37,380 nt of DNA, taken from contig JAFSEN010000067.1 of the NCBI GenBank assembly GCA_017435745.1, forward strand, positions 1 to 37,380, read 5' to 3'. Below are positions 1-37,380 of this stretch, in pieces. The notes under the pieces were generated by a model that saw nothing but the letters and a program-made list of their open reading frames with translations, was not told the DNA's origin and made no database searches. Source of the stretch: Oscillospiraceae bacterium (GTDB taxonomy: Bacteria > Bacillota > Clostridia > Oscillospirales > Ruminococcaceae). Position numbers and translations under genes: made by a program. Each line of letters starts with the position of its first letter. Position 1 is the first letter of the stretch.

Positions 1-475
1 CGGTTACGCCCTGGAAGGTTTTGAACATAAGGTTGAAGGAACGGATATCGGTGAAATCATGTGCGCCGCAGTTGGGGCAGACGATGTTCTTTTCATCAAC
101 AAATTCACGCATTTTTCCGAATTCCCAGCCTTCGGGAGAAATTCCGGTCTGGTCTTCGATAAGTTTATCAGCTCTGTGGCGGGTTTTGCAGGCTTTGCAG
201 TCCATAAGAGGATCGGAGAAGCCGCCTACATGGCCGGAAGCTACCCAAACCTGGGGGTTCATAAGGATTGCAGCGTCAAGACCTACGTTATAGGGACTTT
301 CCTGTACGAATGCTTTCCACCAAGCGCGTTTTACGTTGTTTTTGAATTCAACACCGAGAGGGCCGTAGTCCCAGGTGTTGGAAAGACCGCCGTAAATTTC
401 AGAACCTGCGTAAACAAAGCCGCGGCCTTTGCAAAGTGCGACGATTTTTTCCATTGTTTTTTCGGTTGCCAGCAT
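1..475 (-). CDS. glyS: Glycyl-tRNA synthetase, N-terminal part (cut by window edge)
   Basis: This is the first 158 residues of the dimeric, single-chain glycyl-tRNA synthetase, which charges tRNA-Gly in the cytoplasm. The translation opens [20 protein letters not shown] and carries the class II motif-1 region ([14 protein letters not shown]) followed by HVGGFSDPL. Two Cys pairs, CKAC and CPNC, flank the usual insertion and probably bind zinc; they lead into RSFNLMF. The ATG at 475 is chosen because GAGGAG lies about 10 bases upstream on the minus strand and no upstream in-frame sequence looks like the family. The C-terminal catalytic and anticodon-binding parts lie outside the window. It is divergent from the yicC operon and preceded by a near-perfect promoter. 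No T-box leader is seen. Confidence 0.95.
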
Positions 476-526
476 ATTTTAACACTCCTCAAAAAGTAAT
501 GATTTGACATTTTGCCTTATTATATA

Positions 527-555
527 AATATATTCTTTTAAAACGATAAAGTCAA
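527..555 (-). promoter_or_regulatory. glyS promoter (sigma-A type)
   Basis: On the minus strand TTGACT (550-555) and TATATT (527-532) are separated by exactly 17 bases, and lie about 50 bases before the glyS start. Transcription would begin near 520. Confidence 0.75.
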
Positions 556-582
556 GAGAAAACGTTTTTTTAGTAACGGAAG

Positions 583-604
583 AAGCGGAAATTCTCCGCT
601 TTTT
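583..604 (+). other. Small hairpin between divergent promoters
   Basis: AAGCGGA (583-589) pairs with TCCGCTT (595-601) around a 5-base loop and is followed by a short T run. It lies between the glyS and yicC promoters, where no transcript obviously needs ending. It could be a weak terminator or chance. Confidence 0.3.
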
Positions 605-605
605 C

Positions 606-634
606 TTGACAAGCCCGCTTTTAAAGTATAATAT
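606..634 (+). promoter_or_regulatory. Promoter of the yicC-remA-gmk-rpoZ-coaBC operon
   Basis: TTGACA (606-611) is followed after 17 bases by TAATAT (629-634); an overlapping TATAAT (627-632) has a 15-base spacer. The leader that follows is about 105 bases and contains a GC-rich hairpin, GGCGGG (689-694) with CCCGCC (703-708), whose function is unknown. Confidence 0.7.
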
Positions 635-748
635 TATATATTAGAAAATTATAGGCATAAAGCCTCCCATACTGAAATTTTAAAATAGGGCGGGGGCTTG
701 CTCCCGCCGTGTTTTCATAAATCTTTTTAAAAGATGAGGGAATAAAAA

Positions 749-1627
749 ATGATTAAAAGCATGACCGGTTACGGCGCAGCGGAAGAAATCCTCAATGGAA
801 GAAACATCCGTGTTGAGATAAAATCCGTTAACCACCGCTATTTTGAATATTCCGCAAGGGTTCCCCGTTCCTGCGGTTTTCTTGAAGAAAAATTAAAACG
901 TCTTCTTTCCGGGGTTATAAGCCGCGGAAAAGTTGATGTGGGCGTTATGATCCAAACCGTTGAAGGAACCAACGAGGAAATCACCATTAACAAAGAGGTT
1001 GCAAAAAGCTATATCGAAGCTCTCCGCAGCGTTAAAGATGAGTTTGATCTTGTTGATGATCTTTCCCTTTCCGTTGTTGCAAAATTCCCGGATGTTTTCA
1101 CCGTTGTAAAAGCACAGACCGATGAAGATGCTCTTTGGGCGGATGTTGAATCCGTTGCAAAAAAAGCCGTTGCCGCTTTTGTTGAAATGCGCGAGGTCGA
1201 AGGCGAAAAAATGAAAGCGGATGTTCTTAACCGCGCCGCATACATTGAAGAAAAAGTCGGCTTTATCGAAAAACGCAGCCCCGAAACAGTTAAGGAATAC
1301 CGCGAGCGCCTTTATAATAAGATGCTCGAAGTTCTTGAGGGAAAACAGATCGACGAAGCAAGAATCATCCAGGAGGCCGCTATCTACAGCGACAAAGTAG
1401 CCGTTGATGAAGAAACTGTCCGCCTTCGCAGCCATATTGCCCAGCTTCGCGAAATTGTTGAAATGAACGAACCCGTCGGCAGAAAGCTTGATTTCCTTAT
1501 TCAGGAAGTTAACCGCGAAATCAACACCACCGGAAGCAAATGTTCCGACGTTGAAATTGCCCAGGTTGTTGTGGACGTAAAATCCGAAATCGAAAAAATC
1601 CGCGAACAGATCCAGAACATCGAATAA
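749..1627 (+). CDS. yicC: YicC/YloC family endoribonuclease
   Basis: The 292-residue product begins MIKSMTGYG, the signature of the YicC/YloC family, which are cytoplasmic endoribonucleases implicated in RNA turnover. The N-terminal YicC-like domain covers about residues 1-150. The C-terminal domain (about 205-292) contains the typical [17 protein letters not shown] and GSKCSDVEI segments. Length is normal for the family. The start is supported by TGAGGG eight bases upstream. It heads the classical Firmicutes cluster yicC-remA-gmk-rpoZ-coaBC; remA begins 16 bases after its stop, so the genes are almost certainly co-transcribed. The RNase activity comes from family knowledge, not from residues I can point to here. 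Confidence 0.95.
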
Positions 1628-1643
1628 AACGGAGGCTTTTTTT

Positions 1644-1892
1644 ATGAAGCTCGTTAATATAGGTTTCGGAAACCTCATCAACGCAAACCGCGTTATTGCA
1701 ATGGTTTCTCCGGAATCTGCACCGATTAAAAGAATTATTACCGAAGCACGCGAAAAGGGAACACTTATAGATGCTTCCTTCGGAAGAAAGACAAAAACCG
1801 TTCTTGTAATGGATTCCGGCCACGTTATCCTTTCGGGAATCCAGCCGGAAACAGTTGGCTCAAGAATGTCTGCGGAGGGTGAAGATGAATAA
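1644..1892 (+). CDS. remA: RemA family (DUF370) DNA-binding regulator
   Basis: The 82-residue protein begins [19 protein letters not shown] and includes [11 protein letters not shown], the hallmark of RemA/DUF370. In Bacillus subtilis RemA is a DNA-binding activator of biofilm matrix operons and forms oligomeric rings. A GGAGG ribosome binding site sits about 9 bases before the ATG. Its position between yicC and gmk is the conserved one. The last 8 bases overlap the start of gmk, so translation of the two is likely coupled. The targets in this organism cannot be read from the sequence. Confidence 0.95.
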
Positions 1893-2511
1893 AAGAGGAG
1901 TTCTTACAGTAATTTCCGGTCCTTCCGGAGTTGGAAAAGGAACGGTTATAAACCGCCTTTTTGAAATTGAGGATAATCTTTATTTTTCCGTTTCCGCAAC
2001 AACAAGAAAACCGAGACCCGGCGAAATCGACGGAGTTCATTACAGTTTCAAAACCCGCGAGGAATTTGAGCACGATATTGAAACCGGAGAAATGCTTGAA
2101 TATGCGGTCTTTAACGGAAACTATTACGGAACGCCGAAAAGCGCCGTTGAACAAAGGCTTTCCGAAGGAAAAGATGTTGTTCTCGATATCGAGATCCAGG
2201 GCGCGAGAAACGTAAAAAAAATGATGCCGGAAGCAGCTCTTATCTATCTTCTTCCGCCGAGCATCGAAGAACTTAAACGCAGACTTATCGGCAGAAACAC
2301 CGAAGACGCGGAAACCGTTGCCGGAAGACTTCATACCGCGCGGATCGAACTTAACGAAGCGCCGGAACTTTATGATTATTTTATAGTCAATGATTTGGTG
2401 GAAAACGCCGCCATAAAAATAAAAGATATTATCGAGGGCGAACGCTGCAGCAAAAGCGCAATGCAGGAAGTCCTTAAACAAATTTTAGAGGAGGCAGAAA
2501 ACCTTGCTTAA
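1885..2511 (+). CDS. gmk: Guanylate kinase
   Basis: This 208-residue cytoplasmic enzyme phosphorylates GMP to GDP with ATP. The P-loop GPSGVGKG is at residues 12-19, followed by the GMP-binding stretch [11 protein letters not shown] and the NYYGTPK motif. An ATG 30 bases further upstream is in frame, but ATG 1885 is preferred because GGAGGG lies just before it and the family normally starts a few residues before the P-loop strand. It overlaps the end of remA by 8 bases and the start of rpoZ by 8 bases, a chain of translationally coupled genes. Confidence 0.96.
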
Positions 2512-2710
2512 CCCGAACGACACCTACAATCTTAACCAGCTCAACAGCCCCTATGCAAACGTAATTGCTATCGCAAAACGCGCGCGCAAAATCAGCGAAG
2601 ACGCTGAAGAAAACCACGAAATTATCTCCGAAAAACCCCTTAAACTCGCAATTGCTGAATTTACCGCAGACAAATATCGCGTTAACAAAGTCAACGTGGA
2701 GGAAGACTGA
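2504..2710 (+). CDS. rpoZ: RNA polymerase omega subunit
   Basis: The 68-residue protein matches the small omega subunit, which helps RNA polymerase assemble around beta-prime. The typical core is SPYANVIAIAKRAR, followed by KPLKLAIAEF. The start codon is TTG; GAGGAGG lies nine bases upstream, at ideal distance, and no ATG is available. It overlaps the end of gmk by 8 bases, and coaBC starts one base after its stop, as in many Firmicutes. Confidence 0.93.
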   Translation: MLNPNDTYNLNQLNSPYANVIAIAKRARKISEDAEENHEIISEKPLKLAIAEFTADKYRVNKVNVEED

Positions 2711-2711
2711 T

Positions 2712-3902
2712 ATGCCCGAAAAGAAGAATCTTCTTCTCGGTGTTTCCGGCGGAATCGCGGCATATAAAGTTTGCGAGATCGCTTCATACTTCACTAAAAA
2801 AGGCATTAACGTAAACGTTGTAATGACGGAACACGCTGCCGAATTTGTTGCGCCCCTTACATTTGAAGCGCTTACAAAAAACGAGGTTTATACTTCGCTT
2901 TTTGACGGAAAAGGCAGCGACCCTGTTGCCCACGTAAATCTCGGAAGAACTGCCGATGCGGTTCTTGTTGCTCCGGCAACTGCAAACGTGATTGCAAAAA
3001 TCGCAAACGGAATTGCCGACGATATGCTGACTTCAACCGTGCTCGCCGCTTCCTGCAAAAAGATAATTGCGCCCGCAATGTTCACCGGAATGCTCGAAAA
3101 TCCGGCAACACAGCGCAATCTTGAACAGCTGAGAGCGGACGGTTGGGAAATCATCGAATCCGAAAGCGGAAGACTTGCCTGCGGAGCTGTCGGAAGCGGA
3201 CGCCTTGCTGAAATTCCGGAACTTATTTCCGCAGCGGAAGAAGCTCTTTTTGCAAACGAGCAGCTTTTGGGAAAACGCGTGCTCGTAACTGCGGGAGCCA
3301 CCCGCGAAAGCCTTGATCCGGTGCGCTACATCACCAACCATTCAAGTGGAAAAATGGGTTACGCAATCGCAAAAATGGCGAAAACCATGGGCGCGGAAGT
3401 TACCCTCATCAGCGGAAAAACCGAAATCCGCCCGCCCCACGGAGTGAACACCGTTTCTGTAGAATCTGCGGAGGATATGTATAATGCGGTAACCGAAAGA
3501 GCAGCCTGCGCCGATATTATAGTGATGGCTGCGGCTGTTGCGGATTACACTCCCGCGGAATATTGCGGTCAGAAAATCAAAAAATCCGAAGGTGACAACA
3601 CCCTTATGCTCAAACGCACGAAGGATATTCTTGCGAGCATCGGAAGAACAAAACCTTCCGGCCAGGTTGTTGTCGGTTTTTCAATGGAAACCGAAAACCT
3701 TATCGAAAACAGCCGAAAAAAGCTTCTTATGAAGAACGCGGATATGATCGTTGCAAACTCAATCGCTTCTGAAAACACCGGTTTCGGCGTTGATACCAAC
3801 GCCGCGGTGCTCATTGCAAAAAACTTTGAGCACGAAACCGGGCTTATGAGCAAGGAAGAACTTGCAAAAGTTATTCTTGAAAAAGCAGCAGAAATGCTTT
3901 AA
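2712..3902 (+). CDS. coaBC: Bifunctional phosphopantothenoylcysteine decarboxylase / phosphopantothenate-cysteine ligase
   Basis: This 396-residue flavoprotein catalyses two steps of coenzyme A synthesis: ligation of cysteine to 4'-phosphopantothenate (CoaB) and decarboxylation of the product (CoaC). The CoaC half (about 1-185) shows GVSGGIAAYK, the catalytic His in AHVNL, the PATAN motif and the ACGAVGSGR active-site cysteine segment. The CoaB half begins at KRVLVTAGATRE and includes NHSSGKMGYA and the KIKKSEG lysine region. The PxMNxxMW decarboxylase motif is unusual: residues 121-128 read PAMFTGML, so the normally catalytic Asn is Phe. ATG 2712 follows GGAGG and is one base after the rpoZ stop. 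An upstream in-frame extension would overlap rpoZ and is rejected. Confidence 0.94.
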   Translation: MPEKKNLLLGVSGGIAAYKVCEIASYFTKKGINVNVVMTEHAAEFVAPLTFEALTKNEVYTSLFDGKGSDPVAHVNLGRTADAVLVAPATANVIAKIANGIADDMLTSTVLAASCKKIIAPAMFTGMLENPATQRNLEQLRADGWEIIESESGRLACGAVGSGRLAEIPELISAAEEALFANEQLLGKRVLVTAGATRESLDPVRYITNHSSGKMGYAIAKMAKTMGAEVTLISGKTEIRPPHGVNTVSVESAEDMYNAVTERAACADIIVMAAAVADYTPAEYCGQKIKKSEGDNTLMLKRTKDILASIGRTKPSGQVVVGFSMETENLIENSRKKLLMKNADMIVANSIASENTGFGVDTNAAVLIAKNFEHETGLMSKEELAKVILEKAAEML

Positions 3903-3903
3903 T

Positions 3904-3934
3904 AAAAAAAGACGGTGAAGGCCGTCTTTTTTTA
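3904..3934 (+). terminator. Terminator of the coaBC operon
   Basis: A-rich sequence and GACGG pair with CCGTC and the following T run around a short loop. It starts immediately after the coaBC stop and is a standard intrinsic terminator. Confidence 0.85.
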
Positions 3935-4038
3935 TTGTAAAATTCATAAAAATTTTATAAAAAATTCGAATTTTTAAAAAATTTTTCCAATATAATTATA
4001 ATCGGTGCAAATTTTGAATATGAAAGAAGGTGTTACGC

Positions 4039-4698
4039 TTGGTAACATATGAAACGGTCAGAAACGACCCGGCCGTAAGAATCTATATTGAAAAAGCGGG
4101 CGAGGCCCTTAAGGCAATGGGTTTTTCCGAACACAGCTTTGCCCATGTGGGCATTGTTGCCGAAAAAGCCGCATATATAATGGAAACCCTTGGCTATTCG
4201 GAAAGAGAAGTTGAACTTGTAAAAATCGCCGGATATCTCCACGATATCGGAAACGTTGTTAACAGAAGCGACCATTCCCAAAGCGGCGCCATTATGGCTT
4301 TCCGAATCCTTGACAGAATGGGTATGGACCCGGCGGAAATTTCCGATATCGTGATGGCTATAGGAAACCACGACGAAGGCACCGGAAAACCAATAAGCCC
4401 CATGGCTGCGGCTCTTATTATTGCGGATAAATCCGACGTTCGCAGAAGCCGCGTTCAGAACGACAACGAGGAAGCTTTTGACGCCCACGACAAAGTCAAC
4501 TATTCTGTAAAAAAGGCGGAACTTAAAATCAACGAAAGCAAAACCCTTATAAAACTCAAGCTTTCGGTAGATACACGCTACGGTTCGGTGATGGATTATT
4601 TCCGGATTTTCATGGACAGAATGGTCCTTTGCAAAACCGCGGCCGAAAAACTTGGGCTTGAATTCAAACTTATGATAAACGAACAGCAGCTTGTATAA
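4039..4698 (+). CDS. HD-domain phosphohydrolase-like protein
   Basis: The product of about 219 residues belongs to the HD superfamily of metal-dependent phosphohydrolases. Visible ligands are the His of HSFAHV, the HD pair in GYLHDIGN, a later His in DHSQSGAI, and the Asp in IGNHDEGTG. This is the small stand-alone HD type found in Clostridia; its substrate is unknown, with nucleotides or cyclic nucleotides as family possibilities. I chose the TTG at 4039 because AGAAGG lies eight bases before it; an in-frame GTG at 4030 would be inside that ribosome binding site. It is a single-gene unit with terminators on both sides. Confidence 0.8.
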   Translation: MVTYETVRNDPAVRIYIEKAGEALKAMGFSEHSFAHVGIVAEKAAYIMETLGYSEREVELVKIAGYLHDIGNVVNRSDHSQSGAIMAFRILDRMGMDPAEISDIVMAIGNHDEGTGKPISPMAAALIIADKSDVRRSRVQNDNEEAFDAHDKVNYSVKKAELKINESKTLIKLKLSVDTRYGSVMDYFRIFMDRMVLCKTAAEKLGLEFKLMINEQQLV

Positions 4699-4703
4699 AT
4701 GAA

Positions 4704-4744
4704 CAAAACTCCCTCCGAAAACCGGAGGGAGTTTTGTTTTTTTT
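4704..4744. terminator. Bidirectional terminator between the HD gene and glgP
   Basis: AAAACTCCCTCCG pairs with CGGAGGGAGTTTT around a small loop, with T runs on both strands. It serves the two convergent genes. Confidence 0.88.
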
Positions 4745-4746
4745 AA

Positions 4747-7128
4747 TTACATATTCCAGATGTTGTCGCAATATTCCTGAACGGTTCTGTCAACAAAGAA
4801 AGCGGGGGATTTTGCAATGTTCATAAGAGCCATGCGGTTCCAGGTTTCTTTGTCGCGGAAAAGTTCCTGTGCTTTTCTCTGGATATCCATATAGCTTTCG
4901 TAATCTGCGGCAGCCATATAAAAATCCTTGCCTTCGATAAGATCCGCAAGGTCGGAAAAATCTTCGCCGAAGATTCCGTGGCGCATGCGGTCAAGAGCGG
5001 CCTTGAGTTCGTCGTTCTTTTCAATATATTCCATGGGGTTATAGCCTTTTTCGCGAAGAGCATCGACCTCGTCGGAATTCATTCCGAAGCGGAGGAAGTT
5101 TTCTTCTCCGACTTCACGGAGAATTTCGACGTTTGCGCCGTCAAGAGTTCCGAGAGTTACAGCGCCGGAAAGCATGAGTTTCATGTTGCCTGTACCGGAA
5201 GCTTCGGTTCCGGCGAGGGAGATCTGTTCGGAAATATCCGCTGCGGGCATGAGCATTTCGGAAGTTGTTACGCTGTAGTTTTCAAGGAAGCAGAGTTTAA
5301 GTCTGTCTTTAAGGCTGCTCTGGGCAAGTTCGTTGCCAAGGCACCAGATAAGCCGGATTATGCGTTTTGCAACGTAGTATCCGGGTGCGGCTTTTGCGCC
5401 GAAAATAAAGGTTTTCGGGTCGATATCTGCGTTGGGGTTAGCTTCAATTTCGTTAAGAAGAGAAATTATGCGAAGAGCATTGAGGTGCTGGCGTTTGTAT
5501 TCATGAAGGCGTTTTGCCTGAACATCGAAAAGAGAGGAAGGATCAAGATGATTTCCCGCAACGTCAAGGTTGTGTTTTGCAAAAATCTCTTTTCTTTTAA
5601 GTTTTACTTTTCCAAGTTCCTCAAGACATTCCGGTTCATCCGCATGTTTTACAAGGTTTTGCATTTTGGAATATTTTTTTTCAAAATCCCTTGCAGAATA
5701 TTTTTTTACAAAGCGGGTGAGTTCCGGGTTTGCGCTGCAAAGCCATCTTCTTGCGGCAATGCCGTTTGTAACGCTTGAAAAACGTTCCGGGAAAGCATGA
5801 TAAAGATCGCCGAAAACGCTGTTTTCCATAACGGTAAGGTGGTGTTCGGAAACGCCGTTTGTGCTGTGGGTTGCAAATACACAAAGGTTTGCCATGCGGA
5901 TCTCGCCGTTTTCAACAATTGCCATGCGGCTGATTTCAGAATTGCTGAAGCCTTTTTCGCGAAGAGTTATGCGAAGGCGGCGGTCAAATTCACAGATGAT
6001 TCCAAAAACTCGGGGAAGAAGCCAGCGGAACATTCCAACATCCCAGCGCTCAAGAGCTTCCGGAAGAACGGTGTGGTTTGTATAGCTGAAAAGATTGAAA
6101 CAGATATCTGCGGATTTTTCCCAGGAATAGCCGCATTCATCAAGAAGAATACGCATAAGTTCCGGAATTGCCATTGTGGGGTGGGTGTCGTTGATATGGA
6201 TCGCCGCTTTTTCAGCAAGATTTTCAAGAGTTCCGTATGCGGCAAGATGTCTGCGGACAATGTCTGCAATTGAAGAACCAACAAGGAAATATTGCTGTTT
6301 AAGACGAAGAACTTTTCCGTCCGGGTGGTTGTCGTTGGGGTAAAGAATGGAACTGATGGCTTTTGCTTCGGAGCTTTTTCTCATCGCTTCGGCATAAAGG
6401 CCGCGGTTGAAAAGTTCCATGTCAATTCCGGAAGATTCTGCCTGCCAAAGGCGAAGACGGGAAACATCTTCGGAATCGAAGCCCGGAACATACATATCAT
6501 AGGGAACAGCAAGAACGCTGTCATAATTTTTATGAAGAATCTGGTGATATCCGTCGTGCCAGGATTCTTCGATTTCCCCGCCAAAACGGATTTCGACAGC
6601 ATGTTCGCGTTTTTCTGCAAGCCATGCTTTTCCGCCGGGAAGCCAATCATCCGGTTTTTCGGTTTGCCAACCTTCGGTAAGCTTCTGACGGAAAATTCCG
6701 TATTCATAGCAAATGGAATAGCCCATTGCGTGTTTTCCGATGGTTGCAAGACCGTCGAGGAAACATGCGGCAAGTCTTCCAAGGCCGCCGTTGCCAAGAC
6801 CTGCGTCAGGTTCCTGGGAATAAACAAGTTCCGGGTCGGCGCCGAAGGATTTTACTGCTTTCTCAAAATCCTTGGTCATTCCGAGGTTGTGGAGATTGTT
6901 GCGGAGCGAACGGCCCATAAGAAATTCCATGGACATATAATAAACGCGTTTTTCTCCGCGGGAAGCATGTTTTGCGGAAGAATTTGCGCATTTTTCTGCA
7001 AGAATATTGCGGAGAGTTTCCGCAGCGGCATCATATATATGAGAATAATCTGCATCTTCGGGTTTTTCGCCGTAAGCGTTATAAAGAGATTCGGTAATTT
7101 TGGATTTCCAAAAATCTACACCTTGCAT
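4747..7128 (-). CDS. glgP: Glycogen/starch phosphorylase
   Basis: This 793-residue cytoplasmic enzyme releases glucose-1-phosphate from alpha-1,4-glucans using phosphate and pyridoxal phosphate. The family signature is clear: KRVYYMSMEFLMGRSL near the N-terminus, GLGNGGLGRLAACFLD, the IHINDTHPT segment, and the PLP lysine in EASGTGNMKLMLSGA. The length is normal. An in-frame codon 13 triplets upstream exists, but ATG 7128 is preferred because AAGGAGG lies nine bases before it. It stands alone with its own promoter and a shared terminator; no glycogen-synthesis gene is adjacent. Confidence 0.96.
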   Translation of the reverse strand: MQGVDFWKSKITESLYNAYGEKPEDADYSHIYDAAAETLRNILAEKCANSSAKHASRGEKRVYYMSMEFLMGRSLRNNLHNLGMTKDFEKAVKSFGADPELVYSQEPDAGLGNGGLGRLAACFLDGLATIGKHAMGYSICYEYGIFRQKLTEGWQTEKPDDWLPGGKAWLAEKREHAVEIRFGGEIEESWHDGYHQILHKNYDSVLAVPYDMYVPGFDSEDVSRLRLWQAESSGIDMELFNRGLYAEAMRKSSEAKAISSILYPNDNHPDGKVLRLKQQYFLVGSSIADIVRRHLAAYGTLENLAEKAAIHINDTHPTMAIPELMRILLDECGYSWEKSADICFNLFSYTNHTVLPEALERWDVGMFRWLLPRVFGIICEFDRRLRITLREKGFSNSEISRMAIVENGEIRMANLCVFATHSTNGVSEHHLTVMENSVFGDLYHAFPERFSSVTNGIAARRWLCSANPELTRFVKKYSARDFEKKYSKMQNLVKHADEPECLEELGKVKLKRKEIFAKHNLDVAGNHLDPSSLFDVQAKRLHEYKRQHLNALRIISLLNEIEANPNADIDPKTFIFGAKAAPGYYVAKRIIRLIWCLGNELAQSSLKDRLKLCFLENYSVTTSEMLMPAADISEQISLAGTEASGTGNMKLMLSGAVTLGTLDGANVEILREVGEENFLRFGMNSDEVDALREKGYNPMEYIEKNDELKAALDRMRHGIFGEDFSDLADLIEGKDFYMAAADYESYMDIQRKAQELFRDKETWNRMALMNIAKSPAFFVDRTVQEYCDNIWNM

Positions 7129-7170
7129 GTGGTTAATCCTCCTTATCGGGGTGCATTTTACAACCATTAT

Positions 7171-7199
7171 ATTTTATATTAAAAGACTTAGTTAGTCAA
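7171..7199 (-). promoter_or_regulatory. glgP promoter
   Basis: On the minus strand TTGACT (7194-7199) and TAAAAT (7171-7176) are separated by 17 bases. The transcript would start about 35 bases before the glgP start codon. Confidence 0.7.
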
Positions 7200-7388
7200 T
7201 AGAATTATATTATTAACAGAAGGGTTGGAAACGATTCCAATTTGGATAAAAATTATGATAAAAGACAATTTTTCTATTTCCTTTTGGTGTGTTTTGACGG
7301 TAAAGCAAAAAAACAAATTGAAACAAAAATGCGTAATAAAGTAAAAAATGCACAAAAAACAAAACCAAAGTTTGGCAATAAAAACAAA

Positions 7389-7441
7389 AGCCTTCCCTTG
7401 GGGAAAGGCGGATTTTTCGGTTCTGCCGAAAAAGGCGGATG
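7389..7441 (+). repeat. Dispersed two-hairpin repeat, copy 1
   Basis: Hairpin 1 (CCTTCCC...GGGAAAGG) is followed by hairpin 2, TTTTTCGG paired with CCGAAAAA around a 5-base loop, then GGATGGGGG. The layout matches the copies near 11,651, 15,681 and 18,267, although stem sequences differ. The rest of the 7200-7450 space is AT-rich and holds no gene I can support. Confidence 0.55.
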
Positions 7442-7451
7442 GGGGCAAAAC

Positions 7452-7482
7452 AAAAAAGGGCGGAAAATTCCGCCCTTTTTTT
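7452..7482 (-). terminator. thrS terminator
   Basis: AAAAAAGGGCGGAA pairs with TTCCGCCCTTTTTT, with T runs on both strands. It lies downstream of thrS. Between it and the thrS stop is a perfect palindrome, GGAACGGTC-AA-GACCGTTCC (7484-7503), of unknown role. Confidence 0.8.
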
Positions 7483-7518
7483 CGGAACGGTCAAGACCGT
7501 TCCCTACATTTTTTAAAA

Positions 7519-9456
7519 TTATTTGCAGACCTTGTTGTCAACTTCGTCGTGGAGTTTTGCGATGAATTCATCAAGAGCAACTGCGCCGAGGTCGCCTTCT
7601 TTTCTGGAACGGACGGCAACTTTGCCTTCTTCCATTTCTTTTGCGCCGACTACGAGCATATAGGGAACTTTTTCAAGCTGTGCTTCGCGGATTTTGAAGC
7701 CGATTTTTTCATAGCGGGAATCAACTTCCGGTCTGAAGCCGCAGCGGAGAAGTTTCTTTTTGATTTCTTCCGCATATTCGTTCTGATCCTCGGTGATGGG
7801 AAGGATTCTGACCTGTTCCGGAGAAAGCCAGGTGGGAAGCGCGCCGCCGTATTTCTCGATAAGGAGAGCGATGGTTCTTTCGTAGCATCCAAGAGAGGTT
7901 CTGTGGATGATGTAAGGATATACAGCCTGGTTGTTCTGGTCGATATAGGTCATTCCGAAACGCTGCGCAAGCATCATATCGATCTGGATGGTAACAAGGG
8001 TATCTTCCTTGCCGTAAACGTTTTTGCCCTGGATATCGAGTTTCGGGCCATAGAAAGCTGCTTCGCCGGCAGCTTCGGTATATTCAAGACCGATGTTGTC
8101 GAGGATCTTTCTCATAGCGCCTTCTGCTTCTTCCCACATTTCGGGAGTACCTTCATATTTATCCTTGTTTTCAGGATCCCATTTGGAGAAGCGGAAGGTA
8201 AGGTCTTCATAAAGACCGATGTCGGTCATAACCTCTTTAACGAGTTTGAGGCAGCTTCTGAATTCTTCCTCAAGCTGGTCCGGGCGGATAATAAGGTGTC
8301 CTTCGGAAATGGTGAACTGGCGTACGCGGATAAGTCCGTGCATTTCGCCGGAAGCTTCGTTACGGAAAAGGGTAGAGGTTTCGCCGTAACGGAAGGGGAG
8401 TTCGCGGTAGGAATGTTTATCATTGAGATAAACCTGATACTGGAAGGGGCAGGTCATGGGGCGGAGAGCAAAAACTTCTTTGTCTTTTTCTTCGTCGCCG
8501 AGAACGAACATTCCGTCTTTATAATGATCCCAATGTCCGGAAACTTTGTAAAGGTCGGATTTTGCCATAAGGGGAGTTCTGGTCATTACGTAACCGTACT
8601 CATATTCTTCCTTATCCTGAACATAGCGGTTGAGGATCTGGAAAAGTTTTGCGCCTTTCGGCATGAGAAGCGGAAGACCCTGGCCTACATAATCGCTGTT
8701 GCAGAAATATTTGAGCTGGCGGCCGAGAATGTTGTGGTCGCGGCGTTTTGCGTCTTCAACTGCTTCAAGATAAGCTTCAAGCTCTGCTTTTTTCGGGAAG
8801 GAAATTCCGTAGATACGGGAAAGCATTTTATTTTTTTCGCTGCCTCTCCAATATGCGCCGGTGGTGGAAGTGAGTTTGAATGCTTTGATGGGAGAGATGT
8901 TCATAAGATGGGGTCCTGCGCAAAGTTCGCAGAAATCTCCCTGTTTGTAGAAGCTGAGAGCTTCGCCTTTTCCTGCGTGCTCATCAATGAGCTCGAGTTT
9001 ATAAGGCTGGTCTTTCATAATCTCTTTTGCTTCTTCTGCGCTCATGGTGCATTTGTTGAGTTCAAGACCGGTTTTAATGATTTTTGCCATCTCTTCTTCG
9101 ATTTTTTTAAGATCATCAACGGTGAAGGGTTTTTCAACGTCGAAATCGTAATAAAATCCGTTGTCAATGGCGGGGCCGATGGAAAATTTTGCATTGGGGA
9201 AAAGATGGAGAACAGCCTGGGCCATAACGTGGGAAGTGGTATGCCAAAATGCTTTTTTTCCATAAGGATCATCGAAGGTGAGAATCTCAACTTCGCAATC
9301 TTCTTCAATAGGGGTGCGAAGGTCACAGCCTTCGCCGTTGATTTTTGCCGCACAGGCAACTCTTGCAAGGCCGGAGCTTATGCTCTGGGCAATCTGATAA
9401 GGGGTGACGCCGTTTTCAAATTCATGAACGTCGCCACGAAGGGATACTTTAACCAT
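7519..9456 (-). CDS. thrS: Threonyl-tRNA synthetase
   Basis: This 645-residue class II enzyme charges tRNA-Thr. Domains in order are a TGS domain (about 1-62), an editing domain with HTTSHVMAQAV and CELCAGPH, the catalytic core, and the anticodon-binding domain starting near LPTWLSPEQVRILPI. Zinc and active-site ligands are visible in RPMTCPFQYQVY and YIIHRTSLG. The ATG at 9456 (MVKVSLRGDVHEF) is chosen because AGGAGG lies seven bases before it; the open frame upstream only reads through the T-box leader. Expression is expected to rise when uncharged tRNA-Thr accumulates. Confidence 0.97.
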   Translation of the reverse strand: MVKVSLRGDVHEFENGVTPYQIAQSISSGLARVACAAKINGEGCDLRTPIEEDCEVEILTFDDPYGKKAFWHTTSHVMAQAVLHLFPNAKFSIGPAIDNGFYYDFDVEKPFTVDDLKKIEEEMAKIIKTGLELNKCTMSAEEAKEIMKDQPYKLELIDEHAGKGEALSFYKQGDFCELCAGPHLMNISPIKAFKLTSTTGAYWRGSEKNKMLSRIYGISFPKKAELEAYLEAVEDAKRRDHNILGRQLKYFCNSDYVGQGLPLLMPKGAKLFQILNRYVQDKEEYEYGYVMTRTPLMAKSDLYKVSGHWDHYKDGMFVLGDEEKDKEVFALRPMTCPFQYQVYLNDKHSYRELPFRYGETSTLFRNEASGEMHGLIRVRQFTISEGHLIIRPDQLEEEFRSCLKLVKEVMTDIGLYEDLTFRFSKWDPENKDKYEGTPEMWEEAEGAMRKILDNIGLEYTEAAGEAAFYGPKLDIQGKNVYGKEDTLVTIQIDMMLAQRFGMTYIDQNNQAVYPYIIHRTSLGCYERTIALLIEKYGGALPTWLSPEQVRILPITEDQNEYAEEIKKKLLRCGFRPEVDSRYEKIGFKIREAQLEKVPYMLVVGAKEMEEGKVAVRSRKEGDLGAVALDEFIAKLHDEVDNKVCK

Positions 9457-9484
9457 AAATTTACCTCCTGTTTTTTTGCGGGGC

Positions 9485-9739
9485 AATAAAAAAGCTTCGC
9501 CCCAAAAATTAAGGGGCGAAGCAACAAGCTCCACGGTTCCACCCTTGTTTACGGAAAAAATTCCGCACTCAAAGTTCCGCCTTAACGCGGCGGCCACGGT
9601 GTGTTCGCAAAAAAATCGCTTGCACACGCTCCGGGGATGGTCTTTCACGGTTTTTAACGGACAGGCTTTCAGAATAATGCTGCCCTCTCTGGGATAAAAA
9701 ATCCGTTTCGGTTTCCCCATCAACGCATTTAAAAATATC
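9485..9739 (-). promoter_or_regulatory. Threonine-specific T-box leader of thrS
   Basis: The minus strand carries the conserved AGGGTGGAACCGTGG (T-box bulge TGGAACC at 9535-9541). It is followed by the terminator stem GCTTCGCCCC/GGGGCGAAGC (9513-9522 with 9494-9503) and a T run (9485-9493). Further 5' are the GATGGGGAAACCG and AGAGAGG parts of Stem I. The triplet ACC at 9649-9651, followed by GTGAAAGACCATCCC, is the likely specifier codon and fits threonine. Uncharged tRNA-Thr would stabilise the antiterminator and permit thrS transcription. Confidence 0.92.
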
Positions 9740-9745
9740 AAATAA

Positions 9746-9774
9746 ATATTATCACCGCCGTGAACGTTTGTCAA
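9746..9774 (-). promoter_or_regulatory. thrS promoter
   Basis: On the minus strand TTGACA (9769-9774) and TAATAT (9746-9751) are 17 bases apart, with a TG one base before the -10 (extended -10). It places the transcript start at the 5' end of the T-box. Confidence 0.8.
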
Positions 9775-9908
9775 CGGTTGACGGACAAAAAACAGAAAAA
9801 TTATTTATAAGTATTATAATTATAAATATATAATTTATCAAAAAATGTATAAAAGAACTTTTTTTGAATGAAAACCCACATAAATTATTCATTTTTAAGC
9901 AATATTTC

Positions 9909-9937
9909 TTGACAGTCCCTTTAAATAGGTTTATTAT
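9909..9937 (+). promoter_or_regulatory. rny promoter
   Basis: TTGACA (9909-9914) and TATTAT (9932-9937) are 17 bases apart. The leader to rny is about 80 bases. Confidence 0.75.
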
Positions 9938-10022
9938 ATTATTAACATGTGTAAGTCTGTGTGTATTTCTGTAACAGACCTCTGGCATTTTAATATATAC
10001 AGAAAGGAATATTCAAAGCACC

Positions 10023-11633
10023 ATGGAAATCATGACCTTTATCAAAAGCATGAATATCTTTGCGGAGCTTACTTCCGGAGATATTCTTGTTTGCGTGATC
10101 GTTGGCATCATTGCGTTGGTCGTAGGTTTGATAATCGCTTTCCCGGTGGGTGTTGCATATAGACGCAGAGTTGCGGAAGCCGAAATCGGTTCCGCCGAAG
10201 AAGAAGCAAGACGCATTGTAAACGAATCAATCAAAACTGCTGAAAGCCGCAAAAAAGAAGCTCTTGTTGAAGCTAAAGATGAGATCCACCGCCTCAGAAG
10301 TGAAGCGGACAAAGAGATTAAGGATCGCCGAGCAGAAGTTCAGCGCAGCGAGCACAGACTCCAGCAAAAAGAAGAATCCCTTGAAAAGAAAGCTGACAAC
10401 CTCGATAAAAAAGAGGAAATCATGCAGGAAAAAATCCAGGCCGCAGACGCAAGACTTGCGGAAGCGGAACAGATCAAAAAAAGCCAGTTTGAAATGCTTG
10501 AACGCATTTCCGGTTATTCCGAAGAACAGGCAAAAATCCAGCTTCTTGAAGAAGTTGAAGCAAAACTTTCCCACGAAAAAGCTCTTCGCATAATGCAGTT
10601 TGAGCAGCAGCTCAAGGATGAATCCGAAGAAAAAGCACGCGAAATTATCGGAACCGCAGTTTCCCGCTGCGCACCGGATTATGTTGCCGAAGCAACCGTT
10701 TCCGTTGTTCCGCTTCCCAGCGACGAAATGAAAGGCCGCATCATCGGACGCGAAGGCCGCAACATCCGCGCCCTTGAAACTCTTACCGGTGTTGATCTTA
10801 TTATCGACGATACCCCCGAAGCAATCACCCTTTCTTCTTTCGATCCGGTTCGCCGCGAAATTGCAAGACTTTCTCTTGAAAAACTTATCCAGGATGGACG
10901 AATTCATCCCGCAAGAATTGAAGAAACCGTTGACAAAGCCCGCAAGGAAGTTGATGCAAAAATCAAACAGGACGGCGAGCACGCTGTTCTTGAATGCGGA
11001 GTTCGCGGCGTTGCGCCGGAACTTATCCGTCTTCTCGGCCGCATGAGATACCGTACCAGCTATGGCCAGAACGTGCTCATGCACTCCATCGAGGTTTCTC
11101 AGATTGCAGGACTTCTTGCTAACGAAATGGGCGGCGTTGACCCCAACATGGCAAGAAGAGCAGGCCTTCTTCACGATATCGGTAAAGCTCTTACCCACGA
11201 AATTGAAGGAAGCCACGTTACCATCGGCGTTGACGTTGCGAAAAAATATAAAGAGCCCGAAGCTGTTATTCATGCAATCGAAGCTCATCACGGCGACGTT
11301 GAACCCAGAACAACCATTGCATGGCTTGTTCAGGCTGCGGACGCAATTTCTGCAGCAAGACCCGGCGCAAGACGCGAAAACCTTGAAAATTATATCAAAC
11401 GTCTTGAAAAACTTGAAGAAATCGCAAATTCCTTTGAAGGTGTTGACAACTGCTTTGCAATCCAGGCCGGACGCGAAGTTAGAATCGTTGTCAAACCCGA
11501 AATTGTTGACGATGAAAAAATGGTGCTTCTTGCACACGATATCGCCGAAAAAATTGAAGGCGAGCTTGAATATCCCGGCCAGATCAAAGTTCATCTTGTC
11601 CGCGAAAGCAGAGCAGTCGATTACGCAAAATAA
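10023..11633 (+). CDS. rny: Ribonuclease Y
   Basis: This 536-residue membrane-anchored endoribonuclease initiates mRNA decay in many Firmicutes. It has one N-terminal membrane segment (about residues 19-42), a long charged coiled coil (about 45-200), a KH RNA-binding domain with [17 protein letters not shown], and an HD domain with the metal-binding pair in [13 protein letters not shown]. The C-terminal domain ends in [11 protein letters not shown], as usual. The ribosome binding site AAAGGA is 14 bases from ATG 10023, rather far; a second ATG at 10032 is a possible alternative start. Confidence 0.95.
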
Positions 11634-11650
11634 TCCTTTAATACAAATTA

Positions 11651-11708
11651 AGCCCCCCTTGTCAAAGGGGGGTATTTTTTTGTCTTCGGCAAAAAAATGG
11701 GGGAATTC
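11651..11708 (+). repeat. Dispersed two-hairpin repeat, copy 2, whose first hairpin can act as rny terminator
   Basis: Hairpin 1 pairs CCCCCCTT (11653-11660) with AAGGGGGG (11665-11672). Hairpin 2 is a perfect 9-base stem (11674-11682 with 11690-11698) around TCTTCGG. The element ends GGGGGAATTC. The T run in hairpin 2 follows hairpin 1 directly, so it can also terminate rny transcription. Confidence 0.65.
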
Positions 11709-11730
11709 AATAAAAGGGGCGCTCTTTTTC

Positions 11731-11772
11731 TGTCAACAAGTATTTAGAAAATTTTCTAAATACTTGTTGACA
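11731..11772. promoter_or_regulatory. Upstream operator: 42-base perfect palindrome
   Basis: Two 21-base arms are exact reverse complements with no spacer. The core is TATTTAGA (11741-11748), N6, TCTAAATA (11755-11762). The right end supplies the -35 box TTGACA of the downstream promoter. The same half-sites and spacing recur in the second operator, so this is probably the binding site of the SdpR/ArsR-type repressor encoded in the operon. Confidence 0.75.
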
Positions 11773-11796
11773 ATGTGGAGCCGGATATGTTATAGT
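11767..11796 (+). promoter_or_regulatory. Promoter of the hydrolase-sdpRI-like operon
   Basis: TTGACA (11767-11772) and TATAGT (11791-11796) are 18 bases apart. It is flanked on both sides by the operators, so a bound repressor would block it. Confidence 0.72.
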
Positions 11797-11820
11797 CTAT
11801 TTAGAAAAAAATCTAAATAG
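11797..11820. promoter_or_regulatory. Downstream operator overlapping the transcription start
   Basis: CTATTTAGA (11797-11805) and TCTAAATAG (11812-11820) form a perfect inverted repeat with a 6-base A spacer. It matches the upstream operator in sequence and spacing, and sits directly after the -10 box. Confidence 0.75.
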
Positions 11821-11835
11821 TTTGGAGGCGAAAAC

Positions 11836-12762
11836 ATGATTGAAGAAAAAATCATAGTCGGTGCGGGAACGGAATTTCCTCTTAACGGAAAGCTGACCTT
11901 GCCGGAAAACCTTGAAAAACCGGTTCCGGCGGTGGTTTTTGTCCATGGTTCCGGTTCAAGCAATATGGACGAAAAAGTTATGAAGCTTACTCCGTTCAAA
12001 GATCTTGCAAATGGCCTTGCAGCGCATGGAATTGCTTCGGTAAGATATGACAAAAGAAGTTTTGCCCATGGAAGAAAAATGCTTAAAAAGGGCAGCCTTA
12101 CCGTTCGGGAAGAGGTTATCGAAGACGCTGTGCTCGCTTCGGAAATGCTGAAAAACGACCCGAGGATCGACCCGGAAAAAGTTTTTATAATCGGTCACAG
12201 CATGGGAGCAATGCTTGCGCCGAGAATCGATGCGGAAGGCGGAAACTTCAGGGGACTTATTCTTCTTGCGGGAACTCTTGATACACTTGAAGAGGTTCTG
12301 TTTCGCCAGCTTGAGGAAATGAAAAACGGAAAAAGCAAAATTATGAGCTGGATTGCTTCCGCCCAGGATAAAAAATTCCGAAAATCTTTTGCGAACCTTT
12401 ATGAACTTTCAGACGAAGAAGCTAAAAAAATTCCGTATGCAGGCGGGGTCGATCTTTATTATTTCAAGGAAATGGGTCTGCATCCCGCAAAGGAATATCT
12501 TGAAAAAACCGAAAAACCGGTGCTTGTAATGCAGGGCAGCCGGGATTTGCAGGTCAGCACAGAAAAGGATTTTATGGAATATAAAAAACTTTTCGGCGAG
12601 CGGGAAAATTTCAGTTTCCGGCTTTATGAAGGGCTTAACCATTGCTTTGTTCCGGCGATTTATGATGATATTTCAAAGGCAACGAAGGAATTTTCAAAAG
12701 AGCGCCATATCGGCGAAAATGTTATAGCCGATATCGCCGGCTGGATTTTGAAAAACTGCTGA
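11836..12762 (+). CDS. Alpha/beta hydrolase (serine hydrolase family)
   Basis: The 308-residue protein has the alpha/beta hydrolase fold. The oxyanion-hole segment is VVFVHGSGSSN, the nucleophile elbow is GHSMGA, the likely catalytic Asp is in GSRDLQV and the catalytic His in GLNHCF. There is no signal peptide, so it is probably cytoplasmic. GGAGG lies eight bases before the ATG. It is the first gene of a five-gene operon under two ArsR-type operators. The substrate is unknown; similar proteins are annotated as carboxylesterases or dienelactone-hydrolase-like enzymes. Confidence 0.85.
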   Translation: MIEEKIIVGAGTEFPLNGKLTLPENLEKPVPAVVFVHGSGSSNMDEKVMKLTPFKDLANGLAAHGIASVRYDKRSFAHGRKMLKKGSLTVREEVIEDAVLASEMLKNDPRIDPEKVFIIGHSMGAMLAPRIDAEGGNFRGLILLAGTLDTLEEVLFRQLEEMKNGKSKIMSWIASAQDKKFRKSFANLYELSDEEAKKIPYAGGVDLYYFKEMGLHPAKEYLEKTEKPVLVMQGSRDLQVSTEKDFMEYKKLFGERENFSFRLYEGLNHCFVPAIYDDISKATKEFSKERHIGENVIADIAGWILKNC

Positions 12763-12778
12763 AGGAAGAGGGCCAAAA

Positions 12779-12994
12779 ATGAAAAAATATTTTGCCCCGA
12801 TTCTGGTATCGGTTTTGATGATAATTTATTTTATAGTTTATTTCAGCGTTTTAATAATGCTGGTTGAAAACCTTGTTTTCAAGGTTTTGCTTGGAATAAT
12901 TCCCGCAATTTTCAGCGGAATTATGATATATGTACTTATTGAAAGAATTACAGAAATAAGGAGCGGAGAAGAAGATGATCTTGGTAAATACTGA
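12779..12994 (+). CDS. Small membrane protein, function unknown
   Basis: The 71-residue product is almost entirely two hydrophobic segments (about 6-30 and 33-53), followed by a charged tail, ERITEIRSGEEDDLGKY. I do not recognise a family. GGAAGAGGG lies before the ATG at good distance. It starts 16 bases after the hydrolase stop, and its last 20 bases overlap the next gene, so it belongs to the operon. The overlap suggests translational coupling with the YbjQ-like protein. Confidence 0.75.
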   Translation: MKKYFAPILVSVLMIIYFIVYFSVLIMLVENLVFKVLLGIIPAIFSGIMIYVLIERITEIRSGEEDDLGKY

Positions 12995-13286
12995 TTACAT
13001 CACCGGAAAAGAATTTGAAATGCTCGGACTTGTTTGCGGAAGCACTATCCAGACCAAAAATATCGGAAAAGATATTACCCAAAGCTTTAAAACCCTTGTT
13101 GGCGGCGAGCTTAAATCTTATAACGATATGATGAACAAAGCACGCGCCCTTGCGACAAAGCGCATGGTCGAAGAAGCGGAAGCAAAAGGTGCGGATGCAG
13201 TTATCAATATCCGCTATTCTTCTTCGGCAATCATGCAGGGAGCGGCGGAAGTTGTTGCATACGGAACCGCAGTAAAATTCATTTGA
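12975..13286 (+). CDS. YbjQ/UPF0145 family protein
   Basis: The 103-residue protein matches the YbjQ (DUF74) family, which forms pentameric beta-rich rings and is sometimes called heavy-metal-binding, a function not firmly established. Typical segments are LGLVCGSTI near the start, ARALATKRMVEEAEAKGADAVINIRY, and the C-terminal EVVAYGTAVKF. The start overlaps the end of the preceding gene; GGAGAAGAAG provides a ribosome binding site. In many Firmicutes, similar genes occur with small membrane proteins, as here. Confidence 0.85.
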   Translation: MILVNTDYITGKEFEMLGLVCGSTIQTKNIGKDITQSFKTLVGGELKSYNDMMNKARALATKRMVEEAEAKGADAVINIRYSSSAIMQGAAEVVAYGTAVKFI

Positions 13287-13297
13287 GGTGAATTAAA

Positions 13298-13579
13298 ATG
13301 AGCTTTGCCGAAACTTTCAAAGCGCTTTCCGATCCGGCAAGAAGAGAAATTTTGATGATGCTTAAAAACGGAAGAATGTCCGCGGGAGATATAGCCTCCC
13401 ATTTCGATATGACAGGCGCTACGGTTTCGTACCATCTTTCTGTGCTTAAAAAAGCGGATCTTGTTTATGAAACAAAGCAAAAAAACTTTGTTTTTTATGA
13501 ACTCAACACCTCTGTTTTTGAGGAAATCATGCTCTGGTTTGCCCAGTTCAAAGGAGGAAACGGCGATGAAAATCAATAA
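13298..13579 (+). CDS. ArsR-type repressor, SdpR-like
   Basis: The 93-residue winged-helix protein begins MSFAETFKALSDPARREIL, the standard ArsR opening. The recognition region is SHFDMTGATVSYHLSVLKKADLV and the wing follows at YETKQKNFVFYELN. There are no cysteine pairs for metal sensing, which fits the SdpR autorepressor type. It is followed with a 14-base overlap by an SdpI-like gene, reproducing the sdpR-sdpI arrangement of Bacillus subtilis. A GAGGTG ribosome binding site precedes the ATG. It probably binds the two TATTTAGA-N6-TCTAAATA operators and represses its own operon. Confidence 0.9.
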   Translation: MSFAETFKALSDPARREILMMLKNGRMSAGDIASHFDMTGATVSYHLSVLKKADLVYETKQKNFVFYELNTSVFEEIMLWFAQFKGGNGDENQ

Positions 13580-14192
13580 AAAACTTCTTGTTATAACAAC
13601 AATAATCATTCTTTTGCCGATTGCAATCGGGCTTGTTTTCTGGGAACAGCTTCCGGAAACTATGGCAACCCATTGGGGAACAGAAAATGAACCCAACGGT
13701 TGGAACAGCAAACCAATGGCGGTTTTCGGAATTCCGGGAATTATGGCGGCGCTTCATGTTTTTTGTCTTATCGTAACCTATGCTGACCCGAAAAAGAGCA
13801 ACATAGGCGCCAAAGCCATGGGAATTGTTTATTGGATCCTTCCTGCGGTTTCCGTTGCGGTAATGAGCGCAACCTATGCTTATGCTCTTGGAATTGGGGT
13901 AAACATCGGAATGATTTGCTGTTTGCTTATGGGAATAATTTTTATCGCTCTCGGAAATTATCTGCCGAAGGCAAGACTTAACTATACCTTCGGATACAAG
14001 ATTCCCTGGACACTCAACAGCGAGGAAAACTGGAACAGAACCCACCGCCTTGCGGGCTGGCTTATGGTCATCTGCGGATTTGCGTTCATCGTCAACGCGT
14101 TCATTCTTTCGGAATGGGTTTTCGGGTTCTGCATTGTTGCCGCAATTGCTCCGATAATTTATTCCTACGTTCTTTATAAAAAAGGAATATGA
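13566..14192 (+). CDS. SdpI-like membrane protein (DUF1648 plus SdpI domain)
   Basis: The 208-residue integral membrane protein has about six hydrophobic segments. The first part (MATHWGTENEPNGW) is the DUF1648 signature; the C-terminal half (GNYLPKARLNYTFGYKIPWTL, then NRTHRLAGW) is the SdpI signature. In Bacillus subtilis SdpI gives immunity to the SdpC cannibalism toxin and sequesters SdpR at the membrane. Here no sdpC gene is nearby, so immunity to an outside toxin or envelope-stress sensing is possible. ATG 13566 is chosen because AAAGGAGG lies just before it. Confidence 0.9.
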   Translation: MKINKKLLVITTIIILLPIAIGLVFWEQLPETMATHWGTENEPNGWNSKPMAVFGIPGIMAALHVFCLIVTYADPKKSNIGAKAMGIVYWILPAVSVAVMSATYAYALGIGVNIGMICCLLMGIIFIALGNYLPKARLNYTFGYKIPWTLNSEENWNRTHRLAGWLMVICGFAFIVNAFILSEWVFGFCIVAAIAPIIYSYVLYKKGI

Positions 14193-14200
14193 AAAAAAGA

Positions 14201-14229
14201 AAAACGCCGGCTTTGCCGGCGTTTTTTTT
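14201..14229. terminator. Bidirectional terminator between the sdpI-like and amidase genes
   Basis: AAAACGCCGG pairs with CCGGCGTTTT around CTTTG, with A and T runs on the two sides. It serves convergent genes. Confidence 0.85.
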
Positions 14230-14740
14230 ATTCTTCTTCAACCCTGTATCCTTCAATATGCACGAACCTTATGGATTTTATTGCATAGCTCGAAAGGGGC
14301 CTGCAGGCGCAGTCATAGGAATGGGCGGCAATTTTTACAGAATCAAAAGTGGGTCTGTCGCCGTCAACGGAGGTTATAACCGGGGTGTGCTGCCAATCCT
14401 GGGTGTCGATTATAAGCTGGGCGATGTCGCCGGGTTCAATTTCGTCGATTCCAACCTCCCTTCCGAAAGGACCGACACCTTTGTTGTTGACAAGAAAATT
14501 GAAAAGAAATTTTACACCGGTCCAGGCGGGTGCGCGGTCATTAAGGCTTCTGTAGTACCAGCCGAAATCCGGGGTGTAGTTCATGGGCGCTCCGCCGGCA
14601 AGGATACATTGGCTTGCAAAGGAAGTGCAGTCGCCGCCGATGGGGCTGAAATCATAATATTCCGGGTTGCGGAAATATGCCCATCGGTTTGCATATTCAA
14701 CTGCGGAAAAACGGTCATAAGTTTTTTCAATAAGAGCCAT
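14228..14740 (-). CDS. Amidase_6-type cysteine hydrolase
   Basis: The 170-residue protein resembles the putative amidase domain (Amidase_6), found in Gram-positive cell-wall or spore-related hydrolases. YDRFSAVEYANRWAYFRNPEY leads into GGDCTSFASQCILAGG, where the Cys is the likely nucleophile. HTPVITSV supplies the likely catalytic His. No signal peptide is seen, which is unusual for a peptidoglycan enzyme. The ATG at 14740 follows GGGAGG closely (4-base spacing). The substrate is not known. Confidence 0.82.
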   Translation of the reverse strand: MALIEKTYDRFSAVEYANRWAYFRNPEYYDFSPIGGDCTSFASQCILAGGAPMNYTPDFGWYYRSLNDRAPAWTGVKFLFNFLVNNKGVGPFGREVGIDEIEPGDIAQLIIDTQDWQHTPVITSVDGDRPTFDSVKIAAHSYDCACRPLSSYAIKSIRFVHIEGYRVEEE

Positions 14741-14827
14741 GGTTCCTCCCAAAAAAGTTTTGTTTAAATATATGAAACCGTCTTTCCAAAAAAGAATAAA
14801 TTTTTCAAAAACCGATGCTCAAAATCG

Positions 14828-14856
14828 TTGAAGAACTCCGTTCGCCATGTTATAAT
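14828..14856 (+). promoter_or_regulatory. zapA-dut promoter
   Basis: TTGAAG (14828-14833) and TATAAT (14851-14856) are 17 bases apart; a TG one base before the -10 makes it an extended -10 promoter. Confidence 0.78.
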
Positions 14857-14894
14857 ATATATGTCGTATTATGACGAATGGGAGGAAATTTTGA

Positions 14895-15245
14895 ATGGAT
14901 AATCTTAATAAAGTTAAAATAGAAGTTGCGGGCGCAAGCTATACAATTGCCACTTATGAACAGGAAGGTTACGTGCGTGACCTTGCTAAGGAAATGAGCG
15001 ACGATATCGATTCCCTTATGGTAAGAAATCCAAGCCTTTCCATGAACGATGCGCTTGTTCTTTGCTCCATCGCATATCTCAGCGAATATAAAAAAGCGGA
15101 AGCAAACTGCGACCATATCCGTTCCCAGCTCAAAGAATATCTCGGCGATACCGCAAGAGCAAGAATGGAAGCTGACGACGCAAACCGCCGCGCAGATAAA
15201 CTTGCAAGAGAACTTGAGGAGCTTCGCAAACGCAATGGCTTTTGA
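14895..15245 (+). CDS. zapA: Cell division protein ZapA
   Basis: The 116-residue protein promotes FtsZ bundling at the division ring. It begins NKVKIEVAGASYTIAT, followed by YVRDLAKEMSDDID and MNDALVLCSIAYLSEYKKAE, which match the ZapA head. The C-terminal third (about 65-116) is a charged coiled coil. GGAGG is nine bases before the ATG. Its last 11 bases overlap dut, so the two genes form one unit. Confidence 0.9.
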   Translation: MDNLNKVKIEVAGASYTIATYEQEGYVRDLAKEMSDDIDSLMVRNPSLSMNDALVLCSIAYLSEYKKAEANCDHIRSQLKEYLGDTARARMEADDANRRADKLARELEELRKRNGF

Positions 15246-15675
15246 GATAAAAGTTAAAAAAATCCGCGAAAATGCGGTTGTTCCGAAAATCGCAACTTCC
15301 GGTTCAGCGGCGGCAGATCTTTATGCCTGCGTTGATGAACCGGTGGTCGTTCCCGCAAGGGGAAGCGCGGTTGTTCCCATAGGAATTGCCATTGCAGTTC
15401 CGGAAGGTTACGGCGCTTTTATCTTCGCAAGAAGCGGACTTGGTATAAAGCATGGGGTCGCGCCGCGAAACTGTGTAGGAGTTATCGATTCCGACTATCG
15501 CGGTGAAATCTGCGTCGGGCTTATGAACAATTCCGATGAAGATTACACCGTTTTGCCGGGCGACAGAGTCGCACAGATGGCGATAATGCCGGTTATGCCC
15601 GCGGAATATGTTCTTTGCGATGAACTTTCGGACACCGAAAGAGGAACCGGCGGGTTCGGTTCAACAGGAAAATAA
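15235..15675 (+). CDS. dut: dUTP diphosphatase
   Basis: This 146-residue enzyme hydrolyses dUTP to dUMP, keeping uracil out of DNA and feeding dTMP synthesis. All five trimeric dUTPase motifs are visible: SAAADLYA, RSGLG, GVIDSDYRGEI, GDRVAQM and the C-terminal RGTGGFGSTG. The start at 15235 overlaps the zapA stop by 11 bases, with TGAGGAG about 13 bases upstream. A longer in-frame extension would lie wholly inside zapA and is rejected. Confidence 0.95.
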   Translation: MAFEIKVKKIRENAVVPKIATSGSAAADLYACVDEPVVVPARGSAVVPIGIAIAVPEGYGAFIFARSGLGIKHGVAPRNCVGVIDSDYRGEICVGLMNNSDEDYTVLPGDRVAQMAIMPVMPAEYVLCDELSDTERGTGGFGSTGK

Positions 15676-15680
15676 TTTGC

Positions 15681-15708
15681 GCCCCTTGTTAAAGGTGAGA
15701 GGGGATTC
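15681..15708 (+). repeat. Dispersed repeat, short copy 3
   Basis: GCCCCTTGTTAAAGG is followed by GAGAGGGGATTC. It resembles copy 2 (CCCCCCTTGTCAAAGGGG and GGGGGAATTC) but lacks the middle hairpin. Confidence 0.45.
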
Positions 15709-15711
15709 ATA

Positions 15712-15750
15712 AAAAAAGAGCCGTCACAATTGTGACGGCTTTTATTTTTT
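15712..15750. terminator. Bidirectional terminator between dut and maf
   Basis: AGCCGTCACAA and TTGTGACGGCT (15719-15740) form a perfect 22-base palindrome flanked by A and T runs. Confidence 0.88.
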
Positions 15751-15755
15751 ATCAG

Positions 15756-16304
15756 TTAAACGATTCCAAGGAACCTTGCGGTTTCCGCAACCGGAAGACC
15801 CATTACGTTGAAATAATCGCCGAGGATACCTTTAACGAGCACGCTGCCTTTTCCCTGAATTCCGTAAGCGCCTGCCTTGTCCATGGGTTCGCCGGTGGCG
15901 ATATATTTTTCGATAGTTTCGTCGGAAAGTTCGTAAAATTCAACCTCCGTTTTCTGAACAAAGGAACGGACTTTGCCTTTTTCCGCAACAGCAACGCCGG
16001 TATAAACAAAATGTTTTTTGCCGGAAAGAGCTTTGAGCATGGCGTGAGCATGGTTTTTATCTTTCGGTTTGCCGAAAATTTCTCCGCCGAGCACGACCAC
16101 GGTATCAGAGCCGATTACAGTATCGTCAGGGCGAAGTTTTGCAACAGCAAGAGCCTTTTGCTCTGCAAGAATTGCCGGAACTTTTTCGGCGGGTGTTCCT
16201 TCCGGAACAAATTCCTCACATCCGGAAACAAGCACTTCATATTCCGGAATAATAAGGCTTAAAAGTTCTTTTCTTCGGGGAGAACCGGAAGCTAAAACAT
16301 ACAT
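15756..16304 (-). CDS. maf: Maf family nucleotide pyrophosphatase
   Basis: The 182-residue protein belongs to the Maf family, which hydrolyses non-canonical or dTTP/UTP nucleotides to monophosphates and is linked to septum control. The start MYVLASGSPRRKELL is diagnostic, followed by the catalytic Asp region IGSDTVVVLGGEIFGKPKD and GAYGIQGKGSVLVKGI near the end. A GAGGT ribosome binding site is eight bases before the ATG. It is the last gene of a minus-strand operon after the phosphatase and aminotransferase. Confidence 0.94.
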   Translation of the reverse strand: MYVLASGSPRRKELLSLIIPEYEVLVSGCEEFVPEGTPAEKVPAILAEQKALAVAKLRPDDTVIGSDTVVVLGGEIFGKPKDKNHAHAMLKALSGKKHFVYTGVAVAEKGKVRSFVQKTEVEFYELSDETIEKYIATGEPMDKAGAYGIQGKGSVLVKGILGDYFNVMGLPVAETARFLGIV

Positions 16305-16325
16305 TTAAAATACCTCTTTTTTGGC

Positions 16326-17612
16326 TTATCCAAGCAGTTTTTCAATTGCCGCAAGCTTTGCGGAAAGACAGAAAATTTCCATTGCGTCCGGAAGTTCAGA
16401 AACCGGGGCAAAGGTCGGCGCAATGCGCAGAATGCTGTCCGCAGGGTCGATTCCGTAAGGATAAACAGCGCCGGCGCCGGTTATAACAAGTCCGGCTTCC
16501 TTGCAAAGAGCAGCGGTGCGTTTTGCGGTGCCTTCCATAAGCTCTGCGGAAACAAAATATCCGCCTTTAGGGCTGTTCCAATCCGCAATTCCTGTTTCCA
16601 AAAGTTCGGTTTTGAGCACGCCGAGCACCGTTTCAAATTTCGGGCGGATGATATCCGCTTGTTTTCTCATGTGCTTGAGCACCCCTTCAAGGTTTTTGAA
16701 GAAAAGGACGTGGCGCATCTGGTTTATTTTGTCCGGGCCGATGTTTTGGAAAGAAAGAGTGCGTTTAAAATCCGCGGTGTTGCGGTCGGAAGAAGCCACC
16801 GCCGCAAGTCCGGCGGTGGGGAAAGTAACTTTGCTGGTGGAACCGAGCATATAGACCATATCTTCGTTTCCGTTTTCTTTTGCAAGGCAGAGAAGGGAAG
16901 GAACTTCGTCCTTTTCGCCGTCAAAATCAAGATGATGAACAACGTAGGCGTTGTCCCAGAAAATGCGGAAATCGGAAGCAGCCGGAGAAAGTTTTGCAAA
17001 ACGTTCAACAACTTCGGCGGAATAGGAAATTCCCTGGGGGTTGGAATATTTCGGGACGCAGATTATTCCTTTTACGTTTTCGTCTTTGATGAGTTCTTCA
17101 ACAATATCCATATCCGGACCGTCGGATTTCATCGGAACGGTGATAAGTTCAAATCCAAAAAGTTCGCCAACGGCAAAATGGCGGTCGTAACCGGGAGCGG
17201 GGCAAAGGAGCTTGCGCTCTTTGCATTCGCACCAGGGGGATTTTCCGCCGGGAAGACCGTGGCACATGGCATGAGCGATGAGATCATAGAAAAGGTTGAG
17301 GGAACTGTTGCCGGTTACGATGACGTTTTCCATAGGAGCATCAAGAATTTCGCCGAAAAGGCGGCGGCATTCCGGAATTCCGTCAACAACGCCGTAATTT
17401 CGGATATCAAAACCGTTTTCGCATTTAAAGCTTTCGGTTTCGCTGCTGATAAGGTCGAGCATCGGAAGGGAAAGGGCAAGCTGTTCCGGCGAAGGTTTGC
17501 CCCTTGAAATATCGAGTTTAAGTCCGAGAGCTTTTTTTTCGGAATATCGTTTAAGAACGGTTTCTTTTTCGAGAAGAAGTTCTTCGCGGGTCATTTCTGA
17601 ATATTTTTTCAT
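16326..17612 (-). CDS. Class I-like PLP aminotransferase (AspT/MocR-type)
   Basis: The 428-residue protein belongs to the pyridoxal-phosphate aminotransferases related to the actinobacterial aspartate aminotransferase AspT. Landmarks are LDISRGKPSPEQL, VTGNSSLNLFYDL, the DNAYVVHHL segment (PLP-ring Asp and Tyr) and the PLP lysine in GSTSKVTFPTAG. A C-terminal Arg for substrate carboxylate is in SILRIAPTF. Aspartate to oxaloacetate is the family activity, not proven here. ATG 17612 is preferred over a GTG nine bases upstream because GAGGTGACC overlaps that GTG. It begins 13 bases after the phosphatase stop. Confidence 0.9.
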   Translation of the reverse strand: MKKYSEMTREELLLEKETVLKRYSEKKALGLKLDISRGKPSPEQLALSLPMLDLISSETESFKCENGFDIRNYGVVDGIPECRRLFGEILDAPMENVIVTGNSSLNLFYDLIAHAMCHGLPGGKSPWCECKERKLLCPAPGYDRHFAVGELFGFELITVPMKSDGPDMDIVEELIKDENVKGIICVPKYSNPQGISYSAEVVERFAKLSPAASDFRIFWDNAYVVHHLDFDGEKDEVPSLLCLAKENGNEDMVYMLGSTSKVTFPTAGLAAVASSDRNTADFKRTLSFQNIGPDKINQMRHVLFFKNLEGVLKHMRKQADIIRPKFETVLGVLKTELLETGIADWNSPKGGYFVSAELMEGTAKRTAALCKEAGLVITGAGAVYPYGIDPADSILRIAPTFAPVSELPDAMEIFCLSAKLAAIEKLLG

Positions 17613-17625
17613 TGCGGTCACCTCT

Positions 17626-18231
17626 TTATTTCATATATGATGTGTCGCTCATTCTTTTGATAAAGCGTTTGCCTTCGGCGTTCTCAAAAAGGAAGGAAAC
17701 TCCGCCGGAAATGCCGAAAAGTTCGGATTTTTCAAGACTTTTGACCGGAAGACCAAGCCACATCGCGTTGAAAACGCTGAGCAAATCGCCGTGGGAAACA
17801 ATAATTATATATTCTTCGCCGTTCGATGTTATTTCGTCGAAAAACGGCTTCAGCCTGTTCCATTCATCTCTTCTGCTTTCTGCGGAAGGAAAAAGCCGGT
17901 CGTCAACGGTTCGTTCCGGTTTTTCCATGTTTTGGCGAAGCCACTCGACGGATTTTCCAACCGCTTCGCCGAGATTTCTTTCGCGAAGTTCGGTTTTTAA
18001 AATCGGTTTAACACCAAGATGTCTGCCGATTATTTCGGCGGTCTGTTTTGCCCGCAAAAGGTCGGAAGAATATATAACGTATTTTGCGGAAAGTTCTTCG
18101 GAAAGATTTTTGCCTATGTTTTCCGCCTGTTCTTTGCCAAGTTCGGAAAGTTCCCAATCCGTCCAGGAACCGACCATTCCGTTGGTGTGGTGGACCGATT
18201 GGGTGTGCTGGATAGTGATTATGGTTTTCAT
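17626..18231 (-). CDS. Histidine phosphatase superfamily protein with variant RHG motif
   Basis: The 201-residue protein has the phosphoglycerate-mutase-like fold: an N-terminal catalytic-His motif, SSDLLRAKQTAEII, the ELRERNLGE segment, and IVSHGDLLSVF containing the second catalytic His. The first motif is unusual: instead of RHG it reads QHT (IQHTQSVHH), losing the first phosphate-binding Arg. The His is kept, so a hydrolase activity may remain with altered specificity. GAGGTC precedes the ATG. It is first in an operon with the aminotransferase and maf. Confidence 0.85.
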   Translation of the reverse strand: MKTIITIQHTQSVHHTNGMVGSWTDWELSELGKEQAENIGKNLSEELSAKYVIYSSDLLRAKQTAEIIGRHLGVKPILKTELRERNLGEAVGKSVEWLRQNMEKPERTVDDRLFPSAESRRDEWNRLKPFFDEITSNGEEYIIIVSHGDLLSVFNAMWLGLPVKSLEKSELFGISGGVSFLFENAEGKRFIKRMSDTSYMK

Positions 18232-18266
18232 AATGACCTCTCTGAAAAATGCCGAAGCCGCAGAAG

Positions 18267-18321
18267 GAATCCCTCCACCGTGCCTACGGCAACGGTCCCC
18301 CTCCCTTTAGGCAAGGGAGGC
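18267..18321 (-). repeat. Dispersed two-hairpin repeat, copy 4 (reverse orientation)
   Basis: Read on the minus strand it has hairpin 1 (GCCTCCCTTGCCTAAAGGGAGG), hairpin 2 with outer stem ACCGT/ACGGT and inner GCC/GGC, and the end GGAGGGATTC. This is the same order as copy 2. Confidence 0.55.
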
Positions 18322-18325
18322 AATA

Positions 18326-18360
18326 TGCAAAAAGCCGGAAGGATTTTCCTTCCGGCTTTG
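18326..18360 (-). terminator. asnS terminator
   Basis: On the minus strand AAAGCCGGAAGGA pairs with TCCTTCCGGCTTT and is followed by T residues, directly downstream of asnS. Confidence 0.85.
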
Positions 18361-18368
18361 GTTTTCTA

Positions 18369-19763
18369 TTAGAATTCTGCGGAACCGGTGGTTCTCGGGA
18401 AGGGGAGAACGTCGCGGATATTCTGAATTCCGGTGAGATACATAATAATGCGCTCGAAACCAAGACCATAACCGGCGTGTTTGCAGCCGCCGTAACGGCG
18501 AAGGTCAAGATACCAGCTGTAATCTTCTTCTTTAAGTCCAAGTTCGTTGATTCTGTCGATAAGAACGTCAAGACGCTCTTCTCTCTGGCTTCCGCCGACA
18601 ATTTCGCCGACTCCGGGAACAAGAAGGTCCGCCGCAGCAACGGTTTTTCCGTCGTCGTTCTGGCGCATATAGAATGCTTTGATTTCTTTCGGATAGTTGG
18701 TTACGAAAATAGGAGCTTTATAAACTTCTTCGGTAAGATAACGTTCGTGCTCGGTCTGAAGGTCGCATCCCCAATATACGGGATAATCAAAACGGTCTTT
18801 AACTTCGGAAAGAATTTCAATCGCTTTTGTGTAATCAAGGCGAACAAATTCCTGCTGGCAGATTGTTTCAAGACGTTCGATAAGGCCTTTGTCATAAAAA
18901 TCGTTGAAGAATTTCATTTCTCTCGGGCAATTATCAAGAACATAGCGGAAGATATATTTGATCATATCTTCGGAAAGCTGCATTTCGTCATAAAGGTCTG
19001 CAAAAGCAATTTCCGGTTCGATCATCCAGAACTCGGCGGCATGACGCTGGGTATAGGATTTTTCCGCGCGGAAAGTAGGTCCGAAAGTATAGATGTTGCT
19101 GAAAGCCATTGCCATCGCTTCGCCTTCAAGCTGGCCGGAAACGGTAAGTCCGGTTGCTTTTCCGAAGAAATCCTGGCTGAAATCAACGGTGCCGTCTTCG
19201 TTTCTCGGGGGATTCGAAGGATCGAGAGTGGTTACTCTGAACATTTCGCCTGCGCCTTCACAGTCGGAACCGGTGATGAGAGGAGTATGAACATAAACAA
19301 ATCCTCTGCTCTGGAAGAACTGGTGGATTGCAAAAGCAGCCGCGCTTCTTACACGGAAAGCCGCAGAAAAGGTGTTGGTTCTGGGGCGGAGATGTGCAAT
19401 TGTGCGGAGAAATTCAAGGCTGTGGCGCTTTTTCTGAAGCGGGTAATCCGGGGTGGATTCGCCTTCAATAATAATTTCGGTTGCGTGGATTTCAAAAGGC
19501 TGTTTTGCGTCCGGGGTAAGAATTATATTGCCGATTACGGAAACGGCGGAGCCAACGTTGAGTTTATTGATCTCCTTGAAATTATTAACTTTATCTTCTT
19601 CATAAACGACCTGGATATTGGTAAAGCAGGTTCCGTCATTAAGTTCAATAAAGCCTATGGATTTGGAGTTACGGGAAGTGCGAAGCCAGCCGCAGATTTT
19701 TATGGGCTCTTCGGTAAAAGCTTCCGGAGAGGCAAAAACAAGCCTCAGCTCCGTTCTTTTCAT
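18369..19763 (-). CDS. asnS: Asparaginyl-tRNA synthetase
   Basis: The 464-residue class IIb enzyme charges tRNA-Asn. An N-terminal OB-fold anticodon-binding domain (about 1-105; [22 protein letters not shown]) precedes the catalytic domain with motif 2 ([24 protein letters not shown]) and motif 3 ([15 protein letters not shown]). ATG 19763 follows GAGGTG at a good distance. Length is normal. It is a single-gene unit with its own promoter; no T-box leader is present upstream. Confidence 0.96.
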
Positions 19764-19801
19764 TGGTGATCACCTCATGTTATTTAATAATATTACACTT
19801 T

Positions 19802-19830
19802 AATATAGCATATTTTCCAAAAGGTTTCAA
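19802..19830 (-). promoter_or_regulatory. asnS promoter
   Basis: On the minus strand TTGAAA (19825-19830) and TATATT (19802-19807) are 17 bases apart, with TG one base upstream of the -10. Confidence 0.75.
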
Positions 19831-19940
19831 GAGATTGGAAAGATTAAGTTTGAAGGTTAAAAAAACAGCATAAACAAGCCATTTGTTAGGTGTGAATATT
19901 TGCATCTTTTTGAAAAAACATTTAAAAAATCGTGGAACCA

Positions 19941-20000
19941 GGCATAGCTCGGCATAAGTCGGCATAACTTTGCAGAAAATTGGTGTAAGATTTGGTGTAA
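19941..20000. repeat. Short direct repeats beside the integrase gene, possible Int arm sites or att region
   Basis: GGCATAGCTC, GGCATAAGTC and GGCATAACTT lie in tandem with a 10-base period (19941-19970). TTGGTGTAA then occurs twice, 12 bases apart (19980-19988 and 19992-20000). They sit between asnS and the integrase stop, where the end of an integrated element would be expected. No partner repeat was recognised elsewhere. Confidence 0.4.
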
Positions 20001-20037
20001 ACTGAAAAGAATAAAATTTGGATTAATTAAGCCGATT

Positions 20038-21315
20038 TTACGCAGAAAGGAAGGAATCTATTGCTTCAACATCTCGCTTTTTTATAGAAATGGAAACATC
20101 GGTATAAATATCCATGGTTATCGATAATGAAGAATGCCCCATGATTTCCTGGATGATTTTTGGATCAACCCCGGATTCGAACATTCTCGTTGCAAAACTG
20201 TGTCTGAATGTGTGGCAGGAAATGGGCGGTAATTTTAAAGATTCCGGAGAAGATGTTCGGTTATAGCTGTTTACGATATTTTCAAGAGGATCATTAATTC
20301 CTGTAGTAAAAAATGGTTTTCCATGGCAACTGAGAAAGCAAAAATCACTTTTTCCATCTACAGAAAGAGTTCCGCTGATATTTTTTTCTTTCTGTTTTTC
20401 TTTTTCCGAAATGAAGGCGTCCCGGACTGTTTTGGACATTGGTATAATGCGATTTCCGGAAGATGTTTTTGTGTTATGAAAATGAAAATTATAATTTTTT
20501 TCTTTAGGGGCTTTATAGTAAGTCAAAGTTTTTGAAACATTTATGGTGGAATTTTCAAAATCAATATCGCTCCATAAAAGAGCGGTTAGCTCGCCGACGC
20601 GAAGGCCTGTGCCAAGAAAAATGATTATGATGTTGCGCCAACGTTTATATCTGTTGCTTTTGGAAACAAATTCAATCAAGGCTTGCTGTTCTTCAGCGGT
20701 AAGGGCTTTTTTGCTGCTGCAATTTTTATCAGTAACAGATTTGAATTCTTTAAATGCGCGTTTGGCAGGATTATCACGGATAATATGTTCTGCAACGGCG
20801 CTGTCAAGGACTTGGTTGATTAAGACATGGATAAGCTGAATCGTTTTAATTCCCAGAAACTTCTCTTCATTTAAATAAATATAAAATCGTTTTAAATCGG
20901 TAAGACCAAGGCGGGAAAGCGGGTTGTTTCCAATTCTGGGGTTTATATGGTTTTTAAACGAATTTAAATATAAATTTGCGGTGCTTGGACGGATTCCTCT
21001 TTTAACGGCAAACCATTTTTTGAAATAATCTTCAAGAGTAAGACTCTCAGGGGAAAAGAAAATACCATCAAGGCGGTCTTTTGTTATTGCATCTTCTTTC
21101 TGACGAAGTTCCTTCAGCGTTTGGGCATAAACGTCGCGGCGTATTCCGAACTCGTCAGTCCAACGGAAGCTGTATGTTCCGTTTTTTCTTTGTGATTCAC
21201 CGGTTTTTAGGACTGCCCGGCTGCTGTCTTTTCTTTTTTGAATTGGATTTTTGATGAAATCATCTGCTTTCTTAAAAAAATTAAAGTAAAAAATCCTCTT
21301 TGAATGTAAATTCAT
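20038..21315 (-). CDS. Tyrosine site-specific integrase (mobile element)
   Basis: The 425-residue protein is a phage/ICE-type tyrosine recombinase. The N-terminal arm-binding domain contains LKTGESQRKNGTYSFRW, similar to Tn916-like integrases. A core-binding domain (LEDYFKKWFAVKRGIRPSTA) and catalytic domain follow. Catalytic residues are Arg in GTGLRVGELTALLW, Lys in TKTSSGNRIIP, HxxR in CHTFRHSFATR, His in GHSSLSITMDIYTDV, and the Tyr in the same segment. It appears intact. The only in-frame ATG (21315) has no ribosome binding site, so the start is uncertain. It marks the left part of an accessory island next to asnS. Confidence 0.9.
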   Translation of the reverse strand: MNLHSKRIFYFNFFKKADDFIKNPIQKRKDSSRAVLKTGESQRKNGTYSFRWTDEFGIRRDVYAQTLKELRQKEDAITKDRLDGIFFSPESLTLEDYFKKWFAVKRGIRPSTANLYLNSFKNHINPRIGNNPLSRLGLTDLKRFYIYLNEEKFLGIKTIQLIHVLINQVLDSAVAEHIIRDNPAKRAFKEFKSVTDKNCSSKKALTAEEQQALIEFVSKSNRYKRWRNIIIIFLGTGLRVGELTALLWSDIDFENSTINVSKTLTYYKAPKEKNYNFHFHNTKTSSGNRIIPMSKTVRDAFISEKEKQKEKNISGTLSVDGKSDFCFLSCHGKPFFTTGINDPLENIVNSYNRTSSPESLKLPPISCHTFRHSFATRMFESGVDPKIIQEIMGHSSLSITMDIYTDVSISIKKRDVEAIDSFLSA

Positions 21316-21397
21316 AATTATTATAAAAAATTCAGATCAGCTGAATCTATATAATTTTTGTTAACAATTTTTTATGCCGCCGAAAGCGCCATAAAAC

Positions 21398-21810
21398 ATG
21401 TTTGGGGAGAATTGCCGGTACATGGATTTTGAGTTTTTCACATCTAATTCCAACCGCAAAGGCAAGGACGGAGCTCCGCTCACAGTAAGGTCTATTGAAA
21501 GATTATTAAAGTCCATCGTCAACGATGAGCTCCACATCCCCGTTCACGCTTCCACCCATATGCTCCGCAAAACCTTTGCATATCACTTCCTAATGGCAGC
21601 ACCCGACCGCAACCGCGCTCTGGAACTGCTTTCGATGCAGTTAAACCACAGAGCACCGCCTATACCCTCAGATATATCGGTATCACCCAGGATGAAATTC
21701 TTGATACCTGCTTTAGATTAGATTTGGGATTTGAAAGTAAGAAGAGCATTTCGAACCGAAGGGCGGATAATATTCTTCATTTTAGGAAGCCAATGTCGAG
21801 GGAGGGATAA
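21398..21810 (+). pseudogene. Remnant of a second tyrosine recombinase, frameshifted
   Basis: The frame from 21398 encodes a catalytic-domain fragment: LTVRSIERLLKSI, then HMLRKTFAYHF (HxxR motif), RALELLSMQLNH. After the NH pair (about 21650) the frame is lost; one base appears missing. The +1 frame continues STAYTLRYIGITQDEIL with the expected catalytic Tyr context, to a TAA at 21808-21810. The N-terminal half, including the first catalytic Arg, is absent. Its end overlaps the convergent helicase gene by about 29 bases. It is a decayed integrase, probably from an older insertion. Confidence 0.8.
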
Positions 21811-23188
21811 CTTCAAAAGTGTCTGTTTCCCACGGAATAATTTCTGGCTTAAACGGGATGTAATCTCCGAAATCAGCAACAAAACCAGCATCGATGTCAA
21901 TTGTTTCGTCTTCGTAAATATTGGATTCATCGTCGATTTCAATAGAACTTAAATTTAGGGCAGCATCTATTCCCACGATTTTATCTGTTTTTCCACAAAC
22001 GTAATCAATAAAAGCCACGACCAGATTGCGCGTGCGTGAACTTGGTATATATAAATCTATCTCTTTACCGTTGCGAATCGCGCTGCGCCAAATCCATTGC
22101 ACTGTTTCCGAAAGAGTGAAGCCGTTTTGGCTAACATTGATACCAAAACTATTGAAATACATGACAATCGAAGGGCTCATAAATAAATTAACAAGATAGG
22201 CTAGTGTGGTTCTCCCGGAAAAATCGTTTGTGGCCTTGGCGTTGCAAGAAACATAATTTCTTCGGTGTCTCTTGCCGCAAAGTTTTGTTTTAAACTCTTT
22301 GTAGGTTGTCCACATTACCTTGCGAGCGGGTGTTTTGACAATGTTTGTTAAATAATTATCGAGATCTTTCTGAAGTTTCATCAAATCCCCGCGGGTTTTA
22401 TACCAATTTTTGCTTAATGCAAATGGATTATCTCCGATGGAATTGATTTTTCCGTTTGGAAAGGCTTTGGTGACCTTACCCATATGGATATGTATTAATT
22501 TATCTATATTTATTGGTTTTTGTTCGGGCTCGATGTCCGTGAAATAATAATTTCCGGAATCTTCCATAACGTATAACGGCTTAGTTTCTATATTTTCTGA
22601 TTTCAGATAATAGAAAAAATATTGGTATTCGAAAAGAAAGGTAAGAACAAAGACGTTTTTGAATGCGAGCAATATTTCGGAAGGAAAAACTTCAAAAATT
22701 CCGTAATTGTTTCCGGTGTGAAAACCTTTCAGCCGGCCTTGATCGCTAAGATTTTTTAGTTTTTTTAAAAGATCTCCATTATAGTTTTTGTTCTGTTTCC
22801 AAACCAAAGTACCATCTTCTTCAAGGTTAAAGCAGTTTTCGAAAATCATCTTTTTTTCGAAAGGCCAAAGTTTGTCAATTTCCTTGATGGCACAGTTAAA
22901 CGCTTCATCAATTATTAAATTATAATTACGAATCTTTTCTACAATAGTGGCGTTTTGAACAAATAACAACTGATGTGTTGCAACAATATTCTTACCGTGC
23001 TCTAAATAATAGTTAAACGAAACAGATTTGCAGTTTACATTTTCGCAAGCAGGTACCTGAAAATTATGTTTCGGACACGCAGATACAAAACGATCTATTT
23101 CGGAAAGGAAAGGCGTCAATACGATAAATTTTTCTTCGGGATGAGAATTAATAAAATTTATGGCGGCGGAGGTTTTTCCGCTGCCCAT
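21782..23188 (-). CDS. Helicase-like ATPase of the mobile element
   Basis: The product (468 residues from the first ATG) has a Walker A motif, MGSGKTSAAIN, at the very start, and a Walker B-like YNLIIDEAFN. VQWIWRSAIRNG near residue 390 may be the arginine-finger motif VI, so it resembles DEAD/DEAH-type helicases of phages and integrative elements. ATG 23188 has no ribosome binding site and would leave no beta-strand before the P-loop. AAGGAG (23227-23232) is eight bases from an in-frame ATA at 23216-23218, giving MGNIFHINSIMGSGKT. Real translation may begin there. The role is probably element replication; this is inference. Confidence 0.7.
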   Translation of the reverse strand: MGSGKTSAAINFINSHPEEKFIVLTPFLSEIDRFVSACPKHNFQVPACENVNCKSVSFNYYLEHGKNIVATHQLLFVQNATIVEKIRNYNLIIDEAFNCAIKEIDKLWPFEKKMIFENCFNLEEDGTLVWKQNKNYNGDLLKKLKNLSDQGRLKGFHTGNNYGIFEVFPSEILLAFKNVFVLTFLFEYQYFFYYLKSENIETKPLYVMEDSGNYYFTDIEPEQKPINIDKLIHIHMGKVTKAFPNGKINSIGDNPFALSKNWYKTRGDLMKLQKDLDNYLTNIVKTPARKVMWTTYKEFKTKLCGKRHRRNYVSCNAKATNDFSGRTTLAYLVNLFMSPSIVMYFNSFGINVSQNGFTLSETVQWIWRSAIRNGKEIDLYIPSSRTRNLVVAFIDYVCGKTDKIVGIDAALNLSSIEIDDESNIYEDETIDIDAGFVADFGDYIPFKPEIIPWETDTFEVIPPSTLAS

Positions 23189-23232
23189 AATTGAGTTGAT
23201 ATGGAAAATATTCCCTATACAAATCGCTCCTT

Positions 23233-23824
23233 TTTAGTGTTTTTTGCAAATGCTTTGCACCGTAAAAATATGTAAAAAATTGAGGTAACGGTAAGCTTTT
23301 TTGCATATTTTTTGATATTTATATCGAGTTTTTGGCTTAAATAAGCCATTTTTTAAAATACTCCTTTAAATAATATTAATATGCTATAAAGGGCCGTTAT
23401 AAAACGGAAATACCATAAAAAATCTCCTTTCCATAGAATTGATATACTTAAAGTTGATAAAACGTTATAAAAAGTAAATTTGAATTAAAATATTTTACGA
23501 ATTGTATTTATTTTTTAGAGTGGAACTCATTATAGCAGGTATTTAAATAAAGCGAAAGGGGTTACAAATGTATTTACAAAATATTTACATTTGGTAAAGA
23601 TAAAAATATCAAAATCTTTTGCTACCGGAAAAAAGGGGATAAGCGCACACGTTTTTCGCTACCTCCACCGGCCGTCAGGCCGACAAAACAAAATAAAACC
23701 GCAGCGGCAGCGAGGACTTTTCGGGAGCATGGTGTGCCGGGCGGTGAATGTCGAATTATTCGGAAAAGCTAATCTTTATATTTTCCCCATGTACTGGCTT
23801 ACAATCAAATAACCGTTTTATAAA
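23233..23824. other. Long intergenic stretch in the island
   Basis: About 590 bases hold no gene I can support. Most is very AT-rich. CAAATGTA (23565-23572) and TACATTTG (23586-23593) form an inverted repeat with a 13-base spacer containing TTTACAAAATATT. The part from about 23,640 to 23,760 is strikingly GC-rich compared with its surroundings and includes CCGGCCGTCAGGCCG. It may be a remnant of other DNA. Confidence 0.4.
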
Positions 23825-23850
23825 CAAAAAAAGCTCCCTTTCGGGAGCTT
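23825..23850 (-). terminator. Terminator of the nucleotidyltransferase/HTH pair
   Basis: On the minus strand AAGCTCCC-GAAA-GGGAGCTT is followed by a T run, just after the HTH gene stop. Confidence 0.85.
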
Positions 23851-23855
23851 AATTT

Positions 23856-24383
23856 TTAATTGTTTTTGGAAAGGTAGCGGAGAACATCTCTCGCTCGATC
23901 AAGACTTATTTTGTTACCTCCACCGTGCTTGAGCCAGGAATTCAGATTTCCGGGGTTTATCTTCAGATCGGTGTACAGGCGGTAGTTAGTTATACCTTTT
24001 TCTTCCTGTAAACGGAGAATTCTGTTCCGCATCATTTCCTTGGTCATATCATCACTGTAGTGGCTGTTCTTCTTTGCAAGATAACTCCTCCATACTTTCT
24101 GGTAACCTTCCGGGAGCAAGCCTTTACCCATAATATCTTCAAGGGTATTACCCTCAAGAACGGAAAGGGGGTGTGCATAGAATTCGTCTAGTCCGAAACG
24201 TTTTGCGGCGCGAAGAAGAATATCTTTTTTGCCGGAAGCCAATGCATAAAGCAAAAGCGGTTCACGAAGACGAGGGTTATCGGATGCAGCTTCCTTTGCA
24301 AGAGTGAAAACTGAGGTTGTACCGGCTTTTGATAAAGAACGCACATATTCAGTTAAAAATCCCAGAAATGTGAGCTCTCTCAA
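23856..24383 (-). CDS. HTH-containing partner of the nucleotidyltransferase (putative antitoxin or regulator)
   Basis: The 175-residue protein has a helical N-terminal part of unknown family (residues 1-110) and a C-terminal segment that reads like an HTH: ITNYRLYTDLKINPGNLNSWLK then LDRARDVLRYL (residues about 130-172). It overlaps the upstream nucleotidyltransferase by 4 bases (ATGA), typical of a two-gene unit. I infer an antitoxin/autoregulator role from this arrangement only. An alternative is an element-encoded regulatory protein with no toxin link. Confidence 0.7.
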   Translation of the reverse strand: MRELTFLGFLTEYVRSLSKAGTTSVFTLAKEAASDNPRLREPLLLYALASGKKDILLRAAKRFGLDEFYAHPLSVLEGNTLEDIMGKGLLPEGYQKVWRSYLAKKNSHYSDDMTKEMMRNRILRLQEEKGITNYRLYTDLKINPGNLNSWLKHGGGNKISLDRARDVLRYLSKNN

Positions 24384-24898
24384 GGGCGGTACCTCCTTAC
24401 ATATTCTTCATAATTATAAATGAATTCGCTGTATCCTCTGTCGGATATATTGGCTTTAAGTTCGTCTTCATCGGTTGCGAGTTTTTCAAGAAGCTCCCAA
24501 TCGAGCGATTTTATAACTTCGGGACTGATTACATCCTGCCGGTCTGTGTCGCGGTAAGAACAAAGCTTTGCAATTACGATGTCTTCAAGAGAAGCGGTGT
24601 AAAAATCAATTTTTTTGCTTTCAATATCAAGTTTGTGCAAGCGGTCTTCATAATTGTACGGGAAATTATTGATATATGCGGCAACCTGTGCGTTGATATC
24701 ATATCTCTCAAGAAGCGGCATGAGCTCCCGCGAAACGCTCAGAGCATCAATATCCAAAGTAGCCCGGTCGATGGTTTCCAAAAGGATAAGAGCGCCTCCG
24801 CCGACGATTACGAGGCGGAAACGACTGTTGTCTTCGTAAAGAAGAGAAGCATCTTCATCAAGCCTTTTAAGGCGTTCCACAAGCTCTTTATATTCCAT
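24380..24898 (-). CDS. DUF6036-type nucleotidyltransferase (putative toxin)
   Basis: The 172-residue protein shows the minimal nucleotidyltransferase signature: VIVGGGALILLETIDRATLD followed by the metal-binding pair DID, then IDFYTASLEDIVIAKLCSYRDTDRQDV, as in DUF6036/AbiEii-like enzymes. Such enzymes act as toxins by adding nucleotides to tRNA or proteins in the systems studied. It precedes and overlaps the HTH gene. The ribosome binding site is weak (AGAAGTG). The promoter and a small inverted repeat just upstream suggest autoregulation. Confidence 0.75.
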   Translation of the reverse strand: MEYKELVERLKRLDEDASLLYEDNSRFRLVIVGGGALILLETIDRATLDIDALSVSRELMPLLERYDINAQVAAYINNFPYNYEDRLHKLDIESKKIDFYTASLEDIVIAKLCSYRDTDRQDVISPEVIKSLDWELLEKLATDEDELKANISDRGYSEFIYNYEEYVRRYRP

Positions 24899-24921
24899 AA
24901 AAACACTTCTTTCATAAAATA

Positions 24922-24973
24922 AATAATACTATTATTCAAAAATAATTTTATATTATATATTCTGATTTGTCAA
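24922..24973 (-). promoter_or_regulatory. Promoter and candidate operator of the nucleotidyltransferase/HTH pair
   Basis: On the minus strand TTGACA (24968-24973) and TAAAAT (24945-24950) are 17 bases apart. AATAATA-C-TATTATT (24922-24936) is a perfect inverted repeat just downstream of the -10, a suitable site for autorepression. The -35 overlaps the stop of the small gene upstream. Confidence 0.6.
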
Positions 24974-25080
24974 GAGTACGGATAGTGGCTTGAACCACCA
25001 TGGCTGTAATGGTGCGGTGCAAAAGCCTTGCGGTGATAGGGACGGCGGTAGGTTTTGTAAAGTGCGTTTTTGTTTTTCAT
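24970..25080 (-). CDS. Very small basic, His/Tyr-rich protein
   Basis: This 36-residue frame starts MKNKNALYKTYRRPYHRK and ends HGGSSHYPYS. GGAGG (25089-25093) lies exactly eight bases before the ATG, better than for most genes here. The peptide is strongly basic, with five His and five Tyr. I do not recognise it. Its stop codon overlaps the -35 box of the next transcription unit. It lies in the mobile island between two terminators and the nucleotidyltransferase genes. It could be a small nucleic-acid-binding or antimicrobial-type peptide; this is guesswork. Confidence 0.55.
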   Translation of the reverse strand: MKNKNALYKTYRRPYHRKAFAPHHYSHGGSSHYPYS

Positions 25081-25114
25081 AGAAAATTCCTCCGTTATAA
25101 ATAAATTTTTGCAA

Positions 25115-25137
25115 CAAAAAAGCTCCCTTTTCGGGAG
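25115..25137 (-). terminator. Terminator after the small Cys-rich gene
   Basis: On the minus strand GCTCCC-GAAAA-GGGAGC is followed by TTTTTTG, 31 bases after the stop of the gene at 25168-25332. Stem sequence is nearly the same as the terminator at 23825-23850. Confidence 0.8.
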
Positions 25138-25167
25138 CGGGTTTAATCGGGTGGGGGTGGTTTTACA

Positions 25168-25332
25168 TTATAGGAAACAGTGCGGGCAATCCACCATTAC
25201 GCAGCCATAGGCGCCGTGAGTTATATCGGCTTTGGAAAAGGTGATATCTTTTCTGCATTCCTCACACTCGGCGCGATAAGGCTGTTTCGGTTCGTCGCTG
25301 TGGTTGCTGATTTTTGCTGTTATTTTCTTCAT
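25168..25332 (-). CDS. Small zinc-ribbon-like protein
   Basis: The 54-residue frame starts MKKITAKISNHSDEPKQPYR and has two Cys pairs, CEEC and CPHC, spaced by about 24 residues. This is the pattern of a small zinc ribbon. GGAGG (25340-25344) lies seven bases before the ATG. A terminator follows 31 bases after the stop. Such proteins are common in phages and mobile elements; no specific role can be assigned. The promoter is not clear: a TATAAT lies near 25,390 on the minus strand without a good -35. Confidence 0.65.
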   Translation of the reverse strand: MKKITAKISNHSDEPKQPYRAECEECRKDITFSKADITHGAYGCVMVDCPHCFL

Positions 25333-25622
25333 TTGGATACCTCCGTTGACATGGGTTTACTGGCGAACAATTATGTCATTTCCTTGGAGTGGAATTATAT
25401 TTTACCACAGATTTTGGGATAGTTTTGCCGACGGCAAACACATTTTTTGTGTCCCTGTAAGGGCTTTTTGCGTAGCAAGAAAATTGGCGACGGCAAAATT
25501 ACAATATTATGCTTCCCGCATAGTTTGTAAAAGCTGATATTAATATAATAATATTGTGTTGTAGAGGGTGTCCGTGGATCGCCTCCGCCGCTCGGTTTTA
25601 CATAAAGCGAAAAATAATCAAA

Positions 25623-25645
25623 ACATGTCTTTTCTTGCTGACTTT
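25623..25645 (+). promoter_or_regulatory. Shared 23-base upstream element, copy 1
   Basis: The element starts ACATGTCTTTTC and ends GCTGACTTT. It matches 34930-34952 at 22 of 23 bases. In both cases it begins exactly 57 bases before the -10 box of a riboswitch leader. Candidate activator or repressor site. Confidence 0.6.
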
Positions 25646-25656
25646 ACCGTAAGCAA

Positions 25657-25685
25657 TGGAAAAATCGGTTTGATGAGTATATAAT
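25657..25685 (+). promoter_or_regulatory. Promoter of cobalamin-riboswitch unit 1
   Basis: TATAAT (25680-25685) is clear; TGGAAA (25657-25662) is a weak -35 at 17 bases. A weak -35 suggests help from an activator. Confidence 0.55.
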
Positions 25686-25736
25686 ACAGATAAAGTCTTA
25701 CATACAAAAAGGTATTAAAATCAAAAACGAATATGC

Positions 25737-25950
25737 TGCATCAAGTTCCGCGTCAAGACCGGCGGTTTTTGCCGGGCGTTGGAATAAGGAAATCCGGTTG
25801 GAGTCCGGAGCCCACCCAGGGGCTGTAAGTGCAGGAGTTTTTTATCCGCGGCGCAAGCCGGCCATTGGCCAGAAGCTGAGAAGGTAGGATAAAGAACGCA
25901 GGAAAAAATTGTTTTCCCCAATGCATGAGCCAGAAAGCCAGTGATGATCG
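25737..25950 (+). promoter_or_regulatory. Cobalamin riboswitch 1
   Basis: The core AGGAAATCCGGTTGGAGTCC, then GGAGCCCACCCAGGGGCTGT, corresponds to the conserved GGGAAxxCGGTG...TCCGG...CTGT of cobalamin riboswitches. GGCCATTGG, GAGAAGGTAG and TGCATGAGCCAGAA follow in the expected order. The closing stem can form from CATCA (25739-25743) and TGATG (25942-25946). Copy 2 has the same core with a different but also complementary closing stem. Cobalamin binding is expected to favour the downstream terminator and shut off the genes. Confidence 0.85.
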
Positions 25951-26013
25951 AGCCCGAAGAACGCAAAAACCGCAATTTTGCGCGGACGGGAAAGTTTTGG
26001 GAACAGAAATTCG

Positions 26014-26048
26014 GCTGCAATAACCAAGGTGTTATTGCAGCTTTTTTT
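26014..26048 (+). terminator. Regulatory terminator of cobalamin riboswitch 1
   Basis: GCTGCAATAAC (26014-26024) pairs perfectly with GTTATTGCAGC (26031-26041) and is followed by seven T. It lies between the riboswitch and the first ribosome binding site, so it is an attenuator. Confidence 0.88.
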
Positions 26049-26070
26049 ATTGCCAAAAAAGGAGAAAAAG

Positions 26071-26337
26071 TTGATTTCGGAAGAAAACATAATTTTAAGG
26101 GAAGAAAAACGCGGACTTAACGAGGAACGAAGGATCCTTGAAGATAAGTTTGCGGAAGAACATAAAAACAGTACCGACAAGGAACTTCTTGATGTAGTCC
26201 GGAAAAAAGCAGAGGAACTTGAAAGGCTCCCCAAAAAACACGAAGTGGTTGGATTTGTCTGCATTAAAGCAAGGTTCGGCCCCTGGCCGAGAGTTCTTGA
26301 AAAAGCCGGACTGAAAGAAAAGAAGGCAAAAAAATAA
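26071..26337 (+). CDS. Small HNH-repeat (homing endonuclease associated repeat) protein
   Basis: The 88-residue product has a charged N-terminal helix (residues 1-30) and one copy of the repeat found next to HNH/homing nucleases: KELLDVVRKKAEELERLPKK, then FGPWPRVLEKAGL. In larger proteins this repeat is thought to bind DNA. No nuclease domain is present. The start is TTG 26071, six bases after GGAG; an open frame further upstream crosses the terminator and is rejected. It is the first gene under riboswitch 1, 102 bases before the dockerin gene with no terminator between. A regulatory role for the unit is possible. Confidence 0.7.
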   Translation: MISEENIILREEKRGLNEERRILEDKFAEEHKNSTDKELLDVVRKKAEELERLPKKHEVVGFVCIKARFGPWPRVLEKAGLKEKKAKK

Positions 26338-26439
26338 CGGAAACCGGGAAAAACAAAATCCCATTAGTTTTAATAAGGTAAAGAAAGAAGTGAACTTAAA
26401 AAAGCATAAATTATTTTCATTAAGAGAGGAGAAACGATA

Positions 26440-27621
26440 ATGAAAAAGAAAATTTTAAGCGTTTTTCTGGCGGCGGTGATGGTTGTTCTTATGCTGCCGG
26501 TAAATGCGATTGCAACGGAAGACGTTGTTTATTTCACTTTGAGCGGCGACGCTCTTTTCCTGAAATCAGAAATTACCGGAGAACCCATGACATATGTTCC
26601 GGTAAAATTTTCCGAACTGGAAAAAATAAATCTTGAAAATTACGGATTGGGAGAATATCTCTATGATAAGGACGGTGACGGAAATTATGAAATAACCGCG
26701 CTCCATCTTCTTGTTTATGCCTATAAAACCCATTATGATCCAAATTTTTCACAGAATGGTGATGGGGATTTTGTTCTTCAAAACGGCCCTGCCCACAGCT
26801 TTTTTGTAAGATTCTGGGGACATGACTGCAACCTTAACTATTATCTGAACGGCGAATATCCAATTGATGAGGAACTCAGCGCGGGAAGCACAACTCCCCA
26901 GGGCGCAACTTCCGACAGAATCGTTCTGGAACCCGGAGATACCCTCAACATGATGATGTTCGAAAGCTGGTCTTTTTATGGAGATCCCCTTGCGGGTTTC
27001 CATTTCTTCACCGATTCAGTTTCGGAAAACCACAGCATTATACATAATCTTTCCGCCAAAAAAGGCGAAGAAGTAACTCTTGGTTATATGCGAGCTTACG
27101 GAAACGTTGATGCAGGCGAAAATGCAAATCACAATTTTGAAGCGGGAGTCAAAGTTTATTACAGCAAAAAAGCTTTTGAAAACGAAAACATTCTCGGTTA
27201 TTCCCCTGAATATGCAAAATATGACTGCGATTACGTTGTAACCGATGAAAACGGCGAATTTTCCATTACTTTTGAAGAAAGCGGAACCTGGTACCTCTGG
27301 ACCGTCGGCGGTTATTCCGACAGCACCTGGAACAATGACAGCACCGACTATGCAATAGTTTCTGCGCCGGCTTATGCGGTTGTAAAGGTTGAAAGTGAGG
27401 AAGAACCGGTAGTTTACGGTGACGTTGACGGAAACGGAAAAGTTGAAGCTTTTGATGCAAGCCTTGTGCTCCAGTATGTTGTAGGAAAAATTTCCGAAAA
27501 TGATATTGCGGTTTTGGCGGCAGACGCTGACGGAAACGGAAAAGTTGAAGCCTATGACGCAAGCCTTGTTCTTCAATATGTTGTAGGAAAAATCGCTTCT
27601 TTCCCGGCGGAAACAAAATAA
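26440..27621 (+). CDS. Secreted dockerin protein with possible transcobalamin-like ligand domain
   Basis: The 393-residue protein has a signal peptide ([19 protein letters not shown], cut near AIA). A domain of about residues 27-170 contains [39 protein letters not shown] and [13 protein letters not shown]. It resembles, in my memory, domains of Firmicutes surface proteins related to the transcobalamin-like (DUF4430) group; this is not verified. A beta-rich domain follows (about 180-320). The C-terminus is a type I dockerin: two near-identical repeats, [20 protein letters not shown] and [20 protein letters not shown], with calcium-binding Asp/Asn residues. There is no sortase motif, so it probably docks to a cohesin. 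GGAG is eight bases before the ATG. Confidence 0.85.
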
Positions 27622-27634
27622 GGAGATAATGAAA

Positions 27635-30600
27635 ATGAAAAAATTGATTTCCATGCTTCTTGCGGTGCTTATGGTTGCGGGAATGTTCCCGATAACCGCA
27701 CTTGCGGAAGAAAACCCGACAATTACATTGACATCGAATATTTCCGAAGCAAAAATCGGAGATACCGTTGAGGTTACAGCCGCGGTTGCAAACAACCCCG
27801 GATTTTCCTCGATGGCTCTTACTCTTCAGTATGATGAAAAAGTTCTTGAATTCAAAGGAATTAAAAAAGAACAGAACCTTTACGGCCAGGAAGTTACCGC
27901 CGGACTTTTCGGTGCAGGAACCTGTGAATATAACGGAAACAAAGTTGCATTTGCTGCCTCTTCCGATATTGCCGTAAACAATACCCTTTTTATTGCTGTT
28001 TTTGAAGTTGTCGGTTATGGCGGAACCGCCGTTTCCGCTTCTGTTGAAGAATTCAAAAAAGCGGACGGAACAAGTTTTGCCGAATCCGCAGTTGTTGTTC
28101 CTTCCGGTTCTGTTAAAGTTGAACAGGAAGTTGTTGAAGCAACTGGAATAACCATTAACAAGGAAAAACTTTATCTTGGAATCGGTGAAGTCGACATTCT
28201 TAAAGCAACCGTTCTTCCGGAAGACGCAACCGACAAAACCGTTGTATGGTCTTCTTCCGCAGAAGGCGTTGCAACAGTTGATCAGAACGGAAGCGTAACT
28301 GCGGTTGCGGCAGGAACCGCAACAATCACCGCAAAAACCGGTGATTTTGAAGCAAGCTGCGAAGTTACCGTCATGGGCAATAAAATCAATGTTAATGATG
28401 ACGTGGTCGACATTACCGATTATACAATCGGATCCATAGCTTCTTATTATGGAAAAGCAACCGGAATAAAAGTTGAAGGTGTGACTGTCAATACTGCTTA
28501 TGAAAACGGAAAAACAGTTTATATAGTTGTTTCTGCAGATATTGCCGACGGTACAAACATCAATACAACATTCCAGACTTCCACCAATAGCTTTACTGTT
28601 GAAGGAGTAAGCGGAGCCATCGCCTTTACTGACGGATGCAACCTCAGTCAGAAACTGGTTGCAAAATATAGTGGCAGACTTGAGCGAGGAAACATAACAT
28701 ATAATCTTGTTTTCATTAAGGAAGAACTTCCAACCGAGGTTCCTTCCGTAATCGTGGAAACAGGTTCCGAAGAGGTTTATCAGTACAACAAATTCGAAAT
28801 CGATCTCAGCAAATATTTCAGCGAAGCTTTTACCTATTATCTTATTGAAGGCGAAACCGAAACCGCAATTGAAGGAAACAAATATTCCGTAAACACCCAG
28901 ATTGTCGGTGAACAGACTTTTGTTTTTGCCGCTGAAAACAACATCGGCAGATCCGAAAAAAACGTTAGCGTAACCGTTAACGTAAAAGAAATTCCGGGCG
29001 GAATTTACATCGGGAAAACCACAAACAACGGTTCTCTTGATATAATCACCTTTAAGGACGGCAGCGGAAATTATATTGAAGGCGCAGCCATTGTTTATGA
29101 TGAAGCAGGCAGAAAAATCGAAGTGACCCTTCCCCAGACTTTTGAGCTCAGCGGAAAAATCACCGCGGAATTCAGCCTTACACAGAATGCTTCGAATCTT
29201 CCTTTTGTTTCGAACAGCACCGCTTTCAATCAGGGAGTAAAAGGCAGCCCTTACAGCATTACCACAACCCTTTCTTCCGGAAAAGCAAACCAGGCGTTCT
29301 ATTTTTACAACGCGGTTCCCAAGGCAACAAGCAATGTTTATGAAACATATACGATAGTTTATAAGATTTTTAACAATATCCCCGTTCTTGCGGAAAATGT
29401 TCCCGAATCTGTTTCCGCAACCGCAACAGCAGGAACCGATTATAAAGTAAATCTTGAAGGCCTTTTTACCGATAAAGATAACGACGCGCTCACTTATGAG
29501 GTCAAGGTTGACGACGGAAACTGGACAGCAGTTTCCGGAAGCGAATATGTCTATAGTAATGACGTTCCCGGAACCTATGCCCTTGTTTTCCGCGCAAGCG
29601 ACGGAAAAGATTATTCCGAAGAAACCCATACCGTAAACCTTACCCTTGAAAACAGCACCGAAACCTATACAACCAACGTTGTTGTTCCGGAAGGCGTTGA
29701 TGCAAAATTCTATATTACAGACGGTTTTGAAAACGGAACCGACGTTCCCGGTGCGGAACTTTCTGCAGAAAAAACAGGAAATATTTATGCCGTAACCGTT
29801 CCCGCAAACATCAGCAAAATCTCTTTCCGCAGCGGGAATATGGGAATGGCTTTTGATGCGGCCGAAAACGGCAGCATCGATCTCAGAAAAGTTTCTATTT
29901 CCGCAAAAGATCTTTCCGGAAAAGAAGCCGAAATCACTTCCACCGTAAAATACGGCGAAAACAATGCCGCCGGCGAAAACAACATCTATCTTCTTGTTGA
30001 AGGAATTGAATATGTTTTCACCGCAAATCCCGTTTCTTCCGATTATGCGGCAAAATCCGTTACCGAAACCCTTCCTTCCGGAGAAGAAGAATATAAAGTT
30101 GAAGCGGTTCTCGATTATAAAAACGCTTTCACCTTTACTGTTCCCGAAGGCGCAACCGCAAAACTTTTTAAATATAATAAATATTACGATTTCACCAATC
30201 TTTCTGCCCTTGCATCCAAAGATAATGAAGACGGAACCGTAACTTATTATTTTAACGCAGATACCAAAAACGGAAACTATGTTTATTACGCTTTCATGGA
30301 AGGCAAAATTACCAAAGCGGGATATCTTGCCTGGGGCACCGCTTCTTTGAATATTACTTTTACTGAAAGCGATTACAGCGCAGACGCAAGATTCGATTAT
30401 TCGGATCCTTCCTATACCAATGAGAACAAAACCGTTGCGGAAGACAATGTTCTTCTCAACGTAAATGCACAGAATGCGCTATGCCTTTCCGTCGGAGAAA
30501 CAAAAACCCTTAAAGGCTACCGCGCCTGGGAAATCATTCCCGTATCCTATAACAACTGGATCATCACCCCCAATTTCCATTTTAACGTTGTATGGGAATC

Positions 30601-33600
30601 CGAAGAGGGAGTTGTAAGCCTTGAGGACAAAGTTTCTCCTTCCGCAGGAAACGGAAACGATTGGCAAACTCTTAAAGCGGAAAAAGAAGGCGTTGCAATC
30701 ATAGAAGTTACCTATGATGCGATCCAGGTTGACGGCGGAACCTATGACGGTCTTTTCGGCGCAACCGACCCCGCAAGATCCGGAATTGTTATAGTTCAGG
30801 TCGACAAAGCCGAAGCAAACGTTGATTTCGGAATTGACGGAAGAGCCGGACAGGGAAGCCTTGTTTATGAAAACAGCATCAAAAAGAATTGGGACGCCGA
30901 ATTCGATACCCTTTATTTCACCGAAGATTCCGGCGAACTTAAACTTTCGCCTTCTTCCGAAGAAACCATCACCGAAGTTGCTGTAAGCGGCGATAAAGGA
31001 GCAAGCTGGACCGTTCTTAATGCAGGAGACGGAGTTTACACCGCACCTATCGTTCACGGAAACAACATAATCCGTGTTACCACCGATAAGGGCACCGCAT
31101 ATCAGGTTGTCCGCGGATACAAAATAACTGTATCCGTTATAGAATTCAGAGGTGACCTTGACGGAATCGTTGAACCCGGCGAAACCGCAAGAGTAACCTT
31201 TAAAGGACTTCACCAGCCCATCCCGAAAATGGCGGGTAACTATAACCCCGGTTACAGAGGCAACACCGAAGGCGACGGCGGCACCCATGTTTCCTTTATG
31301 TTTAACGGAAGCAGAGTTTCCGGAGCAAAAGCTCAGTATAACTTTGCATCCGCCGCAAACTATATTGATGTCGTAATTCCCGAAGAGGGAGCACAGAGCG
31401 AATATGTTCTTTCCGGCGGCTGCATCGGAACCGGAATAATCGGCCTTACCGCATTTGCAGACGGCGGTGACAGCCACAGAAATATTCCCGACGGCGGATG
31501 CACCACCCGCGGTTCTGAATCCACCTACCATACCAGAGCCGTTCTTCCGGATGTGACCATCAAAGTTACTGCTGAAGGCGGAGAACCCGAAGCTCCGAAG
31601 GTAATTGAAATCGAAACAGGTTCCGCAGAACCGGACAAAAACTCCGGAACCGCGCTGAAAAAGATTGTTATCAATGGCTACAGCGGAACTGTTCTTGAGG
31701 AATCCACCGAACAGAATTATGTTATTGAGCTTGAAGAAGATACAAATAAAGAAAGCCCAATAATCATTGAAATGACTGCGCTTCTGAAAGCCAACAAATA
31801 TGATAAAGTGGCAAAAACCCGTTATTTCTGGGCAAACACCCCCAACAGCAAAAACAGAAGCGAAGTAACCATTCTTGAAGAGGATCCGGGAACGGTTACG
31901 GTTCTTCCGGAATGGATCAACGGCGAAGCCGTTGTGATAGTCGGTATCGGCGAAGACGACGGAATTGTTAACGACGGCACAAGAAACAAAGCATATACCC
32001 TTAATTTCAAAATTGCCGGTTCTGTGGAAGAACATGAACACAGCTTTGTAAAAGAAGTTGCGGAAGAAAAATATTTCGTTTCTGCCGCGGATTGCGAAAA
32101 CCCTGCAGTTTATAAACTCTCCTGCGAATGCGGCGAAGCCGGAACCGAAACCTTTAAATACGGAGAAGCTCTGGGCCATACCGAAGTTATAGACGCGGCG
32201 GTAGCGGCTGAGTGTGAAAAAACCGGTCTTACAGAAGGCAAACACTGCTCCGTATGTAACAAAGTTCTTGTGGCACAGGAAGAAATTCCCGCACTCGGAC
32301 ATAAAGACGAAGACAAAAACCATGTTTGCGACAACGGATGCGATGTTGCCCAGGGCACCTGCGAAGACGCTGATAAAGACCACAAATGTGATTACGGCTG
32401 TGACAAAGTTTTCTTCGCACACGAAGATACCAATAAAGACCATGTCTGTGACGAATACGGTGCGTTCTGCGCATACGGCGACATAGGCGAATGTGAAGAT
32501 AACAACTTCGACCATCTCTGCGATTTCTATGGTGTTGAATGTCCTTACCGCAAACTTGAAGAACATGTTGATAACGACAAAGACCACCTTTGCGACGATT
32601 ACCGCCTTGAATGCAAAGTAGGCAGAATCGGCGAACACGCTGACAGCGCGGACGACAAAGACCATATCTGCGATTATTGCAAAGATGAAACGGATATTCT
32701 TGAAGAACACACCGAAATTATCGACGCAGCTGTAGCAGCCACCTGCACCGAAAACGGACTTACCGAAGGTAAACACTGCTCCGTATGTAATGAAGTTCTT
32801 GTTGCGCAGGAAGTTGTTGAAGCATCCGGCCATACAGAGGAAATCATTTCCGGAAAAGAACCTACCTGTACCGAAACCGGACTTACCGAAGGCAAAAAAT
32901 GCTCCGCCTGCGAAACTGTAATTATATCCCAGTCTGTAATCGAAGCGCTTGGACACAACGAAGTTACCGATGAAGCAGTTGAACCTGACTGCGAAAGCAC
33001 CGGTCTTACCGAAGGTAAACATTGCGACCGTTGCGGAGAAGTTCTTGTTGCACAGGAAGTTGTTCCTGCACTCGGACATGATTACAAATATGAAACCACC
33101 AAAGAACCCACCTGCACCGAAAAAGGCGAATTCAGAAAATACTGCGCAAACGGCTGCGGCTTTGAAGAATTTGGTGAGATCGATGCTTTCGGTCACGAAT
33201 GGGGAGATTGGGAAACCATAAAAGAACCCACCTATGAAGAAGAAGGAACCGAAGAACGCGTTTGCGAAGCTTGCGGCGAAAAAGAAACCAAAGCAATCGC
33301 AAAACTTGTTCCTTCCTCCACAGAGGAAATCGTAACCGAAGACGGAAAAACCTATGTTGTTGCATATCAGGAAGACACCGTAATAGTTCCCGAACAGCTT
33401 AAGGAAGAATATCCCGACGAAGAAGCTGTAAAAGAAGCGCTTGTTGAAAACATTGAACTTGAAGGCGAAGAAATCGACGTGACCTTCAGGGAAGTAACCG
33501 TAGGTTATTTCGACGAAGAAGGAAACTTTGTTCCCGCAAGCGAAGAATACTTTGAAAAATACGGAAAACTTGATATCGTTCTTGAATATCCCGAAGGCGC

Positions 33601-33973
33601 GGACAAAGACGACAATTTTGAGGTACATCACCTTAAAGACGACGGAACCATTGAAAACTGCGAGATCAAGGAAAGAACCGATAAAGGCCTTGTAGTTGAG
33701 GTAGAAAGCCTTTCTCCTTTCGCAATCGCATATACCGAAAAAGTTGAGGAAGAAGATGAAAAGTTCACCTGGTCCGATCTTTTCGAGTGGCTTGAAGACC
33801 ACAAAAATCCTTCCGATGATGAAGATAAGGAACCTTCCTTCATCTATGAAGGAAACAATTCCGAAGAGGACGAAACTAACCCCAACACCGGAGCACCGGT
33901 ATATTCAGGTTCCGCTTTTGCGGCAATCGCCGTTCTTGGTGCTGCTGTATATGTTCTCGGAAAAGGGAGATAA
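27635..33973 (+). CDS. Giant cell-wall-anchored cohesin protein
   Basis: The 2112-residue protein has a signal peptide ([20 protein letters not shown]), a cohesin-like domain (about 25-168; [20 protein letters not shown]-type core is seen as [18 protein letters not shown]), and a Big2 Ig-like domain (about 172-248). A long series of beta-rich modules follows to about 1460. Residues 1465-1890 hold Cys-rich repeats of the type [20 protein letters not shown] and KDHxCD. The C-terminus has NPNTGA (about 2082), a hydrophobic helix and KGR, a sortase-type anchor. ATG 27635 is nine bases after GGAG; an ATG six bases earlier is too close. It lies 13 bases after the dockerin gene, so the two are probably partners. 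Confidence 0.88.
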
Positions 33974-34005
33974 TTTCCTTACTTTTTAAAATTTCCACAA
34001 AACGG

Positions 34006-34040
34006 AAAAAGAGCCCTGCCGATCCGGCAGGGCTCTTTTT
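34006..34040. terminator. Bidirectional terminator between the giant surface gene and the AraC gene
   Basis: AAAAAGAGCCCTGCC pairs with GGCAGGGCTCTTTTT around a small loop. It serves both convergent genes. Confidence 0.9.
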
Positions 34041-34063
34041 CCAATCATAATGAAAAAAACAAA

Positions 34064-34858
34064 TTATTTTACGGGAACGCAGATATATGCTTTTTCGCCT
34101 TTGTAAAATTCAAAACACATTTTTTCTTCGTCAAATTTCTTTTCGGAAAGGGCAAACCATTCGTCAAAAATATATTTCCAGAGCTTGTTGAGCTTTTCGG
34201 AAAGTTTTTCATCAAAAACGGAACAATCCGCTTCAAAAACGGCATATTCCGCTTTCGGAACGTTTATTACGGTGAATCCTTCCGGAATTTTTTCGCAGTT
34301 TGTTTTAAAACCGAAGAAATAGCTGAGCCCGCCGTTCTTTTCGTCAGGATGTATCCAGGCGGCAACTTCACCGCAATCTTCAAGGTCTTCGGGATAGGCG
34401 GGATATTTTGTGAAATCGATTTTTTTCCAGTAAGCTCCGTATTCCTCACTTCTGATTTCTTCCCGGGGGATTATGCAATAGCCTACTGCGGAAAAAGATT
34501 CTTTTTCGGTAAAAACAGGATTTATTTTTTTCTCTTTCATAAAGTTTTTTCTGTATTCGGAAGCGTTTGTTCCATATTCTTTGCGGAAAGCTTTTGCAAA
34601 ACCGGAGGGGGTGTCGTATCCCGCTCTTATGGCGGATTCGGTTATGCTCATTCCGGAAGCAATGTTTTCCGCCGCTTTTTCAAGCTTTTTGTGGGAAATA
34701 TATTCCGCAACAGGAACACCGAAATGCGCCCGGAAAAGATGGCAGAAATGATAGAGCGAATATCCGGAATATTCTGCAAGTTCCATAGCCGTTGGCGGAT
34801 ATTCAAGATGTTCGCCGATATATTTTTCGCATTTTTCCATAACTTCAATATAATTCAT
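34064..34858 (-). CDS. AraC family regulator with GyrI-like effector domain
   Basis: The 264-residue protein has two N-terminal helix-turn-helix motifs (about 1-110; MELAEYSGYSLYHFCHLFRA and ITESAIRAGYDTPSGFAKAF). A C-terminal GyrI-like small-molecule-binding domain follows (about 120-264; FTEKESFSAVGYCIIP, then WIHPDEKNGGLSYFFGF). ATG 34858 is chosen because GGAGG lies 12 bases upstream; earlier in-frame codons would run into the promoter. It is divergent from riboswitch unit 2, and the shared 23-base element lies between them. It may control that unit, its own gene, or both; the ligand is unknown. Confidence 0.88.
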   Translation of the reverse strand: MNYIEVMEKCEKYIGEHLEYPPTAMELAEYSGYSLYHFCHLFRAHFGVPVAEYISHKKLEKAAENIASGMSITESAIRAGYDTPSGFAKAFRKEYGTNASEYRKNFMKEKKINPVFTEKESFSAVGYCIIPREEIRSEEYGAYWKKIDFTKYPAYPEDLEDCGEVAAWIHPDEKNGGLSYFFGFKTNCEKIPEGFTVINVPKAEYAVFEADCSVFDEKLSEKLNKLWKYIFDEWFALSEKKFDEEKMCFEFYKGEKAYICVPVK

Positions 34859-34904
34859 TTTTATATAAAACCTCCGGGGTATTTTGCAGGATTTCAATAA
34901 TGAT

Positions 34905-34937
34905 ATTATACATTTTCCGAATGGAAAGGACATGTCC
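34905..34937 (-). promoter_or_regulatory. Promoter region of the AraC-type gene with palindrome
   Basis: On the minus strand TATAAT (34905-34910) is a good -10, but no consensus -35 is present. The perfect palindrome GGACATGTCC (34928-34937) occupies that place and overlaps the shared element, which suggests regulator-dependent or autoregulated expression. Confidence 0.5.
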
Positions 34938-34952
34938 TTTCTTGCTGACTTT
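34930..34952 (+). promoter_or_regulatory. Shared 23-base upstream element, copy 2
   Basis: It matches 25623-25645 at 22 of 23 bases and has the same 57-base distance to the -10 box. Its left end lies inside a GGACATGTCC palindrome. Confidence 0.6.
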
Positions 34953-34963
34953 TGTCTATCCGA

Positions 34964-34992
34964 TAGAAAACGGAGCGCTATAGTGTTATTAT
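34964..34992 (+). promoter_or_regulatory. Promoter of cobalamin-riboswitch unit 2
   Basis: TATTAT (34987-34992) is preceded at 17 bases by the weak -35 TAGAAA (34964-34969), as in unit 1. Confidence 0.5.
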
Positions 34993-35014
34993 ATATAAGT
35001 AAATTAAATAATCT

Positions 35015-35216
35015 GCATTGTGTTCCGGCGTTATGGCTGCAATTTTTTGCAGGCGCCGGAATTAGGAAATCCGGTGAGAGTCCGGAGCAGTAACCGTTGC
35101 TGTATGTGCAGGAGTTTTTTGTTCGCGGTGCGAACCGGCCATTGGGAAACCGAGAAGGTAGAGCAAAAAACGCAGGGATCTTTCCCTAAATGCATGAGCC
35201 AGAATGTCGACAATGC
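35015..35216 (+). promoter_or_regulatory. Cobalamin riboswitch 2
   Basis: The core AGGAAATCCGGTGAGAGTCC, then GGAGCAGTAACCGTTGCTGT, is very close to the cobalamin riboswitch consensus. GGCCATTGG, GAGAAGGTAG and TGCATGAGCCAGAA follow, as in copy 1. The closing stem pairs GCATTGT (35015-35021) with ACAATGC (35210-35216). The stem TTCCGGCG/CGCCGGAA flanks the 5' part of the core. Confidence 0.87.
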
Positions 35217-35277
35217 GTGGAAAGCTTTTTTAAAGGTGCGTTTACACCCAAAAGCCAGATAAAGCGGAAAAATTCGG

Positions 35278-35316
35278 CCGCCATAGGTTTTTATACCTGT
35301 GGCGGTTTGTTTTTTT
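35278..35316 (+). terminator. Regulatory terminator of cobalamin riboswitch 2
   Basis: CCGCCATAGGT (35278-35288) pairs with ACCTGTGGCGG (35295-35305), including one G-T pair, followed by TTTGTTTTTTT. It lies directly before the ribosome binding site of the surface gene. Confidence 0.87.
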
Positions 35317-35341
35317 GTAAAGCAGGGAGGAAAAAAGAAAC

Positions 35342-37380
35342 ATGAAAAACGGAAAGTTCAGAAGGATAATCTCGTTTTTGCTTGGGGCAATAATGGTTTT
35401 GGGGGCGTTTCCGGTTACCGTATTTGCAAACGAAGAACCGGCAATAACCCTTGCTTCGGATGTTTTTGAAGCGAAAAAAGGCGACGAAGTCGAGGTTACT
35501 GCGGCGATTGCAAATAACCCCGGTTTTGTTTCAATGGCTGTTTTGCTTCAATATGATGAAAAGGTTCTTGAATTCAAGGGCCTTAAAAAAGTGCTTAACA
35601 ATTACGGCCAGGAAGTTACCGCAGGCCTTTTCGGAGCGGGAACCTGCGAATATAATGGGAACAAAATCGCCTATGCGGGAACTTCGGAAATTGCTGTTGA
35701 TAATGACCTTTTCACTGCGGTTTTTGAAGTTGTGGGTTCCGGGGAAACTGAAGTTTCCGTTTCGGTCGAGGAATTCAAAAACGCATCCGGAAAAAGCTTT
35801 GCGGAAGCTGTAACGGTTTTTCCTTCCGGTGCGGTAAAAGTTGAAACGGAGGAAGTTCCCGTTTCGCTCGATATAACAAAACTCACCATTACGGAAGGAA
35901 AAACAGCGGTTATTACCGCAACCGTTGTTCCGGAAGAAAAAGCGGAGGAACTTGTCTGGTCCTCTTCGGATGAAAATGTTGCGTCCGTTGAAAACGGAAT
36001 TGTAACCGCAGTTTCCGCCGGAGAAGCGGTTATCAAAGCTTCGATTGGAGAAAATTTTGCGGAATGCAAAGTTACCGTAACTGAATTTGAATCATATTTT
36101 GATTATGTATATCTTTCCGAAAGCGCATATATCCTTAACAGCGGAAGCACCAACGAATATCCCATGGAACCGAATTTCAGCGGAAAGATTTTTGAATATT
36201 CTGCCTTTGCGCCGGACGTTTATTCAAGAACTTTCGCCTGGGCAAAACTTTCGGAAGCTGCGCCTTCCGGTTCAAAAATTACTGCAAAATGGACAAACAC
36301 CGAGGGAAGCATCTGCCTTGCAGACGTTGAATCCGGAAAAGAAACCGGAAAAAACCTTGCAAACGTTTTAAAACAGGGTAACGAAGGCGGCGCGGTTGTT
36401 TTTGAAGCCGGAACCGAAGACGATATCCAGACCTATGTTATAAATATAAAACGCAGCCCGACCCTTTCCGCAATTTCCGTTAAAGATGAAAACGGAAAAG
36501 AGATCCGTCTTTCGGAAAACTTTTTGCACAGTGTAACAGAATACAAAGCCTCTTCCGGAGCGGAAAAAATTGAAATTGACGCTGTTCCTTTTGATGAAAG
36601 CTATACCGTAACTTATAACGGAGGCGAAGAGAGTATTTTTTACCTTTCGGAAGGGGAAAACAAAATTGAGATCAAAGTTGAAAACGAAGAGGGAATTTCA
36701 AAAACATATAACCTCAGCGTGACAAAAAAAGCCGTTCCGAAAATCAAATTTGAAGTTTCCCCGGAGGAAGCGCTTGTGTTTGTGGAAGATGAATTCCACA
36801 AAAGGATCCTTCCTAACGAAAAGGGGGAATTTGAACTTCTCAGCGGCGAAACTTATACCTATAACGTGACAGCAGAAGGTTACATCGGAAAAACCGCGGA
36901 ATATGTTCCGGAAGAAGACGCCGTTATCGCAATAAACATTGAAAAAGCGCCGGAAACTTACTTTAAAGAATATGATTCAAGCTGGCCCTTCTTCGGGCTT
37001 AATGATCAGAACAACATGGTCATTGACCGCCCGACCCCCCTTACAAAGGACGAAACCGCGCTTTATTGGGCGAACAGAATAGGCGACGGATTTGATTACG
37101 GCGCAACCGGTGTTCCGATTCTTGTTGACGATTATCTTTATTGCTACGCCGGAAAAACCATTATGAAAATTGAAAAGGAAAGCGGAGAAATTGTTCTCAC
37201 CGGGGAAATGACCGGCGGTTCATCAACCTATGCGATCTGTTCCCTTACCTATGCGGAAGGGCTTGTTTTTGTAGGACTTAATAACGGAACCGTTCAGGCT
37301 TTCAATGCGGAAACCCTTGAATCCGTATGGCTTTACCGCGATCCGCTTAACGGCCAGCCAAACGCCCAGATCACTTACAG
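35342..37380 (+). CDS. Secreted cohesin / Ig-like / beta-propeller protein (runs off the window)
   Basis: About 679 residues are visible and the frame is open to the window end. A signal peptide (cut near VFANEE) is followed by a cohesin-like domain (about 31-172) closely related to that of the giant protein: [18 protein letters not shown] and [20 protein letters not shown] are shared. Next are a Big2 domain (about 178-245), a region of unknown type, and a cadherin-like beta-sandwich (LSAISVKDENGKEIRLSENF onward). From about residue 550 PQQ-like beta-propeller blades start (GVPILVDDYLYCYAGKTIMK, VFVGLNNGTVQAFNAETLES). GGGAGG is 11 bases before the ATG. Riboswitch 2 and its terminator sit directly upstream. 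Confidence 0.85.
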   Translation, partial: MKNGKFRRIISFLLGAIMVLGAFPVTVFANEEPAITLASDVFEAKKGDEVEVTAAIANNPGFVSMAVLLQYDEKVLEFKGLKKVLNNYGQEVTAGLFGAGTCEYNGNKIAYAGTSEIAVDNDLFTAVFEVVGSGETEVSVSVEEFKNASGKSFAEAVTVFPSGAVKVETEEVPVSLDITKLTITEGKTAVITATVVPEEKAEELVWSSSDENVASVENGIVTAVSAGEAVIKASIGENFAECKVTVTEFESYFDYVYLSESAYILNSGSTNEYPMEPNFSGKIFEYSAFAPDVYSRTFAWAKLSEAAPSGSKITAKWTNTEGSICLADVESGKETGKNLANVLKQGNEGGAVVFEAGTEDDIQTYVINIKRSPTLSAISVKDENGKEIRLSENFLHSVTEYKASSGAEKIEIDAVPFDESYTVTYNGGEESIFYLSEGENKIEIKVENEEGISKTYNLSVTKKAVPKIKFEVSPEEALVFVEDEFHKRILPNEKGEFELLSGETYTYNVTAEGYIGKTAEYVPEEDAVIAINIEKAPETYFKEYDSSWPFFGLNDQNNMVIDRPTPLTKDETALYWANRIGDGFDYGATGVPILVDDYLYCYAGKTIMKIEKESGEIVLTGEMTGGSSTYAICSLTYAEGLVFVGLNNGTVQAFNAETLESVWLYRDPLNGQPNAQITY

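What the first reader, a model, noticed from the sequence alone, without database searches (positions are those of the whole stretch)
25623..37380. Cobalamin-riboswitch-controlled cohesin-dockerin surface system
Seen: two units, each with a cobalamin-type riboswitch plus attenuator, encode a secreted dockerin protein, a wall-anchored cohesin protein and a second cohesin protein with a beta-propeller. Known: such riboswitches normally repress B12 synthesis or uptake genes, and cohesin-dockerin pairs assemble cellulosomes. Inference: this is a B12-repressed surface complex, possibly for corrinoid capture in a Gram-positive cell, using cellulosome-type assembly for a vitamin rather than for polysaccharide.
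Basis: partly seen in the sequence, partly recalled or inferred. Interest (0 to 1): 0.88.

Follow-up and report, generated by a model that had tools for sequence, protein, structure and literature searches.

The report
B12-switched cohesin-dockerin vitamin-capture surface system
A gut Clostridia bacterium that seems unable to make the B12 ring appears to build a cell-surface trap for B12-like vitamins from snap-together parts of the kind normally used to hold cellulose-digesting enzymes, under the control of a B12-sensing RNA switch.

Summary
Two RF00174 riboswitches (40.2 and 41.9 bits; cut-off 31.5) each precede a strong terminator. Unit 1 encodes a small HNH_repeat protein, a secreted dockerin protein (P1) and an NPNTG-tailed cohesin protein (P2). 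Unit 2 encodes a cohesin plus partial PQQ-propeller protein (P3), cut by the contig end. Context supports B12-repressed corrinoid capture. P1's unnamed N-terminal domain has a cobalamin riboswitch within 1 kb upstream at 19 of 23 assessable loci. In four other families it neighbours toroid-like, DUF4430 (transcobalamin-type) and ECF-transporter genes. CbiC was found in 0 of 16 genomes searched. Key new evidence is a swap: in 7 same-genus proteins a P1 domain stands at the N-terminus where P3 has a cohesin, so here a cohesin-dockerin pair seems to replace a covalent link. P2 and P3 cohesins are 73% identical to each other, at most 34% to four others aligned from this genome. Transcobalamin-like B12 scavenging by Gram-positives was predicted in 2007; I found no paper linking it to cohesin-dockerin. 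The window itself holds no recognised B12-binding domain. New variant of a known kind.

The parts
25726..25958 (+). Cobalamin riboswitch, unit 1
   Evidence: RF00174, 40.2 bits, E 6.3e-7
26013..26042 (+). Intrinsic-terminator hairpin with T run (attenuator), unit 1
   Evidence: fold -17.1 kcal/mol, z -4.92
26071..26334 (+). Small 88-aa protein with a homing-endonuclease-associated repeat (HNH_repeat), TTG start after a GGAG ribosome-site-like stretch
   Evidence: frame and start; PF18780 48 bits, cut-off 26; relatives behind other cobalamin riboswitches
26440..27621 (+). P1: secreted protein, N-terminal 'P1 domain' (about aa 25-320) plus C-terminal type I dockerin
   Evidence: ORF; PF00404 46 bits; P1-domain family
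27415..27582 (+). Dockerin of P1, two near-identical calcium-loop repeats
   Evidence: PF00404 50.8 bits; sequence
27629..33973 (+). P2: 2114-aa wall protein, N-terminal cohesin, Big_2, a P2-core region (aa about 830-1370) and C-terminal NPNTG + hydrophobic tail (by eye)
   Evidence: ORF; cohesin at 27743-27988, 31.0 bits; Big_2; core relatives and C-terminus
34064..34933 (-). Divergent AraC-family regulator with Cass2/GyrI-like effector domain, beside unit 2 here and in several relatives
   Evidence: Pfam for the window gene and L060; similar neighbours in L061, L062, L065, L068 and L072 by reading
35003..35229 (+). Cobalamin riboswitch, unit 2
   Evidence: RF00174, 41.9 bits, E 2e-7
35276..35307 (+). 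Intrinsic-terminator hairpin with T run (attenuator), unit 2
   Evidence: fold -23.1 kcal/mol, z -6.60
35342..37380 (+). P3: cohesin + Big_2 + cadherin-like + start of a PQQ beta-propeller; cut by the contig end
   Evidence: ORF; Pfam; cohesin 35468-35839, 26.7 bits; aa 149-679 align to relatives at 51-66%

Best explanation
A corrinoid (B12-family) capture system on the surface of a Gram-positive gut Clostridia bacterium that depends on uptake. When adenosyl-corrinoid inside the cell is scarce, the two riboswitches let transcription pass their terminators (inferred from RF00174 identity). The cell then makes a secreted corrinoid-system module (the P1 domain) carrying a dockerin, a wall-anchored cohesin protein (P2) and a second surface protein with cohesin and beta-propeller (P3). 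P1 docks on the similar cohesins of P2 and P3, rebuilding non-covalently the P1-domain/propeller protein that relatives make as one chain. In the intact counterpart (G005) the second unit continues with a DUF4430 (transcobalamin beta-domain type) protein and a toroid-like lipoprotein; together these would bind corrinoid and pass it to the riboswitch-controlled ECF transporter that has its own DUF4430 lipoprotein. Shown: riboswitch and terminator matches, domains, conserved context, fusion/split swap, no CbiC found. Inferred: ligand binding, docking, hand-over, repression by B12.
For: RF00174 and terminators. P1-domain loci: 19 of 23 assessable have RF00174 within 1 kb upstream on the same strand, 22 of 23 within 5 kb. 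Four other families: riboswitch, P1 domain, toroid-like, DUF4430 and ABC/ECF genes together. Swap: P3 aa 149-679 align at 51-66% identity with 7 same-genus proteins whose N-terminus is a P1 domain instead of a cohesin. Cohesins P2/P3 73% identical, at most 34% to the four others aligned from this genome; in G005 the cohesins of its two units are 77% identical to each other and 38-39% to P2/P3. Intact counterpart G005:C33 has both units plus DUF4430 and toroid-like genes. Own genome: riboswitch, then DUF4430 lipoprotein, CbiQ, ABC ATPases, ECF S component. CbiC 0 of 16 genomes, 7 of 14 controls positive.
Against: No protein of the window matches DUF4430 or the toroid families, and the P1 domain does not match DUF4430 significantly by profile (probability 1%, 17%), so binding is inferred from context alone. 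The toroid matches are mostly under Pfam's cut-off of 26.5 bits (L060 25.6, G005 24.6, L056 17.8, L140 18.3, L138 15.9; over it only in L139 26.6 and L142 28.8). 7 of 8 dockerins and 3 of 5 cohesins of this genome lie outside the riboswitch units. Six of 14 other same-genus genomes have no P1-domain match though all carry cobalamin riboswitches. One strong P1-domain locus (G449) has no riboswitch, and in G014 (L063) no cohesin was found in the gene next to the dockerin protein. Unit 2's downstream genes are missing from this assembly. CbiC is one gene, and 5 of the 16 genomes are below 90% complete or above 5% contaminated.
Confidence: 0.7

Rival explanations
1. The units are B12-regulated but serve adhesion or surface remodelling (for example binding to other cells or to host material) when B12 is scarce, with no direct corrinoid binding.
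For: P2 and P3 carry Ig-like and cadherin-like domains; other dockerin proteins of this genome are mostly BspA-LRR and transglutaminase proteins, often linked to attachment (recalled); PMC10553843 treats cohesin/dockerin proteins of syntrophic sulfate reducers as putative adhesins (passages).
Against: The P1 domain neighbours DUF4430, toroid-like and ABC/ECF genes in four other families; unit 2 of G005 and of 7 other same-genus genomes continues with DUF4430 (aligned; Pfam for L060 and G005) and toroid-like genes.
Confidence: 0.15
2. Cohesin-dockerin here is part of the cell's general surface scaffold: P1 docks on cohesins elsewhere (C77, C89) and P2/P3 hold LRR proteins, so there is no dedicated B12 complex.
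For: 8 dockerins and 5 cohesins over the cut-off are spread over the genome; the C77 cluster has cohesins and a dockerin but no riboswitch.
Against: P2 and P3 cohesins form their own pair (73% identity; at most 34% to the four others aligned); the P1 dockerin repeats (AFD/AYD ... LQY) differ from six other dockerins whose second repeat reads AVDANYIRK; the fused-versus-split swap.
Confidence: 0.12
3. A non-canonical cellulosome that happens to be under a riboswitch.
For: Cohesin and type I dockerin domains.
Against: No glycoside hydrolase or carbohydrate-binding family among the Pfam matches of the seven dockerin proteins scanned; P2 and P3 each carry one recognised cohesin; the operon partners of the P1 domain are vitamin-uptake type genes.
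Confidence: 0.03

Closest known systems
Transcobalamin-like SLBB/DUF4430 surface proteins of low-GC Gram-positives (Burroughs et al. 2007, PMC1796856; passages and section 7 part 1 read)
   Same: Secreted or wall-anchored, toroid and beta-propeller partners, CbiO/CbiQ operons, species usually lacking key B12 synthesis enzymes; that paper predicts B12 scavenging and surface complexes.
   Different: The terms cohesin and dockerin occur 0 times in its main text. Here assembly looks to be by cohesin-dockerin, the window's P1 domain is not recognisably DUF4430, and riboswitches are shown. That the SLBB clade and Pfam DUF4430 are the same domain is my equation, supported by a weak best PDB hit of A3 to transcobalamin-2 (E 0.064).
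Bacteroides BtuG/BtuH surface B12 capture (PMC8941943, passages and section 8 read)
   Same: Riboswitch-controlled surface proteins, beta-propeller and Ig-like domains, capture step before transport.
   Different: Gram-negative, works with BtuB; no sequence relation seen in PDB sequence searches of A1 and of the L060 relative of P3. [quoted passage not shown]
ECF-type cobalamin transporter (CbrT; named in PMC6593275, passages read)
   Same: CbiQ, ABC ATPases and S component under a cobalamin riboswitch in this genome.
   Different: On another contig (C30), not in units 1 and 2; carries an extra DUF4430 lipoprotein. Homology to CbrT itself was not tested.
Cellulosome / amylosome
   Same: Type I dockerin and cohesin modules; secreted dockerin protein beside a wall-anchored cohesin protein.
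   Different: No enzyme subunits found, one recognised cohesin per anchor protein, vitamin-uptake context.

Membership tests
Cobalamin riboswitch (RF00174) | Covariance-model score over the gathering threshold, full-length match | tested here: met
   40.2 and 41.9 bits, positions 1-189 of 189
Cobalamin riboswitch (RF00174) | Binds corrinoid and controls expression | not testable with these tools
   Only terminators were shown
Cellulosome | Dockerin and cohesin modules | tested here: met
   P1 dockerin, P2 and P3 cohesins
Cellulosome | Dockerin-bearing polysaccharide-degrading enzymes | tested here: not met
   P1 and six further dockerin proteins scanned by Pfam have no glycoside hydrolase; the eighth (C77) was seen as a translation only
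Cellulosome | Scaffoldin with several cohesins and a carbohydrate-binding module | tested here: not met
   One recognised cohesin each in P2 and P3, no CBM match; P3 is incomplete
Transcobalamin-like SLBB/DUF4430 B12 scavenging system | DUF4430 (SLBB) domain in the locus | tested here: inconclusive
   Not in P1-P3; present in unit 2 of the intact counterpart G005 (26.6 bits, cut-off 23.8) and of L060 (26.5 bits); the window's contig ends before that gene
Transcobalamin-like SLBB/DUF4430 B12 scavenging system | Alpha-alpha toroid partner | tested here: inconclusive
   Absent from the window; a toroid-like lipoprotein gene (PF00432 25.6 bits in L060 and 24.6 in G005, cut-off 26.5) follows unit 2 in 8 same-genus genomes (G002, G003, G005, G006, G009 partial, G010, G013, G014); PDB best hits are squalene-cyclase-type proteins, E 5e-6
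Transcobalamin-like SLBB/DUF4430 B12 scavenging system | P1 domain itself is an SLBB/DUF4430 domain | tested here: inconclusive
Transcobalamin-like SLBB/DUF4430 B12 scavenging system | Host lacks corrin-ring synthesis | tested here: met
   Tested for one gene, CbiC (PF02570): 0 of 16 genomes, G000 included; 7 of 14 control genomes positive
Transcobalamin-like SLBB/DUF4430 B12 scavenging system | Operon or co-regulation with CbiQ/CbiO-type transporter | tested here: met
   Same gene row in L056, L138, L139, L140; same riboswitch class in G000:C30. CbiQ was scored by Pfam in L056 and L006; in L139 and L140 it was judged by eye (no Pfam match at 1e-5)
BtuG/BtuH | Homology to BtuG propeller or BtuH domain | tested here: inconclusive
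   No BtuG or BtuH among PDB sequence matches of A1 and of the L060 relative of P3; P3 itself not searched, fold comparison not possible

The most novel reading that the evidence does not exclude
A modular, bacterial counterpart of intrinsic factor: corrinoid-capture domains (P1 domain, propeller, DUF4430, toroid) spread over several surface proteins and clicked together by a dedicated cohesin-dockerin pair, all released by B12 riboswitches. The small HNH_repeat protein made first from unit 1 would be a general companion of cobalamin riboswitches in the order, perhaps a nucleic-acid-binding second layer of control.
Probability: 0.45. Interest if true: 0.86.

Novelty: new variant of a known kind. 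Interest (0 to 1): 0.73.

Why it matters
Cohesin-dockerin pairs are known above all from polysaccharide-degrading complexes; a riboswitch-controlled pair that replaces a covalent fusion in a vitamin-capture apparatus would widen their natural role and give new pairs to study. It also makes a poorly known step, how Gram-positive gut bacteria catch cobamides at their surface, directly testable with a few purified domains. The P1 domain (no Pfam or NCBIfam match over a cut-off) and the riboswitch-linked HNH_repeat protein are new handles on B12 biology in gut Clostridia.

Tried and rejected
Cellulosome reading: rejected, no enzyme subunits among the proteins scanned. P1 domain as DUF4430/transcobalamin beta domain: profile comparison suggestive in one motif (NG-YP ... 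GD) but not significant; left open. P1 domain by PDB sequence search: 11 matches at E<=1, best E 0.022, none B12-related. A1 also picked up the signal peptides of unrelated secreted proteins: 5 of 23 rows (covering only the first 29-71 residues) and the rows weaker than E 1e-20 were dropped before counting; among the latter are partial matches to the second half of the domain (G460, G489, G284 and others), of which I fetched three regions (L143-L145) and did not analyse them. Nearness of all cohesins to all riboswitches over 198 relatives could not be counted, because both listings are capped. Outside the genus the only cohesin-dockerin example I know is the L056/G151 type, found through the P1 domain (L057 looks the same by eye; its cohesin gene was not scanned). 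The C77 cohesin cluster was considered as part of the system and set aside for lack of a riboswitch. G000's missing unit-2 tail was sought: only a 37%-identical toroid-like paralogue on C26 was found.

Literature searches: cohesin+dockerin+cobalamin+riboswitch 0 papers; at least 3 of {dockerin, B12 riboswitch, cobalamin riboswitch, DUF4430, cohesin} 0 papers; cohesin+dockerin+vitamin B12 9 papers, of which 2 were opened (passages) and treat the subjects apart, the other 7 seen in the listing only; dockerin+non-cellulosomal+cohesin+vitamin 6 papers, listing only; 'homing endonuclease associated repeat' occurs in none of the 5 papers listed. Also seen as passages only: PMC4350170, PMC6593275, PMC3766115, PMC6977713, PMC2667541. 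Preprints and most subscription journals are not held, so absence from print is not shown beyond this.


Full report
1. What is in the window. The window is one whole contig, G000:C56, of a 1.82-Mb, 103-contig genome. cmscan finds two Rfam matches over threshold, both RF00174: 25726-25958 and 35003-35229, full length. Each is followed by a terminator hairpin with a T run (26013-26042 and 35276-35307; z -4.92 and -6.60 against 200 shuffles). Unit 1 then encodes an 88-aa protein with PF18780 HNH_repeat (26071-26334), P1 (26440-27621; signal peptide by eye, unnamed N-terminal domain, dockerin) and, 7 bases later, P2 (27629-33973; cohesin, Big_2, NPNTG plus hydrophobic tail by eye). Unit 2 encodes P3 (35342 to the contig end; cohesin, Big_2, cadherin-like, start of a PQQ propeller). 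A divergent AraC/Cass2 gene lies between the units. Sortase genes were not searched for.

2. The same genome. It has five cobalamin riboswitches. Besides the two in the window: C30 leads a DUF4430 lipoprotein (56.2 bits), a CbiQ-type protein, a double ABC ATPase and an ECF S component; C3 lies just after a CobO/BtuR adenosyltransferase gene; C10 leads a 1500-aa NPNTG protein related to P2 over aa 490-1313 at 27% identity. It has 8 dockerins and 5 cohesins over the Pfam cut-off. Of the dockerin proteins, P1 is in a riboswitch unit; six others are BspA-LRR, transglutaminase or DUF4886 proteins and one is in a cohesin cluster on C77 where no RF00174 match was found. So cohesin-dockerin assembly is a wider habit of this cell, of which the B12 units use a part.

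3. The P1 domain is a riboswitch-linked family. Searching 198 relatives with P1 aa 1-319 gave 23 match rows in 12 genomes, 8 of them among the 14 other same-genus genomes. Five rows covered only the first 29-71 residues and were dropped. One of the other 18 starts 92 bases from a contig end and cannot be judged. Of the remaining 17, 14 have RF00174 within 1 kb upstream on the same strand and 3 lie 4.4-4.9 kb downstream of one. A profile search of 394 genomes of the order added six strong loci (E below 1e-20); 5 have RF00174 within 1 kb upstream and one, G449, has none even with relaxed thresholds. Total: 19 of 23 within 1 kb, 22 of 23 within 5 kb. The P1 domain has no Pfam or NCBIfam match over a cut-off. 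It is related (hhalign probability 97.7%) to the secreted proteins in L184 and L180, which also sit behind riboswitches. Against DUF4430 the profile match is not significant.

4. Operon partners point to the pathway. In L056 (Clostridia bacterium RGIG8738, = G151:C34) two riboswitches lead a 1150-aa protein with P1 domain, weak toroid match (17.8 bits, under the cut-off) and dockerin; then a 230-aa cohesin protein with a membrane segment by eye; a DUF4430 lipoprotein (56.0 bits); a CbiQ protein; and an ABC/S-component fusion. L138, L139 and L140 show riboswitch, P1 domain, toroid-like stretch (over the cut-off only in L139), DUF4430 and ABC/ECF genes (the CbiQ-like gene of L139 and L140 was judged by eye). 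L142 shows riboswitch, P1 domain with PQQ propeller, a weak DUF4430 match (17.2 bits, under the cut-off) and a toroid (28.8 bits). In two same-genus genomes a CobO/BtuR gene lies just upstream of the unit-1 riboswitch (L059, L063). CbiC, needed for the corrin ring in both pathways (recalled), was found in 0 of 16 genomes with P1-domain loci that I searched, while 7 of 14 control genomes are positive; 11 of the 16 are at least 90% complete and at most 5% contaminated.

5. The swap. P3 aa 149-679 (from 171 in L068) align at 51-66% identity with seven same-genus proteins (L060, L061, L062, L064, L065, L066, L068). In all seven the N-terminus is a P1 domain; in P3 it is a cohesin. A gene like the window's AraC stands beside this unit in L060 (Pfam) and, by reading, in L061, L062, L065 and L068; in L064 it stands beside unit 1, and L066 is at a contig end. 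A DUF4430 protein follows in all seven (aligned; Pfam only for L060), a toroid-like lipoprotein follows in all seven genomes (85-100% identity to that of L060, partial in G009), and a MoxR ATPase was seen in L060 (Pfam) and by reading in L061, L062 and L068. So one lineage joins the P1 domain to the propeller protein by a peptide bond; this genome, and G005, carry a cohesin there and put the P1 domain on a dockerin protein. G005:C33 is the intact counterpart: unit 1 riboswitch, P1-domain-dockerin protein, a cohesin-dockerin adaptor, a 1983-aa wall protein with a cohesin by my own model; AraC-like gene; unit 2 riboswitch, 1499-aa cohesin-propeller protein (cohesin 21.7 and PQQ_2 27.5 bits, both just under their cut-offs), 599-aa DUF4430 protein (26.6 bits), 341-aa toroid-like lipoprotein (24.6 bits, 78% identical to that of L060), a MoxR-like gene by reading, DUF58. 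This suggests what the window's contig end has cut off.

6. Pairing. P2 and P3 cohesins are 73% identical over 139 columns and at most 34% identical to four other cohesins of this genome that I aligned (three of C77, one of them cohesin-like by similarity only, and C89); in G005 the adaptor and unit-2 cohesins are 77% identical to each other and 38-39% to P2 and P3. Cohesins of the two units therefore resemble each other within a genome, as expected if they share one dockerin. The P1 dockerin has two near-identical repeats ([17 protein letters not shown] / [17 protein letters not shown]), unlike six other dockerins whose second repeat reads AVDANYIRK. Of nine dockerin-P1 loci whose next gene is complete enough to judge (window, L056, L063, L064, L069, L070, L071, L072, L074), eight have a cohesin or cohesin-like domain there: by Pfam in the window, L056, L071, L072 and L074, by a home-made cohesin model in L064, L069 and L070, and none in L063. 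L059 and L073 end at contig ends and L057 was not scanned; these were not counted.

7. A second finding: the HNH_repeat protein. The 88-aa gene after terminator 1 has relatives behind the riboswitch in L064, L063, L105 and L059 and, diverged, in L138, L140 and L056; in L139 it lies after the P1 gene of the same row. A profile search of 394 genomes found it in 57, of 32 genera. Of the 30 best loci fetched, 26 have RF00174 upstream on the same strand, 1 (L185) nearby on the opposite strand, and 3 none within the locus: L162 (its riboswitch lies about 1.8 kb upstream, beyond the locus), L186 (contig end) and L190. The profile was built from genes found beside such riboswitches, which biases the seed but not the place of new hits. 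Of 29 downstream proteins extracted 19 were scanned: 5 have DUF4430, 5 cadherin-like, 2 CbiQ and 2 toroid matches at E<=0.01. Its role is unknown; a nucleic-acid-binding accessory is a guess from the domain name.

8. Literature. Burroughs et al. 2007 (PMC1796856) described transcobalamin-like domains in low-GC Gram-positives, often with toroids, in CbiO/CbiQ operons, in species usually lacking key B12 synthesis enzymes, and proposed B12 scavenging and surface complexes (section 7 part 1); cohesin and dockerin occur 0 times in its main text. [quoted passage not shown] The riboswitch-regulon survey PMC3766115 (passages) lists B12 synthesis, B12 and precursor transport, cobalt transport and isozymes as regulon classes. 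In the searches run and the two papers opened from them I found none that joins cohesin-dockerin with cobalamin control.

9. Verdict. The general system (transcobalamin-like Gram-positive B12 scavenging) is a known prediction; cohesin-dockerin assembly of it, the P1-domain family and the riboswitch-linked HNH_repeat gene are the new parts. Binding, docking and regulation remain untested.

Noticed in passing
window 26071-26334 (+), and L161-L190: A small HNH_repeat (PF18780) protein sits behind cobalamin riboswitches: RF00174 nearby in 27 of 30 fetched loci (26 on the same strand upstream) across several families. No role is known to me.
   Followed up: yes
window 34064-34933 (-): AraC-family regulator with a Cass2/GyrI-like effector domain, divergent from unit 2; similar genes stand beside this unit in several relatives.
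   Followed up: partly
L060 about 14593, L103 about 8653: The unit-2 surface proteins of relatives end right after NPNTGAPIF or NPETGAPVF, with no hydrophobic tail, although the motif looks like a sorting signal.
   Followed up: no
L166/L167 (G151, G315), G003:C43, G013:C34, G007:C19: Tandem cobalamin riboswitches (the second copy in G013 and G007 scores under the cut-off); in G151 and G315 they flank the small HNH_repeat gene.
   Followed up: no
L027 (G000:C77) 1736-5628: Cluster without RF00174 of a cohesin protein with a C-terminal membrane segment, a cohesin-dockerin protein and a cohesin-like wall protein; the contig is cut.
   Followed up: partly
window 20038-21315 (-) and 24380-24898 (-): A Tn916-type integrase and a DUF6036 nucleotidyltransferase lie left of unit 1, perhaps a mobile-element neighbourhood.
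   Followed up: no
L184 1700-2509, L180 618-1412: Secreted proteins with a domain related to the P1 domain (hhalign 97.7%) behind riboswitch plus HNH_repeat genes in other families.
   Followed up: partly
L008 10249-14748 (-): A third riboswitch-controlled NPNTG surface protein related to the P2 core; Pfam shows no cohesin in it.
   Followed up: partly
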